Shown here piece after piece: positions 1 through 64,000 of a stretch of DNA of 64,000 bases; positions within the stretch are counted from its first letter, which is position 1, and the number at the start of each line of letters is the position of its first letter. Under the pieces are notes generated by a model. The model did not search any database. It was not told the DNA's origin and saw only the letters and a list, made by a program, of their open reading frames with translations. Source of the DNA: Streptomyces sp. NBC_00286 (GTDB taxonomy: Bacteria > Actinomycetota > Actinomycetes > Streptomycetales > Streptomycetaceae). The stretch is taken from assembly GCF_036173125.1 (NCBI RefSeq), contig NZ_CP108054.1, positions 1,302,001 through 1,366,000 of the forward strand. Reading direction: 5' to 3'. Position numbers and translations under genes: made by a program.

Positions 1-891
1 GATGGGCACCGGGACGGTGTTGCCGCCCATGTGCGCCAGAACGCCGCCTGTGGCCATGGACGCCATGGCGTGAGCAGTGATCGGGCTGGATGGCACATAG
101 TCGAGGACAGCGTCGACGCCCTGCGGAACTAGACGCCGGATCGCCCCGGTGAGGCCGCTGTTGGCCTCCCAGCCCTCGGATAGATTCTCGGTCGCAATGG
201 AGTCGACGGGGATGCCGTCGGCCTCCGCCAGCTTCTCGACGTCCTTGAGTCGCTCGCCGCTGCGGCCCACCAAGATCAGCCGGCCAATGCCGAACTGCTT
301 GGCGAACTTGACGCTCGCGGTGCCCATCGTGCCGGTCGCCGCGGTGATGACCACGGTCGCAGCCTGTGGCAGGTGGCACTCCTTCAGTATCCGGACGGCG
401 TTACCCAGGTCGTGGACCTTCGCGCCGACGTCAAAGCTGACGTTGTTGGGCAACCTGTCGAGCAGCCAGAACGGGACGCGAACGTACTCGGCCAACCCTC
501 CGTCGTGGTAGCGCTCGTACAGCGGCAACGGACCGTCGCTGAACGCCGCGTGGCCGATCATCGCGTACTGAGCACACATGTTCTCGCGGTCGGATCGGCA
601 GTAGACACAGTGACCGCAGCTGAGCTGGGGGTGGACCCGGACGCGCTCGCCTCCAGTGAAGCCCGGTACGTCGGGTCCGACCTCCGAAACAGTGCCTGCC
701 ATCTCGTGCCCGAGGATCGTTGGCAGCTGCTTGAAGGCCCCCATCTTGAGCAGCGACATCATCCCGGGGGCAAGGCCGGCGGACTCGACTTTGACGATCA
801 CTTCACCGGAAGCCGGTTCGGGAACCGGGACCTCCTCAAGGACAAGGGCACTCTCCGCGTCGTGGGCCCGCGTTGCCAGCATGGTGCTCAT
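1..891 (-). CDS. Zinc-binding MDR alcohol dehydrogenase-like protein (partial, 3' end outside window)
   Basis: Reading the minus strand from ATG at 891 gives about 297 residues before the window edge, so the C-terminus is missing. The GroES-like N-domain has the GHE motif (ILGHEMAG) and the four-cysteine structural zinc loop (CGHCVYCRSDRENMC). A Rossmann region follows (TGTMGTASVKFAKQFG). The usual catalytic CGxCHSD segment is replaced by AGLAPGMMS, so the catalytic-zinc cysteine is absent and the chemistry may differ from a classical alcohol dehydrogenase. The start overlaps the bicupin stop (ATGA) and its Shine-Dalgarno AAAGGAG lies inside the bicupin gene, so the two are translationally coupled. 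Substrate unknown. Confidence 0.85.
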   Translation of the reverse strand, partial: MSTMLATRAHDAESALVLEEVPVPEPASGEVIVKVESAGLAPGMMSLLKMGAFKQLPTILGHEMAGTVSEVGPDVPGFTGGERVRVHPQLSCGHCVYCRSDRENMCAQYAMIGHAAFSDGPLPLYERYHDGGLAEYVRVPFWLLDRLPNNVSFDVGAKVHDLGNAVRILKECHLPQAATVVITAATGTMGTASVKFAKQFGIGRLILVGRSGERLKDVEKLAEADGIPVDSIATENLSEGWEANSGLTGAIRRLVPQGVDAVLDYVPSSPITAHAMASMATGGVLAHMGGNTVPVPI

Positions 892-1883
892 GCCTGGCTC
901 CTTTCGACGGCTGCGCCCAGCCGCTCAGGCGAGTAGGGATCCGCAGTGCGCGTGGTATCGATGACCTGCGGAAGTTCGAGGTGCGACAAGAGCGAGACGT
1001 GGGTCGACCGGTCGCGCGGGATGCCGGCGTGGGCCAGGCCGAGCGGAATCCGCACGAAGTCGCCCGGATGCAGCTCAACGATGCCCCGCTGGGTCGCGAG
1101 GGTGCGCATTCCAGAGACCTGGTACTGGATCTCGTCGGCGTCGAGCGTCCGCCGGTAGCGCCGACTCCCGTCACGGGCCGTCGTGTTGACGTATCCGAGT
1201 CGAATCGTCGGTGTGGCGTAGATCCACGTGGCGCCGACAGCATCACCGATCGAGTGCACCCGCATCCGCTCGGGCTCGGCGTGCACGCGCTCGAGGAGCA
1301 ACGTCTCGTCCGCGGGGAACACCGCGATGTCGTGGCCGACCGTCCCCATGCACTGGGTGACGGCCTCGTTGACCTCACCCGGCTCCCAGCCGGGGAACGG
1401 CGGCATCACCGGCTGCGACGTCCGAATCGGCTCGACCAGCTCGGCGACCGGCGCGGGCAGGTAGAAGACCAGGTGGCTCTCCTTACGACCGTAGTTGTCG
1501 TGGCCGACCCCGCACGGGATCCGGGAGAACTCGCCCGGCCGGTGCTCGATGACCCCGAGCTCGGTCATCAGCGTCCGTTCACCATCGATCTGGTACGAGA
1601 GCTCATCGACATCGCAGTTGCGGTGGTAGAACGGCTGACGACCGTTCATGACCTGCCACTCGACCCGGAGTTGGTCGTTCTCGTACACCCCGCGCGGGGG
1701 CGCGAACCTCTGCTCGACGTACTTCTGCGGGAAGTGAACGATGGGCAGGAGCTCGTGATCATTCCACAGCTTGATCGGTAGCTTGCTCGGGTAAGGAGAC
1801 GCAAGAAGCAGATCCTCGTCGCGATCGATGCTGCGCAGTGGCCGATCAGATCTGATGGTCATCACGTCTTCGACGACTCTCAT
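888..1883 (-). CDS. Bicupin protein, homogentisate-dioxygenase-like
   Basis: 331 residues with two cupin halves. Half one has NCDVDELSYQIDGE followed by EHRPGEFSRIPCGVGHD. Half two has LDADEIQYQVSG followed by ELHPGDFVRIPLGLAHAG. The D/E-type first cupin motif and the PxGxxH second motif resemble the homogentisate 1,2-dioxygenase superfamily, so an iron-dependent ring-cleaving or related oxygenase is possible; the substrate is inferred only. The start at 1883 was chosen over an upstream in-frame ATG because GAGGAGGT sits just before it. It is first in an operon with the MDR dehydrogenase. A perfect 17-bp palindrome about 185 bp upstream links it to the MarR regulator at 11.5 kb. Confidence 0.82.
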   Translation of the reverse strand: MRVVEDVMTIRSDRPLRSIDRDEDLLLASPYPSKLPIKLWNDHELLPIVHFPQKYVEQRFAPPRGVYENDQLRVEWQVMNGRQPFYHRNCDVDELSYQIDGERTLMTELGVIEHRPGEFSRIPCGVGHDNYGRKESHLVFYLPAPVAELVEPIRTSQPVMPPFPGWEPGEVNEAVTQCMGTVGHDIAVFPADETLLLERVHAEPERMRVHSIGDAVGATWIYATPTIRLGYVNTTARDGSRRYRRTLDADEIQYQVSGMRTLATQRGIVELHPGDFVRIPLGLAHAGIPRDRSTHVSLLSHLELPQVIDTTRTADPYSPERLGAAVERSQA

Positions 1884-2067
1884 GGAGACCTCCTCGTCTC
1901 TGAATATGGGAGGCGCCGCGGCAGCATCCGCGTGACGCCGGGACGACGCTCCGATGTGGCAGACCTGCGATTCAGCGCCGAGCTCGCGCCTCAAGGACCC
2001 CGCCTGACCCCACCCACGACGTACCACCGTGGTGCGACGGTGCGCGGCGAGGGTCGCACACCATTAT

Positions 2068-2084
2068 TATCAACCTGGTTGATA
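2068..2084. promoter_or_regulatory. Candidate MarR operator upstream of the bicupin operon
   Basis: TATCAACCTGGTTGATA is a perfect 8+1+8 inverted repeat. It matches TRTCAA-N5-YTGAYA, which recurs at 9329, 9348, 11394 and 11964. It lies in the promoter region of the minus-strand bicupin-dehydrogenase operon. Confidence 0.6.
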
Positions 2085-2477
2085 TATGTCTACGTACTTG
2101 ACGCTTGTCGCCTCGCGTCGCCCGTCACAGAGGGGTGCAGCTGGGCCCGGAGTGATGGATCAGAGGTCTTGGCCCCCCGGAGTGCCAGAAACGAGAACAC
2201 GGTCAGGCTGATCCCTGTCGCGTTTCCCACGGCCCTCAAGGACTGCTTGCGGACTGCCATCGAACTCCCGCGTCAGGTCAGCCACTTGTGCGTCCATGAC
2301 GGCGCGTGGACGCGACGCGACAGCGTTGCTGACCGAGCCGTTCGCGTCGCGCGACCGCCTCCAGACGCGCCCCCGGGCGGAGGATCGGATCAGGCGCGCC
2401 ACGCCGTGGCCGAGGTCGTCGTGACCACAGCAGCACGGCGCGCCTCGTTGGACTCGGCGGAGCTACGTCCATACCGT
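2085..2477. other. Intergenic, no gene recognised
   Basis: About 390 bp between the bicupin promoter and the end of the yihY-like gene. Minus-strand reading gives only short arginine-rich frames with no Shine-Dalgarno or family resemblance. I see no repeat or strong hairpin. Confidence 0.4.
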
Positions 2478-3446
2478 TCACCGTCCCCGCGCTCGGCGAA
2501 GGCACGTCTGCAGGTTGCGGATCGGCGTGAGCTCACGGCGCGTTCTCCACCATGTCAGCGGATGCGGCCAGCGAGTCTCGGGAGAAGGCCAGAACTCCTG
2601 GACGCCCGCATTGAACTCCGCCCCGAGGATGACCGCGAAGCCGAGGAAGAAGTTGAAGAGCAAGAAGGCGATGGCGGTTGCCAGGGCGCCGTAACTGATG
2701 CCGGCCTGTGCGGTCCAGCTGAGATATCGGCGCAGGCCCTCGCTTGCAGCCATGAAGAACACGCCCGCGACAAGTGCGCCTCCGAAAAGGCGACGCCATC
2801 GCAGCGTGTGCTGCAGAGCCAGCTTGTACAGGGTGGTGAGCGCGACGATCAGCAGCAAGCCTGTCCCGGGATAGTAGAAGATGTCGATGAGACGCAGGCC
2901 GGGTTCGCGCCACTCCACCGGCAGCACGCGGCCCGCGAGCGAGGGGCCAAGGGCCACCACAGGCAGAATCAGCACAGCGGCGATGAGGAAGCCGATGCAG
3001 AGGAGCAGGGCGAAGATGCGCTGCCAGACCGGGTGACGGGCAGATGCTTGCCCGTGTGCCGCGGTGATGGCGTCCACGAACGCGGCTATGGCTGACGAAC
3101 CGGCCCACAAGGACAGTGCGAAGCCGATCGAGAGCACGCCGCCGTGGCCCGGTTGAAGAACGTCGGCGACCGTCGGCGCCACCAGGTCGTCGCCTACGCT
3201 CGGGCTGATCAGCTTTCGGGAGAAGGTGATGATCTTGGATTCCACAACCGCGACGGTGTCCGGGCCGAACCAGTGGCCGACATAACCGAGGCTGCCGAGC
3301 AGGACGAGCAGGAGTGGCGCCAAGGACAGCATCTGCCAGAATGCGGCAGCGGCCGAGCGCATGAAGATCGAGTCGGCCCAGGACTTGGCCGCGACATGGA
3401 CGACCAGCCGACGGACCTGCCCGAGTTTCCTGACGACCCGGCCCAT
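2478..3446 (-). CDS. YihY/BrkB-family inner membrane protein
   Basis: 322 residues with about six hydrophobic segments (AFWQMLSLAPLLLVLLGSLG, IFALLLCIGFLIAAVLILPV and later ones) and the family C-terminal region ISYGALATAIAFLLFNFF-GAEFNA. The family is of uncertain function; the old ribonuclease BN name is a misannotation. The first in-frame ATG is at 3446, but its AGGA lies only one base upstream. The reading frame stays open further upstream, where AAGGAG is correctly spaced only from an ATC codon at 3485, so the true start is uncertain. It sits 28 bp behind a decayed ORF on the same strand. Confidence 0.8.
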   Translation of the reverse strand: MGRVVRKLGQVRRLVVHVAAKSWADSIFMRSAAAAFWQMLSLAPLLLVLLGSLGYVGHWFGPDTVAVVESKIITFSRKLISPSVGDDLVAPTVADVLQPGHGGVLSIGFALSLWAGSSAIAAFVDAITAAHGQASARHPVWQRIFALLLCIGFLIAAVLILPVVALGPSLAGRVLPVEWREPGLRLIDIFYYPGTGLLLIVALTTLYKLALQHTLRWRRLFGGALVAGVFFMAASEGLRRYLSWTAQAGISYGALATAIAFLLFNFFLGFAVILGAEFNAGVQEFWPSPETRWPHPLTWWRTRRELTPIRNLQTCLRRARGR

Positions 3447-3474
3447 GTCCTGCGCATCGTCGTCGAAGACTTCA

Positions 3475-3830
3475 TCAGACTTGATTGCTGTCTCCTTCGC
3501 CGAGGGAGGCCAGTTCCTCTGCTGCCGGGGTTCCGTGCGTGTGGAACGACTCGATGGTCTGCAGTTCCCAAGCCTGTTCCTGGGCACGTGCGGCCTTGCT
3601 CCAGGCCCGAGTCGCGAGCGACCGCCGTCAAGGAGATCTGCGTGGCGCTGGCGATGTAAGGGCTGACGCCGAGTCCGGCGACATAGGCGATGGCGGCAGC
3701 CAACTCGTCTGCGCGGCGCGTCGTGTGCCTGTGGGCACCGTGGATCAGGCGGTCGACCAGGCCGGGATCGGGCCATGCGATCTCGGCGACCAAATGCTGG
3801 CGGAGCCACGGCGCGCAATCGGCTGATCTG
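3475..3830 (-). pseudogene. Frameshifted remnant of an unidentified protein
   Basis: Two adjacent minus-strand frames look like authentic protein but do not join. The first reads through LVAEIAWPDPGLVDRLIHG and AAAIAYVAGLGVSPYIASA. The second reads AWSKAARAQEQAWELQTIES and ends in TGA at 3475-3477. The shift is near 3630. I do not recognise the family. It could instead be two overlapping small genes, but the first frame has no convincing start. Confidence 0.4.
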
Positions 3831-4048
3831 GTGCTCCCGCCATCCTCAGCGGATTGCTGGCGCAGCACATCCTGCCGGGAGCGACTCCCCTGCAGGGCGG
3901 GCGGCGCGACCTGCCTCCGCAAAGGCGCAAGGAGGGAGGGCCCTCCCCCTGTACGGCCGTCGCATGTGTGCTCAGACCGGTGTCACCATCGCTCCACCTC
4001 ACTCCTCGGCCACGAGGCCCCATCCGCGCGTCGGGGCTGGCCCCACGC

Positions 4049-4732
4049 CTAGCTGTGTGCACGGCGCACCAAGTACTCCCACCCGGCTTTGATCTGGTGT
4101 GGGTTCCAGATCTGCTCACGCTTGAACCGGGTCTCGGCCTCGTTCGATGCAGTGAGTACGCCGCCGGCAGCCTCAGCGAGGAGCTGGGTGTGGCAGGCGC
4201 GCTCGAGCAGCACCGCGTACATGACGGCCGTCGCAATGTCCGGGCCGACCGTCACGGCGCCGTGGTGCGGCATCAGTATCGCGTTGGCGTCACCGAGCCC
4301 CTGGGCAAGCTCTCGGCCCAGGTCCCTGGTCACGATCAATGCTCCTGTGACCGTGAACCGCGGCAACTGCGGATGGGCGAACGGCACTGCATCGTGGGAG
4401 ATGGGCAGGAGCTCGCGCTGGAGCGAGGAGAAGGCGCTCAGCGCGGGAGCGTGCGTGTGCACCACTGCCGCGACATCTGCACGGCGAGCGAGGATCTCGG
4501 TGTGGATGGGGAATTCCAGATGCCGGTTCCCGGTTCCCCGCAGCACCTTGCCCTCCGGCGAGACCAGGACAACCCGGTCCTCGTTGATCTCATCGAAGCC
4601 GAATCCCGAAGCTTTCATCCAGGCGCCCCTACCCTCAGGATCGCGGACTGAGGCGTGGCCCCACACCATGTCGGACAGGCCAGTGGTCGCGAGTGCGCGG
4701 CTGGCGCTCACGACGTCAGCAACAACATTCAT
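4049..4732 (-). CDS. Class II aldolase/adducin-family protein
   Basis: 227 residues. Zinc-ligand histidines are visible in VVHTHAP and MPHHGAVTVG, as in L-fuculose-phosphate aldolase and related lyases. The segments SDMVWGHASVRDP and GNRHLEFPIHTEI fit the substrate pocket region. AAGGAGG precedes the ATG at good spacing. It is the last gene of a run that starts at 8317 (DsbA-like, ECF transporter), 81 bp behind ecfT, which suggests the aldolase acts on a compound brought in by that transporter. Actual substrate unknown. Confidence 0.85.
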   Translation of the reverse strand: MNVVADVVSASRALATTGLSDMVWGHASVRDPEGRGAWMKASGFGFDEINEDRVVLVSPEGKVLRGTGNRHLEFPIHTEILARRADVAAVVHTHAPALSAFSSLQRELLPISHDAVPFAHPQLPRFTVTGALIVTRDLGRELAQGLGDANAILMPHHGAVTVGPDIATAVMYAVLLERACHTQLLAEAAGGVLTASNEAETRFKREQIWNPHQIKAGWEYLVRRAHS

Positions 4733-4813
4733 CTGGTCGAACCTCCTTCGAACGCGCCCGGGGGCCCGGCACAGGTTTCCGCCATCCGGATCCGCTCGAA
4801 CCCGAGACCGCCT

Positions 4814-5632
4814 TCAACTGCCAGTCGTGACCTGGACCAGGACGGACACCACGCACACGGCCAGCACCACGGCGAAGGCGACGGCGTCTCTCGACGTCGG
4901 CCGCGACGGCTGGGCTGAAATCTGGCCCGAGCCCCCCCGGGCCGTGATCGCGTCGCCCATCTCATCGGCGCGCCTGAGCGAGGCCGTCATCGCGGTGGCC
5001 AGCATGTCGATCATCTCGCTTCTGCGTCGACGCCAGCGCTCCCGCCGGGTCGTCGCAGCAACACGTGGGCGCAACCGCCGTGCAGCGAAAAGCACACGGA
5101 ACTCCTGGCTCAGGATCGGGAACGCCCGCAGGGTCAGCGCGAGGGTCACCGCCCAGTCATCGATCGGAAACCGCAACGCCTTGAACGGAAGGCCCAGCTT
5201 CGAGACAGCGGGCGCGACCTCCGAGACGTTGGTCGTCCACGACACCAGTGCGCAGATCCCCATCAGCGAGGCTGTCAGCAGGAGCAACTGCAGGTAGCCG
5301 AGCAGGCCGCCAAGACCGGCCGGGTCACCGCCTGCGGCGCCGAACGCCACGCCGCCGATGAGCAGGAGCACCCACAGCAGGGGCGGCATCGTGGGCAGCA
5401 CTCCCCGCGTGACGCCGGCCAGCCTGCCCACGGCCAGCGCGAACACAGCGAGCAGTCCGCTCGTCGTCCAGGTAGGGAAGGACACCAGCAGCACCGAGAA
5501 GACCGCCACGACGATCAGCTTGGTACCTGCCCACAAACGGTGGACGGGTGAGTTCCCGGGAACCGGACGCAGCAGCACCAACGGCTTGGTACGCCTGCGC
5601 TTCCTGACGGATTCGGTCTGTGCCGCGGTCAT
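4814..5632 (-). CDS. ECF transporter transmembrane component EcfT
   Basis: 272 residues. Several hydrophobic helices (LIVVAVFSVLLVSF, LLWVLLLIGGVAFGAAGG, LLLLTASLMGICALVSW) are followed by the conserved coupling-helix segment SLRRADEMGDAITARGG, the family ARG motif that contacts the ATPases. A last helix lies near the C-terminus. The ATG at 5632 overlaps the stop of the S-A-A fusion gene (ATGA), so this start is preferred over upstream in-frame ones. It forms a complete ECF transporter with that gene. Confidence 0.88.
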   Translation of the reverse strand: MTAAQTESVRKRRRTKPLVLLRPVPGNSPVHRLWAGTKLIVVAVFSVLLVSFPTWTTSGLLAVFALAVGRLAGVTRGVLPTMPPLLWVLLLIGGVAFGAAGGDPAGLGGLLGYLQLLLLTASLMGICALVSWTTNVSEVAPAVSKLGLPFKALRFPIDDWAVTLALTLRAFPILSQEFRVLFAARRLRPRVAATTRRERWRRRRSEMIDMLATAMTASLRRADEMGDAITARGGSGQISAQPSRPTSRDAVAFAVVLAVCVVSVLVQVTTGS

Positions 5633-7656
5633 CGAGCGCCTCCGGTGTGAGTCGGCGCCGGCACGAGTGTGCCCTTGTGCAGCTGCAGAGTGCGCGGACA
5701 CAGCTCGTCGAGCCCGGAGAAGTCGTGGGAGATGACGATCACCGTGAGTCCTGTGTCCCGGCGCAACTCGGTGAGCAGCGCCAACAAGCCACGCGAACTC
5801 GCAGCGTCGAGGCCCGCAAGTGGTTCGTCGAGGATGATCGCACGCGGCTCACGGGCCAGCAGGCTGGCAAGTACCACACGCCGCATCTGACCGCCGCTGA
5901 GCTGGTCGATACGGCGATTCGCCAACGCGGGGTCCAGACCGACAGTGACCAGGGCGCGCTCCACGCGGCTGTGGTCGCCGGGGTCGAACCCGGACGCCGA
6001 AGCGATCTCGAACTCGACGCTGGCACGCATCAGCTGGAGCCGAGCGGCCTGGAACGACATCGCGACCGCACCCACTTGGTCTGACACCGGACTGCCGTCC
6101 AGCAGGCAGCTGCCCTTCGTCGGCTCCACGAGTCCAGCCATGATCCACGCGAGTGTCGACTTTCCCGAGCCGTTCAGCCCGTGGATCAGCACGCCGTCAC
6201 CTTCGCCGATCGTAAGGTCGATGTCGTGGAGGGCCGTCGATGCCCACGGGGTGCCGCTGCCGTACTCGTGTCCGACGCCCCGCAACTCGAGCAGTGGTTG
6301 ACCGCTGCGGTGGCTCGGCGCGAGCTTGGCGGCCGGGACGGGCGCCGAGACCACCATGTCGACGTTGTCCTCGTTGCCAGTCAGGTTGACGATGCGATCG
6401 GCGGTGCAGGCCTCGTCGTTGAAGTGGGTGATGTGGACGATCGCCATGTCGTGGCGCTGGGTCAGCCCTGTCAACATGTCGATGAGCGTGTCCCGGCCAG
6501 GCTGGTCGACCATGCTGGTGATCTCGTCGGCGATCAAGAGGCGCGGCTCCCGAGCAAGCGCTGCAGCGACCGCAAGACGTTGGAGCTCGCCGCCCGACAG
6601 GGCTCCGGTGTCGCGTTCACCCAGCTCCGCAAGACCTACCTCGGCGAGCAAGCGGTCAACGTCGACGGAGACGCCGGACGGGAGACCCCACACGACGTCG
6701 TCGACGACGCGGGTACCGAGGACCTGGCTCTCCGGGTGCTGCATGACCACTGCGGTCCCACCGAACTGGCCAAGACCGACCGCCCCGGGGCGGTCGAGGG
6801 CGCCTGATGTGGCCTCACGACCGGAGAGCATCAGCATGAGAGTCGTCTTGCCGGACCCGTTGGCACCGGTGACGGCCACGTGCTCCCCCGACTTGATGGT
6901 CAGGTTCAGCGGGCCGACAGCGTCCTGGACCGTACCGGGGTAGCGGAAGCAGGCGTCGCGCAAGGTGACCGGCACGGGTGCGACCGGGCGGTCGTCGTGG
7001 GCGAAGTCCAGTTGGTGGACGTCTGGAACGCTGCCGAGTCGGGCGAACACTCGCGACACGGCCCACCAGGCGACCATGTTGATGATGGTCATGATGACCA
7101 TCGAGGTCGAGATGACGAAGATCGGCCAGTAGTCGATCAGCGTCGCCGCGGCGTCGCGCACCCAGTCGCCGACCGACTCCAGCGCGGGCACCACGCTGAG
7201 GATGTTCGCGACGCCGTCGGAGTAGCCGGTGATGAGCTCGAAGATCACGCTCCGGAATGCCGAGAGCACTGCCACCAAGGCTGCGACACCGACCCCAAAG
7301 ACGGCGCCCGCCGTGACGGCGGCGATGGAGATGCTCCAGATGCCTCCGCCCCGACGCTTCACGAAGCCGACCAGGCCACCGATGTAGGCACAGATCACTA
7401 TCACGCAGGGACCTGCCAGGCCGACGACGAGGAACGTGACGATGGTGCTGGCGATCGCCGCTGCTCCGAGCACCCGAAGACGGTGGCGGAACGCCAGCAG
7501 AGCCATCGGCACGGTGCCGAGCGTCAGAAGCGGGGCTGCGAACGGCAGCGCGGCGGCGGTGACTGCGATGGCGCTGCAGAGGGCTGCCATCACCGCCGCG
7601 TGCGCAAGTTCGGCTGGTTGCAGCGGCCCGGTTCGCCGGAACGCTTCAGTCTTCAT
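5629..7656 (-). CDS. Fused ECF transporter: membrane (S-like) domain plus two ATPase domains
   Basis: 675 residues. Roughly 1-215 are hydrophobic with about six membrane segments and resemble an ECF substrate-binding (S) component. Roughly 225-440 are ATPase 1: GANGSGKTT, LSGGELQRLA, LLIADE, switch HITH. Roughly 455-670 are ATPase 2: GLNGSGKST, LSGGQMRRV, AIILDEPLAGLD, switch VISHD. ATPase 1 has a less canonical Walker B tail (DEITSMVD). S-component and both EcfA subunits on one chain is a compact form of a group usually encoded by separate genes. It overlaps ecfT by 4 bp and follows the DsbA-like gene by 19 bp. Substrate not predictable. Confidence 0.87.
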   Translation of the reverse strand: MKTEAFRRTGPLQPAELAHAAVMAALCSAIAVTAAALPFAAPLLTLGTVPMALLAFRHRLRVLGAAAIASTIVTFLVVGLAGPCVIVICAYIGGLVGFVKRRGGGIWSISIAAVTAGAVFGVGVAALVAVLSAFRSVIFELITGYSDGVANILSVVPALESVGDWVRDAAATLIDYWPIFVISTSMVIMTIINMVAWWAVSRVFARLGSVPDVHQLDFAHDDRPVAPVPVTLRDACFRYPGTVQDAVGPLNLTIKSGEHVAVTGANGSGKTTLMLMLSGREATSGALDRPGAVGLGQFGGTAVVMQHPESQVLGTRVVDDVVWGLPSGVSVDVDRLLAEVGLAELGERDTGALSGGELQRLAVAAALAREPRLLIADEITSMVDQPGRDTLIDMLTGLTQRHDMAIVHITHFNDEACTADRIVNLTGNEDNVDMVVSAPVPAAKLAPSHRSGQPLLELRGVGHEYGSGTPWASTALHDIDLTIGEGDGVLIHGLNGSGKSTLAWIMAGLVEPTKGSCLLDGSPVSDQVGAVAMSFQAARLQLMRASVEFEIASASGFDPGDHSRVERALVTVGLDPALANRRIDQLSGGQMRRVVLASLLAREPRAIILDEPLAGLDAASSRGLLALLTELRRDTGLTVIVISHDFSGLDELCPRTLQLHKGTLVPAPTHTGGAR

Positions 7657-7675
7657 GTTCGCAGCCCTCTCCGCT

Positions 7676-8317
7676 TCAGCTGACGTCAGGCGTCAGGTCC
7701 TCGGGCTGCTGGCGCTTGATCTCCCAGAAATCCGGATAGGAAGCGAGTGTCAGTACGGCATCCCACAGCTTGCCGGCCTCTTCGCCCCGAGGGATGCGAG
7801 AGAGCACCGGACCGAACACCGCGACACCGTTGATGTGGATGGTCGGGACGCCGGCGATGGCGCCGGGCGCCTTCACGCCCTGGTCAGTGCTCGCGCGCAG
7901 CGACTCCTGGTACTCCTCCGAGGTGGCGGCGTCAGCCAGCTCGGCCGGCAGATCGACCTCGGCAAGCGCCTCCGCGATGATCTTGTCGAAGTCCTTCTTC
8001 AGCAGGTCGCCGAAGGCCTTGTTGTCGCCGTTGTGGATGCGCGAGCCCAACGCGGCGTAGAGCGGCTCCACGATCTCCGCGCCGTGCGCGCGCTCGGCGG
8101 CCGCCAACACCCGGACCGGCGCCCACGCCTTCGCCATGATCTTCGGGTTGCTGAACTGGGTAGGAAGGTCATCCTCATTGAGGATCGCCAGGCTCAGGAG
8201 GTGGAACGACACCTCGAAGTCACGGACCGCCCTCGCCTCCAGGAGCCAGCGGGACGTGATCCAGCTCCACGGGCAGAACGGGTCGAACCAGAAGTCGGCA
8301 CGGGCCTTGTCGGACAT
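7676..8317 (-). CDS. DsbA-family, mycothiol-dependent nitroreductase-like protein (copy 1)
   Basis: 213 residues. It closely resembles the mycobacterial Rv2466c family (my recollection): ADFWFDPFCPWSWITSRW at the N-terminus, GVPTIHINGVAVFGPVLSR with the cis-Pro loop, and RIPRGEEAGKLWDAVLTLAS near the C-terminus. The thioredoxin-fold active site reads CPWS. The second (resolving) cysteine of CPWC is serine, so it should act through a monothiol, mycothiol-linked mechanism or not as a disulfide exchanger. It heads the operon with the ECF transporter and aldolase. A paralogue lies at 8619. Confidence 0.85.
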   Translation of the reverse strand: MSDKARADFWFDPFCPWSWITSRWLLEARAVRDFEVSFHLLSLAILNEDDLPTQFSNPKIMAKAWAPVRVLAAAERAHGAEIVEPLYAALGSRIHNGDNKAFGDLLKKDFDKIIAEALAEVDLPAELADAATSEEYQESLRASTDQGVKAPGAIAGVPTIHINGVAVFGPVLSRIPRGEEAGKLWDAVLTLASYPDFWEIKRQQPEDLTPDVS

Positions 8318-8618
8318 GGCATACCTCTCAGTGAGATGAAATCGGGTGCGATGGGGATCGAGTCACGGCCGCTCACCCAATGTCTTGAGTCAGGTTCAGA
8401 CCGTGCTCTAGTGGATGGTTTTTTGCAGGTCAGCGCCTTCGCCGCCGGTGCGGCGGCTCAACGCGGGCGCACGATCGTGCACACGAACTGCGCGGCGTGC
8501 GACATCGGACGTAGCCGCAAGGAGAGGTGATCGCTCGTCGCAGCAGACTGGCTGAGGCTCTGCACCTCGGTTACTGAAGGCCCTCAGCCACCAAGTTCCG
8601 AGCGCCCAAGCCCGCAGC
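8318..8618. other. Intergenic between the two DsbA-like paralogues
   Basis: About 300 bp with no gene. A GTCTTGA/TTCAGAC pair near 8382-8401 is too imperfect to call an operator, and the 17-bp MarR-type motif is absent. Copy 2 could be co-transcribed with copy 1, or an unseen promoter may lie here. Confidence 0.4.
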
Positions 8619-9260
8619 TCAGCCGAAGTCCGGCTCGAGGTCTGCGCGGTCGCGCTTGAGCTCCCAGAAGTCCGGACAGGAAGCGAGCGTCAGGACGGCG
8701 TCCCACAGCTTGCCGGCCTCCTCCCCCGGCGGGACGATCCGGCCGATCACCGGCCCGAAGAACGCCACACCGTTGATGTGGAGAGTCGGAGTGCCGATAC
8801 CACCGCCGGGCACGTCCATGCCCTCACTGTTGCTCTTCTTCAGCGCGGCGTCCCACGTGGGGTCCGCCGCCGCCTCCGCCAGCTCAGCGGGCAGACCGAC
8901 CTCGGCGAGGGCGTCCGCGATCAGCACATCGAAGTCACGCGCGACGACGTCCTTGAATCCCTTGTTGCCGGCGTGGTGGATCCGCGAGCCGATCGCGGTG
9001 TAGAGCGGGCCGAGCATCTCACGGCCGTAGGCATCCTCCACCGCCGCGGCCACGCGCACCGGCGCGTACACCTTGCGCAGCATCTCCGGGTCATTCAGCT
9101 GGTGGGGCAGGTCGCCTTCATTGAGCACGACCAGGCTCATCACGTGCCACGTCACCTCGAAGTCGCGGACCTTCTGCGCCTCGAGGAGCCATCGGGAGGT
9201 GAGCCAGCTCCACGGACACAGTGAGTCGAACCAGAAATCGACATGAGGCTTTTCGGACAT
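8619..9260 (-). CDS. DsbA-family, mycothiol-dependent nitroreductase-like protein (copy 2)
   Basis: 213 residues, same architecture as copy 1: VDFWFDSLCPWSWLTSRW, GIGTPTLHINGVAFFGPVI, PPGEEAGKLWDAVLTLAS. It has the same CPWS active site. The start at 9260 has AGAGGAAA upstream; the longer frame back to 9353 runs into the operators and lacks a Shine-Dalgarno. Two tandem 17-bp palindromes lie 70-105 bp upstream, so it is probably under the MarR regulator. Paralogue pairs in the same orientation suggest duplication within the island. Confidence 0.85.
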   Translation of the reverse strand: MSEKPHVDFWFDSLCPWSWLTSRWLLEAQKVRDFEVTWHVMSLVVLNEGDLPHQLNDPEMLRKVYAPVRVAAAVEDAYGREMLGPLYTAIGSRIHHAGNKGFKDVVARDFDVLIADALAEVGLPAELAEAAADPTWDAALKKSNSEGMDVPGGGIGTPTLHINGVAFFGPVIGRIVPPGEEAGKLWDAVLTLASCPDFWELKRDRADLEPDFG

Positions 9261-9328
9261 GAAGGAGTTTCCTCTCGTAGCGGCTGGGTGATTCGCAACG
9301 CGACGTGGCGCCGACCACACCTCAGACC

Positions 9329-9345
9329 TATCAACGTTACTGACA
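9329..9345. promoter_or_regulatory. Candidate MarR operator, distal copy of a tandem pair
   Basis: TATCAACGTTACTGACA matches TRTCAA-N5-YTGAYA. It is separated by 2 bp from the next copy and lies upstream of the DsbA-like copy 2 gene. Confidence 0.55.
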
Positions 9346-9347
9346 TA

Positions 9348-9364
9348 TGTCAACGAAGTTGATA
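9348..9364. promoter_or_regulatory. Candidate MarR operator, second copy of a tandem pair
   Basis: TGTCAACGAAGTTGATA matches TRTCAA-N5-YTGAYA. Its centre is 19 bp from that of the preceding copy, so two dimers would bind on nearly the same DNA face. Confidence 0.58.
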
Positions 9365-9858
9365 TTTACTCCTGCGGGCCCCCTCCGGCAGACCGGAGGG
9401 GCAACAGGGGGCGGCTCGGGCCAGACGGCAGACCCTCAGTAGATGCATAGTCGTCGGCGGGGCACGCCCCACGCGTCCCCTCACAGCAGGCTTTGACCTA
9501 CTGCTCTCGCAGTAGCCGAGCGAGCAACCAGAATTCCGCCGGATCCCTGCACGCCATCTCGGCAACAGGGGCACGCCACACCGGAGCCAGGCGACCTACG
9601 CAATCACCGCCGAATTGTTGACAATAATGTTAGTGTTCTGATGGCGCTGTGGCGCACCGGAGATCCGTGTGTGCAGCGGTGGAATCGTCACCTCGGGAAG
9701 AGCGTCGACCACCCGACGGTCAGGCGGCCGTGCCACGTCCGACGTCACCCGGCGCCGGCCGTGGAAAGCCGGGCCGTGTCACGCCGACCCATGAGAGGAC
9801 TGCGCTCCGTCGCCCTAGGAGCGGTAGATCGACCAGATCCGGACGTAGGGAGAAAACC
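9365..9858. other. Intergenic with a GntR-like half-palindrome
   Basis: About 490 bp without a convincing gene; an open frame from 9649 joins the M24 gene but is arginine-rich and unlike protein. At 9614-9625 the sequence ATTGT-TG-ACAAT is a short inverted repeat of the kind bound by FadR/VanR-type GntR regulators. No GntR gene is in the window. Confidence 0.35.
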
Positions 9859-11109
9859 GTGCAGGCTATGCGTGGCGTCCAGGGGGTCTTGGGTATCCCC
9901 GCGCCTATCAACGAACCGATGTTCAGCACGGTGGAGCGGGATCGGCGCTGGGGTCGCCTGCGGGCCTTGATGGACGAGGAGGGCGTGGAGCTGCTGATCG
10001 TCCTGCCCGCCTGGGTCACCTCGGACTCGCTCTACATCGCCGACACGATCGGCGTCACCATATTTCCGCGAGAGGGCGACCCGATCCTGATCCTAGGCGG
10101 TGAGCACAGCAACTATGCCGTGGAGCGTCCACACTGGATCGACGACCGGATGAGCGCGACACCGTTCGGCTCGACTGCTCCCGAGTACGGGCTGGTCACC
10201 GCCGAGGTGCTTCGCCGGCGCGGCCTCGTCGGCCGACGCACGGCGATCGCCGGGCTACGCGGCGACGAGTACTCGTCAGTGCGGCAGCCCGAGGGTTATG
10301 CCGCACACACCACGGTGTCACGCATCGCAGAAGCCGTCGGCGGCGAGAACATCGTCGACGGGACCGCAATCCTTGGACGCGCACGGTACGTCAAGGGCGC
10401 AGAGGAGATCGCCCGCCTGGCCGCCAGCGTGCGCGTGGGCGAGGCATCGCTCGCTGCGATGGCGGCCTCGGCCAGAGAGGGCGTAGCCCAGGCCGAGGTG
10501 TTCGGGCAGATGCTGTTGGCGCAAGTCCGGGCCGGCGCAGACGTACTGCACATCGCCTGGGCACCCGGCCCTTGGGGCGCAATGCGGCATCGATACGTAA
10601 CCCCGCCGCCGGGAGTCCTCGAGCGGGGCACGTACGTCGCCACGGAGCTGATGCCCGAGATCCGGGGCTACCAGGCCCAGGTTGCCCAGCCCCTGGTGGT
10701 CGGATCCCCCTCGGCCCGGGCGCGCGACATCTTCGAGCGCAACGCCGCGGCGTTCGACATCGCCGTGGAAACGATGCGGCCGGGGAAACAGTGGGGTGAC
10801 GTCTTCGCAGCCGTGGAGTCCGTAGCGGGCGCGGACGACGGACACATGCTCACCCTCCTCCACGGCCGCGGACTCGGCAACGACGGACCACTGCTCATTC
10901 CCAACCGCGACCGGTCCCACGTGGCCGAGCTACCGATCACGGCGAACACCACATTCATCCTCAAGCCGTTCCTTGAGGTACCCGAGGCTCCCGTCCCATC
11001 CCCGCGAACCCACGATGTCACGTGGGGCGACACCGTCGTCGTGACCGAGACGGGCGCCGAGCGGCTGGGGACCCGACGGCGCGAGCTGACCGTCGTCGAC
11101 CAAGCGTGA
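9859..11109 (+). CDS. M24 (creatinase/prolidase-fold) protein with degenerate metal site
   Basis: 416 residues. The GTG at 9859 was chosen because AGGGAG lies 6 bp upstream. The N-domain (MFSTVERDRRWGRLRALMDE) and pita-bread C-domain follow aminopeptidase P/creatinase layout. Of the five ligands expected for metal-dependent M24 enzymes only the histidine (LHGRGLG) is evident: the Asp pair becomes Glu and Gln in VATELMPEIRGYQAQVAQP, the first Glu becomes Lys in FILKPF, and the last Glu is Gly in TWGDTV. It may be a metal-independent, creatinase-type hydrolase or an inactive homologue. It faces the DsbA-like gene divergently. Confidence 0.78.
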   Translation: MQAMRGVQGVLGIPAPINEPMFSTVERDRRWGRLRALMDEEGVELLIVLPAWVTSDSLYIADTIGVTIFPREGDPILILGGEHSNYAVERPHWIDDRMSATPFGSTAPEYGLVTAEVLRRRGLVGRRTAIAGLRGDEYSSVRQPEGYAAHTTVSRIAEAVGGENIVDGTAILGRARYVKGAEEIARLAASVRVGEASLAAMAASAREGVAQAEVFGQMLLAQVRAGADVLHIAWAPGPWGAMRHRYVTPPPGVLERGTYVATELMPEIRGYQAQVAQPLVVGSPSARARDIFERNAAAFDIAVETMRPGKQWGDVFAAVESVAGADDGHMLTLLHGRGLGNDGPLLIPNRDRSHVAELPITANTTFILKPFLEVPEAPVPSPRTHDVTWGDTVVVTETGAERLGTRRRELTVVDQA

Positions 11110-11140
11110 CAGCGGGGCCCCGGCGCGCAGCTGTTACCCC

Positions 11141-11395
11141 TCACTCTGCGACGGACCAGCGCTGCACCTGGAGCCCGGTCGGCGCCGACCAGCGCGCGAC
11201 CGCGCGGTCGTCCGTCGCGCGGCCTCGGCCAGCCGATCGCCGCGAGCGCTGCTTGATCTGTGCGAGGCTGGGGTTGGTCGAGGTGATGCCGTCTCGGAAC
11301 TTGACCATAGGCACCACGTGGTTGCCATCGTCGACGCGCCCAACGAAATCAGCCCCCCGGGCCTCCTCAATGTCGATGATCGCAAGGTTGCAATA
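11141..11395 (-). pseudogene. Truncated mycoredoxin/glutaredoxin-like gene (N-terminus lost)
   Basis: The minus strand reads IIDIEEARGADFVGRVDDG, then NHVVPMVKF and TNPSLAQIKQ, ending in TGA at 11141-11143. This is the C-terminal half of an Mrx1-type mycoredoxin (VPTVxFxDG...TNPS). The CxxC N-terminal half is missing: an in-frame stop (TGA) immediately precedes the segment and no ATG or GTG lies before the conserved part. A long arginine-rich tail follows the domain. A MarR-type operator abuts its 5' end. Either deletion removed the front half or a shortened product uses a later GTG. Confidence 0.6.
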
Positions 11396-11410
11396 TCAAC
11401 CCATCTGACA
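11394..11410. promoter_or_regulatory. Candidate MarR operator at the mycoredoxin remnant
   Basis: TATCAACCCATCTGACA fits TRTCAA-N5-YTGAYA and touches the broken 5' end of the mycoredoxin remnant, so the original promoter may survive although the coding start is gone. Confidence 0.5.
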
Positions 11411-11493
11411 CATCGGTCCCATCAACCGCAGCGCATCGTCACTCACGCCGTCCCCGGAGCCCGACGCCTCGCTGCACTCGCGACGCCTGGCCG

Positions 11494-11964
11494 CTACTTC
11501 GCTCCGTTCCGGCGTGATCGAACCGCCGATTCCCCAGCCCCGACGTTGCGCGCATCGATCGCGTGGAGCAGCTTCTTGAGCTCATGGCGCTCGCCGGACT
11601 CGAGTTGGGCCATCAGGCGTTCATCGGCGACGCGCACTGCCACTTCGGCCCGCTTCAACAGGGCCCTGCCCTTGGGTGTCAGCCGGGCGGGCAGGCTCCT
11701 GCCCGACGACACGGTAGCCGGCCGCGCGATCACGCCCATCTCCTGCAGGTCCCGCACGACCTTGTTCATCGCCTGCGGCGACACGCCGGCATGGCGGGCC
11801 AGCTCGGCGTTGGACTGAGACGGGAACATAGACAAGTTGCGCATGCACACGAACTCCGGCAATCCGATGCCGAACGGCTGGAGCTCCGCGGCCACCAGCG
11901 GACGCAGAGCGGCCATCACCTGGTAGAGCAGGAAGCCCAGCGGCTGATCTTCATGGTCATGCAT
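11494..11964 (-). CDS. MarR-family transcriptional regulator
   Basis: 156 residues with a winged helix: NAELARHAGVSPQAMNKVVR as helix-turn-helix, and GRSLPARLTPKGRALLKRAE as wing and the usual LTPKG motif. The start MHDHEDQP at 11964 was chosen since earlier frame is not protein-like. Its ATG overlaps the final base of a 17-bp palindrome with no Shine-Dalgarno, suggesting leaderless translation and direct autorepression. The same palindrome precedes the bicupin, DsbA-like copy 2 and mycoredoxin remnant, so it is the likely regulator of the island; the ligand is unknown. Confidence 0.87.
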   Translation of the reverse strand: MHDHEDQPLGFLLYQVMAALRPLVAAELQPFGIGLPEFVCMRNLSMFPSQSNAELARHAGVSPQAMNKVVRDLQEMGVIARPATVSSGRSLPARLTPKGRALLKRAEVAVRVADERLMAQLESGERHELKKLLHAIDARNVGAGESAVRSRRNGAK

Positions 11965-11980
11965 ATCAAGTAGTTTGACA
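11964..11980. promoter_or_regulatory. Candidate autoregulatory MarR operator
   Basis: TATCAAGTAGTTTGACA fits TRTCAA-N5-YTGAYA and overlaps the marR start codon on the minus strand. Confidence 0.6.
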
Positions 11981-12281
11981 CACTGCGGCTTGCTGATTGC
12001 CCAGTGGGGCGACCACCACCTGCCCGGTTCAACCTGGCCCGTGTCCAGCCCAGGTTTCGCACCCTCCGCCCGCACCTGCTGCCCAGCCCATGCAACGGGA
12101 CGTTCAACACCCGTGCCAAGAAGGCCAATTGGCTCGAAGAACCGACGTCCTGCCATCCGTCACAGCGTCGGCAGAACGACCAAGCGGCCCCAGAGTATGG
12201 CGGCAGGCAGACGACTCAAAGCATGCAAAGGTTGAACTTCAGGCTCAGGGCTGGCGCCCCAGCAGACCCGCGGCACGGCTG
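11981..12281. other. Intergenic, island boundary
   Basis: About 300 bp upstream of marR and downstream of a response-regulator gene. No coding frame, hairpin or repeat stands out. Confidence 0.4.
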
Positions 12282-12950
12282 CTACGGCCTTGTCCGAACC
12301 AGTCCTGCGTCGTACGCGAAGATGACGGCCTGGATGCGGTCCCTGGCTCCGATCTTGGCGAGGACCCGGCCGACGTGCTTCTTCACCGTGGATTCGGTGA
12401 GGACGAGCCGTTCGGCGATCTCTGTGTTGTTCCAGCCCCGGCCGATGGCCATAAGCACCTCCCGCTCACGGCCGCTGAGGGTGGCCAGCCGGGGGTCTTC
12501 GGTGGCAGGGGTGCTGCTCGGGGCGAGGACCTGATGGGCGTAGGCGTCCAGCAGGCGCCGGGTCAGGCTGGGGGCCACGACGGCGTCGCCGGTGGCGACC
12601 GCGTGGATGCCGGCGACGATCTCCTCGGGGCGTGCGTCCTTGAGCAGGAAGCCGCTGGCTCCGGCGCGCAGTCCGTCGTGGGCGTACTCGTCGAGGTCGA
12701 AGGTGGTCACGATGAGGATGTGGGTCCGACCGCCGGCGGCGGTGATCCGGCGGGTTGCCTCCAGGCCGTCCATGCCGGGCATGCGGATGTCCATCAGGAC
12801 GACGTCGGGGCGCAGTTCGGCTGCCATGCGGACGGCCTCCGCGCCGTGCTCGGCCTCGCCGACGCAGGTCAGGTCGGGGGTGCCCTCGATGAGCATGCGG
12901 AAGCCCATGCGCTGCAGGGGCTGGTCGTCCGCGATCAGCACCGTGGTCAT
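12282..12950 (-). CDS. NarL/LuxR-type response regulator
   Basis: 222 residues. Receiver domain with acidic pair ADD, phospho-acceptor Asp54 in VVLMDIRMPGMDG and Lys in LLKDA. The C-terminal LuxR helix-turn-helix reads LSGREREVLMAIGRGWNNTE and STVKKHVGRVLAKIGARDR. The start overlaps the kinase stop (ATGA). It is the last gene of an exporter-kinase-regulator operon, so it probably controls that exporter in response to an envelope signal or antibiotic. Confidence 0.93.
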   Translation of the reverse strand: MTTVLIADDQPLQRMGFRMLIEGTPDLTCVGEAEHGAEAVRMAAELRPDVVLMDIRMPGMDGLEATRRITAAGGRTHILIVTTFDLDEYAHDGLRAGASGFLLKDARPEEIVAGIHAVATGDAVVAPSLTRRLLDAYAHQVLAPSSTPATEDPRLATLSGREREVLMAIGRGWNNTEIAERLVLTESTVKKHVGRVLAKIGARDRIQAVIFAYDAGLVRTRP

Positions 12951-14308
12951 GGCAGCGGGTCTTCTCCTGGTGCCGGCGGGGCAGGCTCGTCGGATGTGCG
13001 GAGTGCGACGTCGACGATCCAGCCGGGCCGGTCGTCGCGCGGGCCGATGGTGGCGGTGCCGCCGTACAGGGCGGCCCGCTGGCGGATGCCGACCAGGCCG
13101 TGCCCGGGGTCGTCGGGCTGCGGCCCCGGCCCGGGTACCTCCAGTGGGGCTCCGGTGTCGGCGATCCGGATGCGGACCTGTCCGGCGTCCGCGGTCACGG
13201 CAACCTCGGCGGTGGAGCCTGCACCGGCGTGCTTGAGGGTGTTGGTCAGGGCTTCCTGGACGATGCGGTAGACGGTCAGCTGCACGCTGCTGCCGAGAGT
13301 GTCGAGGTTGCCCACGCTCCGGTAGGTGACGCCCAGTCCCGCGGTGCGGACCCGCGCCAGCAGGGCGTCCAGATCGCGGATGCCGGGCTGCGGGCTGAGC
13401 GGCCGGTCGCCGTGCTGCTTCTCGCGCAGGACGCCCAGGACGCGCCGTAGTTCGCTCATAGCCTGGCGGCCGGTGTCGCCGAGGATACGCAGGGCCTGTT
13501 CGGACTGCTCGCCGCTGTTGGCGGCAAGGCTGGCGGCGCCGTCGGCGACACTGATCATGACGGAGAGATTGTGGCCGACGATGTCGTGCATCTCGCGGGC
13601 GACGCGGGAACGTTCGGCGGCGACGGTGAGCTGTTCACGCTGGTCGCGTTCGATCTCCAGCCGTCGGGCACGGTCTTCCAGCGCGGTCAGATACAGCTGG
13701 CGGGTACGCAGCATCAGCCCGACGGCGGCAGCGGCAGTCATCGTCCCCAGCTCGAAGAACAGGCTCTGCAGCCAGCGTTCAGTCGGCAGCAGGACGAGAA
13801 CCGGAACCGTTTCCTGCGCGATGGCTACGGCGGCGACCCAGCCCAGCAGCCGCAGGGAACCGTAGCGGGCCATGGTGTACAGAGCGATGAACGCGGCGAT
13901 GCTGGCCGCCAATTGCAGGCCCAGCACCCCTTGGACGAGGGCGACCAGCGCGATCACGAAATACACGGAGGCCGGGGCGCGGCGGCGCCACCACAGCGGC
14001 ACGATAAGGGCGGCGGACACCACGTAGGAGAGGGCGGCCGGCAGGTCGTCGCGGCCATCGGTCACCCCGAAGGGGCCGTCTCTGCCGCCGTCGGAGAACA
14101 GGTCGGTCAGGCCGATCACCGCGATGATCAGCACAACCGCGGTGTCGAGCAGCCAGGGATACTGCTGGCCCAGCTGCTTGAGGCGGCGCTGGCGTCGCAG
14201 CAGCCAGTCCAGCAGGGGATGTCCCCCGCCGGCCTCGGGTCCGGGGGGCGGCGAGGAAGCCGCCCCCCGTACCCGGTCCGCGGCGAAGGCCGCGCGGTGC
14301 CGACTCAT
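12947..14308 (-). CDS. Sensor histidine kinase (HisKA_3 type)
   Basis: 453 residues. About six membrane helices between residues 50 and 205, then the dimerisation box SRVAREMHDIVGHNLSV with phospho-His241, then a HATPase with RIADTGAPLE and GHGLVGIRQRAALYGG. No extracytoplasmic sensor domain is visible, as in DesK-like kinases that sense through the membrane. Partner of the overlapping response regulator at 12282; 23 bp behind the ABC permease. Confidence 0.92.
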   Translation of the reverse strand: MSRHRAAFAADRVRGAASSPPPGPEAGGGHPLLDWLLRRQRRLKQLGQQYPWLLDTAVVLIIAVIGLTDLFSDGGRDGPFGVTDGRDDLPAALSYVVSAALIVPLWWRRRAPASVYFVIALVALVQGVLGLQLAASIAAFIALYTMARYGSLRLLGWVAAVAIAQETVPVLVLLPTERWLQSLFFELGTMTAAAAVGLMLRTRQLYLTALEDRARRLEIERDQREQLTVAAERSRVAREMHDIVGHNLSVMISVADGAASLAANSGEQSEQALRILGDTGRQAMSELRRVLGVLREKQHGDRPLSPQPGIRDLDALLARVRTAGLGVTYRSVGNLDTLGSSVQLTVYRIVQEALTNTLKHAGAGSTAEVAVTADAGQVRIRIADTGAPLEVPGPGPQPDDPGHGLVGIRQRAALYGGTATIGPRDDRPGWIVDVALRTSDEPAPPAPGEDPLP

Positions 14309-14331
14309 GATTTCGCTTGTCTCCTACCTGC

Positions 14332-15168
14332 TCAGACGTCGGTCCGCTTCAGCCGGAAGGCCGCCGCGGCGAGTGCGAGAGCCACCCAGCCGGCGAAGAC
14401 CACGAACCCGCCACCGGGCGAGAGGGAATCAGCCGACTGGTGCAGGGAGAACATGGCCTCTCCAGCCGTGCTGGGGAAGCGCGGCTCGAGCGCGTCGGCC
14501 ATCGAGTCTGGCAGCAGCGAGGTCAGATTGGGCAGGATCATCATGATGCCGAGCAGGGAGGAGATACCCCCGGCAGGAGAGCGCAGCAGCGCGCCCAGAG
14601 CCACACCGAACGCCGCCACCAGAGCCACATAGACCCCGAAACCGAGCAGGCTGCGCAGCACACCCTCATCCCCCAGCGACAGGGAGATCTTCTCGCCGTC
14701 CAGGCCGATCGTGCCCAGCGCGAACGCCATCAGCGCGCCGATCGTGGTAAGGACCAGCACCAGCAGCGCCACCACGGCACTCTTGGCGAACAGCACCGGC
14801 AGCCGCGTGGGGACCGCAGTAAGCGTGGAGCGGATCATGCCCGTGCTGTACTCGCCTGCGAACAGCAGCACTCCCAGCGAGCCCACGACCAGCGACACCA
14901 ACGGCGTGCCCATCAGGGCCAGGCTGACCGCGTCACTGGAACCGTCGCCCATGCCCTGATCGGAGTTCCCTGCCGTGGGGGGACTGTAGGTGGCGGAAGC
15001 GATCACCCCGAAGGCGAGCAGCACGACCAGGGAGGCAGCCAGGGCGATCCAACTGGAGCGCAACGACCAGAACTTGAGCCACTCCGAGCTCACAACCCCG
15101 CGGGGCGTCACCTTGCCCACCGGCGTCGCAGCGGCAGGTGCCTCGGAAAGAGAAGAGGTAGTCATCAT
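14332..15168 (-). CDS. ABC-2 type exporter permease
   Basis: 278 residues. A cytoplasmic N-terminus with EWLKFWSLRSSWIALAASLV is followed by about six membrane segments (LVSLVVGSLGVLLFAGEYST, ALLVLVLTTIGALMAFALG, VALVAAFGVALGALL and others) ending in GWVALALAAAAFRLKRTDV. The phrase FAGEYSTGMIRSTLTAVP is common in Streptomyces ABC-2 permeases. It overlaps the ATPase gene by 4 bp and is first partner of that ATPase. Confidence 0.9.
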   Translation of the reverse strand: MMTTSSLSEAPAAATPVGKVTPRGVVSSEWLKFWSLRSSWIALAASLVVLLAFGVIASATYSPPTAGNSDQGMGDGSSDAVSLALMGTPLVSLVVGSLGVLLFAGEYSTGMIRSTLTAVPTRLPVLFAKSAVVALLVLVLTTIGALMAFALGTIGLDGEKISLSLGDEGVLRSLLGFGVYVALVAAFGVALGALLRSPAGGISSLLGIMMILPNLTSLLPDSMADALEPRFPSTAGEAMFSLHQSADSLSPGGGFVVFAGWVALALAAAAFRLKRTDV

Positions 15169-16103
15169 GCCGCCTGTCGGTCGGTGGCCGCGTGGTCGGC
15201 GGGTGCGCTGTGGTACTCCACAGCGTCGCGGGTGAGGTCCATGAAGGCCGTCTCCAGGGAAGCGGCCTGCGAGGTCAGCTCAGACAGCGGCACCCCGTGC
15301 GAGGCGGCAATCATTCCGATCTCCCGGGCGGTGCGCCCGGAGACCACCAACTCCTCGGCGGAGTCGGAGGTGATCACCACATCCGGGCCGGCGATGAGCG
15401 AGCGCAGCCGCTCCGCCTGGTCGGTGACGACCTTCACGCCACCTCCGGCGGCCGTCCTCGTGAAATCGTCCAGCGTGGTGTCCGCGAGCAGCCGTCCGCG
15501 GCCGACGATGATCAAGTGGTCGGCGATCAGCGCCATTTCGCTCATCAGGTGCGAGGAGAGCATCACCGCCCGGCCCTCGTCAGCCATCCCGCGAAGAAGG
15601 TTGCGCACCCACAGCACGCCCTCCGGGTCCAGGCCGTTGACCGGCTCGTCCAGCATGACGATCTCCGGATCGCCCAGGAGTGCTGCGGCGATGCCGAGCC
15701 GCTGCCCCATGCCGAGTGAGAAGGCGCCCACCCGCTTGCCTGCCACACTGGTCAATCCGGCCAGCTCGATCACTTCGTCCACCCGGCGGCGCGCGATGCC
15801 GTGCGTGTGTGCCAGCGCCATCAGATGGTTACGTGCGCTGCGCCCCGGGTGGACGGACTTGGCCTCGAGCAGAGTGCCGATCTCGTGCAGCGGCGCCGGG
15901 TGCTCCGCGTAGGCGCGACCATTGACGGTGACTGAGCCCCCGGTAGGGGCATCGAGACCGGCGATCATGCGCATGGTTGTCGACTTGCCCGCGCCGTTGG
16001 GGCCGAGGAAGCCGGTCACTTCACCGGGTTTGACAGAAAAGCTCAGACGGTCCACGGCCGTCTTGTCGCCGTAGCGCTTGGTCAGCTCGTGCGCTTCGAT
16101 CAT
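15165..16103 (-). CDS. ABC exporter ATPase (bacitracin/daunorubicin-resistance type)
   Basis: 312 residues from ATG at 16103; a GTG three codons earlier (16112) is also possible. Walker A GPNGAGKST, signature FSLGMGQRLGIAAALLGDPE, Walker B IVMLDEPVNGLDPEG, switch SSHLM. A C-terminal extension ends near AVEYHSAP. The LSGGQ motif is FSLGM, normal for DrrA-like Streptomyces exporters. First gene of the ABC-kinase-regulator operon; a 13-bp inverted repeat lies 113-142 bp upstream. Confidence 0.92.
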   Translation of the reverse strand: MIEAHELTKRYGDKTAVDRLSFSVKPGEVTGFLGPNGAGKSTTMRMIAGLDAPTGGSVTVNGRAYAEHPAPLHEIGTLLEAKSVHPGRSARNHLMALAHTHGIARRRVDEVIELAGLTSVAGKRVGAFSLGMGQRLGIAAALLGDPEIVMLDEPVNGLDPEGVLWVRNLLRGMADEGRAVMLSSHLMSEMALIADHLIIVGRGRLLADTTLDDFTRTAAGGGVKVVTDQAERLRSLIAGPDVVITSDSAEELVVSGRTAREIGMIAASHGVPLSELTSQAASLETAFMDLTRDAVEYHSAPADHAATDRQAA

Positions 16104-16215
16104 CGAGGTCACCCTTTCTCCACTCCGATCACGGCCACGGAAGGGCCGTGACCTCTGCTTTCGACGCTACGGGCGGGAAAGGCCGAATCACTGGGACCGC
16201 GGGCCACTCTTCGAG

Positions 16216-16245
16216 GGCCCACTGGTACTGAGGTACCAGTGGGCC
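16216..16245. promoter_or_regulatory. Large palindrome upstream of the ABC exporter operon
   Basis: GGCCCACTGGTAC, spacer TGAG, then its exact complement (13 bp arms). Its core TGAGGTAC also occurs in the inverted repeat upstream of the MMPL operon (20234). Position suggests a regulator-binding site; a role as terminator is possible but there is no T-run. Confidence 0.5.
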
Positions 16246-16344
16246 ACCGCCAGCAGGAGAACGACCGTCGGGTGAACTTCCCCCGAGGGTGCTGAGTGGC
16301 CACGACGAAGAGTGGCGGCGGCAGTACCAGCCCTCCTCGGTTCA

Positions 16345-17431
16345 TCACCAGCGATCAGAATGCGCTGCGTATCCATGCCGGTCAGGGTGAGCGGTGGCGG
16401 GGAGGCGGGGCGTGGGAAGGCCGCGCAGGACTCGAGCCGCCCGCTCATAGAGACCCTCGAAAGCGGTCAGAGTATGGGTGATGTCGTGCTCGGCGATGAG
16501 GGTCCGGCTTGCCTCGCCCATCCGCACTCGCTCCTCGGCACCGTCCAGGACAGAGGCGAGAGCTGCGGTCAGGGCCGAGATGTCACCGGGAGGATAGAGA
16601 CAGCCGTTATATCCGTGATGCACCAGATGGGGCAGCGCCATAGCAGCGGCGGCGACCACCGGCTTGCCGGCGGCCATGGCCTCCATGGTGACCAGGCTCT
16701 GCAGCTCTGCCGTGCCTGGCATACAAAACACATCACAGCACAGATACGTGGCCAGGAACGATGCACCGGCCGCGGTGCTTGCCCAAGACATGAGCCGCAG
16801 CGAGCGGGCCCTTGCCTTCAAGGCGGGGTGGCGACCGATCCGCCGAGCGATGAGCAGCCCGCCGGCCGGCAGTGCTGTGACTGCTGCGGCACAGGCCCAG
16901 CGGTGCACCAGGCCGCCGACCGTGGTCGGGCTGTCGACCGGGGTCGGTCCTGAAGGCTGCGCACAGTGCAAGACCAGCGCACCAAGTGCCCAGCAGCACC
17001 GTCGGCGCTCCCCCCACCGGGAAACGGGAACGCACGGCCGAGGCAAGGAGCGACATCGATCCCACCGACAGGCACGCCACCGTGGCTGCAAAGACCTGGT
17101 GCGCATCATCGTCGAGCGCGTAATCGCTCACCGTCTGCCGGACCGCGTCGAATTTGTGGGCCCAACCCACGTGCAGGGCAGTGGCCCCGACCAGGGAAAC
17201 GGCCACCCCCGCCTGGGTGGCGGCCGCAAGAGCGCGGGAAACGTGTCTTGGTTTCATCGGCCGCACCACACCTGCGCCGCGATGTGGCGTGGGCGAGCCG
17301 GTCGGTGCGGCTTGTATGAAGGACGCGCCGGGCGCGGCTGCATCGTGGCGTGCGTGGCCGCCGCTGTCGCGGAACAACCGGGCGTCGAAGAAGTTGGCGA
17401 CGGCAGTGATGTGCCGGCTGGTGATGGCCAT
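16345..17431 (-). pseudogene. Chimeric remnant: DUF998 membrane protein joined to a GT4 glycosyltransferase C-terminus
   Basis: From ATG at 17431 (GGAGGA upstream) or 17257 the frame reads a DUF998 protein (KFDAVRQTVSDYALDDDAHQ). Near 16940 the frame shifts: FRTDP is followed in another frame by DSPTTVGGLVHRWACAAAV, the expected continuation. The second frame then runs without break into a glycosyltransferase family 4 tail (VFCMPGTAELQSLVTMEAMA, GYNGCLYPPGD) and ends at 16345. The glycosyltransferase N-terminus is missing. So an old deletion fused two genes and a frameshift followed. Not expected to be functional as a whole. Confidence 0.7.
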
Positions 17432-17607
17432 GTGCGACCGTCCTCCTGTGATGGACCCTTGGTGCGGGGCACGGCCTCGCATGGCAGGTGATCGCGCACG
17501 AGCGCGACAGCGGGCAGCCCGCCCGGCGGCAGGCTGCTCTTGCTGCCGCGATGTCCGTGTCGTTGGGGCGCACAGCGCCCGGGTTCGGCTGTGCGCATCT
17601 GCCATGC

Positions 17608-17649
17608 ACGCGCTGGGCTCGGACGGGCTTCCGCCCGGGCCCAGCGCGT
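17608..17649 (-). terminator. Hairpin downstream of the MMPL gene
   Basis: Outer stem ACGCGCTGGGC/GCCCAGCGCGT and inner stem CGGGC-TTCC-GCCCG. It lies 50-90 bp beyond the MMPL stop. No strong T-run, as usual in Streptomyces. Confidence 0.55.
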
Positions 17650-17701
17650 GGACGTGGCGCCGCCTGATCAACGTGCAGCGGCGATCATGGCAATCTGCCG
17701 A

Positions 17702-19927
17702 TCAAGGAGCTGCGGTCACCTTGGCCGCTGGTGGGCTGTCCGCAGGGGCTTCGAGCGTCACCTTGGGCAGCCACCGGGCGAGCGGGGCGGGCAGCCACCA
17801 GGCCCACTTGCCCATCATCTGCATGAGGGCCGGCACCATCAGGCAGCGGATGACCAGCGCGTCCATCAAGATCGCCACCGCGAGACCCAGGCCGAACTGT
17901 TGGAGCATCCGGTCGGCGCTCAGCATGAAGGCGCCGAACACCACGATCATGATGGCGCCTGCCGCCGTGATCACCTTGCCGGTGGAGGCCAGTCCTTCCC
18001 GTACCGCGAGGGAATGGTCCTTCGTACGTTCCCACTCCTCGTGCATTCGCCCGACGAGGAACACCTCGTAGTCCATGGAGAGCCCGAACACGATCGCGAA
18101 GATCAGCACGGGAAGGAAGGCTTCGATCGGGCCCGGCTGCACCCCGAACAAACCGTGCTGGAACACCAGGGTCATGGCGCCGAGCGCGGCGGCGATCGAG
18201 ATCAGGTTCAGCAACGCTGCCTTGAGGGGAATCAGGATCGACCGGAAGACCATCATCAGGAGCAGGGACGACAGCCCGACCACGACGGCGATGAAGATCG
18301 GCATCCGCTTGGCGACGGTCTCCGAGAAGTCCTGGGAGCCTGCGACGGCACCGCCCACCAGGACATTGGCGCCGGTGTCCTGCTCGAGTTTCGGGGCCAC
18401 GTCCTCGCGCAGGTGGTGCACCAGGTCGGCAGTGCCCTTGTCCTGCGGTTTCGTCGTCGGATAGACGAACACGGTGGACAGGGCGCCATCCTCGGAGGGC
18501 ACCGCAGGGCTGGCCGCCGCCACACCCTCGGTCTTGGCCAGTGCGGCCGACACGGTCTTGCCTGCTGCCGCGTCTCCTTGCGCAAGGACGATCAGCGGAC
18601 CGTTGAAGCCCGGGCCGAAGCCCTCAGTGAGCAGGTCGTACGCCTGCCGGGAAGTCATGGTCTTCGGATCGTTGCCCGCGTCGGCGAAGCCGAGCCGCAT
18701 GCCCAGAGCCGGTGCGGACAGCGCCAGCAGGGCGATGGTGGCGGCCACCAGAGCCGGCAACGGCCGACGCTGTACCGCCGAGGCCAGGGCCCTCCAGCGG
18801 CGTCCTTCGGCCTTGCCCTTGGCCTCGGTCTTGGCCGCGTGCTTGAGCACATGGCGCTGGATGCGCTTGCCGAGGATCGCAAGGAGTGCGGGCAGCAGGA
18901 CCAGCGAGGCGGCCATGGTGGTCAGCACGGTCAGCGCCAGGGAAAGGGCCACACCCTGCAGCGAGCCGAGACCGAGCGCGACCAGCCCCAGCAGGGCAAT
19001 GATCACCGTGCAGCCGGCGAAGAACACCGTACGTCCTGCGGCGTCCAGGGCCTTACGGGTGGCTTGGTCCGGCTCGGCGCCGTCGGTGAGTTCCTGCCGG
19101 TAGCGGTAGAAGATCAGCAGGGCGTAGTCGATGCCGACGCCGAGCCCGACGAGCATCGTGATGGGCGGCGTGAAGTCGGCGATGGTGAAGATGTGCGAGG
19201 CGAAAATGATCAGCCCGAGGGCCGAGCCGACCGCGAAGAGGGCAGTGACCAGCGGCACGGCGGCCGCCACCAGGGAGCCGAAGAGCAGCCCGAGGATGAT
19301 CACAGCGGCCACGATGCCGGCCATTTCCGCGATCGGGGCTTCCTTCTCCTCGGCACCGCGCACGGCCTCGCCACCGAGCTCGACCTGGAGACTGCCTGAC
19401 TCGATGTCCTGGGCGGTTTCGATGATCTTGGCGACCTGCGCCTTCGGCACGGCCTCGGTCTTGCCGTCGAGCGTGACGGTGGCGTAGCCGATCGTGCCGT
19501 CCTTGGACACGGCAGCGGCGTCGGCGTAAGGGCTGCGCACCTCGGCGACGCCCGGCAGCTGCTCGACCTCGGCCAGCATCTTCTCCACGGCGGCCTTGGG
19601 CTGGTCGATGCCCTGGGTGTCCTTGAGGACGATCTCGACACTGTCCCCGGCCTGGCTCGAACCGTGCTTCGTGAACAGGTCGGTGGCCGTCTGCGAGTCG
19701 GTGCCCGGCAGCGCGAAGTTGTTCTTGTACGCGGCGCCGGCGGCCGTCGAGCCCAAGGTGACGGCGGCCAGGACGGCCACCCAGAGCAGCAGGGCGGCCC
19801 AGCGGTGACGCTGGGCCCAGTCGGCCATGGCGCCGAACCGGCCGACGCGCGCTTTGGCTCGTCGGCCTTCTCGGCCTGGTGGTGCAGGCGGGGCAAGGGG
19901 CGCGGGTGCGCCGCGGTTGGGAGACAT
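17702..19927 (-). CDS. MMPL-family (RND-like) transporter
   Basis: 741 residues. Layout is typical for MMPL: one helix near residues 35-60, an extracytoplasmic domain, five helices with GLGVGIDYALLIFYRYRQEL, a cytoplasmic link, then the repeat of the pattern with FGLSMDYEVFLVGRMHEEW and ALVIRCLMVPALMQMMGKW. The GxxxDY signatures in both halves carry the proton-relay Asp. Start at 19927, 5 bp after the small membrane-protein gene, so both are one operon. Exports lipids or drugs in the family; substrate unknown. The promoter has a decayed duplicate at 21.8-22.1 kb. Confidence 0.92.
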   Translation of the reverse strand: MSPNRGAPAPLAPPAPPGREGRRAKARVGRFGAMADWAQRHRWAALLLWVAVLAAVTLGSTAAGAAYKNNFALPGTDSQTATDLFTKHGSSQAGDSVEIVLKDTQGIDQPKAAVEKMLAEVEQLPGVAEVRSPYADAAAVSKDGTIGYATVTLDGKTEAVPKAQVAKIIETAQDIESGSLQVELGGEAVRGAEEKEAPIAEMAGIVAAVIILGLLFGSLVAAAVPLVTALFAVGSALGLIIFASHIFTIADFTPPITMLVGLGVGIDYALLIFYRYRQELTDGAEPDQATRKALDAAGRTVFFAGCTVIIALLGLVALGLGSLQGVALSLALTVLTTMAASLVLLPALLAILGKRIQRHVLKHAAKTEAKGKAEGRRWRALASAVQRRPLPALVAATIALLALSAPALGMRLGFADAGNDPKTMTSRQAYDLLTEGFGPGFNGPLIVLAQGDAAAGKTVSAALAKTEGVAAASPAVPSEDGALSTVFVYPTTKPQDKGTADLVHHLREDVAPKLEQDTGANVLVGGAVAGSQDFSETVAKRMPIFIAVVVGLSSLLLMMVFRSILIPLKAALLNLISIAAALGAMTLVFQHGLFGVQPGPIEAFLPVLIFAIVFGLSMDYEVFLVGRMHEEWERTKDHSLAVREGLASTGKVITAAGAIMIVVFGAFMLSADRMLQQFGLGLAVAILMDALVIRCLMVPALMQMMGKWAWWLPAPLARWLPKVTLEAPADSPPAAKVTAAP

Positions 19928-19932
19928 GGTGA

Positions 19933-20148
19933 CTACCTCGGATTCGAGCGTGAGTTGCCGGGCATGAGGAACGCGCCCACCACGGCGCCGCACAGGGCAG
20001 GCGCGCCGATCGCCAGGCCGGCGAACAGGCCGTCGATCTCCAAGGCCAGGGCCCCGGCGGCCGAGACCAGCAGAATTCCGGCGGCAGCTCCGACGAGAGC
20101 GCCGACGATCGCGGTCGTGACCCGTCCGGAAGAGCGAGGTGCGTTCAT
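19933..20148 (-). CDS. Small two-helix membrane protein preceding MMPL
   Basis: 71 residues with two hydrophobic stretches ([20 protein letters not shown] and [18 protein letters not shown]). No family recognised. It starts at the first ATG of the operon, ends 5 bp before the MMPL start and is likely co-translated with it. Possibly an accessory subunit. A degraded copy of its first codons sits at 22.0 kb. Confidence 0.6.
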
Positions 20149-20233
20149 GCCGTTGATCGTGCATGCGCGACCAGGCCCAAAACGTCAGTCCCGAGACGAC
20201 ACCAGGCGTACCCCAGCAGATGTATGAGACGCG

Positions 20234-20248
20234 GTACCCCTGAGGTAC
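20234..20248. promoter_or_regulatory. Inverted repeat in the MMPL operon promoter
   Basis: GTACC-CCTGA-GGTAC, 86-100 bp upstream of the first ATG. It shares CTGAGGTAC with the palindrome upstream of the ABC exporter at 16216. The ghost copy at about 22106 has lost the right arm. Confidence 0.45.
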
Positions 20249-20506
20249 GACGGCGCCCACGGGCGGACGGTCATCGAGTCAGGCCACGCTCACCAGCCCG
20301 GATTGGCGGGGGATGATCACTGGCTGGTCCGGCGTCGTCTCGCCCGCTGTCCTGGGCGTGACAGGCCCGGATGGTCGAGGCGTCCAGGAACTACGGCTGA
20401 AGCAGGCTCGCCGGCCCTGAGCTCCCCACGGCCATGTGGGGGCAGTCCGCCGGTAGCGCTGGCCGGATTCGCTGGGCGCCCGCTGTTGCAGCGCGCGGTC
20501 AGCGCG
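20249..20506. other. Intergenic between PP2C gene end and MMPL promoter
   Basis: About 260 bp; no gene or clear terminator recognised. Confidence 0.35.
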
Positions 20507-21703
20507 TCATCGCAGGGCGTCCGCCGGAAGAACGCCGTCAGAGTGCAGCTCCAGTGGCTGATGCGGGGAGCGGCGTACGGCAAGGACCGCGACGTCGTCC
20601 TGCTGCGTACCGGCGGTGAAGTCACGCATGTCGGCGACGAGAGAGCGGGTGAGTCGGCTGGCAGTGATGTCGGTGCAGCCGCCGAGGCGCGCCTCCAGCG
20701 GATAGAAACCGCCTCCGGGCGCGCGGGCCTCGGTCAGACCGTCGGTGCACAGCAGCAGCGTGGACCCGACGGGGAAGCCGAACCAGGTGACCATGCGCGG
20801 CTCGTCAACCAGGGATTCCAGGCCGAGCGGCACGTGCTCCTGCTGTGTGGCGACGGCGGTGACGGTGGTGACGGCTTCACCGTGCAGCACATAGGGCGGG
20901 GGGTGACCGCAGACGACAATCTGAGCCTCGGCGCCCTTGTCCACTCCGACGACCAGAGCGCTCACGAATCGCTCCGGCTCACCGCGTGGTCGGCTGTAGT
21001 CGTTATGGCGGACGACCGCTGCCTCGAGGGCGTCGACGAGCGCGGTCAGCGTCGCCTCGCGATGCGCGGCCTCGCGGAAGGCGCCGACGACGGCGATGGC
21101 CGCACCGATGGCGGCGAGCCCCTTCCCCTGGACGTCACCGATCAGCACCCGGGTGCCCCAGGGGGTGGCGGCGACCTCGTAAATGTCGCCGCCGACGAGC
21201 TCGTCCTGCTGCACTGGCTCGTACACGCCATCTACCAGAACGTCGTCGGTGAGCACCGGCAACGGCCGGAGGATTTGCCGTTGCATTGCGGCCGCGGAGG
21301 ACCGCAGTCGCACCAGCTCCTCTTCCCGCGTGATCCGCACCCGGGAGCCGTAGACGGCCATCGCGTCGAAGGCGACGACGAGCAGAGCCAGGACAGCATC
21401 GTCGATCCGTTCTCCGCCCGGCTGAAGCACCACGGGTACGAGGACCACGGCGCTCACCCAGGCGGAGACCAGCGCTGTCTGGCGGGGGGTGCACAGTGCG
21501 GCGGCGAACGCCGGCAGAAACACGAGCAGGCCGAGGAGGAACACTGGGTTCCCGGTCAGCAGGCCCACGGCGACCACCACGGCGGTCGCCGCGACCATGG
21601 CCCGGATGACGGTGCGGGTGGGAGGCGTGGGGATGGACGCACTCTCGCCCCTGTCTGTCAGGCGGTCCATGGACGCGAGCACCGCGTGCAAGGGACGGAA
21701 CAT
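20507..21703 (-). CDS. PP2C/SpoIIE-type membrane serine phosphatase
   Basis: 398 residues. The N-third has about four membrane helices (VIRAMVAATAVVVAVGLLTG, FLLGLLVFLPAFAAALC and others). The SpoIIE/RsbU phosphatase domain starts near residue 130 (AAMQRQILRPLPVLTDDV) and has the metal aspartates in VGGDIYEV, IGDVQGKG, CTDGLTEAR and QQDDVAVL. GGAGGAA precedes the ATG at 21703. Such enzymes in Streptomyces regulate anti-sigma antagonists; no partner is encoded nearby. Confidence 0.9.
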   Translation of the reverse strand: MFRPLHAVLASMDRLTDRGESASIPTPPTRTVIRAMVAATAVVVAVGLLTGNPVFLLGLLVFLPAFAAALCTPRQTALVSAWVSAVVLVPVVLQPGGERIDDAVLALLVVAFDAMAVYGSRVRITREEELVRLRSSAAAMQRQILRPLPVLTDDVLVDGVYEPVQQDELVGGDIYEVAATPWGTRVLIGDVQGKGLAAIGAAIAVVGAFREAAHREATLTALVDALEAAVVRHNDYSRPRGEPERFVSALVVGVDKGAEAQIVVCGHPPPYVLHGEAVTTVTAVATQQEHVPLGLESLVDEPRMVTWFGFPVGSTLLLCTDGLTEARAPGGGFYPLEARLGGCTDITASRLTRSLVADMRDFTAGTQQDDVAVLAVRRSPHQPLELHSDGVLPADALR

Positions 21704-21784
21704 GCGTGGTTCCTCCGGGCGGGTGAGGTGGTCAGACAGGTACAGGTTCAGGCGCCGCGCGTGGCAGCGGGCATGCCGAGTCAG

Positions 21785-22110
21785 CGAATCACCCGGACTG
21801 CCGCAGGGTGTACGGCCGCGCTCGTCCGGCGCAGGTGCACCTGTACGGGGGCGGGTGCGCCCCGGGTGGGAGCCGTAGTGACGTCCTGAGATGGAAGCGT
21901 GAGTGACCTGGCGGAAGAAGCAGCTGACCATGCTTCAGCGGCGACCCCGGTCACGCCGACCATCCAGGGGCCGCCAGCATGCAGCCAGCCTCCGTGGCAT
22001 GTCCGAGGAGGGGGTGCGTTCATGCCGTTGATGGTGCACGCGCGACGCGGTTGAAATCATCAGTCCCGGGATGACACAGGGCATACCCCAGCGGATGTAG
22101 GAAGCGGTAC
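21785..22110 (-). pseudogene. Ghost copy of the MMPL operon promoter and gene starts
   Basis: Matches 19895-20250 in order. The promoter block (gttgatSgtgcaYgcgcga, then cagtccc, gacac and taccccagc) precedes the same ATGAACGCACC start as the 71-residue gene. A shortened middle follows, then a match to the MMPL start region, where the start codon is now ACG and Shine-Dalgarno context remains. The MMPL body is absent. This is a partial tandem duplication that has decayed. Confidence 0.65.
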
Positions 22111-22167
22111 CCCGGGGCATTACGACGCCTGCGGGCCCGCGGCCGGCCAGGTGAGGGCCGGGCCTGT

Positions 22168-22836
22168 CTAGTCCTCCAGCCAGCCGGGACTGACCATTCC
22201 CGACTCGTACGCCAGCACCACGACCTGTGACCTGTCCCGTGCGCCCAGCTTCATCAGGATGCGGCTGACGTGCGTCTTCGCCGTCGAAGGCTGCAGCACT
22301 AGCCGCTCGGCGATCTCGTCGTTCGTGAGCCCCGCGGCCACCAGCTGCATGACCTCGCGCTCCCGGTCGGTCAGCACGTCGAGCCGAGGGTCCGGCTGAG
22401 GGCCCTTGACCCGGCCGGCGAACTCGGCGATGAGCCGCCGGGTGACCGACGGGCTGATCAGGGCGTCGCCCCGGGCGGCGACCCGCACCGCGTGCAGCAG
22501 TTCCTCCGGCTCGGTGTCCTTCACCAGGAAGCCGGTCGCCCCGGCGCGCAGCGCCCCGTACACGTAGTCGTCCAGATCGAAGGTCGTCAGGATGACCACC
22601 TTCACCGCCACCAGCTGCTCATCCTCCGTGATCACCTGGGAGGCTTCCAGACCGTCCATCCCCGGCATCCGGATGTCCATCAACACCACGTCCGGCTTCA
22701 GCTCGCGACAGGCCGAGACCGCGGCTTGCCCGTCGGCGGCCTCCCCCACCACCTCGATGTCGTCCTCGTCCTCCAGGACCGACCGGAACCCGGCCCTCAC
22801 CAGCCAGTGGTCATCCACCAGCAGGACCCTGATCAT
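22168..22836 (-). CDS. NarL/LuxR-type response regulator
   Basis: 222 residues. Receiver with VDDH, phospho-acceptor Asp54 in VVLMDIRMPGMDG and Lys in LVKDTEP. LuxR helix-turn-helix LTDREREVMQLVAAGLTNDE and STAKTHVSRILMKLGARDR. Overlaps the kinase stop (ATGA). With the kinase it lies upstream of the ghost copy and the MMPL region, so the MMPL operon is a plausible target. Confidence 0.93.
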   Translation of the reverse strand: MIRVLLVDDHWLVRAGFRSVLEDEDDIEVVGEAADGQAAVSACRELKPDVVLMDIRMPGMDGLEASQVITEDEQLVAVKVVILTTFDLDDYVYGALRAGATGFLVKDTEPEELLHAVRVAARGDALISPSVTRRLIAEFAGRVKGPQPDPRLDVLTDREREVMQLVAAGLTNDEIAERLVLQPSTAKTHVSRILMKLGARDRSQVVVLAYESGMVSPGWLED

Positions 22837-24032
22837 CGGCTACTCCGCTCCGTCTGCTCTCCTGTGATCTCGTACGGTAGCCGGGCCCGCACCGCGAATC
22901 CGCCTTCCGGCCATGGGCCCGCGGCCAGCTCGCCCCCCAATGCCCGCGCCCGCTCCGTCATTCCGGCAATGCCACTGCCGCCGCCCGCCCTGGCCGGGCG
23001 GGCTGCCGCACCCTGACCGTCATCCTCGACGGCGACCATCAGCTCCCGGTCCCCGTAGGCGATCCGGATCGTGACCTGTCCGGCGCCGCTGTGCCGGACC
23101 GCATTGGTCAACGACTCCTGCACGATCCGGTACGCGGCCAGGTCGATTTGGGCAGGCAACGCGCGCTCAGCCCCGGTGCGTTCGATCCGCACCGCGAGCC
23201 CTGCGAGCTTCGCCGAGGCCACCAGTGCATCCGCCCGGGCCAGACCCGGCGCGGGTGCCCTGGGCGCATCCTCGTCGACCCGGCGAAGCACGTCGAGGGT
23301 GGCCCGCAGCTCCTGCAAGGTCTCCCGACTACCCGCCTTGATAGCGCTCAGCGCCGCCTCGGCCTGCGCAGGGTCCTTCTTCAACCGATGCAGAGCCGCA
23401 CCCGACTGCACATTGATCATCGAAATGTTGTGCCCGATCACATCGTGCAACTCGCGGGCAATGCGCAGCCGTTCCTCGATGGCCCGCAGCCGCGCCTCCT
23501 CCTCGGCGTACGCCACCCGACCGTGCCGCACACTGCCGAGCGCCACGACGGCAACCAGCCAGCCGGTGAGCATGAACACCGCCGTACCCGTGACATCGCT
23601 GTGGGTCATGATGGCGCCCACGCCGACACCGATCACCATCGCCGACGCAATGGCGACGGCCAACCGCATCCGGCCCTGGGCTGCGATGGCGTACAGCGCC
23701 ACGATCGGGACCAAGACCAACGGCCCGTCGACGGTGCTGAGTACGTAGTAGAGTCCGGTGGCCAGCGCCGTGAACCAGCCCACCGTCGCCGGGCATCGGC
23801 GCCGGAACATCAGCGCGCCGCACACCGTGACGATCAGCAGCCAGGACACGATCAGCGAGGGCATCGAGCCCTCGCCATTACGCGGCCGCTGTCCCTCGGC
23901 GATCGCCAGCAGCACGAACGTCCCCAAAGCCAGCGCGGCGTCAGCACAAGCACCACGAGGCAGCCGGAAACGGGTCTGAGTGAGAAGCGGCACGAGTCCA
24001 TACTGCCCGTGATGCCGATCAAAGGGGGACAC
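22833..24032 (-). CDS. Sensor histidine kinase (HisKA_3 type)
   Basis: 399 residues. Membrane helices between about 30 and 170, phospho-His196 in RIARELHDVIGHNISM, HATPase with AVEDDGQGAA and GSGIAGMTERARALGGEL. The start is the first ATG at 24032; a later start is possible because the first 25 residues are poorly conserved in type. Pairs with the response regulator it overlaps. Confidence 0.9.
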   Translation of the reverse strand: MSPFDRHHGQYGLVPLLTQTRFRLPRGACADAALALGTFVLLAIAEGQRPRNGEGSMPSLIVSWLLIVTVCGALMFRRRCPATVGWFTALATGLYYVLSTVDGPLVLVPIVALYAIAAQGRMRLAVAIASAMVIGVGVGAIMTHSDVTGTAVFMLTGWLVAVVALGSVRHGRVAYAEEEARLRAIEERLRIARELHDVIGHNISMINVQSGAALHRLKKDPAQAEAALSAIKAGSRETLQELRATLDVLRRVDEDAPRAPAPGLARADALVASAKLAGLAVRIERTGAERALPAQIDLAAYRIVQESLTNAVRHSGAGQVTIRIAYGDRELMVAVEDDGQGAAARPARAGGGSGIAGMTERARALGGELAAGPWPEGGFAVRARLPYEITGEQTERSSR

Positions 24033-24108
24033 CTGGGTGGGTAGGCAAAGGGGGCGCGGCTACTCTGCGCTGCTCCTCACCCGCCGTGCCGGACCCGGAA
24101 GGACAAGG

Positions 24109-24290
24109 TGGCCATCCAGAACCACGCCGCCCGCTTCCGCCTCCTGCCCCAACTCGCCAAGGCGCTCAACGTGCCGACACCCACCGTACGCAAGCCGGGC
24201 TCGGCGTGGACCGAGCTGCCCCGCCCCACGAGCGCCGGCACCGAGCCGGGCGGCCGCGTGCGTCTCGGGTACGCCCGCGCCTCAATGCCT
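24109..24290 (+). pseudogene. Possible N-terminal stub of a site-specific recombinase
   Basis: GTG at 24109 opens VAIQNHAARFRLLPQLAKAL and leads to RVRLGYARAS, the N-terminal motif of serine resolvases/invertases, after which the frame loses resemblance. It could also be chance, since only the LGYARAS segment is diagnostic. It lies in a decayed stretch. Confidence 0.3.
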
Positions 24291-24790
24291 CTACTCCCGT
24301 CACGGCCTGCCTGCACGGAGGGCCGGGTCAGTCCGTCTCTCGCGCTGCTCACAGCCCGCACCACGACTGGCAGAGCTGTTGCAGGGATCGCCACCGACTC
24401 CTCGATACGGCTCGTCGAGCACCACTCGTTCTCTCAGGGTGGATCGCGTGGGGCGGGGTGGGTTCGTTGAGCTCCTGGGACTCGTTCTCGGGGTGTGGCT
24501 CTGCGGCGGCTTGTTGCACGACCCGTGACAGGAGTTGATGGTGCGGGCATTTTCGGGACCGACTGATCGTTCTGTTGGTCGGCAGGGTCGGACTGCGCCG
24601 CGGCCAGGTGGCGGGCCTGCGGCGCAGTGTGGCTCAAACCTGCGCAGTCCCCTCGGCGTCTGATCGCCGAATCGCAGAGCTGCCGCGGATCACTGTGTGT
24701 CTGCAGCACTGGTGCTTCCTCAGGGCATCGCTGGCCGTACGCTTTCCGGCGCAAGTCACTTCAGACCCGGCCCGCGGTGTGCGCCTACTC
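24291..24790. other. Decayed intergenic DNA
   Basis: About 500 bp in which short frames on both strands change repeatedly. I cannot assign a gene or an IS end. Confidence 0.35.
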
Positions 24791-24799
24791 CATCATGAG

Positions 24800-25270
24800 G
24801 TGCATCAGCGCCCTTGCCATTGCGACGGCTCCCCCGTACAAGGTCCACCAACTGCCTCGATCGACTCGCGCCGATATGGAGTTCCTTCCGCAGGGTCTCA
24901 GCCGAAATGGGGCGCTGATGCAGTTCCCGGTGCCTGGTATCCAGGACCTGCGCCCGCGCCAGCAATGGATCCTCGCCCTGCTGCGGACGCGCACCCATCA
25001 CGGGACCGTTTCTCTCACCCTGGTCTCCGGCCACGCCAACTGGGCGGTGCACCAACAACTCCACCGACAACAGCAGCGCGACGGGAGGCCATCCGGCAAC
25101 CAGCACCGGCTTCCACTCCAAAGCCGGCGCCGCCGCGATGTTCGCAGCCAGAGAGACCGCGATCCCCAGCAGAAACGCCGACCACACCGCGCCTCGCGCC
25201 CGGCGTGTGCGGGCCCCGGAGGGCTTCAGAAGATCGACCGTGGCCAGCAGCAAGAGCCCGTCCACGGAGG
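24800..25270 (-). pseudogene. DUF2637 (Spd-like) protein remnant
   Basis: The minus strand reads ASVDGLLLLATVDLLKPSGA, a hydrophobic run (LLGIAVSLAANIAAAPALEW, VLVAGWPPVALLLSVELLVH) and a C-terminal helix-turn-helix RPISAETLRKELHIGASRSR. These are the hallmarks of DUF2637 proteins of actinomycete integrative elements such as pSAM2. The N-terminal membrane half is missing where it abuts the glycosidase remnant near 25270. Confidence 0.6.
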
Positions 25271-25274
25271 CAGT

Positions 25275-25656
25275 CACCGGCATCGGCGACGGCAAGGCCA
25301 ACGCACTCTCCCTCGACGTCGCCGCCGAACGCTCCGGCCGGCACGCCGTGACCTCCGCTACTCCAACGCCGAACAGGCACCCGCCACTCACTACAACCCC
25401 GACCCGATCGCCCGCCACGCCGACCTCTCCGTCAACGGCGGACCGGCCCGCCGCGTGCTGTTCCCGACGACCTGCCACTTCAACAGCTTCTGGGAACTGA
25501 CCGTCCCGGTCACCTGAAGAAGGGCACGAACCGGCTCACTTTCACCGCGCAGAAACTGCCCGACTTCAACGGCGACACCTACACCAGTACGACCAGCGGT
25601 CCCCGTACGCACCGGTCATCGGACGCATCGCCGTCACACCGCTCGCAGGGAAGTAG
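25275..25656 (+). pseudogene. Frameshifted C-terminus of a secreted glycosidase-like protein
   Basis: Four consecutive segments in shifting frames form one C-terminal carbohydrate-binding-like domain: GIGDGKANALSLDVAAERSG, then LRYSNAEQAPATHYNPDP and LFPTTCHFNSFWELTVPV, then LKKGTNRLTFTAQKLPDF, then QYDQRSPYAPVIGRIAVTPL ending in TAG at 25654-25656. At least three frameshifts and loss of the whole catalytic part make it a pseudogene. The exact glycosidase family cannot be told. Confidence 0.65.
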
Positions 25657-25664
25657 CGCGGCGA

Positions 25665-25694
25665 ACGGCCCGGGCTCTCACCGGCCCGGGCCGT
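25665..25694 (+). terminator. Hairpin after the glycosidase remnant
   Basis: ACGGCCCGGGC and GCCCGGGCCGT form an 11-bp stem with an 8-base loop, 9 bp past the TAG. Confidence 0.6.
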
Positions 25695-25784
25695 CCTTCA
25701 CCCTGGTCATGAGCCTTGGCATAAGGTGCGGTCGAGTTGATGTTCGGATCGCTCATTCCGTGGTGACCAAAGGGCCGATCAACC

Positions 25785-26987
25785 ATGCCATACACGGTGT
25801 CGCAGGCGACGCCGCGCCGAACCGAGCGTTGGTTCGTCCGGCGAGGCGCACCCACGATGATCGAGGGTTACGGCTTCGTCGGTCACGTGCTCTCCCGCAT
25901 GCTGCCGTCGCTGGCCTTCGTGGCGCTGGCCAGCCTGGCCTGGCTCGTCCCGCTCAGGTCCGCGGGTTCGCAGGGGTGGGTCCTCCTTGGTGGCGTCGCC
26001 GTGATGACGCTGGCCGCGTGGGGTACAAGTACCGTTTTCGTACGGCGGCTTCCCCGTTTCTCGCGCAGGACCGTCATCGCGATCCTCGCCGTGTACGCCA
26101 CGATGCCGGTCGCGGTACCCCTGTTGCAGCTCGCCGTCGACGGAGCCGTTACTCCGCCGGGCGGCAACGTAGCCGGGCTGCTGGGTTTCGTGATCTTCTT
26201 CGCCGCCGCATTCGTCGCCACACTTGTCGCCACGACGTACGGCCTCGGCACGCTTCTGCGTCGGGCGGTCCGTCACTCGGTCTTTGATCTGCGCAACAGC
26301 GTGCACCTGCTGGGCCGGGCGCTGCCCGCGTTGCTCTTCGTCACACTCTTCCTGTTCTTCACCGGCGAGTTGTGGCAGGCCATGAACCGGTTGGCGTGGT
26401 GGCGCGTCGGGCTCGTCGTCGTGCTTTTCGCTGCGATCACCGTGCTTGCCGCCGCTGCCCGCCTGCGCGACGAGATCGGCCGGGTCGAGCAGGACCTCAG
26501 CCTGCCCACTCTGTCGGCGGCGTGCCAGGGCACGCCCTTGGCCGGTGCGCCGGTCGAACACCTGGCGTCCGGCGGTCAGCTGCCTGCAATGCCGCTGACC
26601 GCACGACAGGAACGCAATCTGCTGCTGATGCTGGCCAGCCGCCAGCTCGTGCAGGCGGCGGTGGTCGGCTCGGCGCTGTTCGCCTTCTTCCTTGCTCTGG
26701 GCGTACTGGTGGTCACGCCCGAGACGGCGGAACGGTGGATCGGCGAGAAACCCGAGACATCTGTCCTTTTCCCCGTCATCCCGGTCGCGATGTTGCGGAA
26801 CGCCACGCTCTTCGCCGCATTCGGCAGCATGTACTTCGCGGTCACCTCCATGACGGACGCGGACCACCGACAGCAGTTCTTCGCACCGATCATCGATGAG
26901 ATCGAGCGTGTGCTCGCGGTGCACGCGGTGTACTTGGCTGTACGCGAAACCGTCCCGGCCACGCCTGACGGCTTGGGCGCCGGATGA
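25785..26987 (+). CDS. Integral membrane protein of unknown function
   Basis: 400 residues. N-terminal helices (LAFVALASLAWLVPL, WVLLGGVAVMTLAAW, IAILAVYATMPVAVPLLQLA, LGFVIFFAAAFVATLVATTY), a pair around LFVTLFLFFTGELW and VVLFAAITVLAAAARL, a soluble central part (residues about 235-290), then helices near 295 and 330. No family recognised. Codon use is typical of Streptomyces. ATG at 25785 is the first start; ATG at 25858 (MIEGYGF) is an alternative. It stands alone between pseudogenes and the integrase. Confidence 0.72.
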   Translation: MPYTVSQATPRRTERWFVRRGAPTMIEGYGFVGHVLSRMLPSLAFVALASLAWLVPLRSAGSQGWVLLGGVAVMTLAAWGTSTVFVRRLPRFSRRTVIAILAVYATMPVAVPLLQLAVDGAVTPPGGNVAGLLGFVIFFAAAFVATLVATTYGLGTLLRRAVRHSVFDLRNSVHLLGRALPALLFVTLFLFFTGELWQAMNRLAWWRVGLVVVLFAAITVLAAAARLRDEIGRVEQDLSLPTLSAACQGTPLAGAPVEHLASGGQLPAMPLTARQERNLLLMLASRQLVQAAVVGSALFAFFLALGVLVVTPETAERWIGEKPETSVLFPVIPVAMLRNATLFAAFGSMYFAVTSMTDADHRQQFFAPIIDEIERVLAVHAVYLAVRETVPATPDGLGAG

Positions 26988-27691
26988 CCTCTGGGCCACC
27001 TGGGGGTATCACTCACCACAGCAGCAGCGGTCCGGCCACCCTGAGCCCATCGCCGTGCCTGCGCCCGGCAAGCACCACACGGGCAATCCCCCTCCATCGG
27101 CCTGCCTGGCTTCAGGAGAAGGAACGCCAGGGTGGCCGGAGCCGCGTAGGCAAGACGGGAACTGGCCGGTGGAGCCGAGGAGTTCGCTCACGGCTCAGCC
27201 GGTGATGACGCTGACGTAGTTGAAGAGTTCAGGCGCGCCAGGACCGCCTCCGAGGCATCAGGACGCAGCGGCGCGGCGGAGGCGAGACCACTCCGGACCG
27301 TTGCGACCCGAACTCCAGCTCCAGCGGGAGGAGCTGCCAGGCGTTGTCCTAGTGCGGGACGTACAGTCTGCCCTGCAGACAGAGTCAATCATCCACTGGC
27401 CTCGGCCCCGGCGACCGCTTCGGCCAGGGCGGCAACATCGGTTCGATCAGCGCCCCCAAGTCATCGTCCACGATCCTCGGCCGAGTCACTACACCCGCCC
27501 AACGATCACGCTCGACCGGGGCACCTCAGCGAACTCAAAGGGGCCGCTGCTGCTCAGCGTTGGCGACACGCGTGATGTGACGGCGAGGTGATGGCGTCCG
27601 CCCAGGAAACGCCATGATCGGCCAGCTGATACGCCGGAGGATGCCGCCATCACTGTGGAGCGAACGCACTCCCCCACTGGAGGTGAGTACC
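26988..27691. other. Region upstream of the integrase, no gene recognised
   Basis: About 700 bp. All frames are short and unlike protein. Near 27598-27620 an ATGGCGT/ACGCCAT inverted pair precedes the integrase gene. No xis-like gene is visible. Confidence 0.4.
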
Positions 27692-28942
27692 ATGGCTCCT
27701 CGCCCTCCTGAGCACGGTCGTCTCTACCGGCGCTGCGGCTGCCGTCGGCCCGACGGCCGGCAGTTCGGCGCGGCCTGTCCAAAGCTCAAGGGCCGTTCCC
27801 GGCACGGCTCGTGGGCCTTCGCCGTCGACCTGCCGTCCGCCGACGGCAGAAGCAAACCCCACTGCCGCAGCGGCTTTCCCATCCGCACGGCCGCCCACGA
27901 GGCGCTGGAGCGCGCCCTGACGTGCGAGCGCAGTGGGCTCTACGGTGACGAGTACCTCACCCTTGCCGCCTACCTGACCGACTGGCTGCGTACCAAGGAA
28001 GAAACACTCAAGCCCACCACGTTCGTCCGCTACCGCGACTACGTCCGCGCCGACCTCATCCCGTCCTTCGGACGCATCGCTCTCCAGGACCTGCGGCCGC
28101 GGCACATCACCGCCTGGCAGGAGGCCGAGCTCGCCCGCGGCCGGGGGCGTACGACCGTTTACCGGATCGGCGCCACCTTCTCCAGCGCCGTCGGCTCCGC
28201 CATGCGTGGCCGGTTGATCGCGGACAACCCGTGCCGGTATGCGATGCTGCCGCGGCCGGCGGCGCAGGAGCGGATCTGCTGGAACCCCACCCAGGCAGCC
28301 GCGTCCCTGCGCCACAACCACACCCACTACGGAGACCAGCTGGCCGACCTGTTCGAGCTGCTGCTGGGCACCGGCATGCGCCGCGGCGAGGCCCTCGGCC
28401 TGCACTGGACCGATGTCCACCTGCCGGAGAAGACCCTGCTGGTGCGGTGGAACCTCACGGCCGTCAACAACAACCGGCTCTACCTCGGCCACCCGAAGAC
28501 CAAGGCGAGCCGGAACTGGGTGAGCCTGTCCCCGCGCGTCGCCGCCGCACTGGAGCGCCAGGCCGTCCTCGCCCGGGTCGGCCAGCCCCCGGGCACGCCC
28601 CTGGAGGGCCTGGTGTTCTGCCAGCCGGACGGCTCGCCGCTGCGCCCGCAGAGCATTCTGACCGAGCTGCGCCAGCGCTCGGCGGAGATCGACCTGTCGC
28701 GGATCGGCATCCACGACCTGCGACACACCGCCGCCACCATCATGATCAGCTCACGGGTCCCGCTGGCCGTGGTCTCCAAGACCCTGCGCCACTCGACGCT
28801 CTCCACCACCGTCAACCTCTACGGCCACCTACTGCCCCACGCCGCCCGCGACGCCGTCACCGCCATCGACAGGGCCCTCACACGCGCGGACCGTAAACAC
28901 CGCCACCAGACCGGCCCGGCATCAGAAGACCGAGCGGTCTGA
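27692..28942 (+). CDS. int: Tyrosine-recombinase integrase
   Basis: 416 residues from ATG at 27692 with GGAGGTG upstream. N-terminal zinc-finger-like part (RRCGCRRPDGRQFGAACPKL), SAM-like DNA-binding domain (TLAAYLTDWLRTKEETLKPT), then the catalytic domain with Arg in LGTGMRRGEALGLHW, Lys near LGHPKTKASRNW, HDLRHTAAT (His-x-x-Arg), His in TLRHSTLSTT and the nucleophile Tyr in VNLYGHL. All catalytic residues are present. It ends about 110 bp from tRNA-Pro, a classic actinomycete insertion arrangement; the element would extend to lower coordinates. Confidence 0.93.
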   Translation: MAPRPPEHGRLYRRCGCRRPDGRQFGAACPKLKGRSRHGSWAFAVDLPSADGRSKPHCRSGFPIRTAAHEALERALTCERSGLYGDEYLTLAAYLTDWLRTKEETLKPTTFVRYRDYVRADLIPSFGRIALQDLRPRHITAWQEAELARGRGRTTVYRIGATFSSAVGSAMRGRLIADNPCRYAMLPRPAAQERICWNPTQAAASLRHNHTHYGDQLADLFELLLGTGMRRGEALGLHWTDVHLPEKTLLVRWNLTAVNNNRLYLGHPKTKASRNWVSLSPRVAAALERQAVLARVGQPPGTPLEGLVFCQPDGSPLRPQSILTELRQRSAEIDLSRIGIHDLRHTAATIMISSRVPLAVVSKTLRHSTLSTTVNLYGHLLPHAARDAVTAIDRALTRADRKHRHQTGPASEDRAV

Positions 28943-29005
28943 GACCGGCCGCCGAGAGGGGCGCGAGTTGCCATCACGCCGCCATCACGTGTCACACGAA
29001 CGCAT

Positions 29006-29039
29006 CCAGCGGGCCTGCCGTTTCCGGCAGACCCGCTGG
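29006..29039. terminator. Strong hairpin between integrase and tRNA-Pro
   Basis: CCAGCGGGCCTGCCG pairs with CGGCAGACCCGCTGG (15 bp with one mismatch) around a 4-base loop. It can serve both the integrase and the tRNA transcribed from the other strand. Confidence 0.65.
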
Positions 29040-29049
29040 TGAACACCGT

Positions 29050-29122
<73 letters not shown>

Positions 29123-29261
29123 ATGCCCGCTGTGACCTGGGGTTTCCCTGGTCGAACGCGCATGGAAACAATACCGCACTCGGACCGGTGGTCGCGCACT
29201 CCTTTTCCTCCGAGAGACGCCACTTGACCTCAATCTTGCTTGAGGTTGCACGATCGTCAGC

Positions 29262-29963
29262 ATGACCAAGACAGCGGAACGGCGATACACATACGAGGAC
29301 CTGTCCGGGCTGCTGAGCCTGATGAGCGGGGACGAGAAGCACGGGCCCGCCGCCACATCCACCCTCGACGCGCTCTGGGTGCTCTACGACCGGGTCCTGC
29401 GAGTCACTCCGGAGCGGGTGGACGATCCGGAGCGGGACCGATTCCTGCTTTCCAAGGGGCACGGGCCGATGGCGTACTACGCGGTGCTCGCCGCCAAGGG
29501 ATTCGTGCCGGTGGAGTGGCTGCCGGGGTTCGGCTCGTACGACTCTCCGCTCGGCCACCACCCCGACCGGGTGCTGGTGCCGGGCGCCGAGATCGGCAGC
29601 GGTTCGCTCGGGCACGGGTTGCCGATCGCGGTCGGGACGGCGCTGGGGCTTCGGGCCCAGGGGCTGCACGAGCCCGCCGTGTGGGTGCTGGTCGGGGACG
29701 CGGAGCTGGACGAGGGCAGCAATCACGAGGCGATCGCGTACGCCGGGCCTGCCGGGCTCGACCGGCTGCACACCGTGGTGATCGACAACTCCTCCGCCAG
29801 CTATGCCCGCCCCGGCGGGATCGCCGCGCGGTTCGAGGCCGCGGGCTGGTCCGTCGAGAGCGTCGACGGGCGGGAGCACGAGGCCCTGTACGAAGCGTTC
29901 ACCGCGCCGCATCCCGGACGGCCGCGGGTGGTCATCGCCCAGGTCGAGCCCAAATCCGCCTGA
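29262..29963 (+). CDS. Transketolase-like, N-terminal (TPP-binding) subunit
   Basis: 233 residues. Thiamine-diphosphate pocket motif GDAELDEGSNHEA and IDNSSAS, with SKGHGPMAYYAVLAAKG and GSGSLGHGLPIAVG as in transketolase N-domains. About one third of full transketolase, so it needs the next gene, which encodes the C-terminal half. The start ATG at 29262 is preceded by no strong Shine-Dalgarno. Split transketolases occur in many actinomycetes; whether it uses sugar phosphates or another keto donor is unknown. Confidence 0.9.
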   Translation: MTKTAERRYTYEDLSGLLSLMSGDEKHGPAATSTLDALWVLYDRVLRVTPERVDDPERDRFLLSKGHGPMAYYAVLAAKGFVPVEWLPGFGSYDSPLGHHPDRVLVPGAEIGSGSLGHGLPIAVGTALGLRAQGLHEPAVWVLVGDAELDEGSNHEAIAYAGPAGLDRLHTVVIDNSSASYARPGGIAARFEAAGWSVESVDGREHEALYEAFTAPHPGRPRVVIAQVEPKSA

Positions 29964-30040
29964 GATCCAGGTCCCTCAAGCACGCACCACAACCCCCAGG
30001 TCTCTCATCAACACCAGACCCAGAAAGGCAGTTCCGAATC

Positions 30041-30958
30041 ATGGACACCATGCGTGACCGCTTGGCCCTCGTAGTCTCGCGGCTGCTCGATGAAGATCCG
30101 CGCGTCGCGGTGGTTCTCGCCGAGATCGGTATGGCCGATTTCGAGGAGATCCGGATGCGGCATCCGGATCGGGTGATCAACCTCGGCATCCGTGAGCAGT
30201 TGCTGGTCGGAGCGGGTGCCGGCCTGGCGCTGACCGGGCTGCGGCCCGTGGTGCACACCTTCGCGAGCTTCCTGGTCGAGCGGCCCTTCGAGCAGGTCAA
30301 GCTGGATCTCGGGCATCAGGGCGTGGGCGCGGTGCTGGTCAGCGCCTCCGCCTCCTTCGACTGGCCCGCTGGCGGGTACACCCATATGGCACCCGGCGAT
30401 GTGGCGCTGCTCGACACACTCGACGGCTGGACCGTCCACGTCCCTGGCCACCCGGACGAGGCGGAGACACTGCTGCGGCACGCGGTCGCGGCGGGCGACG
30501 ACAAGGTCTACGTACGCCTGTCGGTGCAGTCCAATGCGGAGGCCCTGCCGGTGGACGGATCGCGGTTCCTGACCGTTCGCGAGGGGCGCGCCGGTGTCGT
30601 CGTCGCCGTCGGGCCGATGCTCGACGCGGTGCTCACGGCCACCGAGGGGCTCGATATCACCGTGTTGTACGCGACGACCGTACGGCCCTTCGACGCGGCC
30701 ACCCTGCGCCGTGCCACGGAGACGGCCGGCACCGATGTCGTCCTCGTCGAGCCGTACCTGGCCGGCACGTCGACCTCCGCCGCCAACGACGCCCTCGCGG
30801 ACCTTCCGCACCGCGTACTCGGTCTCGGCGTCGGCCGCCGTGAGCTGCGCCGGTACGGGCGGATCGACGAGCACGTGGCCGCACACGGGCTGGACGCGGC
30901 TTCCCTGCGGCAGCGGATCGGAGAGTTCCTGAAGGCCGGAGCGGGCGCCCAGTCGTGA
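30041..30958 (+). CDS. Transketolase-like, C-terminal subunit
   Basis: 305 residues. Pyrimidine-binding half with the catalytic Glu in NLGIREQLLVGAGAGLALTG, then FASFLVERPFEQVKLDLGHQ, and a C-terminal domain (VTVLYATTVRPFDAATLRR). Start chosen at the first ATG (30041); ATGCGTGACC at 30050 is an alternative. It lies 77 bp after the N-terminal subunit on the same strand; together they make one transketolase-type enzyme. Confidence 0.9.
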   Translation: MDTMRDRLALVVSRLLDEDPRVAVVLAEIGMADFEEIRMRHPDRVINLGIREQLLVGAGAGLALTGLRPVVHTFASFLVERPFEQVKLDLGHQGVGAVLVSASASFDWPAGGYTHMAPGDVALLDTLDGWTVHVPGHPDEAETLLRHAVAAGDDKVYVRLSVQSNAEALPVDGSRFLTVREGRAGVVVAVGPMLDAVLTATEGLDITVLYATTVRPFDAATLRRATETAGTDVVLVEPYLAGTSTSAANDALADLPHRVLGLGVGRRELRRYGRIDEHVAAHGLDAASLRQRIGEFLKAGAGAQS

Positions 30959-30976
30959 TCGGTACCCACAACACCC

Positions 30977-31336
30977 TCAGTCAGCCGCCGGAAGGCCCAA
31001 CTCCGGGTAGGACTCGAGGAGTCGGGTCGGAGCGGCCTGGCGCCAGGAGTCCGCCAGGATATCCCGCAGTTCGTCGTCGTCCTCCAGCGTTGCGAGCCGG
31101 ACGCGCACCCAGGCGAAGCCCGCCTCATGGTCGGCGATCCAGAACTTCCCGGGCTCCGCCAGGACGAGTTCGTCCCGCTCCTCCTTCGGGCAGCGCACAG
31201 CGATGGACGTCTCGTCCTCGGGCAGTGTGGCGAACATCTTCCCCGCGACCCGGAAGGTGGGCATGCTCCACGCGATCTTCTCGGTCGTGTCCGGCAGGGA
31301 GAGGGCGATACGGCGTACATCTTCTGCGTCCGGCAT
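30977..31336 (-). CDS. MmcQ/YjbR-family DNA-binding-like protein
   Basis: About 119 residues from ATG at 31336 (MPDAEDVRRIALSLPDTTEK); an upstream ATG at 31366 adds ten. Family features: FRVAGKMFATLPEDETSIAV, CPKEERDELVLAEPGKFWIA and WVRVRLATLEDDDELRDILA. CyaY-like fold of uncertain role. Convergent with the transketolase gene, 18 bp apart. Confidence 0.85.
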   Translation of the reverse strand: MPDAEDVRRIALSLPDTTEKIAWSMPTFRVAGKMFATLPEDETSIAVRCPKEERDELVLAEPGKFWIADHEAGFAWVRVRLATLEDDDELRDILADSWRQAAPTRLLESYPELGLPAAD

Positions 31337-31497
31337 GACTCGCACCGTAGCCAATCCCACTGACATTCACCTGCTCAGCCGAGTTCAAGCCAAGGCGGAC
31401 GCCTCTGCCCGTTCAATTGATCTATCCGCGGCGTGCAGCCGTATCCCTCCTCGGAACCCTCAAATCGACCGGCGACCCGAGGAGTCAGGACACTTAC

Positions 31498-33381
31498 ATG
31501 CCCGCACCGCATCTGGCCCTGCCACCCGCCGACCGCGTCCTGTCGCCGCTCACCGGCTGGACGCGGGCGCACTGGGAGGCGCTCGCCGACCGGCAGTTGG
31601 AGGCGCTGGTTCCCTATGCGACGCCGGGCCTGGCGCAGTATCGGCTGCCCGGCAGAACCTCCTGGTCGGGTGTGGTGTCGGACGGTCTTGAAGGCTTCGC
31701 ACGGTCATTTCTGCTGGCCTCTTTCCGGATCGCGGGAGCACGCGGCGAGGTGGATCCCCGTCTCATAGAACGGTACGCGCGGGGTCTGACAACGGGCACG
31801 GACCGCGACAGCGGCGAAGCCTGGCCCGAACTCACCGACTGCTCCCAGCAGATGGCCGAGGCCGCCCTGATCGCCGTCGGACTGCACGAAACCCGCCCGT
31901 GGATCTGGGACCGCCTCGACGGCGACGTGCGGGAGCGGGTCGTGGACTGGCTGTGGGGTTTCGTGGGCCGCCGCACCTGGGACAACCACTGGCGGCTCTA
32001 CCAGGTGGTGGCCGAGCAGTTCCTGGCCTCGGTCGGCGCGCCGTACCGGCAGGACGACATCGACGCCGGGCTCGACCGTATCGAGGACTGGTATGTCGGC
32101 GACGGCTGGTACAGCGACGGCGAGGGGCGTGCCTTCGACTACTACAACGGCTGGGCCATGCACCTGTACCCGCTGCTGTGGGCGCGGATGACGGGCGGCG
32201 AGGGCGGCGGCCGCGGCCGGGTCTACCGGGACCGGCTCGCCCAATTCCTCGCCGTCTACCCGCAGTTCTTCGGTGCGGACGGCGCACCTGTGCTCCAGGG
32301 CCGCTCCCTGACGTACCGTTTCGCCACCACCGCCCCGGTGTGGCTGGGCGCCCTCGCCGGCTGCACTGCGCTGGCGCCGGGTCTCACCCGCCGGCTGGCC
32401 TCCGGTGCGGTGAGCCACTTCGTGGAGCGCGGGGTGCCCGACGAGCGGGGGCTGCTGCCGCTGGGCTGGTACGGCACGTTCCTGCCGATGACGCAGCCGT
32501 ACTCGGGGCCCGCGTCACCGTACTGGGCGAGCAAAGGTTTCCTCGGGCTGCTGCTGCCCCGGGACCACCCGGTGTGGACGGAGCGTGAACTGCCGCTCCC
32601 CGTCGAGGAGTCGGACCAGTACACCGCGCTCCCGGCACCCGGCTGGCTGCTGCACGGCACGAGGCACGACGGCATCGTCCGCCTCGTCAACCACGGCAGC
32701 GACCACAACTCCCCCGACCGGGCTCCCGAAGACGACCCGCACTACGCGAAGTTCGGATACTCCTCGGCCACCGCTCCCGAGTCGGGCGCGCATGCCTGGG
32801 AGCGCACGATGGACGGACACATCGCGCTGCTCGCCCCGGACGGCACCGCCTCCCGCCGTCGCCTGATCCATCCACTGCACTGCTCCGGACGTACGGCGGC
32901 GTCCCGCTATCAAGCTCAACTCCCAGGAAACCACACCGAGTTCCCGATCGAGACGACGAGTGTGCTGCGCGGCCCCTGGGAGATCCGCGTACACCGGGTG
33001 CAGGCGCCGGCCGGTGTGGCGGTGCGGGAGGGCGGTTACGCGGTCGCCGCCGAGGCCCGGCCCACGGCGGAGCGGGGTTCGGGCTGGGCGCTGGCGCGGA
33101 CCCCGGACGGGCTGACCAGTGTGGTCGTCGCGCTGCACGGCTGGGACGAGGACGCGGGCATCGCACGCGAGGTGGACGCCAACGCTCTGGGCCCGCATTC
33201 AGCGACACCGTACGTGCGTTGTGCGGCCGGTCGTCCGGGAGGCAGCGGTGTGTACGTCACGCTGGTCGCGCTGACCCGGGACGCCATACATCCTCAGGCT
33301 CTGCGGGAGTCGGTGTCCTGCGCGGTGGAGGAGCACGAAGTCAGGATCACCTTCCCCGAAGGGGACACCGTTTCCGTATGA
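31498..33381 (+). CDS. DUF2264-domain protein
   Basis: 627 residues. N-terminal alpha/alpha toroid-like part: LTGWTRAHWEALADRQLEAL, GRRTWDNHWRLYQVVAEQFL and DGWYSDGEGRAFDYYNGWAM are family signatures. A beta-rich C-terminal part follows (from about residue 400) with IALLAPDGTASRRRL and HCSGRTAASRYQAQLPGNHT. Start at 31498 has AGGA 7 bp upstream. Presumed carbohydrate-active by fold; no activity can be read from sequence. Its stop codon lies in the first unit of a tandem repeat. Confidence 0.88.
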   Translation: MPAPHLALPPADRVLSPLTGWTRAHWEALADRQLEALVPYATPGLAQYRLPGRTSWSGVVSDGLEGFARSFLLASFRIAGARGEVDPRLIERYARGLTTGTDRDSGEAWPELTDCSQQMAEAALIAVGLHETRPWIWDRLDGDVRERVVDWLWGFVGRRTWDNHWRLYQVVAEQFLASVGAPYRQDDIDAGLDRIEDWYVGDGWYSDGEGRAFDYYNGWAMHLYPLLWARMTGGEGGGRGRVYRDRLAQFLAVYPQFFGADGAPVLQGRSLTYRFATTAPVWLGALAGCTALAPGLTRRLASGAVSHFVERGVPDERGLLPLGWYGTFLPMTQPYSGPASPYWASKGFLGLLLPRDHPVWTERELPLPVEESDQYTALPAPGWLLHGTRHDGIVRLVNHGSDHNSPDRAPEDDPHYAKFGYSSATAPESGAHAWERTMDGHIALLAPDGTASRRRLIHPLHCSGRTAASRYQAQLPGNHTEFPIETTSVLRGPWEIRVHRVQAPAGVAVREGGYAVAAEARPTAERGSGWALARTPDGLTSVVVALHGWDEDAGIAREVDANALGPHSATPYVRCAAGRPGGSGVYVTLVALTRDAIHPQALRESVSCAVEEHEVRITFPEGDTVSV

Positions 33382-33455
33382 AGGCCCCTGGGAGGCGACT
33401 TTCCGCATAAGGACCCCAGGAGAGCACTTTCCGCATGAGGACCCTAGGAGGGCAC
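33371..33455 (+). repeat. Tandem repeat of a 28-29 bp unit, three copies
   Basis: Units begin at 33371, 33400 and 33428 with TTTCCGYATRARGRCCC and end GGAGRGCRAC or GCAC. The first unit contains the last codons and stop of the DUF2264 gene. Confidence 0.8.
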
Positions 33456-33534
33456 TTTTCTGGGGCCCATCCCTATGGACCTATGGAGACCCCCAGAAGA
33501 CTCCTCACATGAAGCCCCAGAATATGAAGGGCCC

Positions 33535-34137
33535 TCAGATTCCGCCGCTCTCCCGCAGCTCGATCCGCTCGACGAGTTCCGCCGCCATCGCCTTGATGGT
33601 CTCCAGGCCAGCCCGCCCCCAGGGCCTCGGCTCGATGTCTTCGACGCACACCGTGCCGAGCACGGTCCCCGTGCGGTCGATGAGCGGGGCCCCGAGATAG
33701 GAGCGGATGCCGATCTCGTCGACGACCGGATTCCCGGCGAACCGCGGATAGTCGCGTACGTCCTCCAGGGCCAGTGCCTTCCCCCGGACCACCACATGGG
33801 GGCAGAAGCCGTAGTCGCGGGCCATGTGGCGGCCGAACCGGTACTCCGTACCGTCCGCGGCGAGGATCACGGCGGACCGCCCACCGGAGTCCGCCCCCGT
33901 GCCCGCGCCATCCGGAGTATGCAGCCCTGCGAAGAACTGCCCGTTCTCGTCAATGAAGTTGACCATCGCGTACGGCACCGCGGCGATCTGAGCGAGCCGG
34001 TCCGCGAAGGCGTCGAAGGCCGGCTCGGCCCGCTCCCCCAGACCGAGCCGGCGCAGCCGTCGCGTACGGGCGGGGGCGTCCTTGTCCTCGGGGGTGAGCA
34101 GCAGCCGACCGGCCAGGCGCGGCGGGTCGTACCTCAT
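33535..34137 (-). CDS. GAF-domain protein at the end of the conservon
   Basis: 200 residues. GAF core with YAMVNFIDENGQFFAGLHTP, DYGFCPHVVVRGKALALEDV, IGIRSYLGAPLIDRTGTVLG and VCVEDIEPRPW. ATG at 34137 overlaps the GTPase stop (ATGA), so it belongs to the conservon operon, where a cytochrome P450 often follows cvnD. Possible small-molecule or redox input for the CvnD switch. Confidence 0.85.
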   Translation of the reverse strand: MRYDPPRLAGRLLLTPEDKDAPARTRRLRRLGLGERAEPAFDAFADRLAQIAAVPYAMVNFIDENGQFFAGLHTPDGAGTGADSGGRSAVILAADGTEYRFGRHMARDYGFCPHVVVRGKALALEDVRDYPRFAGNPVVDEIGIRSYLGAPLIDRTGTVLGTVCVEDIEPRPWGRAGLETIKAMAAELVERIELRESGGI

Positions 34138-34733
34138 GTTCGGGCTCCGTAACTGGGGGCGCGTGTGGGTGCGTGGGCGATCAGATGGCGGACGAGGGTC
34201 AACAGGGTCTGCACCCCTGAGCTGGAAATCCTTGCGTCGCAGCGCACGATCGGGATCGCCGGGTCGAGGTCGATGGCCGCCCGCACCTCTTCCGGGTCGT
34301 AGCGGTAGGCGCCGTCGAACTCGTTGACGGCGACGATGAATCCCAGGCCGCGCTGCTCGAAGAAGTCGACGGCGGCGAAGCACTCCTCCAGGCGGCGGGT
34401 GTCGGCGAGGATGACTGCGCCGAGCGCGCCCTCGCACAGCTCGTCCCACATGAACCAGAACCGCTCCTGTCCGGGCGTACCGAACAGGTACAGCACATGT
34501 TCCGGATCGAGTGTGATGCGCCCGAAGTCCATCGCGACGGTCGTCTCTACCTTGTTCTCGATGCCGTCGAGATTGTCGGTAGAGGCGCTGACGGTGGTGA
34601 GCAACTCCTCCGTACTCAGCGGCGCGATCTCGCTCACCGCGCCGACAAAGGTGGTCTTGCCTACCCCGAACCCTCCCGCCACCAGGATCTTCAGTGCGGT
34701 GGGGAAGGGGTCAGAGCTGTCGTCGTAGTCCAT
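34134..34733 (-). CDS. cvnD: Conservon GTPase CvnD (MglA-like)
   Basis: 199 residues. P-loop GGFGVGKTT, TTVAMDFGRITLD (G2), LFGTPGQERF (G3) and VAVNEFDGA (G4-like, NEFD instead of NKxD, as usual for CvnD). It is the G-protein-like output of the system. Overlaps cvnC by 23 bp and the GAF gene by 4 bp. Confidence 0.92.
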   Translation of the reverse strand: MDYDDSSDPFPTALKILVAGGFGVGKTTFVGAVSEIAPLSTEELLTTVSASTDNLDGIENKVETTVAMDFGRITLDPEHVLYLFGTPGQERFWFMWDELCEGALGAVILADTRRLEECFAAVDFFEQRGLGFIVAVNEFDGAYRYDPEEVRAAIDLDPAIPIVRCDARISSSGVQTLLTLVRHLIAHAPTRAPSYGART

Positions 34734-35088
34734 CGAGCACTGCCTCCAGAAGAGACCTGTCAGTCGGGTTGTGGTGGAAGGCCGGGGGTTTCGTCGTCAG
34801 CGCCCCGCAGTCGACGAGGTCGGCCAGCAGCACCTTGGTGACCGCTGCCGGCAGCTTCAGATGTGCGGCCACCTCGGCGACCGAGACGGGCACCCGGCAC
34901 AGTTCGAGCGCCTGGTTGTGCTCGGGGCCGAGGTAGCCGAGCGGGGTGGCTCCGGTGGCCCGCATCTGTGACAGCAGATCGAGCGCGGTACTGGGCCGGG
35001 TCCGGCCGTTGCTGACGGTGTAGGGGCGTACGAGGCGTCCGGCCGCGTCATCGAGCCAGGGCCCGTCCCCGGCCGCGGTCACGTTCAA
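34711..35088 (-). CDS. cvnC: Conservon protein CvnC (DUF742)
   Basis: 125 residues of the DUF742 family: WLDDAAGRLVRPYTVSNGRT at the start, VAEVAAHLKLPAAVTKVLLA (winged-helix-like) and DLVDCGALTT. Ends ...DRSLLEAVLDGLRRQL. Overlaps cvnB by ATGA. Confidence 0.92.
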   Translation of the reverse strand: MNVTAAGDGPWLDDAAGRLVRPYTVSNGRTRPSTALDLLSQMRATGATPLGYLGPEHNQALELCRVPVSVAEVAAHLKLPAAVTKVLLADLVDCGALTTKPPAFHHNPTDRSLLEAVLDGLRRQL

Positions 35089-35606
35089 GGCCTCATCGCC
35101 GAGGGCTCGGCGGTGGACTGCCTGGGCGCGGTCATCAGATACGGGCGAACGCTCTTGACCAGCATCGCCATCTCGTATCCGAGCACGGCCGCGTCGGCCT
35201 CACGGCCGGCGAGCACGGCGAGACAGGTGCCGGAGCCCGCCGTGGACACGAACAGCAGGGTGGAGTCGAGTTCGACGACAACCTGCCGTACGTCACCGCC
35301 GTCGCCGAAGCGGACGCCCGCGCTGCGTCCCAGGGAGTACAGCCCGGAGGCCAGGGCGGCCATGTGGTCGGCACTGTCGGGGTCGAGCCCATGGACCGAC
35401 TTCACCAACCCGTCGCAGGAGAGCAGCACCGCGCTTCTGGTGTGCGGGACGCGCTGCACCAGGCCGCTCATCAGCCAGTCGAGATCGGATACATGGGCGG
35501 TCGGCACATCGCTCGCCATGGGGGATCGACTCCTTGAAGTACGTACGTCGGTGGGAGCGGAAGTGTGGGTGGACAGAGAAGTGGGGGTAGGGGTGGCGTT
35601 GATCAT
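35085..35606 (-). CDS. cvnB: Conservon protein CvnB (roadblock/LC7)
   Basis: 173 residues from ATG at 35606, which overlaps the cvnA stop (ATGA). ATG at 35519 (MASDVPTAHVSDLDWLMSGL, AAGGAG 10 bp upstream) is an equally good start and matches the usual family N-terminus. The roadblock domain includes TRSAVLLSCDGLVKSVHGL and VVELDSTLLFVSTAGSGTCL. Likely a GTPase-activating partner of CvnD. Confidence 0.9.
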   Translation of the reverse strand: MINATPTPTSLSTHTSAPTDVRTSRSRSPMASDVPTAHVSDLDWLMSGLVQRVPHTRSAVLLSCDGLVKSVHGLDPDSADHMAALASGLYSLGRSAGVRFGDGGDVRQVVVELDSTLLFVSTAGSGTCLAVLAGREADAAVLGYEMAMLVKSVRPYLMTAPRQSTAEPSAMRP

Positions 35607-37711
35607 CCGGCTGATGTGCTCCCGTCGTGCCGGGCGGTGAAGTCCGTGAAGTCGGTGAGGTCGGTGAAGTCATACGAGGGCGCATCCGCGGGCTCGCGCG
35701 CCGCGGGCGCCTCGGGTGATGCGTGCGCCTCCTTGCGTGCCGCGTCCCGCTGTTGGGCCTCGGCGAGCCCGATGCCCCGCTGGAAGGCCGCCATCAGTCC
35801 GGGGTCGTGACCGACGAGGAAGTCGGACTCGGGGCGGGGCAGGGGTCCCTCGCGCAGCTCGGGCACGATGTGCTCCTGGGCGCGCCGTCTGGGCAGTTGG
35901 GGCTTGCCCATGGTGCCGCGCACCGCGCCGTTGCGCTGCGTCGGCGAGGCGACCGCCTTCGCGACGTTCTCGATCACGACCCGCCGCTCGTCGGACCGGA
36001 TGCCGGGCAGTGCCTCCGCCGGATTGGGCCGAGCCTCGGCGCCTCGCACGGGGAGCGGCGCCGAACGGCCGCCGTGCACCACCGTTGTACCGGCCGACGC
36101 GTCATCCCGCGGCTGTTGGGACTCCGCGGCGCTCTCGCCTCGTTGCCCCTGCGCCGTCGTCTCCTGGCGAGCGGTCGCTTCCGGGCGCGCAGTGGCTTCC
36201 TCACACCGCGCATGCGATACGTCGCCGGGGGCGCCCGGCGCGACCCCCCGCACCGGAACGGGCGTGCCCGCAACCGGGACCTCCGCCCCCCGAGCCGCAA
36301 CACCATCCGGAGCCGCCGTCCCCTGCCCGGGCTTCCCCTGCCCCGGCGTCCCGCGAACCGGCACCCCCTGAAGCGGAGCCCGGTGCACCGGAACCCCATC
36401 AGCCGGCGTACCCGCTCCCGACACGACCGTTCCAGGCCGCCCTGCCCCCGACTGTCCCGCACTCGACTGCCCGGCCCGCGTCTGCCCAGCCCCCGCCTGC
36501 TCGGGTTCCGCGCCCAGGAGCCCCTGCGGCATGACGAGTACGGCCTGGATGCCGCCGTAGATATTGGTCTGCAGCCGTACCGCGATGCCGTGCCGGCGCG
36601 CGAGCTGCGAGACCACGAACAGCCCGATGCGTCCGTCCTGCAGCAGGCTCGCGACGTTCACCTGGTCCGGGTCGGCGAGCAGGGCGTTCATCTTGTGCTG
36701 TTCGGCCGGCGGCATACCGAGCCCGCGGTCCTCGACCTCGACGGCGAGCCCCGAGGTGACGAGGTTGGCGCGCAGCAGGACCTGGGTCTGCGGGGCCGAG
36801 AACAGCGTGGCGTTCTCGACGAGTTCGGCCAGCAGATGGATCACGTCGGCGACGGCGTGACCGCGCACGGTGCCTTCGATCGGCGGCACAAGCTTGACCC
36901 GCGAGTACTGCTCGACCTCGGCGGTGGCGGAGCGCAGCACCTCGGTCATGGAGACCGGGTTGCTCCACTGACGGCGGGAGACGGCGCCGCCGAGCACGGC
37001 GAGGTTCTCGGCGTGACGGCGGATGCGGGTGGCGAGATGGTCGACGTGGAAGAGGCCCTTGAGCAGGTCAGGGTCCTCGATCTCATTCTCCAGCTCGTCC
37101 AGGATCGAGATCTCGCGCTGCACGAGGGACTGAAGCCGCCGGGCCAGATTGACGAAGACCTCGACCTTCTGCTCGCTGCCCGCCTGGCTGGACAGCTGGG
37201 AGGCCTGGACGACCGCGCTGACGGCGCCGTCGTGGGCGCGCGCGAGGTCGTCGGCGAGCAGGTCGAACTCGTCGGCGTCCGGGGCGGGTTCGCCGCGCTT
37301 CCGGCGCGCGGGCGGCCCTTCGCCGCGTCGCAACGCCTCGACAAGGCCGCGCAGTTCGGCCTGGTCACGGGCGCTGGCAGCGCGCAGCGTACCGACCCGC
37401 TCGCGTACGGACCTGGCGGCGCGGTTGGCGGCCACGGCGGCGATCACGATGCCCGCGAGGGCGACCGCGACGGCTCCGCCGAGGACGATCCACAGGGTGA
37501 GACTGGGCCTGGCCATGGTCGAGCGGACGGTGAACAGCACGGCGGCGCTGGCGCTGAGAGCCACCGCGATGGGTGGCAGAACCGCGAGACGCAGGAGCTG
37601 GGGCCGTATATGGGTCTCGGGCAGCGAGGGGGCGGTACGGGCGACCGGTCGCCCGTGGCGCCCGCCCTCGCGGCGGTCAGCGCGTGCGGCCGGTGCGCGG
37701 AGGTGAGACAT
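35603..37711 (-). CDS. cvnA: Conservon sensor kinase-like protein CvnA
   Basis: 702 residues from ATG at 37711 (GAGGACG upstream). Two membrane helices between residues 40 and 100 (LAVLPPIAVALSASAAVLF, WIVLGGAVAVALAGIVIA). The kinase-like core has VFVNLARRLQSLVQREISIL, HVDHLATRIRRHAENLAVLG and ATPase boxes LAELVENATLFSAP, VEDRGLGMPP and GRIGLFVVSQLARRHGIAV. A long low-complexity C-terminus is rich in Gly, Pro, Gln. First gene of the conservon. Confidence 0.93.
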   Translation of the reverse strand: MSHLRAPAARADRREGGRHGRPVARTAPSLPETHIRPQLLRLAVLPPIAVALSASAAVLFTVRSTMARPSLTLWIVLGGAVAVALAGIVIAAVAANRAARSVRERVGTLRAASARDQAELRGLVEALRRGEGPPARRKRGEPAPDADEFDLLADDLARAHDGAVSAVVQASQLSSQAGSEQKVEVFVNLARRLQSLVQREISILDELENEIEDPDLLKGLFHVDHLATRIRRHAENLAVLGGAVSRRQWSNPVSMTEVLRSATAEVEQYSRVKLVPPIEGTVRGHAVADVIHLLAELVENATLFSAPQTQVLLRANLVTSGLAVEVEDRGLGMPPAEQHKMNALLADPDQVNVASLLQDGRIGLFVVSQLARRHGIAVRLQTNIYGGIQAVLVMPQGLLGAEPEQAGAGQTRAGQSSAGQSGAGRPGTVVSGAGTPADGVPVHRAPLQGVPVRGTPGQGKPGQGTAAPDGVAARGAEVPVAGTPVPVRGVAPGAPGDVSHARCEEATARPEATARQETTAQGQRGESAAESQQPRDDASAGTTVVHGGRSAPLPVRGAEARPNPAEALPGIRSDERRVVIENVAKAVASPTQRNGAVRGTMGKPQLPRRRAQEHIVPELREGPLPRPESDFLVGHDPGLMAAFQRGIGLAEAQQRDAARKEAHASPEAPAAREPADAPSYDFTDLTDFTDFTARHDGSTSAG

Positions 37712-37997
37712 CGACGTCCTCGTACTGGGTATGTCGGGGCCGTGGCGGCTCCCGCGGATCTGCGAGTCGGGCATGCGCCATCGCGGTGCCGTTCGCGCAT
37801 GCCAAAAAACCGGCCCTGCGTCGCTCGGCGGCCACTCACAGTAGTCGCCACCGCATCACACTCGGTGGGCAGTTGACAAAGTCCGGCGGACATCGTCCCG
37901 CTCTGGTATGAGCGTTCGTACGACAGACCGATAAGCCAGTCGTACGTACATTCCCGTGCACGATCGGATCGATCAGACCCGGTCAGAACCGGTCAGC

Positions 37998-38042
37998 GAA
38001 AAAAGCGAGGGCCGAGGAGCAGTTCTGCCCCTCGGCCCTCGC
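37998..38042 (-). terminator. Rho-independent terminator of the MBL-fold gene
   Basis: On the minus strand a 13-bp stem GCGAGGGCCGAGG/CCTCGGCCCTCGC with a 12-base loop is followed by TTTTTTC. It lies 25 bp after the stop codon at 38067. Confidence 0.85.
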
Positions 38043-38066
38043 CGACGTTCTGCGCTTACGTCCCGG

Positions 38067-39269
38067 TCACCCGGCCGGGACGGTCTCCGGTTCTCCGGTG
38101 TCCTCAGCGGCGTCACCCGGCGTATCGACGACCGTCTTTTCCAGGACGGGCCAGCCACCGGCCGGCGTGAGCGCCACGGCGCGCCACCAGGGCTCGGACG
38201 GCACCGTCTCGGCCGTGGGCTCGAAGGGCTCGCCGGGGCGGGGCAGCGCGATCCTGGCGCCGACCGCGCGGGCGGCGGCGATGGTCCCCTCGCCCGGCTC
38301 GGCCCACGGATGCGCCGCCAGGTTGAAGGTCGCCCAGTGGATCGGCAGCATCACGCCGCTGGGCTTCTCGCCCTGAAGGTCCAGGTGGGCGCGCATGCCC
38401 TCCTCGGGCGCCATATGAATGTCGGGCCAGAACTCCGAGTAAGCACCGATCTGGATCATCGTGGCGTCGAAGGGGCCGTGCTCGGCGCCGATGTCCTTGA
38501 ATCCGGTGAAGTATCCGGTGTCGCCGCTGTGATAGATCCGGTGCTCATCACCCGCGACGGCCCACGAGGCCCAGAGGGTGTGCTGGGTGTTGCGCAGGCC
38601 GCGCCCGCAGAAGTGGCGGGCGGGCGTGGCGGTCAGAGAGATACCGCCGACCTTCGTCGTCTCGTTCCAGTCCAGCTCGCGCAGCCGGTCCGGGGAGACA
38701 CCCCAGTGCTCCAGGTGGGCGCCGACGCCGAGAGGCACCGCGAACACCGTGTCCGTATCGGCCAGGGCCTTGATGGTGGGCAGGTCGAGGTGGTCGTAGT
38801 GATCGTGCGAGATGACGACTACGTCGACCGGGCCGAGCGCCGCCAGCGACAACGGCACGGGGTGCAGTCGCTTGGGCCCGGCGAAGGCGAACGGGGAGCA
38901 GCGCTCGCCCCAGACGGGGTCGAAGAGCACCCGGTGGCCGTCGATCTCGGCAAGCACGCTGGAGTGCCCCATCCATGTCAGCCGCAGTCCGTGGGCCGGG
39001 GGCCTGGCGAGGTCGGCCAGCGTCGTGGCGTGCACCGGCACCATCCCCGCCGGGGCGCGGCGCACCCGCTCTTCCTTGCGGAAGAAGGCCTTCGCGAACT
39101 CGCGCATGGCGCCGTCGGGCCGGGGGGCACCCTCCGGATTCCGGAAGACGCCATCCTCGAAGTTCGGCGATCTGCGGATGCGCTCCATGCGCTCACCGCT
39201 CGGATCCGCGCCGAAGGCGGCGGGCCGCAGAGCACGGAGCCCGGAGCTCAGGGGACGGAAACCGGTCAC
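38067..39269 (-). CDS. Metallo-beta-lactamase-fold hydrolase (NAPE-PLD/UlaG-like)
   Basis: 400 residues. MBL metal motif SHDHYDHLD, further ligands in ARHFCGRG and YHSGDTGYF, and PIHWATFNL near the C-terminus. LRLTWMGHSSVLAEIDGHRV precedes the core as in N-acyl-phosphatidylethanolamine phospholipase D relatives. The family cleaves phosphodiesters or lactones; substrate unknown. Starts at 39269, divergent from the dehydrogenase gene. Confidence 0.9.
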   Translation of the reverse strand: MTGFRPLSSGLRALRPAAFGADPSGERMERIRRSPNFEDGVFRNPEGAPRPDGAMREFAKAFFRKEERVRRAPAGMVPVHATTLADLARPPAHGLRLTWMGHSSVLAEIDGHRVLFDPVWGERCSPFAFAGPKRLHPVPLSLAALGPVDVVVISHDHYDHLDLPTIKALADTDTVFAVPLGVGAHLEHWGVSPDRLRELDWNETTKVGGISLTATPARHFCGRGLRNTQHTLWASWAVAGDEHRIYHSGDTGYFTGFKDIGAEHGPFDATMIQIGAYSEFWPDIHMAPEEGMRAHLDLQGEKPSGVMLPIHWATFNLAAHPWAEPGEGTIAAARAVGARIALPRPGEPFEPTAETVPSEPWWRAVALTPAGGWPVLEKTVVDTPGDAAEDTGEPETVPAG

Positions 39270-39597
39270 GGCACCTCCAGGTGGAGTCGGTCTGACATCT
39301 CATTATGGTCGCCGCCTCTGACAGCGCCGGGTCGGGCGTATGACGGGGCGGTGTCCGCGCCGGGCACGGCGAATTCCGCCACGTACGACGTCGATCCCGT
39401 ACTGAAGATCCGTTCAGCACGTTGACAGCGCCGCCGCTCAACCCCTGCGATACTGACTGCTCGTTTAGTAACGACGGGCCCCGACCGGCACCGGGACACT
39501 CTCGGCGCCCGGTCCCACGGCTGGTCAAACGTTTCGATTCCGTTCCCTGTTCCCTGTTCGCTCCCTGTTCCCGATTCCCCGTTCTCGAGGAGACCCC
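39270..39597. other. Divergent promoter region with TTCCCTG repeats
   Basis: About 330 bp between divergent genes. At 39546-39590 TTCCCTG or close variants repeat four times just before the dehydrogenase Shine-Dalgarno (CGAGGAGACC). No regulator site is recognised. Confidence 0.5.
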
Positions 39598-40791
39598 ATG
39601 ACAGCTCCGGCCAGCAGTCCCTTGATGACGCTCACCTGGACCGACCACGTCACCGGCCACCAGGGGCATCTGGTCGTGGACCGACTGGTGCGCGGAGTCT
39701 CCAGCGGCGGGCTGCGGATGCGGGCGGGCTGCACGCTGGACGAGGTCGCCGGCCTCGCGCGCGGCATGACCATGAAGGAGGCGCTGCACTACCACCCCCA
39801 GGCCCGCTACATCCCGCTGGGCGGCGCGAAGGGCGGCATCGACTGCGATCCCCAGGACCCCGAGGCGTACGGGGTCCTCGTGCGCTATCTGCGCGCCATG
39901 CGCCCGTACATCGAGAACTTCTGGACCACAGGCGAGGACCTCGGCCTCACCCAGGACCTCGTCGACCGGGCCGCCACCGAGGCGGGCCTCGTCTCGTCCA
40001 TCCAGGCCGTGTATCCGCTGCTCGACGACGAGACGGCGGCCCGGCGGCGGCTGGCGGACGCGTTCGCGGTCGAGGTGGACGGCATCGGGCTCGACGAACT
40101 GGTCGGCGGCTGCGGGGTCGCCGAGTCGGTGCTCGCGGCCCTGGACCGGGCCGGGGTGGCGTACTCGGGGACGCGCGTCGCCGTGCAGGGGCTGGGCACC
40201 ATGGGTGGCGCCACCGCCCGCTTCCTGGCGCGCGCGGGCCTCACCATCGTGGCCGTCGCCGACGTGAAGGGCACGATCGCCAATCCGGCGGGGCTCGACA
40301 TCGAGGCGCTGCTCGCCGCCCGGGACGCGTACGGAACCGTCGACCGCTCGGCGTTGCGCCCCGCCGACCGCGAACTGCCGGGCGACGACGCCTGGTTGTC
40401 CACCGAGGCCGAGGTGCTGGTGCCGGCGGCGGTCTCCTACGCGATCGACGCCGTCAACCAGGCGCGGATCACAGCTCGTTGGATCGTCGAGGCCGCGAAC
40501 ATGCCCGTACGGGCCGAAGCGGAGCAGCTTCTCGCCGCGCGCGGGGTCACCGTTCTGCCGGACGTAGTCGTCAACTCCGGGACCAACGCCTGGTGGTGGT
40601 GGACGCTGTTCGGCGATATCGGGGCCGACGCGGAGGAGGCCTTCGCGTACACGCGACGCTCCATGCGGGCACTGGTCGACCAGACGCTCACGCGCGCGGA
40701 GGCTGACGGCACGACACCGCGGGCTGCCGCGCACGCGATCGTCGCGGACCGACTGCCGGTGATTTCCGAAAGGTTCGGCTGGTATCGGTGA
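39598..40791 (+). CDS. Glu/Leu/Phe/Val dehydrogenase
   Basis: 397 residues. Catalytic Lys region YIPLGGAKGGIDCDP, the N-domain motif MTMKEALHYHPQARYIPLGG and Rossmann part VAVQGLGTMGGATARFLARA. C-terminal part VLPDVVVNSGTNAWWWWTLF fits the family NAG/V motif. Deaminates an amino acid with NAD(P); the exact amino acid is not clear, and it is not the standard valine dehydrogenase length or motif set. Start at 39598 with GAGGAGACCCC upstream. Confidence 0.9.
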   Translation: MTAPASSPLMTLTWTDHVTGHQGHLVVDRLVRGVSSGGLRMRAGCTLDEVAGLARGMTMKEALHYHPQARYIPLGGAKGGIDCDPQDPEAYGVLVRYLRAMRPYIENFWTTGEDLGLTQDLVDRAATEAGLVSSIQAVYPLLDDETAARRRLADAFAVEVDGIGLDELVGGCGVAESVLAALDRAGVAYSGTRVAVQGLGTMGGATARFLARAGLTIVAVADVKGTIANPAGLDIEALLAARDAYGTVDRSALRPADRELPGDDAWLSTEAEVLVPAAVSYAIDAVNQARITARWIVEAANMPVRAEAEQLLAARGVTVLPDVVVNSGTNAWWWWTLFGDIGADAEEAFAYTRRSMRALVDQTLTRAEADGTTPRAAAHAIVADRLPVISERFGWYR

Positions 40792-40899
40792 CATTCGGGC
40801 CGGCGTCGGTGACATTCGGGCCGGTGTCGATGACATTCGGCCGGTGTCGATGACATTCGGCCGGTGTCGATGACATTCGGCCGGTGTCGATGACATCGG
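40789..40899 (+). repeat. Tandem repeat of a 20-21 bp unit starting at the dehydrogenase stop codon
   Basis: TGACATTCGGGCCGGYGTCGR (21 bp) twice, then TGACATTCGGCCGGTGTCGA (20 bp) three times, then a 9-bp partial. The first TGA is the dehydrogenase stop. The final codons (TTCGGCTGGTATCGG) look like a degenerate preceding unit. Confidence 0.9.
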
Positions 40900-40933
40900 A
40901 TGCCTGTCAGACCTCGTGTGTAGGGTTGCGGGC

Positions 40934-41530
40934 GTGGCCAGAGTTCGGTTGAGCGTTCGGGAGCGGCGGGAGGAGTTGCTGCGGGCCGCGGTCGAGCAGA
41001 TCGAGGCGCGGGGCGTGGCGGCGGTACGGATCGCCGACGTGGCGGCCGCGCTGGGGGTCAGCAACGCGCTGGTGCTGTATCACTTCTCGACGAAGGAGAA
41101 GCTGGTCGCCGCCGCGTTCGCCTACGCGGCCGAGGGCGACCTGGCTCATCTGCGCAAGCTTCTCGCTCGCCGCACCACGGCGGTACGCCGCCTGCGGTCG
41201 GCCGTTCGCTGGTACGCCCCGACCGGCCAGGCCAAGGGGTGGCGCCTGTGGATCGAGGGCTGGTCGGCGGCCCTGCGCGATCCCGGGTTGCGGGAGGTTA
41301 CGCGAGACCTCGACCGCCAGTGGAAGGCGGCGCTCGCCGAGGTCATCGCGGAGGGTGTGGCTGCCGGGGAGTTCCACTGCCCGTCTCCCATGGACACGGC
41401 CTTGCGTCTCACGGCGCTCCTTGACGGCTTGGCCGTCCAGGTGACGGCGTACGACGGAGCGGTGTCGCGCGCCCGGACGCAACAGTGGGCGGACGAGGCC
41501 TTGGCCCACGAGCTTGGCCTCCGCCAGTAG
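40934..41530 (+). CDS. TetR-family transcriptional regulator
   Basis: 198 residues from GTG at 40934. Helix-turn-helix RIADVAAALGVSNALVLYHF follows the typical SVRERREELLRAAVEQIEAR. The C-domain is long with WRLWIEGWSAALRDPGLREV and TALLDGLAVQVTAYD. No Shine-Dalgarno precedes the GTG, so a leaderless message is likely. It lies directly after the dehydrogenase and its repeats and may regulate it. Confidence 0.9.
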   Translation: MARVRLSVRERREELLRAAVEQIEARGVAAVRIADVAAALGVSNALVLYHFSTKEKLVAAAFAYAAEGDLAHLRKLLARRTTAVRRLRSAVRWYAPTGQAKGWRLWIEGWSAALRDPGLREVTRDLDRQWKAALAEVIAEGVAAGEFHCPSPMDTALRLTALLDGLAVQVTAYDGAVSRARTQQWADEALAHELGLRQ

Positions 41531-42148
41531 GGCGATTGGGTTCGTTGTCGGCTGCGGGGTACCTCCGGCGGTTGGGCGGTTGGGTTTCGTTTTCGTCTGC
41601 GGGTGCGTTGTGGTTGATCGCGCAGTTCCCCGCGCCCCTTGGGTGCGTGGTGGGTGCGGGGCCGCGGGCCGGTGCGTCAGCCCGTCGCCAACAGGGCATA
41701 CGGCCCCTTGCTTCCACAGGGTTCTGGTGTGCCCAGACCGAAGCTAAGCGACGGGCATAGGACGCACCGGCCCACGTCCCCTCCCCCCGGCGGAAAGCTG
41801 CGGGTAGTTGGGGGTGCGGGCACGCGGTGGCTGGTCAGCAGGGTGGATGGCGAGCATGGTGCCTGGTGAGGGTGATGGCTGGTGAGCCTGCTAGCGGACG
41901 GCTCCAGGGGCGCCCCTTCAGGGGCGCGGGGCTGTGTCAATTTGCGGCTCCGCCGCGGGGCGCGACCAGCCCCAACGAACCCGCAGCCGCGACACGACTG
42001 TCACCCCCACCCCGGTAGGCACCCCACCCGCCGGAAGCACCCCACGAACCCACCCACCCGCCGGAGGCAGCCCACCAGCCAGAGGCAAGGGGGGTGTGGG
42101 GGCGCAGCCCCCAGCTTCGGGAAGGGGCGGGGCTGGGGAAAGGAACCC
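41531..42148. other. Non-coding stretch with dispersed Streptomyces intergenic repeats
   Basis: About 620 bp. Contains GCAGTTCCCCGCGCCCCTTG at 41622 and, inverted, CCTTCAGGGGCGCGGGGCTG near 41914, then GGGGCGCAGCCCCCAGCTTC near 42108. From memory such sequences recur between genes in Streptomyces genomes. A CACCCCACCCGCCGGA pattern repeats near 42020-42080. No gene. Confidence 0.55.
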
Positions 42149-42967
42149 TCAAACAGCGGACCGCATGCGGGACTTGATGTCGTCCGGCGACAAACTCCCC
42201 TTCGCCACCACCCGGTCCCCCGACGACTCCCCTCGAAGCCTCCGCCCAATCCACGGCACCAGATACTCCCGAGCCCAGTGAATGTCATCCCGCCGAACCT
42301 CAAGCGTGCCCCGAGGCGGCAACGGCGGCCACGGCTGCTCCGGATCCGCAGGCACCGCCAGCCCAAGCACCTGCCCCGCGCGCAGCGCAACCCGCGTATG
42401 CCCCTCCGGCGACAGATGCAGCCGGTCGTCGTCCCATGCCCGCCGATCCTGAATCGTCTTCAGCGACCAAAGGTCGAGCACAGGACACCCGTACCGATCA
42501 GCAATCGCCCGCACATGCCCGTTGTACGTAGCGATCTTGCCCCGCAAGTGCCTGAGCACCGGCACACCCCGAGTATCGAAGCCGGTCGTCACCAGCACCG
42601 TCCCGACAGCCGACGTAAGTTCGGCAACGGCACCCTCAAAGCGAGCAGCGACCTCGTCGGGATCGGTCCCCGGCCGAAGGATGTCGTTACCGCCCGCCGA
42701 AAAGGAAACGAGGTCCGGCCCCAACTCGATGGCCCGCGAAAGCTGGTCCTCGACGATCTGGTCGAGCAACTTCCCGCGCACGGCAAGGTTCGTGTAGTCG
42801 AAGTCGCCCTCAGCGCGCCGGTCGGCGAGCAGTACCGCGAACCGGTCGGCCCAGCCGACGAACGCCCCGTCGGGCCCGGGGTCGCCGACGCCCTCGGTGA
42901 AGCTGTCCCCCACCGCCACGTACGACCCGATCACTGATCTGCTGTCATTCTTCGAATCGTCTGCCAC
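42149..42967 (-). CDS. SGNH/GDSL hydrolase
   Basis: 272 residues. Block I VAVGDSFTEGVGD (nucleophile Ser), block II NLAVRG, block III SAGGNDILRPG and block V DRLHLSPEGH (Asp-His). No signal peptide, so it is cytoplasmic. An esterase or lipase in the broad sense; substrate unknown. C-terminal DDIHWAREYLVPWIGRRLRG is typical of Streptomyces members. Confidence 0.92.
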   Translation of the reverse strand: MADDSKNDSRSVIGSYVAVGDSFTEGVGDPGPDGAFVGWADRFAVLLADRRAEGDFDYTNLAVRGKLLDQIVEDQLSRAIELGPDLVSFSAGGNDILRPGTDPDEVAARFEGAVAELTSAVGTVLVTTGFDTRGVPVLRHLRGKIATYNGHVRAIADRYGCPVLDLWSLKTIQDRRAWDDDRLHLSPEGHTRVALRAGQVLGLAVPADPEQPWPPLPPRGTLEVRRDDIHWAREYLVPWIGRRLRGESSGDRVVAKGSLSPDDIKSRMRSAV

Positions 42968-43056
42968 ATCGAGCCATGATTCACCTTTCGATGTGAGCTA
43001 CGCGACCGTAGGAAAGGGTTGACGGACGGTGAGATAAGCCACGCGTAAAGTCCCGG

Positions 43057-43788
43057 TCAACTCGGAATACAGAGCTCCCACACCCGGAAGTCCGTGATCC
43101 GGAAATGGCTCCATACGGTCCGGAACGCGAAGTGCCCGCTCGCGTACGGATCCTGGTCGACGTAGTCGAAGACGAGCCGCCCGTTGTTCCACCACTGGAC
43201 GGTCGAACCGTGCGAGACGATCCGGACGCGATGGGGCCGGTTCGCCACGAGCAGGGGCTCGGTGTAGTCGTAGATCAGCGGCCGGACACCCGCCCGCCCG
43301 ACGTAACGGCGCAGCCGCGTGGTCGTGTTGTAGTTGGCGCCGTAGCCCGAGTAGTACGTCTTGAGGTGGTCGTACTCGTCGAGGGCGCCGCCGCGCTGCG
43401 TGGCGAAGAGGTCGTCCGGGGAGCGGACGTCGACGGCGTTCCAGAAGTTGTTGAGGTCCGACACCCGGTCGTTGACACCGCCCGCGGAGACCGGTGTGGC
43501 CGTGTACTCGATGACGTACGGCCCCGAGAGCTTCCGCTTGAACCAGACCGTGGCGCCGCTCGGCACATCGATCTCCATGACCCCGCGGGAGGCGGTGACC
43601 CTGCCTCCGTCCTGCAACTCCGTTGCCCACTGCCCCAGCCCGTGCCGGAAGTCGTCGCGGGCGATGAGCCGTCCCCGGCGGTGGCGCACCGACGCGCTCG
43701 CGGCATGTGCGCTCGCTGTGTGCGCGGGGGCCAGGGCCGCGAGGGCGGCACCGGCCGCCAGGGCTCCGAAGGCTCTGCGGGTCGTCAT
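43057..43788 (-). CDS. Secreted DUF6250-like beta-sandwich protein
   Basis: 243 residues. Signal peptide with twin-arginine-like start TTRRAFGALAAGAALAALAP and cut near ASAHA. The mature part resembles the concanavalin-like DUF6250 group: LIARDDFRHGLGQWATELQD, VWFKRKLSGPYVIEYTATPV, DLNNFWNAVDVRSPDDLF and GHFAFRTVWSHFRITDFRVW. Probably acts on extracellular polysaccharide; assignment by resemblance, function inferred. Confidence 0.75.
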   Translation of the reverse strand: MTTRRAFGALAAGAALAALAPAHTASAHAASASVRHRRGRLIARDDFRHGLGQWATELQDGGRVTASRGVMEIDVPSGATVWFKRKLSGPYVIEYTATPVSAGGVNDRVSDLNNFWNAVDVRSPDDLFATQRGGALDEYDHLKTYYSGYGANYNTTTRLRRYVGRAGVRPLIYDYTEPLLVANRPHRVRIVSHGSTVQWWNNGRLVFDYVDQDPYASGHFAFRTVWSHFRITDFRVWELCIPS

Positions 43789-43967
43789 GAAGCGTCTCCT
43801 TGGCAGGCGTCAGGGGCGGAGAAGAAAGCGCTTGCCCGCAGATCTTGACGTCCGCCCACCACCTCTGTCGACCCCCGGAACAAGCCGAAGGCCGGACCCG
43901 GGGATCAGGGGTCCGGCCTTCGGCCGAGAGGGAGACGCGATCCGCCCTCGGCGGCGCTCAGGTGACG

Positions 43968-44894
43968 TCAGGCAGAGACGCCGTGCGAGCGCAGGAACGC
44001 CATCGGGTCCACGTCCGAGCCGTAGTCCGGCGTGGTGCGGATCTCGAAGTGCAGGTGCGGCCCGGTGACGTTGCCGGTCGCGCCGGAGAGGCCGATCTGC
44101 TGACCGGCGGTCACGGACTGCCCCTGCGAGACGGAAAGGGAGGAAAGGTGGGCGTACTGGGCGTAGTGGCCGTCGTTGAGCTTGATGACGACCTGGTTGC
44201 CGTACGCGCCGCCCCAGCCGGCGGAGACGACGGTGCCCGCGCCCACGGCCTTGAGCGAAGTGCCGGTCGCGGCGGCGAAGTCGACGCCGGTGTGGTAGCC
44301 GCTGGACCACATGCCGCCCGACATCCGGTACGGGGTGCTGACGGTGGCACCGTCGACCGGCATGGTGAAGCCGCTCGAACTGCTGGGTGCCTCAGCGGCC
44401 TTGGCGGGCTCGGCCTTCTTCGCGGACGCCTGGGGGGCCGCGGCCGCCTTGGGGGCCTCGGCCGCCTGGGGAGCCTTGGCCTCGTTGGCAGCGGAAGGCG
44501 CGGCGGCCTTCTTGCCGATCGTCAGCTTCTGGCCCGGGTGGATGAGCCCGGGGTCACTGCCGACGACCTGACGATTGTCGGCGTAGAGCTTCTTCCAGCC
44601 ACCGCTGACATTCTGGGCGTTGGCGATCTTCGAGAGAGAATCGCCCGTCTTTACTTCGTACGTCCTGGTCGCGGCCTTCTTCTGAGCGGCGACCGGAGCA
44701 GACTCAAGGGCCTTCTGGGAAACAGATTCGGCCTTGTTGGAAACAGACGCGGGCGCGCTCTGCGGAGTTGCGGCCTGTGCGCCGACTGCTCCCAGCAAAG
44801 GGAGTGCCAGAGCGGCGCCGCCTGTTGAGGCAACGGCGATCGAGCGGGTGAAACGCGCGGACTTCGGGCGGCGGTGCTTACCCTTCGCGGGCAT
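43968..44894 (-). CDS. Secreted LysM-M23 peptidoglycan endopeptidase
   Basis: 308 residues. Signal peptide to about residue 42 (IAVASTGGAALALPLLGAVG). LysM at about 75-130 (YEVKTGDSLSKIANAQNVSG). Ala/Lys/Glu-rich linker, then M23 with zinc ligands in GYHTGVDFAAATG and GPHLHFEIRTTPD. LysM binds glycan and M23 cuts peptide cross-links. Start has GGAGAGGA upstream. The leader carries a c-di-AMP riboswitch. Confidence 0.93.
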   Translation of the reverse strand: MPAKGKHRRPKSARFTRSIAVASTGGAALALPLLGAVGAQAATPQSAPASVSNKAESVSQKALESAPVAAQKKAATRTYEVKTGDSLSKIANAQNVSGGWKKLYADNRQVVGSDPGLIHPGQKLTIGKKAAAPSAANEAKAPQAAEAPKAAAAPQASAKKAEPAKAAEAPSSSSGFTMPVDGATVSTPYRMSGGMWSSGYHTGVDFAAATGTSLKAVGAGTVVSAGWGGAYGNQVVIKLNDGHYAQYAHLSSLSVSQGQSVTAGQQIGLSGATGNVTGPHLHFEIRTTPDYGSDVDPMAFLRSHGVSA

Positions 44895-44904
44895 GGCGAA
44901 TTCC

Positions 44905-45085
44905 TCTCCGGCGCCTGCGAGGTGAGCTGTCGGGTGCGAGCTGGAGATGCCCGGCCGCGCTTTCGCGCGGCTTTACCCCAAGCCTGTTCCGGAGACCGGA
45001 ACAGGCGCTGTACCTGTGGGTCCCCCGCTCCTGCCGTGTACGGATCGGTGTGCGGATTCCAGACGGCGGCAGGATTAGGCGTCCG
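44905..45085 (-). promoter_or_regulatory. ydaO-type c-di-AMP riboswitch
   Basis: The leader contains the conserved blocks CTAATCCTGCCGCC, AGCGGGGGACCCA, GGGGTAAAGCCGCGC (hairpin GCCGCGC-GAAA-GCGCGGC) and GGGCATCTCCAGCTCGCACC, CCGACAGCTCACCTCG, in the ydaO order. Such riboswitches control cell-wall hydrolase genes in Streptomyces and turn expression off when c-di-AMP is bound. Ends are approximate. Confidence 0.85.
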
Positions 45086-45361
45086 CCTGGATTGGTCGTG
45101 AACGTAAGCGACTAAGACGCGCAGGGACAAGCTTTGGGTTGCCTATGTGCCCCATTCTCTTGATCCTTGACCGAAATCGCCGTCACGCTCCGTGAATCAC
45201 CGCTCTCCGGCTTTCCTGAAATCCCCTGTAAACGCGCTTGAATTACGTGAACATGGCGACAGCAGACCGTCACGAATATGACGCTGCTCACGCATCATGG
45301 ATTCAGGAGTGCCTATTCCAGAGCGAGTTGGAATGAAGGTACTCCAATACGGACACAACTC
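45086..45361. other. Promoter region of the LysM-M23 gene and end of the galactosidase gene
   Basis: About 275 bp, AT-richer than neighbours, presumably with the riboswitch promoter. No gene seen. Confidence 0.4.
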
Positions 45362-47461
45362 TCAGATGCGACGCAGACGGAAAACTGCCGCATCAAGGTC
45401 CCCGCGCAGACCGGTCCGCAGTCCGTGATGCAACAAGACGGCCCCTCTGTACACTTCGCCCGTTTCGGGGCATTCGTACGTCGCCGCCGGGTCGAGCCCT
45501 CGCAGTCGTACGGGCGCCACGGGCTCGCCGTAATGCTGAGCCTGGAGCCAGGCGAGGACGACGACCTGGTCCTCATGGACGTACTGCACGGCGCTCAGCC
45601 CGCCCTGCGGCGCCCGCAGTCGGTAGAGGTCGCCGCGGCTCACGACGGGCCGGATCTCCTTGTAGAGCGCCACCCAGTCCCGCGCCTCGGCGAGTTCTTC
45701 GTCACTCCACTCGGCCAGGTCGCCACCGACCCCGAGCACTCCGGCCATGGAGCTCACAAAGCGGAAGCGCAGCGAACTCACGCGCCCGTTGAGCTGCTTG
45801 TTGGGGCTGTCGGTGACCCAGGCGGCCATGACCCGCGCCGGGTGGATGTGACTGAAACCGTGCTGGATGGCGAGCCGGTCGAGCGGATCGGTGTTGTCCG
45901 AGGTCCACACCTGGTCCGTACGCGACATGACGCCGAGGTCGATGCGGCCGCCACCGCCGGAGCAGGACTCGAAGGCGACACCGGGGTGCGCGGCCCGCAG
46001 CCGGTCCAGCAGGCTGTACAGAGCGTGCACATGGTCGACCCACAGCCGCTGCGGATACGCCTCCCCGGGCCAGCCGGCGTCCGTGAAGCAGCGGTTGAAG
46101 TCCCACTTCACATAGTCGATGGGGGCACTGGAGAGCAGACCGTGCAGTTGCTCCCACAGGTACTCCTGCACGTCCTCGCGCGCGACGTTCAGTACGAGCT
46201 GATTGCGCAGCTCTGTCTTCTTTCGCCCCGGTTGGTACTGAATCCATTCGGGATGCGCCCGATACAACTCGCTGTCCGCATTGACCATTTCCGGCTCGAC
46301 CCAGATCCCGAACTGCATGCCCAGGGCGTGCACGTCGTCGGCGAGGGGCTTGAGCCCGGCCGGGAAGCGGTCGGGGTTGGGTGTCCAGTCCCCGAGCCCG
46401 GCCCGGTCGCTGGTGCGCTTCCCGAACCAGCCGTCGTCGACCACGAACAGCTCCACGCCCATCGCCGCGGCCCGCCGGGCGAGTGCCCGCTGCTGCTCCT
46501 CGGAGATGTCGAACTCCGTGGCCTCCCAGGAGTTGTAGAGCACGGGCCGGTCCTGGTCCGCGTCCGGGATCACATACGCCCGCTGGTACGCGTGCCAGGC
46601 CCGGCTCGCCCCGCCGAAGCCGCCATCGCTCCACAGCCCCGCGAAGACCGGCGTGACAAAGCTCTCCCCCGGCTCCAGCCGCACCAGGCCGGAGTCGTCG
46701 TACCCGGCGCCGCCGGTGATCTGCACGCGCGCGTCCGGGAGTTGGGCCACGGCGATCCGCCATGAACCGGACCAGGCGAGCGCGCACCCGTACACCTCGC
46801 CGTGCTCCTCGGTCGCCGCGCCCTCGACGTCCAGGGCGACCCAGGGCAGATGCTGGTGCCCGGTGTGCCCGCGTCGGCTGCCGATGACCTTCTCGCCGTA
46901 GGTGAGGTCCGTTCGTACGAGTTGGGACTCGGCCGCCCAGCGCCCGTGCAGCTGCGACAGCCGCCAGCCCTCGCGCTCCGGCAGCGTCCAGGTCGCGGAG
47001 TCGGCCCGCAGGACCTCCAGGGCGGGCCCTTCGTTGGCGAGGGTCACCCAGCGCTCGACGACGTCGGTGGCGGGGCGCATCCGGTAGTGCAGCGTGACGC
47101 CGAGCCCGGAGTCGGAGAACCGCAGCCGCAGTTCGCCCCCCTCCGATCCGTCGGATTCATCCACTTCGTACGCCTCGAAGCGCCACTCCGTGCCGCGCCG
47201 CTCGTCCGTCCGCACGGACAGCGCAGGCCGTACGAAGCGGGGGCCGCCCTCGACCGGGTACTCCTCGTGCCCGTCGAGCGGGGCTTCGAAGGGCCAGTAC
47301 TTCGGCTCGGGACCGGCGGCCAGTGCCTCTGCGTCCGCGAGCGCGATGCGCGGCCCCCAGTGCAGATGCAGCAGCTCGTCCTGGTCCGTGAGCCGCAGGG
47401 CATAACTGCTCGTGCGCCCCGAAAGCAGCCACGTACGACCGTCTTTGCCGATCTCCACCAT
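45362..47461 (-). CDS. GH36 alpha-galactosidase
   Basis: 699 residues from ATG at 47461 (GAGGA upstream). N-terminal beta-supersandwich to about 300, then the TIM barrel with VLYNSWEATEFDISEEQQ, FVVDDGWFGKR and GIWVEPEMVN. Nucleophile Asp in YVKWDFNRCF, acid/base Asp in WTSDNTDPLDRLAIQ. Full length for GH36. No signal peptide, so it probably acts on imported alpha-galactosides. Divergent from the phosphatase gene. Confidence 0.95.
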   Translation of the reverse strand: MVEIGKDGRTWLLSGRTSSYALRLTDQDELLHLHWGPRIALADAEALAAGPEPKYWPFEAPLDGHEEYPVEGGPRFVRPALSVRTDERRGTEWRFEAYEVDESDGSEGGELRLRFSDSGLGVTLHYRMRPATDVVERWVTLANEGPALEVLRADSATWTLPEREGWRLSQLHGRWAAESQLVRTDLTYGEKVIGSRRGHTGHQHLPWVALDVEGAATEEHGEVYGCALAWSGSWRIAVAQLPDARVQITGGAGYDDSGLVRLEPGESFVTPVFAGLWSDGGFGGASRAWHAYQRAYVIPDADQDRPVLYNSWEATEFDISEEQQRALARRAAAMGVELFVVDDGWFGKRTSDRAGLGDWTPNPDRFPAGLKPLADDVHALGMQFGIWVEPEMVNADSELYRAHPEWIQYQPGRKKTELRNQLVLNVAREDVQEYLWEQLHGLLSSAPIDYVKWDFNRCFTDAGWPGEAYPQRLWVDHVHALYSLLDRLRAAHPGVAFESCSGGGGRIDLGVMSRTDQVWTSDNTDPLDRLAIQHGFSHIHPARVMAAWVTDSPNKQLNGRVSSLRFRFVSSMAGVLGVGGDLAEWSDEELAEARDWVALYKEIRPVVSRGDLYRLRAPQGGLSAVQYVHEDQVVVLAWLQAQHYGEPVAPVRLRGLDPAATYECPETGEVYRGAVLLHHGLRTGLRGDLDAAVFRLRRI

Positions 47462-47528
47462 CAAGTCCTCACAGATCCGAACAAGCTCGCTCAAGCACAA
47501 CATCATCGCAGGCGCTCGAGCCTCGCCA

Positions 47529-47570
47529 GCACCGCCTGTGGACAACCGACCGGCACCGCCTGTGGACAAC
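47529..47570. repeat. Two direct repeats each holding a DnaA-box-like sequence
   Basis: GCACCGCCTGTGGACAAC occurs at 47529-47546 and 47553-47570. TGTGGACAA is the complement of TTGTCCACA, the Streptomyces DnaA box. Lies in the divergent promoter between galactosidase and phosphatase. Confidence 0.7.
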
Positions 47571-47653
47571 TGATTGGCCCACGAATGCATGTCGTATGGT
47601 CGAGAGCGCGCCCCGCCGACAGCAGCGTCGGCCGCCGACTGGGAGGAGCCCCC

Positions 47654-48451
47654 GTGACGCAGCAGGTCCCGTCGACCGAGCCCGAGCTGACCGGAGTTCG
47701 CAACTTCCGCGATGTGGGCGGCCTGCCGACCGAGGACGGCCGACGCCTGGCGCCCGGACTGCTGTTCCGCAGCGGCCATCTCGCGCACGCGACCGAGGAG
47801 GACGCCGCGTTCCTCGCCTCGCTGGGCCTGCACACGATCTTCGACTTCCGCAATGACGCGGACAAGAAGCTGGAGGGCCCGGACGTAGAGCTGCCGGGCG
47901 TGCGGAATGTGAACCTGCCGCTGACCGATCCGGCCCACGGTGCCGAGTTCTGGACGATGGTCCGCGACGGCGATCTGGACCAGCTGCGCAAGATCCTCGC
48001 GGACGGCAAGGCGGCGAACCGGATGATCGCGTCCTACCGCTCGATCATCAAGGAGCGCACTCCCGAGCACTCACAGGTGCTGCACGCGATGGCCGAGGAC
48101 AGCGTGCCCGCACTGATGCACTGCGCGGCGGGCAAGGACCGCGCGGGCCTGTCCATCGCCATCACGCTCCTCGCCCTCGGCGTCGAGCGCGAGGCCATCG
48201 TCACGGACTACCTGAAGTCGAACGCCCCCCACCGCCGCTACAAAGTGCGCCGCAGCGGCTCCGCGGCCGCGGCCTACTCCCCCGAGGTCATGGAACTCCT
48301 CAGCCCGCTCTTCGACGCCCGCGCCGAATACCTCGCGGCGGCGTTCGAAACGATCGAGGACACCTGGGGCGACGTCGACACCTACCTGGAACAGGGCCTG
48401 CACGTAACCCCGAAGACGCGGGAGCGACTCCGGGAACGCTTCCTCGACTGA
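47654..48451 (+). CDS. Tyrosine/serine protein phosphatase-like protein
   Basis: 265 residues from GTG at 47654 (GGGAGGAG upstream). P-loop HCAAGKDRAG (CX5R), N-terminal ELTGVRNFRDVGGLPTEDGR and FDFRNDADKKLEGP. Member of the PtpB/DUF family of dual-specificity-like phosphatases; may act on phosphoproteins or phosphoinositides. C-terminus ends in GLHVTPKTRERLRERFL. Confidence 0.93.
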   Translation: MTQQVPSTEPELTGVRNFRDVGGLPTEDGRRLAPGLLFRSGHLAHATEEDAAFLASLGLHTIFDFRNDADKKLEGPDVELPGVRNVNLPLTDPAHGAEFWTMVRDGDLDQLRKILADGKAANRMIASYRSIIKERTPEHSQVLHAMAEDSVPALMHCAAGKDRAGLSIAITLLALGVEREAIVTDYLKSNAPHRRYKVRRSGSAAAAYSPEVMELLSPLFDARAEYLAAAFETIEDTWGDVDTYLEQGLHVTPKTRERLRERFLD

Positions 48452-48505
48452 CCGCCCGACAATAAGCTCACCGTCCGTCAGCTGCCTCGACGCCTCCCCA
48501 ACTGC

Positions 48506-48631
48506 CTACTGGTTCTGGGCGCCCAGCGTGAACAGCAGATAGATGAAGGCCGCGAAGAGGTGCCCGACGGCCACGTAAATGATGAGCCGCACCCACAGAG
48601 CACGCGGGAACTTCTCTTCCATGTCCCTCAT
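48506..48631 (-). CDS. 41-residue membrane protein (DUF6126-like)
   Basis: MRDMEEKFPRALW, then one helix (LIIYVAVGHLFAAFIYLLFT). AGGAG precedes ATG 48631, which overlaps the XRE gene end (ATGA). Last gene of the hopanoid operon region; the same tiny gene follows the regulator in other Streptomyces hopanoid loci as I recall. Function unknown. Confidence 0.75.
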   Translation of the reverse strand: MRDMEEKFPRALWVRLIIYVAVGHLFAAFIYLLFTLGAQNQ

Positions 48632-49254
48632 GAAGTCGCTCCTGGAGTCGTCGGACCGAGGCACAGCGCTGCCGTAGGGCTCTGCAACAGGGTGTGCACG
48701 AAGAGCAGTTCGGCACCGTCCCGGTCCGCGGCGGCGATCCGGTGCGGGGTCAGCGAGTCGAAGTGCGCGCTGTCGCCGGGCGCGAGCGCATGCGCGGTGT
48801 CCCCCAGGCGCAGCCGCAGCCGTCCCTTGAGGACGTACAGCCACTCCTCGCCGGGGTGGACGCGCACGATGTCGCCCTGCGCTCCGTACGGGACGTGTAC
48901 GCGCAGGGACTGCATGCCGCGCCCCGCCGCGCCGGCCTGCCAGTACGTCCAGCCGCCCGCCTGCGTGGGCTCCATGTCGGCGGCGCGGACGACCGCGTCC
49001 CGTTCGGGGACCGTTTCGCCGAGCAGCTCCGAGACCGTCGTACCGTAGGTACGGGCGAGTGCGAGCAGCATCGGCAGCGAGGGCTGGCGCCGCCCGGTCT
49101 CCAGGCGGGAGAGATGGGCGGGCGAGAGTCCGACGGCGCGGGCGGCGGCCTCCAGAGTGAGGGAGGCGCGGCGCCGCAGCTCACGCAGTTGCGGCGCGAC
49201 GGAGGGCAGCTCGGCGGACGGCTCTTCGGCCGTCCCCGGCTCGGTGGGGCTCAT
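48628..49254 (-). CDS. XRE-family regulator with cupin sensor domain
   Basis: 208 residues. Helix-turn-helix RASLTLEAAARAVGLSPAHL and SRLETGRRQPSLPMLLALAR, then cupin_2 domain with HPGEEWLYVLKGRLRLRLGD and LAPGDSAHFDSLTPHRI. Probably regulates itself and perhaps the hopanoid genes. Two TTGCC/GGCAA inverted repeats lie between its ATG and the hpnO stop. Confidence 0.92.
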   Translation of the reverse strand: MSPTEPGTAEEPSAELPSVAPQLRELRRRASLTLEAAARAVGLSPAHLSRLETGRRQPSLPMLLALARTYGTTVSELLGETVPERDAVVRAADMEPTQAGGWTYWQAGAAGRGMQSLRVHVPYGAQGDIVRVHPGEEWLYVLKGRLRLRLGDTAHALAPGDSAHFDSLTPHRIAAADRDGAELLFVHTLLQSPTAALCLGPTTPGATS

Positions 49255-49273
49255 GCCTCCATTCAGCCGGAGC

Positions 49274-49309
49274 TTTGCCTCATCGGCAAACTTCTTGCCT
49301 TAAAGGCAA
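49274..49309. promoter_or_regulatory. Tandem inverted repeats, candidate XRE operator
   Basis: TTTGCC-TCATC-GGCAAA (49274-49290) and TTGCCT-TAA-AGGCAA (49295-49309) have the same half-site and lie 20-55 bp upstream of the XRE start. Confidence 0.6.
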
Positions 49310-49324
49310 AACAGACGCGCGCCC

Positions 49325-50731
49325 CTACCTGTTGGCGACCGCCTGCTTCACGAGTGTCTTGCCGAAGTCCCACATCAGCCCACCGCCGTTGTGCGCGTCG
49401 TCCATCACGTCGGTGAAAGCGTCCACGAACCGGTCCACATCCCGTTCGCCGATGATCAGTGGCGGAATCAGCTTTATCACCTCGAGGTGATCGCCCGAGA
49501 CCTGCGTGAGGATCCGATGCCGCTGGAGCAGTGGCACGACCACCATCTGCGCGAACAGCCCCTTGCGCGCCGCCTGCAGCATGGTCCAACGGCTGCGCAG
49601 CTTCAGGGACTTGGGCCTGCCGAACTCGATGCCGATCATCAGCCCCCGACCGCGTACCTCACTGAGCAGCTCGTACTTGTCCACGAGCGCCGCGAGCCGG
49701 GACTTCAACTCCTCTCCCATGGCACGGGCGTTCGCGACGATCTTCTCGTTCTCCAGCACGGAGAGCACGGCGAGGCCGGCTGCCATGGCCTGTGCGTTGG
49801 TCCCGAAGCTCGCGGAGTGCACGAGGACGCGGTCCATCGAGGAGTAGACCTTCTTGAAGATCCAGTCCTTGCCGAGGGTCGCACCGACGGGCACATAGCC
49901 GCCGGACAGTGCCTTCGCCACACACACCAGGTCGGGTTCGACTCCGGTTTCGTGCTGGTAGGCGTAGAAGTCTCCGGTCCGTCCGAGCCCGGTCTGCACT
50001 TCGTCGGCGATGAGCAGCGCCTTGTGCCGGTGCAGCAACTCCTGGGCGGCGCGCAGATATCCGGGCGGCGACTCGTGCACACCCTTGCCCTGGATCGGCT
50101 CGACGATCAGAGCGGCGACGTCCCCCTTCCTCAACTCCCTTTCCAGTACGTCCAGATCGCCGAGCGGCACCGCGGTGTCGGGCAGCAGCGGTGCGAAGCC
50201 GTCGCGGAAACCGGACTCGCCGTTCACGGACAGCGAGCCGGTGGTCAGTCCGTGGAAGGCGTGCGCGCAGTAGAGGACGCGGGGCTTCCCGGTCGCGTAC
50301 CGGGCGAACTTCAGCGCCGTCTCGACCGCTTCCGTACCGCTGTTGCCGAAGAACACCCGGTCCAAGTGCGGGCTGTGGGTGAGGAGTTGTTCGGCGAGCA
50401 GGCCCGGCAGCGGCTGGCAGTCGAAGCGGGTGAGGTCGGCGAGCTGGGCGTCGAGGACGTCGTGAAGCGCCTTGCGGACGACGGGGTGATGGCGGCCCAG
50501 GCCCATCACCCCGAACCCGGCGAGCATGTCCAGGTATTCGTTGCCCTCCGCGTCCCAGAAGTACGCGCCCTCGGCCCGCTCGTAGTACTTGTCGAAGCCG
50601 ATGGTGTGCAGCATGCGCGGCAGTTGGTGGTTGAGGTGCCGGGCGTGCAGTTCGTAGCGTTCGCCCGCACGCCCGGCGAGTAGTTTGCCGAGGTCGAAGT
50701 CCCCGGACGGCGAAGGGGTTTCGGCGGTCAT
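49325..50731 (-). CDS. hpnO: Class III aminotransferase HpnO (aminobacteriohopanetriol synthase)
   Basis: 468 residues from ATG at 50731, overlapping dxs by ATGA. PLP site Lys in [16 protein letters not shown], plus [15 protein letters not shown] and [20 protein letters not shown]. In the hopanoid pathway it aminates the ribosylhopane-derived aldehyde to give the aminotriol side chain. The neighbourhood makes this specific call good. Confidence 0.9.
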
Positions 50732-52668
50732 GCCTGTTTCTCCTTGGACACGTGCACCTTGGCGGCGGCGAGTTCGGCCTCCGGGCCGTCCGGGCTCGAC
50801 GCCCGGGTGGCCAGTCCCACGCTGATCCGTCCCGCGATCTCGACGGGTGTGAGACCGATGTCGGCCAGCACCTCCCCACGCTTGGCGTGCGCGAGGAACT
50901 GCTCCGGAATCCCGAACCTCCGTACGGGTACGTCGACTTCGGCATCTCCCAGGGCGAGGGCGACTGCCGCACCGACGCCGGCGGCCCGGCTGTTGTCTTC
51001 GACCACGGCGACCAGGCGGTGTTCGGCGGCGAGCGGGGGCAGCGCGGGGTCGACGGGCTTGACCCAACGCGGGTCGACGACCGTGCAGTTGACGCCCCGC
51101 GCCTCCAACAGCTCGGCCGCCTGGAGACACACCGGCGCCATCACACCGACGGCCACCAGGAGCACTTCGGGCCTCTCGCCCCGGTGCAGTACGTCCAGAC
51201 CGCCCACCCGGTCGACCGCCTCGATCGACGGTCCCACCGACTCCTTGGGGAAGCGCAGCAGCGTCGGCGCGTCGTCCACGGCCACCGCCTCCCGCAGCTG
51301 GGCCCGCAGTTGGTCGGCGTCACGCGGCGCGGCGATCCTCAGCCCCGGGACGACCTGCAGGATGGACATGTCCCACATGCCGTTGTGCGACGGCCCGTCC
51401 ACTCCGGTGACTCCGGCCCGGTCGAGCACGAAGGTCACGCCGCAGCGATGCAGCGCGACATCCATCAGCAGCTGGTCGAAGGCACGGTTCAGGAAGGTCG
51501 CGTACACCGCGACCACCGGATGCAGTCCGCCCGTCGCCAGCCCGGCCGCGGACACCGCGGCGTGCTGCTCGGCGATGCCGACGTCCCACACCCGGTCGGG
51601 GAACCGCTCCGCGAACTTCGCCAGGCCCACCGGGTGCAGCATGGCCGCCGTGATCGCCACGACGTCCTCGCGCTCCTCCCCGATCCGTACGATCTCGTCG
51701 CCGAACACCGCAGTCCAGGCAGGCCCGTTGGAGGGCGACAACGGCTCGCAGGTCAGCGGGTCCATCACTCCGACCGTGTGGAAGTGGTCCTCCTCGTGGG
51801 CGAGCGCGGGTTCGTAACCGCGCCCCTTCTCCGTCAGACAGTGGATGAGTACGGGCCCGTGGAACCGTTTCGCGCGCCGCAGCGCCGACTCCACCGCACC
51901 CACGTCGTGCCCGTCGATCGGCCCGACGTACTTCAGCCCCAGATCCTCGAACATGCCCTGCGGTGCGAACGCGTCCTTGAAGCCCTTCTTCGCGCCGTGC
52001 AGCGATTCGTAGATCGTGGTCCCGATGATGGGCGTGTTCAGCAGCACGTCCTTGCCCCAGGCCAGCACCTTCTCGTAGCTGTCGGTGGTCCGCAGCGTCG
52101 CGAGATGGTTGGCGAGGCCCCCTATGGTCGGCGAGTACGAGCGCTCGTTGTCGTTGACGACGATGATCAGCGGCCGGTCCTTGGCGGCGGCGATGTTGTT
52201 CAGCGCCTCCCATGCCATGCCGCCGGTGAGCGCGCCGTCCCCGATGACCGCGACGACATGGCCCTTCTCCCCTTGCACCTGGCGGGCCTTGGCGAGACCG
52301 TCGGCCCAGCCGAGCGCGGTGGAGGCGTGGCTGTTCTCGACGATGTCGTGCTCGGACTCCTCACGCGAGGGGTAGCCGGACAGGCCGCCCTTGCCGCGCA
52401 GCTTGGAGAAGTCCTGACGTCCCGTCAACAACTTGTGTACGTAGCTCTGATGGCCGGTGTCCCACACGATGCGGTCGACGGGCGACTCGAAGACCCGGTG
52501 GAGTGCGATGGAGAGTTCCACCACCCCCAGATTGGGCCCGAGATGCCCGCCGGTCCTGGCGACCGCGTGCACCAGGAACTCCCTTATCTCGTCCGCCAGT
52601 TGATTGATATCCGCCTCGGACAGCGCCTTCAGGTCGCGTGGTCCCCGGATCGTCTCCAGAATCGTCAC
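50728..52668 (-). CDS. dxs: 1-deoxy-D-xylulose-5-phosphate synthase
   Basis: 646 residues. TPP motif [17 protein letters not shown]-terminal [20 protein letters not shown], and the second half with [15 protein letters not shown] and [20 protein letters not shown]. First enzyme of the MEP pathway, a cluster-linked copy probably additional to a housekeeping one. Follows ispG by 28 bp. Confidence 0.96.
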
Positions 52669-52696
52669 GCTAGGGCCCCCTCTCGATCCGTGCTGT

Positions 52697-53854
52697 TCAA
52701 CTCACGGTGACGGCCGGATCCCCCGACGCGACGCCGTCCTTCTGCATCTGCTCCGCGATCTTCATCGCCTCGTCGATCAGGGTCTCCACGATCTTCGACT
52801 CGGGCACCGTCTTGATGACCTCGCCCTTCACAAAGATCTGCCCCTTGCCGTTGCCGGAGGCGACCCCCAGGTCCGCTTCCCTCGCCTCGCCCGGACCGTT
52901 CACCACGCAGCCCATGACCGCGACCCGCAGCGGAACCTCCATGCCCTCCAGGCCGGCGGTGACCTCGTCGGCCAGCTTGTAGACGTCCACCTGGGCACGA
53001 CCGCAGGACGGGCACGAGACGATCTCCAGGCGTCGCTCCCGCAGCCCCAGCGACTCCAGGATCTGGATGCCGACCTTGCACTCCTCGGCGGGCGGGGCGC
53101 TCAACGACACGCGGATGGTGTCGCCGATGCCCTCGCTGAGCAGTGCGCCGAAGGCCACCGCCGACTTGATGGTGCCCTGGAAGGCGGGGCCGGCCTCCGT
53201 CACGCCGAGGTGCAGCGGGTAGTCGCACTGGGCGGCCAGTTGCCGGTAGGCGTTGACCATCACCACCGGGTCGTTGTGCTTCACCGAGATCTTGATGTCC
53301 CGGAAGTCGTGCTCCTCGAACAGCGAGGCCTCCCACAGCGCCGACTCGACGAGTGCCTCGGGGGTGGCCTTGCCGTACTTCTGCAGCAGCCGCCGATCCA
53401 GCGAACCGGCGTTGACCCCGATCCGGATCGGCGTGCCATGGTCCTTGGCGGCCCGCGCGATCTCCTTGACCTTGTCGTCGAACTGCTTGATGTTGCCCGG
53501 GTTCACCCGCACCGCCGCACAGCCCGCCTCGATCGCGGCGAACACGTACTTCGGCTGGAAATGAATGTCCGCGATCACCGGGATCTGCGACTTCCTGGCG
53601 ATGGTGGCCAGCGCGTCCGCGTCATCCTGCGTCGGACAGGCCACCCGTACGATCTGGCAGCCCGACGCCGTCAGCTCGGCGATCTGCTGCAAGGTGGCAC
53701 CGATGTCCGACGTACGCGTCGTCGTCATCGACTGCACCGAGACCGGCGCCCCACCCCCGACCGCCACCGGCCCGACCTGGATCTGCCGCGAGACGCGGCG
53801 CTCCGCGATCGGCCGGACCGGCAGCTCGGGGACCCCGAGGGAAACTACGGTCAT
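52697..53854 (-). CDS. ispG: (E)-4-hydroxy-3-methylbut-2-enyl diphosphate synthase
   Basis: 385 residues. N-terminal [24 protein letters not shown] region, iron-sulfur cysteines in [11 protein letters not shown] and [12 protein letters not shown], full family length. Penultimate MEP step; with dxs it boosts isoprenoid supply for hopanoids. Four base pairs after hpnH. Confidence 0.95.
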
Positions 53855-53858
53855 GGCG

Positions 53859-54881
53859 TCACCCGTGGTTTCCGGAGACGGTCTCGCGGGCGGCGCGCAG
53901 GGACTCCTTGAGGGAGCCCATGGTGGCCAGGACCGCGGTGGGCTCGTAGCCGCAGTGCGCCATGCAGTTGGCGCAGCGCGGGTCCTTGCCCCGGCCGTAG
54001 GCGTCCCAGTCGGTGTCCTCGATGAGTTCGCGGTACGTCGTGACGTAGCCGTCGGCCATCAGGTAGCAGGGCTTCTGCCAGCCGAACAGCGAGTAGTTGG
54101 GGATCGCCCACGCGGTGCAGGGGAAGTCGACCTTGCCCTCGAGGAAGTCGAGGAACAGCGGCGAATGGTTGAGCCGCCAGCGCCGCCGGTTGCCGCCCGC
54201 GAAGGCCTTCTTGAACAGCTCCCGGGTCTGCTCGACGCCGAGGAAGTGCTCCTGGTCGGGTGCCTTCTCGTAGGCGTAGGCGGGCGAGATCATCATCTCG
54301 TCGACCTTCAGGTCGTCGTTGAGGAAGTTGAGCACCTCGATGATGGTCTGCGGGGTGTCGGTGTTGAAGAAGGTCGAGTTGGTGGTGACCCGGAAGCCGC
54401 GGCGCTTGGCCTCCTTGATGGCCTCCACGGCCTCGTCGAACACCCCCTCCTTCGCGACGGACTCGTCGTGCCGCTCGCGCAGACCGTCGATGTGCACGGC
54501 GAACGCGAAGTACGGCGAGGGCTTGAACTTGTCCATCTTCTTGCGCAGCAGCATGGCGTTGGTGCACAGGAAGACGTACTTCTTCCTGGCCACGAGCTGC
54601 CGCACGATCTCGTCGATCTTCGGGTGCATCAGGGGTTCGCCGCCGGCGATGGACACCATGGGCGCACCGGATTCGAGCACCGCCCCGACGGCCTGCGCCA
54701 CCGGCATGCGCTGCTTGAGCACTCCGGCCGGGTGCTGGATCTTGCCGCAGCCCTCGCATTTCAGGTTGCAGGCGTACAGCGGTTCCAGCTCGACGATGAG
54801 CGGAAACTTGTCCCGCTTGCGCAACTTCTGTTCAAAGAGATACGTCGCCACCTTGATGGACTGACGGAGCGGCATGGCCAT
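53859..54881 (-). CDS. hpnH: Hopanoid radical SAM adenosyltransferase HpnH
   Basis: 340 residues from ATG at 54881 (AGGAGGTG upstream). Radical-SAM cysteines 38, 42, 45 in [14 protein letters not shown]-binding [11 protein letters not shown], and C-terminal [15 protein letters not shown]. Adds the 5'-deoxyadenosyl group to the C30 hopene to begin the C35 side chain. Adjacent to hpnG and shc. Confidence 0.95.
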
Positions 54882-54886
54882 CTGGC

Positions 54887-55528
54887 TCACCTCCTGGGGA
54901 GCAGCAAAGAACGGTGCCATTCGACGAAAGCGGGAAGGACGGCACGAAGAACGCGGAAAGCCGATATTCCACCGCGTACCGTGCCGATCCGGACGAGTTC
55001 ATGTTCTGGAGCGTCCACGACCACCCGGACGGCCGCAACCGGGCGGGAGCCCGCGCGGACGGCGCTGTGGAGTGTGGCCGCCGACTCCATGTCGACCGCG
55101 ATTGCGCCGGTCCTGAGCAGTTCCGACCGTTCGTGTCCGCGGACGACGTGGTCGGAGCCGGTGAGCGGTCCGGTGTGTACGGTGCGCCCGGGCAAGGCAC
55201 GCACCAGTTCCTTGACGAGCAGCTCGGTGCCCACGCACGGAGTGCGGCCCCGAGCGTCCCGGGTCTCCTCGGCGACGACCAGGTCACCGGGGTGCATGCC
55301 GGGCGCGAGTCCGGCGCAGAAGCCCGTGGCCAGGACGGCCGCGTCCCTCAGCGCCGGACCGGCGAGCGCCCGGTTGATCGCCCGGTCGGCGGCCAGGGGC
55401 CCCATGCCGGTCCGCAGCACGGTGACCGGACCGTCCGCACCGCCGCGCCCGCCCCCGCGCAGGGCAAGACGTTCGATGCCGAGCGCGCAGGCGATCAGCA
55501 GCGGGGCGGCGGCAGGTGTCGTGGCCAT
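54887..55528 (-). CDS. hpnG: Hopanoid nucleosidase/phosphorylase HpnG
   Basis: 213 residues. PNP-like fold: VLRTGMGPLAADRAINRALA, LATGFCAGLAPGMHPGDLVV and active-site VDMESAATLHSAVRAG (Met-Glu). Removes adenine from adenosylhopane. Its ATG overlaps the shc stop (TGATG), so the two are translationally coupled. A shorter, divergent HpnG as in other Streptomyces. Confidence 0.88.
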   Translation of the reverse strand: MATTPAAAPLLIACALGIERLALRGGGRGGADGPVTVLRTGMGPLAADRAINRALAGPALRDAAVLATGFCAGLAPGMHPGDLVVAEETRDARGRTPCVGTELLVKELVRALPGRTVHTGPLTGSDHVVRGHERSELLRTGAIAVDMESAATLHSAVRAGSRPVAAVRVVVDAPEHELVRIGTVRGGISAFRVLRAVLPAFVEWHRSLLLPRR

Positions 55529-57534
55529 CAACTCCCTTTCGCCTGCGGGCCGCTGAACGGCTCGCCGTGGACGTACCGGCCGAGTGCGGTCAGCGGGAAG
55601 ACCTGCCGGTAGAGGTGGTAGTTGATCGAGAAGTCCCACGGGAAGCCGGTGCCGGTGAAGTACGGCTCGTCCCAGGTGCCGTCCTCCCGCTGGGTCTGGG
55701 CCAGCCAGGCGATCCCGCGCTCCACTGCCTTGGACTCCCGCTCCCCCGCCGCGAGCAGCGCGAGCAGGGCCCAGGCGGTCTGCGAGGCGGTGGAGGCGCC
55801 CCGGCCGCTCCATTCCTTGACGTACTTGTACGAGCGCAGGTCCTCGCCCCAGCCGCCGTCGTCGTTCTGCACCGTCTCCAGCCAGTCGACGGCTCGGCGG
55901 ATCGCCGGATGCGAGCCGGGCAGTCCGGCGGCGACCAGCGCGGGCACCACCGACCCGGTGCCGTATACGTAGTTGACGCCCCAGCGGCCGAACCAGGAGC
56001 CGTCCGCCTCCTGTTCGGCGAGCAGCCACTCGACGCCCCGCCGGGTTCGGGGATCGTGGGACAGTCCCTCGACGGCGAGCATCTCCACGACGTGCGCGGT
56101 GACATCGGCGGACGGCGGGTCGATCACCTCACCGAAGTCGCAGAACGGCAGCCTGTTGGGGAAGGAGCTGGTGTTGTCGACGTCGAAGGCGCCCCACGCG
56201 CCGTTCTTCGACTGCATGCCGAGGTTCCAGCGCACACCGCGTCCGATGGCCTTCTCGGCGCGCTCCGGGTCGTGGTGCTTGACGCGGCGCAGCGCGAGGA
56301 CGACCTCGGCGGTGTCGTCGATGTCGGGGTAGTTGTCGTTGTGGAACTCGAACGCCCAGCCGCCCGGCGGCAGTTGGGGTCGGCGTACGGACCAGTCGCC
56401 GGGCCGGACGATCTCCTCGCCGAGCATCCAGTCCGCGGCCTTCACCAGCTGCGGATGGTCGGCGGGCAGGCCCGCGTCGGCGAGCGCGATGGTCGCCAGG
56501 CAGGTGTCCCACACCGGTGACTGGCAGGCCTCGATCATCCGGGCCCCGTCCTCGCGCCATACGGCGAACCGGTCCAGGGACTCCAACCCGGCCCGCATCA
56601 CCGGGTGTTGGAGGTCGTAGCCGAGCAGACGCAGGGCGATGAGCGAGTACACGGCGGGCGGCTGGATGCCGCCCCAGCAGCCGTCGTTCTCCTGCCGCTC
56701 GATGATCCAGCGGGCGGCACTGTTCATGGCGGCCTTGCGCAGCCGGCGCGAGGCGACCTTCCGGTAGGCGTGCAGCGCCTTGTCGAGCCGCTGGAAGACG
56801 CCGTCCCAACTGGCCGCTGGAGCAAGCGGCTTGATGGGGTTCGGGTTGGCCGGGTCGGTGTGCAGTTCGTCGAGCGGGAACGGCGCGGGCCGTACCGGGC
56901 GCTTCGCCGAGACGATGGTGAGGGGCACGATGGTCTGCCGGGCCCAGCAGCCGAAGTCGTAGATGTTCAGCGGCATCCACTTGGGGAAGTAGATGAGCTC
57001 CGGCGGGAGTTCGGGCAGGTCGTCCCACTTCCACCAGCCGAACAGGGCCAGCCAGATCCGCGTGAAGACCCGAGCGGAGGCGATGCCGCCCTGCTCACGG
57101 ATCCAGGCCGAGGCCTTCGCCATGTGCGGTTCGTCCGGGCTGTCACCGGCCAGCCGCAGCGCTACGTACGCCTCGATGGTGGTGGAGAGTTCGCCGGGCC
57201 CGCCGTAGAAGGTGGCCCAGGTGCCGTCCTCGCGCTGCTCGCCGCGGATGAACAGTCCGGCGGCATGCTTGGTCTTCTCGTCGAGGATGCCCAGGAACTG
57301 GCGGAGGAGCAGGTCCTCGGCGTCCATCGTGACGTTCGTCTCGAGGTCGCCCTTCCACCAGCCCTGGGCGTCCTGCGTCGTGAGCAGGAAATCGGTGGCG
57401 CGCTGTATCGCGCGCTGGGCGGCGTCCGATACGTCCAGGCTCCCGGCCGCCACGGGAGTCGTCATACGGGTTTCGCTGGCCGAGGCCGCGCGGGGCGGGA
57501 GTGCCCCGGTGCTTCCGTCGGTCGTCGCTGTCAT
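55528..57534 (-). CDS. shc: Squalene-hopene cyclase
   Basis: 668 residues from ATG at 57534. Catalytic DXDDTA motif DIDDTAEVV. Repeated QW motifs (QDAQGWWKGD, QREDGTWATFYGG, QSKNGAWGAFD, QEADGSWFGRW, QNDDGGWGED, QREDGTWDEP). Membrane-associated; turns squalene into hopene/hopanol. Length is normal for SHC. Confidence 0.97.
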   Translation of the reverse strand: MTATTDGSTGALPPRAASASETRMTTPVAAGSLDVSDAAQRAIQRATDFLLTTQDAQGWWKGDLETNVTMDAEDLLLRQFLGILDEKTKHAAGLFIRGEQREDGTWATFYGGPGELSTTIEAYVALRLAGDSPDEPHMAKASAWIREQGGIASARVFTRIWLALFGWWKWDDLPELPPELIYFPKWMPLNIYDFGCWARQTIVPLTIVSAKRPVRPAPFPLDELHTDPANPNPIKPLAPAASWDGVFQRLDKALHAYRKVASRRLRKAAMNSAARWIIERQENDGCWGGIQPPAVYSLIALRLLGYDLQHPVMRAGLESLDRFAVWREDGARMIEACQSPVWDTCLATIALADAGLPADHPQLVKAADWMLGEEIVRPGDWSVRRPQLPPGGWAFEFHNDNYPDIDDTAEVVLALRRVKHHDPERAEKAIGRGVRWNLGMQSKNGAWGAFDVDNTSSFPNRLPFCDFGEVIDPPSADVTAHVVEMLAVEGLSHDPRTRRGVEWLLAEQEADGSWFGRWGVNYVYGTGSVVPALVAAGLPGSHPAIRRAVDWLETVQNDDGGWGEDLRSYKYVKEWSGRGASTASQTAWALLALLAAGERESKAVERGIAWLAQTQREDGTWDEPYFTGTGFPWDFSINYHLYRQVFPLTALGRYVHGEPFSGPQAKGS

Positions 57535-57652
57535 GGCTTCCCCTTCGTGCAGTGTGCAATCGGTGCGTTCTGCTGTGGGTCCGCCGTCGGCCGGTGCTCG
57601 GGTTCCGCGACACCGGCCGGCGACTACGCGAGGGTTATTCGACCGATAGTGA

Positions 57653-58726
57653 TCATCTCTTTCGTACGACGACGAAGTCGGCGAGCGCCACCAGCTCGGC
57701 CCGTACCCGGTCAGGCATCGAGATCGAGTCCAGGGCGTCGATGGCGGTCGTGTGCTGGCGGCGGGCCTCCTGAGCGGTCCACTCGCGGCCGCCCGCCTCC
57801 TCGATGAGCGCGGCGCGCGTGGCGAACTCCTCCTCGGAGAAGTTCTCGAAGTCGCTTGCCTTGGCGTCCTCGGCGAGCAGTTCACCGAGCCGCTCGGATG
57901 ACGGTCCGCCCGCCGCGAGAGCGGCCACGACCGGCAGGGACTTCTTGCGCTGGCGCAGATCGCTCCAGGGCCGCTTGCCGGTGGCCTCCGGGTCGCCCCA
58001 GATGCCCAGCAGATCGTCCACGGCCTGGAAGGCGAGGCCGAGGTGGTAGCCGTATTTCTCCAGCGTGTCGGCGGTGTGGTCGTCGGCGCCGCCGAGCACG
58101 GCGCCGATGGAGCAGGCGCAGGCGAGCAGGGCGCCCGTCTTGTTGCCCTCCATCTCCAGGCACTCTTCGACGGTGACCCGCTCCCGGTGCTCGTAGGAGA
58201 TGTCCTGCGCCTGGCCATCGATCAACGCGCGCGTGGCGGTCGTGAGACGGCGGGTGGCGCGGCCCGCCTCGGCCGTGCCGAGCTCCAGGAGGATCTCGTT
58301 GGCCAGCGCGAACAGGGCGTCGCCGACGAGGATGGCCTGGGCGGGGCCGTGCACCTTCCATACGGTGTCGCGGTGGCGGCGCTGTTCGTCGCCGTCCATC
58401 AGGTCGTCGTGCAGGAGCGAGAAGTTGTGCACCAGTTCAACGGCGACCGCACCCGGCACGCCCACCTCGGGGGCGGCACCGGCGGCCTGCGCGGACAGGA
58501 CGGCGAGCGCGGGGCGTACGGCCTTGCCGCCGTCGCCGTCCGCGGGGTTGCCCTCGGCGTCGATCCAGCCGAAGTGGTAGGCGGCGACGGTGTTCATGGG
58601 AGGGGCCAGGCGGTCGATGGCCGCCCGCAGTACCGGTGTGGCCAGGGTCCGGCCGCGCCCCAGGAGCGCGGTCACGTCCACCGAGGTCCCTCGAGCGGGC
58701 GTCGATGCCGGGGGCACAGTGGGCAC
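57653..58726 (-). CDS. Polyprenyl (farnesyl-type) diphosphate synthase
   Basis: 357 residues from GTG at 58726 (GGAGAG upstream). First Asp-rich motif LLHDDLMDGDEQRRH, second VDDLLGIWGDPEATG, plus GNKTGALLACACSIG. Supplies farnesyl diphosphate for squalene. A GTG is the only start with a proper Shine-Dalgarno; the frame is open far upstream. Confidence 0.92.
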   Translation of the reverse strand: MPTVPPASTPARGTSVDVTALLGRGRTLATPVLRAAIDRLAPPMNTVAAYHFGWIDAEGNPADGDGGKAVRPALAVLSAQAAGAAPEVGVPGAVAVELVHNFSLLHDDLMDGDEQRRHRDTVWKVHGPAQAILVGDALFALANEILLELGTAEAGRATRRLTTATRALIDGQAQDISYEHRERVTVEECLEMEGNKTGALLACACSIGAVLGGADDHTADTLEKYGYHLGLAFQAVDDLLGIWGDPEATGKRPWSDLRQRKKSLPVVAALAAGGPSSERLGELLAEDAKASDFENFSEEEFATRAALIEEAGGREWTAQEARRQHTTAIDALDSISMPDRVRAELVALADFVVVRKR

Positions 58727-58785
58727 AGTCTCTCCTCTATTGGCGATACGGGGGGTGCGGGAGCCTGCTCCGCTCAGATCGAGCG

Positions 58786-60366
58786 TCACGCCGCCTCCTC
58801 GAAGAGCTCGAAGAGATGATCGCGAGGCCGGCCCAGGGCGCTGAGCGCGGCACCGGCCGCGCTCACACCACTGCGGACCGCACTCTCCATGGTCGCGGGC
58901 CACCCTGTGGCGGTCCACGCTCCGGCCAGGCAGAGGCCGGGTGCCTTGGTGCGGGCGCCGGGCCGCAGCCGCCCGACGCCTGGGGTGGGAGCGAACGTCG
59001 CGGTCCGCTCCCTGGTCACGAAGAAGTCCCGTACTTCGGCGCCGCGCGTGCCGGGCAGCAGCCGCTCCAGCTCCGGCAGATAGCGCTCGCGCAGCTCGGA
59101 TACGGGGGCGTCGATCTCGTCGTGTGCGGCCGACTGCGACAGCGCGAGGTACTGGCCCTCGCGGAGGCCGGATGCCTCGGTCCGGTCGAAGACCCACTGC
59201 ACGGGGCTGCCGAGCGCGGCGAAGAAGGGCTTGGCGAGCACCTTGCGGTCGTACACGACATGGATGTTGAGGATGGGCGCGGTGCCGATCTCGAGCAGCC
59301 GCTCGGGTTCGTCGAGCGCGCCCTCGGGCAGCAGATCGTGGGCTTCGCGCTGGGGTACGGCGAGCACGACCGCGTCGGCGTGGAGCGTCTCGCCGGGAAC
59401 CTGAACCCTCCAACGCCCGTTCTCGTGGTGGGAGATGGAGGTGACCCGTGTTCTCACTTCGGTACGGACGCCCGCGGAGTCGAGCGCCTTGCGCGCCCTC
59501 AGGTCATGCAGTTCGCCCAGCGGGACGCGCGCCCAGCCGATGTCGGCCGCGCCCGGGTCGGACAGCAGACCGGTCTTGAACACCATCGCGGCGAGCCCGA
59601 GCGAGGCGTCGCCGGCCACCGCGTTGAGGGTGGCGACCCCGACGAGGTCCCACAGTGCTTCGACGGCACGCGCCGACTGACCGTGCCGGGTCAGCCAGCT
59701 GCCGAAGTCCTCGGTGTCGAGGGCCGGGTCGGCGAGGTCGAGTGCCTTGAGCGCGAGCGCGGCACGTCCGACCTTGGCGCGCTCGGCGAGCGAGAGATGC
59801 GAGTACGTGGCGAGGCTGCGTCCCAGATGCAGTGGTACGGGCAGCGCGTCGCGCCGTAGTCGGCCGAGGCGGCTTCCCACCGGCTTCGCCACATCGAGTA
59901 CGGGCACGTCGAGCCGTTTCTGCAGTGGCGCGAGTTCCGCTCCGTCGACACGGTCGAGAAACCAGCGGTACGCCGTGCAGCAGCGCAGGTACACATGCTG
60001 GCCGTTGTCCACGGTGAGGTCGCCACGCTGGAAGGAGAAGGCGAGCCCGCCGAGCCGCGGCCGGCCTTCGAGCAGCGTGACGCGTACGCCCGCGTCGGCG
60101 AGCGTCAGCGCGGCGGTGATCCCGGCGAGCCCTCCGCCGACCACGACTGCTGCGTTTTTTTGAGGCTCGGTTCGCCTCCGGGGCGCTACAGCCGGTGCCG
60201 AGGACGCGACCGTGCTCGACCCTCCTTCGTCGGGCCTCCGCGCTCCCCCAGACTCCGTCCGGGGGGACCCCCACACGCCCTCGGCACCGACGCGCCCCTT
60301 CGGCTCACTCGCCGGGCAGCCGGGGCGATCCCCGTCGAATCCCTCGCCCTGTGTGGTGTCACTCAT
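58786..60366 (-). CDS. hpnE: Squalene-forming flavin amine oxidase-like HpnE
   Basis: 526 residues. FAD-binding VVVGGGLAGITAALTLADAG after a 70-residue low-complexity N-terminus, RPRLGGLAFSF, and C-terminal LCLAGAWTATGWPATMESAV. With HpnC and HpnD it makes squalene by reduction of hydroxysqualene. The N-terminal extension includes a common Streptomyces repeat (SPRTESGGARR). Start ATG 60366 has GGAGGG. Confidence 0.93.
   Translation of the reverse strand: MSDTTQGEGFDGDRPGCPASEPKGRVGAEGVWGSPRTESGGARRPDEGGSSTVASSAPAVAPRRRTEPQKNAAVVVGGGLAGITAALTLADAGVRVTLLEGRPRLGGLAFSFQRGDLTVDNGQHVYLRCCTAYRWFLDRVDGAELAPLQKRLDVPVLDVAKPVGSRLGRLRRDALPVPLHLGRSLATYSHLSLAERAKVGRAALALKALDLADPALDTEDFGSWLTRHGQSARAVEALWDLVGVATLNAVAGDASLGLAAMVFKTGLLSDPGAADIGWARVPLGELHDLRARKALDSAGVRTEVRTRVTSISHHENGRWRVQVPGETLHADAVVLAVPQREAHDLLPEGALDEPERLLEIGTAPILNIHVVYDRKVLAKPFFAALGSPVQWVFDRTEASGLREGQYLALSQSAAHDEIDAPVSELRERYLPELERLLPGTRGAEVRDFFVTRERTATFAPTPGVGRLRPGARTKAPGLCLAGAWTATGWPATMESAVRSGVSAAGAALSALGRPRDHLFELFEEAA
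60242..60273. repeat. G-rich dispersed repeat inside the hpnE 5' end
   Basis: CTCCCCCAGACTCCGTCCGG followed by GGGGACCCCCAC. From memory this element occurs at many intergenic places in Streptomyces; here it is translated as residues about 31-41 of HpnE. Confidence 0.45.
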
Positions 60367-60502
60367 CGTGCGCCCTCCCCCGCGGCCGTGCCGTGGCGGT
60401 GGAGCGGTGCACGGCTGGCCGTTGAAGTCAGGGACGCCGTCGACGACCGGAGGGTTGCGCACCGTTTCCCAGGAGTTGTGTCACCTTGGCCCAGAGTGTC
60501 CA

Positions 60503-61453
60503 TCAGGCGCGCCTCCTGACGGTTCCGCGGGAGACATGCCGGGCGTCGAGACCGGAGAGGCCGCGTACGGCGACGTACGCCTTCTCGCGTCCGGGCAGTG
60601 AGACTCGGCCGCGCAGCACTGCCTCCGGCTCGCGCTCGATGCGTTCGAGCAGGCGGCGGTAGATGCCGGCCATCGCGGCGACGCAGGCGCCGCTGCGTCG
60701 GTCCAGCATGGGCAGCAGCCGGTAGCCCTCCGCGAACAGAGCGCGGGCCCTGCGCACCTCGAAGTGCACCAGGCCCGCGAAGTCGGAACCGTCCGGCGGC
60801 TGGGAGCCCTTGAACCCGGCCGAGCAGCCGAACTTCGCGAGATCGTCCGCGGGCAGATAGGTCCGCCCGTCTTCGGCGTCCTCGCGAACGTCCCTGAGAA
60901 TATTGGTGAGTTGGAGTGCGAGGCCGAGTGTGTCGGCGTACTCGGGCGCGCGCTCGACTCCGCGCGCCCCAGGTTCGGTGCCGAACACGCCGAGCGAGAG
61001 CCGCCCGATCGCCCCGGCCACACAGCGGCAGTAGACCTTCAGGTCGTCCCAGGTCTCGTAGGTCTCGCCGCGTACGTCCATCAGGACGCCGTCGATGAGT
61101 TCGTCGAGGCCGCCGAGCGGAATGGGGAAGTGGACCGCGGTGTGGCTGAGGGCGACGGCCACCGGGTCGGTGTCGTCCTCGTCCACTGAGCGGTCCCGGA
61201 CCCGGGCGAGCAGTGCCCGGGTGTCCTCCAGGCGGGCCGCCTTGACCTCGGGTGCGAGCGCGCCGTCGCCGATGTCGTCGACCCGCCGCGAGAACGCGTA
61301 GAGCGCCGACATGGCCCGGCGCTTGTGCGTCGGCAGGAGTCTGATGCCGTACGCGAAGTTACGGGCCTGCTGTCCGGTCACTGCCTCGCAGTAGCTGTAT
61401 GCGGCGAGTACCGGTGCGGACACGTGCGTGGGAGACTCCACGGCCTGGATCAC
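60503..61453 (-). CDS. hpnD: Presqualene diphosphate synthase HpnD
   Basis: 316 residues from GTG at 61453, overlapping hpnC (GTGA). Asp-rich helix motifs SRRVDDIGDG and NILRDVREDAEDGRTYLPAD with SYCEAVTGQQARNFAYGIRL. Squalene/phytoene-synthase family. It condenses two farnesyl diphosphates. Confidence 0.94.
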   Translation of the reverse strand: MIQAVESPTHVSAPVLAAYSYCEAVTGQQARNFAYGIRLLPTHKRRAMSALYAFSRRVDDIGDGALAPEVKAARLEDTRALLARVRDRSVDEDDTDPVAVALSHTAVHFPIPLGGLDELIDGVLMDVRGETYETWDDLKVYCRCVAGAIGRLSLGVFGTEPGARGVERAPEYADTLGLALQLTNILRDVREDAEDGRTYLPADDLAKFGCSAGFKGSQPPDGSDFAGLVHFEVRRARALFAEGYRLLPMLDRRSGACVAAMAGIYRRLLERIEREPEAVLRGRVSLPGREKAYVAVRGLSGLDARHVSRGTVRRRA

Positions 61454-62352
61454 CCCTCTCCTCGCAGAGTCATGCCCGCCTCGCGGAGCAGCCGGAGCCT
61501 GGCCGGTTTGGGCGGGCCGGAAAGTACGTCGTATTCGGCGGTGCGCATCGCGTGGATTGCCGCCTTCCCCCCTGCCACGAATCCGGCGAGCAGTAGCCTC
61601 AGCCTGCCGTGGACGCTACCCACGAGGGGGGTGCCTTCATTCAAGAGGTTCCGTGCGCGTTCGGTTTCGAATGCGACCAGTGCGCGCACCGATGCGCCCG
61701 CTGTAGGCAGGGCGAGATCCGCCTCTTGGACATGGAACCGTTTCATGTCCTCGGCCGGGAGATAGACGCGGTCGCGGCCGAGGTCCTCACTGACGTCCTG
61801 GAGGTGCTCGACGATCTGGAGTGCCGTGCAGACGGCGTCGGAGAGCCGCACCCGCTCCGGTGTCGAGGTGCCGGTGACGGCGAGGACGAGGCGGCCGACC
61901 GGGTTGGCGGACAGCTCGCAGTAGGCGAGGAGGTCGTCGTACGTCTCGTATCGCTTGACGAGTTGGTCCTGGCGGTTGGCCGCGATCAGCCCGAGGAACG
62001 GCTCGGGGCTGAGGCCGGCGCGGCGGACCGTCGGCTGGAGGCGGCGCAGGAGCGGGTGGCGCGGGGTCGCGTCGAAGACCCTGCGGAGGTCGGCCTCGAA
62101 GGCGTCGAGGAGGACGAGGCGGTCCTCGGCCTGTTCGGGGGACACACCGAGGAGGCGGGCGTCGGCGCCGCCGGGGGCCAGGTCGCCGTCACCGATGTCG
62201 TCGACGAGACGGGCGAAGCCGTACACCGCCATGAGGTCGGTGCGCCAGGCCCTGGGCAGGAAGAACGGAGCCACGGGGAAGTTCTCGTACGCGGCCTTGT
62301 CGAGGGTGGTGCGCTCCGGGCCGGGGGCGCGTGCGGTCCCGGCGGCCGTCAC
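61450..62352 (-). CDS. hpnC: Hydroxysqualene synthase HpnC
   Basis: 300 residues from GTG at 62352. ENFPVAPFFLPRAWRTDLMA, ARLVDDIGDG and EHLQDVSEDLGRDRVYLPAE. The frame is open back to a GTG at 62382, ten codons earlier. A 21-codon ORF from 62413 (MATETLQLREACAVPVPGSER) ends by TGA overlapping the chosen GTG (GTGA), so coupling is possible, or the start has drifted. First gene of the hopanoid operon. Confidence 0.9.
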   Translation of the reverse strand: MTAAGTARAPGPERTTLDKAAYENFPVAPFFLPRAWRTDLMAVYGFARLVDDIGDGDLAPGGADARLLGVSPEQAEDRLVLLDAFEADLRRVFDATPRHPLLRRLQPTVRRAGLSPEPFLGLIAANRQDQLVKRYETYDDLLAYCELSANPVGRLVLAVTGTSTPERVRLSDAVCTALQIVEHLQDVSEDLGRDRVYLPAEDMKRFHVQEADLALPTAGASVRALVAFETERARNLLNEGTPLVGSVHGRLRLLLAGFVAGGKAAIHAMRTAEYDVLSGPPKPARLRLLREAGMTLRGEG

Positions 62353-62554
62353 CGCTCGCTGCCCGGTACGGGGACGGCACACGCTTCGCGGAGCTGGAGA
62401 GTTTCCGTAGCCATTGCCGTCACGTCTCCCGTTCTACACCGCCGACCCAATATGCGCCCATTTCGGACACGCCGCCCGGACGTCCGCGCCTTCGCGGAGC
62501 GCCGGTCTCGCGCATTATCGCCCTACTTGCCGCGAATAAGCACCGGTACAGCTT

Positions 62555-62568
62555 ACGTTGTACAACGT
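62555..62568. promoter_or_regulatory. Palindrome, candidate operator of the hopanoid operon
   Basis: ACGTTGTACAACGT, 14 bp, perfectly self-complementary. No cognate regulator is known from this window. Confidence 0.45.
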
Positions 62569-62698
62569 TCCGTGCTTCGCCTGGGTGTCCTGGACATCAC
62601 AACAACACACCGATTGGCGTCAAGCTTCCTACGACGGCCCAGAGTTGACGTCCTCTTTTGCCCGGCTTGATCGTCCCTTGTACGGGCACGGCACGAGG

Positions 62699-62727
62699 GA
62701 CCTCGCCGGAGGCGCTCCGGCGAGGTC
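62699..62727 (-). terminator. Hairpin after the TagH-like gene
   Basis: GACCTCGCCGGA and TCCGGCGAGGTC form a perfect 12-bp stem with loop GGCGC, 19-47 bp after the stop of the ABC ATPase. Confidence 0.75.
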
Positions 62728-62745
62728 GTCAGTGTGTGGCCCGGC

Positions 62746-63531
62746 CTACCTGCCGGTGAACTTCTCGTACTCCTTGAGGACCTCGTCGGTCGGGCCGTCC
62801 ATGCGCAGCTCGCCGCGCTCCAGCCACAGGACGCGGTCGCAGGTGTCACGGATCGACTTGTTGTTGTGACTGACGAGGAAGACCGTGCCCGCGCTCTTGC
62901 GCAGCTCGCGGATGCGGGCCTCGGAGCGCTTCTGGAAGGAGCGGTCGCCGGTCGCGAGGGCCTCGTCGATCATCAGGACGTCGTGGTCCTTGGCGGCGGC
63001 GATGGAAAAGCGCAGGCGGGCGGCCATTCCGGAGGAGTACGTCCGCATGGGCAGCGTGATGAAGTCGCCCTTCTCGTTGATGCCGGAGAAGTCGACGATC
63101 TCCTGGTAACGCTCGCGGATCTGCTCGCGGGTCATGCCCATCGCGAGGCCGCCGAGGATGACGTTCCGCTCGCCGGTCAGGTCGTTCATCAGGGCCGCGT
63201 TCACGCCGAGGAGCGAGGGCTGGCCGTCGGTGTAGACCTTGCCCTCCTCGGCGGGCAGCAGCCCGGCGATGGCACGCAGCAGCGTGGACTTGCCGGAGCC
63301 GTTGGAGCCGATCAGGCCGATGGCCTCGCCGCGGTAGGCGATGAAGGAGACGCCGCGCACGGCGTGCACCTTGCGGACGCCGCGCTCCTCGCCGCCGCCT
63401 CGCTTGAGTATGCGGCTGAGGGCGGCGGTGGCGCTGCCCTTGCCGGTCTTGGCGCCGTTGACGCGGTAGACGATGTGCAGCTCGTCCGCGATGACGGTGG
63501 GGATCCGTGTGTCGGTGATCTGCTCAGCCAC
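62746..63531 (-). CDS. Polysaccharide/teichoic-acid ABC exporter ATPase (TagH-like)
   Basis: 261 residues from GTG at 63531, overlapping the permease end. Walker A GLIGSNGSGKST, signature YSSGMAARLRFSIAA, Walker B VLMIDEALATGD, switch VSHN. KVHAVRGVSF and the SSGM signature are typical of TagH/RfbE/KpsT types. Cytoplasmic partner of the permease. Confidence 0.93.
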   Translation of the reverse strand: MAEQITDTRIPTVIADELHIVYRVNGAKTGKGSATAALSRILKRGGGEERGVRKVHAVRGVSFIAYRGEAIGLIGSNGSGKSTLLRAIAGLLPAEEGKVYTDGQPSLLGVNAALMNDLTGERNVILGGLAMGMTREQIRERYQEIVDFSGINEKGDFITLPMRTYSSGMAARLRFSIAAAKDHDVLMIDEALATGDRSFQKRSEARIRELRKSAGTVFLVSHNNKSIRDTCDRVLWLERGELRMDGPTDEVLKEYEKFTGR

Positions 63532-64000
63532 GGCCGTACCGCTCCTCAGCCTTCCAGAAGTACACGAACCCGCCGACGGCGACGAGGAGGGACCAGCCGA
63601 CAGCGACCGCCCAGACATGTGGGGGCAGATTCTCGGAGCCGTAACCGTCGATCAGCGCGAAGCGCATCAGGTCCATGTAGATGGCGGCCGGATTCCACTG
63701 GAGGATGTCGGCGATCCAGGCGGGCTTGTCCTTCAGCATGATCGGGATGGAGAACATGACGCCGGACGCGTACATCCACGTACGCATCACGAACGGCATG
63801 AGCTGCGCGAGGTCCGGGGTCTTGGCGCCCGCCCGGGCCATGATCATCGCGAGGCCCGTGTTGAAAAGGAACTGCAGGACAAGGACCGGGATGATCAGCA
63901 GCCAGGACAGGCGCGGGTAACTGCCGAATCCGACCGCCACCGCGAACAGCACGATCATCGAGAAGAGCAGTTGCTGGAGCTGCTGGAGCGAGAAGGAGAT
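63524..64000 (-). CDS. Polysaccharide ABC exporter permease (TagG-like), partial
   Basis: About 159 residues inside the window; the N-terminus lies beyond the right edge. Membrane helices IVLFAVAVGFGSYPRLSWLL, VLVLQFLFNTGLAMIMA, MYASGVMFSIPIMLK and the end VWAVAVGWSLLVAVGGFVYF. Fits ABC-2 transporters of teichoic acid or O-antigen. Confidence 0.9.
   Translation of the reverse strand: MSFSLQQLQQLLFSMIVLFAVAVGFGSYPRLSWLLIIPVLVLQFLFNTGLAMIMARAGAKTPDLAQLMPFVMRTWMYASGVMFSIPIMLKDKPAWIADILQWNPAAIYMDLMRFALIDGYGSENLPPHVWAVAVGWSLLVAVGGFVYFWKAEERYGRG

What the first reader, a model, noticed from the sequence alone, without database searches (positions are those of the whole stretch)
2068..11980. A 17-bp palindrome in front of four units defines a MarR regulon across the island
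TRTCAA-N5-YTGAYA occurs at 2068 (bicupin-MDR operon), 9329 and 9348 (DsbA-like copy 2, tandem), 11394 (mycoredoxin remnant) and 11964 (overlapping the marR start). Seen directly: exact 17-bp spacing at all five and promoter positions. MarR proteins commonly bind such 16-20 bp palindromes and regulate themselves. Inference: one effector-responsive MarR controls an oxidation and thiol-linked detoxification or catabolic module.
Basis: partly seen in the sequence, partly recalled or inferred. Interest (0 to 1): 0.75.

Follow-up and report, generated by a model that had tools for sequence, protein, structure and literature searches.

The report
Salicylate-type switch running a catabolic island
A 17-letter mirror-image DNA signal stands in front of five gene groups in one soil-bacterium gene cluster and at the matching places in a distant relative; it is likely the docking site of one regulator related to the tuberculosis bacterium's salicylate-binding repressor, which would switch on genes predicted to break down and detoxify phenol-like compounds.

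Summary
All five sites exist; none of 100 shuffles gives one. The 9.85-Mb genome has only seven exact places, five here. Two one-mismatch palindromes lie about 9 kb beyond the window's left end, in a divergent promoter of a flavin-reductase/HsaA-like/FAH/extradiol-dioxygenase operon. A degenerate partner at 2087 makes the bicupin promoter a 19-bp-pitch tandem, like 9329/9348. The MarR is a homologue of Rv2887, whose solved structures show salicylate binding; all eight published ligand contacts are identical. Footprinting ties motif to regulator: 23 of 26 sampled genomes with an Rv0560c-like methyltransferase (the known Rv2887 target) carry the tandem before it; 28 of 30 examined mycobacterial relatives of this marR carry the palindrome near their own start (2 of 27 other MarR loci; 9 of 27 with a looser pattern). 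Kribbella catacumbae keeps the cluster with sites at all five equivalent units, with an open mycoredoxin where the window has a truncated one. Right arms appear to supply the -35 and lead into the -10, so repression released by a phenolic acid is the likely mechanism. Binding and ligand were not testable. New variant of a known kind; the conserved operator differs from the published GC-rich Rv2887 footprint.

The parts
2068..2084 (.). Operator, perfect palindrome TATCAACCTGGTTGATA, in the bicupin promoter (lies in the likely -35/-10 spacer on the minus strand)
   Evidence: promoter sequence; highest-scoring place of 100 kb with a matrix trained on methyltransferase promoters of other genomes (29.3)
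2087..2103 (.). Degenerate partner operator TGTCTACGTACTTGACG, 19 bp from 2068; its right arm (minus strand TAGACA) is the likely -35
   Evidence: 2 mismatches; the pair is also found by the 36-bp tandem pattern with 2 mismatches; low matrix score on its own, 8.6
888..1883 (-). Bicupin, 331 aa, predicted two-domain cupin with dioxygenase-like fold; first gene of a likely operon that runs out of the window (MDR, metallo-beta-lactamase-fold, ABM domain, PNPOx-like)
   Evidence: neighbours
1..891 (-). Start of the zinc-type MDR dehydrogenase, second gene of the bicupin operon (4-bp overlap)
9329..9345 (.). Operator TATCAACGTTACTGACA, downstream member of the tandem on the minus strand
9348..9364 (.). 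Operator TGTCAACGAAGTTGATA, upstream member; its right arm on the minus strand is TTGACA, the likely -35
8619..9260 (-). Rv2466c-like thioredoxin-fold protein, copy 2 (active-site letters CPWS)
   Evidence: PF22234 E 1.9e-66; Rv2466c chain 5xur E 2.1e-70
7676..8317 (-). Rv2466c-like protein, copy 1 (CPWS)
   Evidence: PF22234 E 8.6e-70
5629..7656 (-). ECF-transporter protein with two ABC ATPase stretches (membrane S-like part inferred), likely same transcript as the Rv2466c-like genes
   Evidence: best NCBIfam ECF ATPase models below their cut-offs; kept beside the Rv2466c-like genes in Kribbella, Lentzea and Rhodococcus rhodnii
4814..5701 (-). ECF transporter T component (CbiQ)
   Evidence: kept in Kribbella and R. 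rhodnii
4049..4732 (-). Class II aldolase/adducin family protein, last gene of the likely transcript
   Evidence: kept in the cluster in Kribbella, Lentzea, R. rhodnii
11394..11410 (.). Operator TATCAACCCATCTGACA, in front of the truncated mycoredoxin; corresponds to the Kribbella site 58916
11141..11386 (-). Mycoredoxin remnant without a start codon at its beginning and without the part that holds CGYC in Kribbella
   Evidence: frame read; 66% identical over 47 residues to an open Kribbella frame
11494..11964 (-). marR, 156 aa, Rv2887-type regulator
   Evidence: PF01047 E 6.2e-9; Rv2887 chain 5hsm E 1.3e-45, residues 5-136 without gaps
11964..11980 (.). Likely autoregulatory operator TATCAAGTAGTTTGACA, overlapping the marR start codon
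   Evidence: same overlap in Kribbella, S. violaceusniger and, with one mismatch, Lentzea
9859..11109 (+). M24-family peptidase/hydrolase, conserved neighbour (89% in Kribbella) without an operator of its own

Best explanation
The MarR protein encoded at 11494-11964, a relative of the salicylate-binding repressor Rv2887, likely binds the 17-bp palindrome TRTCAA-N5-YTGAYA over the promoters of five units (its own gene, the bicupin operon, the Rv2466c-like/ECF/aldolase genes, a now truncated mycoredoxin, and a flavin-reductase/HsaA-like/FAH/extradiol-dioxygenase operon outside the window) and is predicted to repress them until a salicylate-like phenolic acid would release it. Shown: the sites and positions, their concentration in this stretch of the genome, the MarR's relationship to Rv2887 and the identity of its eight ligand-contact residues, and co-occurrence of motif and MarR clade across genera. 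Inferred: binding, repression, effector, operon extents and catabolic function. At two promoters here two palindromes lie at a fixed 19-bp pitch; the right arm of the first coincides with a -35-like hexamer and that of the second leads into the -10 position, so an occupied operator would block RNA polymerase directly. Induction would bring out a two-component flavin monooxygenase, an extradiol and a bicupin dioxygenase, FAH hydrolase, aldolase, dehydrogenases, an ECF importer and mycothiol-type thiol proteins, fitting uptake and ring cleavage of a phenol with protection against quinone by-products.
For: Motif real and clustered. A matrix built only from the tandem sites of 23 loci with an Rv0560c-like methyltransferase scores the seven island palindromes 19.6-29.3; the next place in 100 kb scores 11.1 and the best of 320 kb sampled elsewhere in the genome 14.2; the five reported sites are the top five of the 22 listed places scored (21 plus 2087). 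MarR = Rv2887 homologue; contacts G10, L20, V24, L35, F38, V39, R42, D114 (PMC5526998) all identical, R42 in 121 of 121 aligned sequences (window plus the 120 best of 1265 relatives). Tandem over the Rv0560c-like gene in 23 of 26 genomes, up to 2 mismatches per site. 36-bp tandem pattern, up to 2 mismatches: 24 of 394 actinomycete genomes (23 of one genus taken to be Mycobacterium, and the window's own), backward control 0. Site within -200 to +20 of the marR match in 28 of 30 mycobacterial loci against 2 of 27 other MarR loci. Kribbella: all 6 exact places of its genome (pattern TRTCAR-N5-TTGAYA) within one 15-kb stretch, at bicupin, Rv2466c-like, mycoredoxin and marR, plus a one-mismatch site at the flavin reductase. 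Of 79 bicupin loci the motif is in the 3 whose genomes were found to hold a close MarR homologue and in 1 of the other 76.
Against: No binding, expression or ligand data. Two exact genomic sites (2920100, 6100819) lie 60-75 bp before open frames that look unrelated, and places at 7086695, 2920100 and 6100819 score like the weaker island sites. 11394 has one weak half and serves a broken gene. Other MarR clades have similar palindromes: with exact TRTCAR-N5-YTGAYA the control is 9 of 27 against 28 of 30, and the control loci come mostly from other genera. 2 of 30 mycobacterial marR loci lack a site. Lentzea's bicupin has none near it, and no site was seen at Kribbella's NmrA-like gene. 3 of 26 methyltransferase genomes lack the tandem. 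The published DNase footprint of Rv2887 is a different, GC-rich sequence, with a crystal structure. The -10 of the 9329/9348 promoter is poor (TAGGTC). For 76 bicupin loci MarR homologues were sought only within the fetched stretch.
Confidence: 0.83

Rival explanations
1. The palindrome belongs to another regulator of the island or a housekeeping factor; the MarR merely lies next to it.
For: A response-regulator-like and a kinase-like frame lie nearby at 12282-14308 (by their letters, not tested); a MarR gene need not control its neighbours; related palindromes occur at other MarR genes.
Against: Motif follows this MarR clade across genera and to its own start; Rhodococcus rhodnii (L126) has several of the enzymes but, in the stretch fetched, neither this MarR nor the motif.
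Confidence: 0.07
2. The MarR is a thiol or quinone redox switch (OhrR/MhqR-like) rather than a phenolic-acid sensor; oxidation of Cys40 releases it.
For: Regulon includes Rv2466c-like proteins and a mycoredoxin (remnant); Cys40 is the only cysteine and is kept in 121 of 121 aligned sequences; it lies between pocket residues V39 and R42.
Against: No cysteine near the N terminus as in OhrR (recalled); all eight salicylate contacts identical to Rv2887; the Rv0560c promoter responds to salicylate in published work (abstract passage).
Confidence: 0.2
3. The sites are ordinary strong promoters (TTGACA, TTGATA) that look palindromic by chance.
For: The right arms coincide with -35 and -10 positions.
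Against: Left arms are outside the promoter consensus yet conserved; 0 in 100 shuffles; only 7 exact places in 9.85 Mb; 36-bp tandem absent from 370 of 394 genomes.
Confidence: 0.03
4. The published GC-rich 27-bp sequence is the true Rv2887-type operator and the palindrome is bound by a second repressor.
For: DNase I footprint and a crystal structure with that DNA (PMC5526998); its authors suggested more than one repressor.
Against: With up to 3 mismatches that 27-mer occurs in 3 of 297 genomes of the genus, one of them about 1.7 kb from the tandem (the other two places were not examined), while the palindrome is conserved over both the target and most regulator genes. The published promoter elements whose mutation removed induction or repression fit the palindrome by their letters and spacing (PMC3317779); I did not see that promoter's sequence. 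No exact hit means M. tuberculosis is probably not among the 297.
Confidence: 0.1

Closest known systems
Rv2887 (MarR family, Mycobacterium tuberculosis; PDB 5hsm, 5hso, 5x7z, 5x80) and its target Rv0560c
   Same: Same clade (E 1.3e-45, gap-free over residues 5-136), same residue numbering, identical salicylate contacts, DNA contacts R57, Q64, R81, R89 kept; same tandem operator over Rv0560c-like promoters.
   Different: Contact residue 62 is Ser, not Thr. No Rv0560c-like methyltransferase found in this genome at E 1e-40 (7 of 54 candidates were scored); instead a catabolic/thiol cluster. The palindrome is not the GC-rich footprint published for Rv2887.
HsaA/HsaB-type two-component flavin monooxygenases with extradiol dioxygenases (steroid and aromatic catabolism)
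   Same: HsaA-like protein matches 3-HSA hydroxylase 2rfq (E 4e-63) and XiaF (E 9e-73); flavin reductase, glyoxalase-fold extradiol-dioxygenase-like and FAH genes alongside.
   Different: Likely regulated by a MarR palindrome; the set also includes a bicupin, MDR, aldolase and ECF importer. Substrate unknown.
Rv2466c mycothiol-dependent reductases
   Same: PF22234, E 1.9e-66 and 8.6e-70.
   Different: Both copies read CPWS where 3 of the 4 solved chains found read CPWC; the fourth, 5xur, reads CPWS.
Homogentisate/quercetin/gentisate/salicylate bicupin dioxygenases
   Same: Fold class only: best Foldseek matches 1y3t, 4aq2, 1ey2; 3bu7 and 2phd further down.
   Different: Query-normalised TM 0.33-0.53 and 8-16% identity among the 50 listed; no close solved relative by sequence.

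Membership tests
MarR family | MarR winged-helix domain | tested here: met
   PF01047 36.1 bits against cut-off 24.6
Rv2887-type MarR repressors | Close sequence relationship to Rv2887 across the whole fold | tested here: met
   5hsm E 1.3e-45, residues 5-136 without gaps; next PDB hit 2.5e-10
Rv2887-type MarR repressors | Salicylate pocket residues G10, L20, V24, L35, F38, V39, R42, D114 | tested here: met
   8 of 8 identical (contacts from PMC5526998)
Rv2887-type MarR repressors | DNA-contact residues R57, T62, Q64, R81, R89 | tested here: inconclusive
   4 of 5 identical; residue 62 is Ser, a conservative change
Rv2887-type MarR repressors | Operator sequence shared with clade members at target and own promoter | tested here: met
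   sequence only, no binding
Rv2887-type MarR repressors | Salicylate-released repression | not testable with these tools
   needs protein and ligand
Rv2887/Rv0560c methyltransferase system | An Rv0560c-like methyltransferase gene under the operator | tested here: not met
   0 matches in the window's genome at E <= 1e-40, 7 of 54 candidates scored; so it is filed with the regulator clade, not with this two-gene system
OhrR-type redox MarR | Reactive cysteine near the N terminus (recalled) | tested here: not met
   only cysteine is C40
Rv2466c-like mycothiol-dependent nitroreductases | PF22234 domain | tested here: met
Rv2466c-like mycothiol-dependent nitroreductases | CPWC active site | tested here: not met
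   CPWS in both copies; CPWC in 3 of 4 solved chains; so 'Rv2466c-like' is used, not 'nitroreductase'

The most novel reading that the evidence does not exclude
The conserved operator of the Rv2887 clade is a promoter-embedded tandem palindrome: two 17-bp sites at a 19-bp pitch set by the -35/-10 distance, so that one repressor array and one sigma-A promoter are the same sequence. The published GC-rich Rv2887 footprint is then not the conserved operator, and a regulator known from mycobacterial drug studies is, in Streptomyces and Kribbella, the substrate switch of a phenol/quinone catabolic island.
Probability: 0.7. Interest if true: 0.68.

Novelty: new variant of a known kind. Interest (0 to 1): 0.57.

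Why it matters
It turns an uncharacterised actinomycete gene cluster into a testable regulon with a predicted inducer class. It gives a conserved operator consensus for the Rv2887 clade that fits the published promoter elements but not the published footprint, a conflict the footprint's authors explained by suggesting more than one repressor. It shows one regulator-operator pair that, by sequence, serves a methyltransferase in mycobacteria and a catabolic island in Streptomyces and Kribbella.

Tried and rejected
Chance or promoter mimicry: rejected by shuffles, the whole-genome count and the 394-genome tandem search. Regulation by the neighbouring two-component-like genes: not tested further. 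First AlphaFold model of the bicupin (13 sequences, pLDDT 47.8) was discarded; the second (38 sequences, pLDDT 92.7) was used for the fold search. A first comparison of MarR loci used a looser pattern for the mycobacterial loci than for the controls; it was unfair and was redone with equal patterns (28 of 30 against 2 of 27 for TRTCAA-N5-TTGAYA with up to 1 mismatch; 21 of 30 against 2 of 27 exact; 28 of 30 against 9 of 27 for exact TRTCAR-N5-YTGAYA; 29 of 30 against 10 of 27 with 1 mismatch). The ORF listed at 11134-11385 is in another frame than the mycoredoxin remnant and has no Pfam hit. Literature: seven searches; one search returned nothing, held 300 papers of which 20 were listed, mostly noise. 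Opened: PMC5526998 (outline with abstract, section 5, passages), PMC3317779 (section 11, passages), PMC4301838 (passages), PMC9598822 (passages); the rest seen as listings. In what I saw, no paper reports this palindrome for Rv2887 or this regulon. Winglee 2015 and Warrier 2016 are not held; nothing of them was read.


Full report
What was checked. The pattern TRTCAA-N5-YTGAYA matches at 2068, 9329, 9348, 11394 and 11964 as stated; 100 dinucleotide shuffles of the window gave none. In the whole genome (9,853,519 bases, one contig; the window is 1302001-1366000) there are seven distinct exact places, five in the window. With one mismatch there are 21 distinct places, seven of them within 1293088-1313980; even spreading would put 0.04 there, binomial p 2e-14. 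The backward-read control had 5 hits per strand against 19 and 18.

More sites. Two more palindromes lie at genome 1293088 and 1293148, about 9 kb left of the window, in a divergent promoter. Leftward are a flavin reductase, an HsaA-like flavin monooxygenase, an FAH hydrolase and a glyoxalase-fold extradiol-dioxygenase-like protein; rightward an NmrA-like reductase. The bicupin promoter has a degenerate second palindrome at 2087, 19 bp from the first, the same pitch as 9329/9348.

The regulator. The 156-residue product of 11494-11964 is a MarR protein whose best solved relative is Rv2887 of Mycobacterium tuberculosis (E 1.3e-45, residues 5-136 without gaps; next hit 2.5e-10). Gao et al. 2017 (PMC5526998; abstract, section 5 and passages read) report salicylate and PAS contacts G10, L20, V24, L35, F38, V39, R42 and D114. 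All eight are identical here, and R42 is kept in 121 of 121 aligned sequences, the window's and its 120 best of 1265 database relatives. Of the DNA-contact residues named, R57, Q64, R81 and R89 are identical and T62 is Ser.

Phylogenetic footprinting, target side. The known target of Rv2887 is the methyltransferase Rv0560c: the protein binds upstream of it, and its overexpression represses the gene (PMC4301838, passages). I searched 394 actinomycete genomes with an Rv0560c-like protein from G078: 26 had a match at E 1e-40, 25 of them in one genus taken to be Mycobacterium. In 23 of these 26, two palindromes at exactly 19-bp pitch, each within 2 mismatches of TRTCAA-N5-TTGAYA, lie in front of the best copy. 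Thirty loci were examined; the 7 without the tandem are three best copies (L083, L093, L095) and four second copies. In all 23 the right arm of the first site is TTGACA, and the first ATGA, taken as the start, follows the second site within 4-11 bases. A single 36-bp tandem pattern with up to 2 mismatches hit 24 of 394 genomes: 23 of that genus and the window's own, with no hit for the backward control. All places but one (G139 contig 36) are these methyltransferase promoters or the two tandem promoters of the window.

Fit to published promoter elements. Schuessler and Parish 2012 (PMC3317779; [quoted passage not shown] The tandem operator predicts TTGACA, TA, TATC...TTGA, TATA, with 17 bp between the hexamers. 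Mutation of PM2 gave high constitutive activity, and the mutation that changed the -35 removed induction. The 27-bp GC-rich footprint of Gao et al. lies elsewhere; with up to 3 mismatches it occurs in 3 of 297 genomes of the genus, once about 1.7 kb from that genome's tandem. I did not see the M. tuberculosis promoter sequence itself, so this fit is by the elements and spacing in the text.

Phylogenetic footprinting, regulator side. Of 60 genomes of that genus, 47 hold a relative of this MarR at E 1e-25; 30 loci were returned for 58 matches. In 28 of 30 a palindrome TRTCAA-N5-TTGAYA (up to one mismatch) lies within -200 to +20 of the match start, against 2 of 27 loci of other MarR genes, which are mostly from other genera; nine of the 30 and none of the 27 have a 19-bp tandem. 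With the looser exact pattern TRTCAR-N5-YTGAYA the controls rise to 9 of 27, so the palindrome shape is shared beyond this clade. In the window's own genus, G022 has a 51% identical MarR with an exact site at its start and a methyltransferase-like frame on the other side.

The same island elsewhere. Of 79 bicupin loci, the motif with up to one mismatch is in three (Kribbella catacumbae, Streptomyces violaceusniger, Lentzea indica) plus one stray. These three genomes hold the close MarR homologue (82, 86 and 65% identical), in Kribbella beyond the fetched slice but on the same contig; for the other 76 loci only the fetched stretch, at most 10 kb either side, was looked at. Kribbella keeps the cluster, with sites at bicupin (44573/44592), the Rv2466c-like genes (56171/56190), mycoredoxin (58916), marR start (59440) and flavin reductase (67407, one mismatch); its NmrA-like gene lies elsewhere and showed no site. 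The six exact places for TRTCAR-N5-TTGAYA in its genome are all in this stretch. An open mycoredoxin frame with CGYC follows site 58916. In the window the corresponding site 11394 is followed directly by the middle of that gene, so the remnant looks like a 5' deletion. None of the 60 sampled genomes of the window's own genus has a convincing bicupin (best E 3.9e-4), although other Streptomyces species do: patchy, probably horizontal spread.

Independent score. A matrix trained only on the 23 methyltransferase promoters gives the seven island palindromes 19.6-29.3 in the 100 kb 1266001-1366000; the next place has 11.1, and the best of 320 kb from 16 other stretches 14.2. Among 22 listed genomic places the five reported sites are the top five, but three places outside the island (7086695, inside a gene; 2920100; 6100819) score 20.8-21.7, like the weaker island sites. 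These may be chance or further targets.

Likely mechanism. The right arm of the upstream palindrome coincides with the -35 (TTGACA; TAGACA at bicupin) and the right arm of the downstream one leads into the -10 position (TTGATAATAAT at bicupin; TTGATAGGTC, a poor -10, at the Rv2466c-like genes; TTGATATATAT in Kribbella). A dimer on either site would cover polymerase contacts, so repression is the natural reading. At marR the site overlaps the start codon, which points to autoregulation. Release by a salicylate-like phenolic acid follows from the pocket and from the published salicylate response of the Rv0560c promoter. This is inference.

What the regulon may do. The bicupin has no close solved relative. 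Its model (pLDDT 92.7) resembles quercetin and homogentisate dioxygenases, more weakly gentisate and salicylate dioxygenases (query TM 0.33-0.53 in the 50 listed). In the 79 bicupin loci an MDR homologue is present in 70, FAH in 57, class II aldolase in 36, the extradiol-dioxygenase-like gene in 18 (each time with FAH), the metallo-beta-lactamase-fold gene in 16, but the HsaA-like gene in only 3 and Rv2466c-like genes in 2 (E 1e-20, half length, within the fetched stretch). Ring cleavage of a phenolic compound with thiol and quinone protection is the simplest reading; the substrate is unknown.

Verdict. The regulator is filed with the Rv2887 clade, not with the Rv2887/Rv0560c system, because no such methyltransferase was found in this genome. 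What is new is the catabolic regulon and the conserved tandem operator. Binding, effector and substrate remain to be shown.

Noticed in passing
genome 1293088-1293104 and 1293148-1293164 (L012:7089, 7149): Two one-mismatch palindromes in a divergent promoter: flavin reductase/HsaA-like/FAH/extradiol dioxygenase one way, NmrA-like reductase the other. Kribbella has a matching one-mismatch site at its flavin reductase.
   Followed up: yes
window 7676-9260: Both Rv2466c-like copies read CPWS where 3 of 4 solved relatives read CPWC, suggesting a one-cysteine mechanism.
   Followed up: partly
L201-L202 (S. violaceusniger, contig 493001-529000): The cluster looks decayed there: metallo-beta-lactamase-fold gene matched in separate pieces, aldolase, M24 and mycoredoxin only as fragments, while marR, its site and bicupin-MDR remain.
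   Followed up: partly
L126 (Rhodococcus rhodnii): Bicupin, MDR, aldolase, two Rv2466c-like genes and the ECF genes together, but no close MarR homologue and no palindrome in the stretch fetched, so another regulator probably serves it.
   Followed up: partly
L015 (G022, same genus as the window) and L014 (G078): Relatives of this MarR (51 and 52% identical) with the exact palindrome at their start and a methyltransferase-like frame running the other way from the same promoter region; G022 shows the methyltransferase version also exists in the window's own genus.
   Followed up: partly
L022, L024, L025, L027, L032, L033, L034: Other MarR genes (33-38% identical) with the related palindrome TRTCAGG-N3-CCTGAYA near their own start.
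   Followed up: no
L035 and L039: MarR genes with an exact TATCAAG-N3-CTTGATA site and a second, one-mismatch copy at 15-bp pitch, unlike the 19-bp pitch here.
   Followed up: no
G139 contig 36: 97549-97584: The only tandem place of the 394-genome search outside methyltransferase promoters and the window's genome (2 mismatches, one strand); gene not looked at.
   Followed up: no
genome 2920100 and 6100819: Two exact single palindromes 60-75 bp before a secreted-looking 638-aa frame and a lipoprotein-like frame behind a LacI-like one; no tandem reported there.
   Followed up: partly
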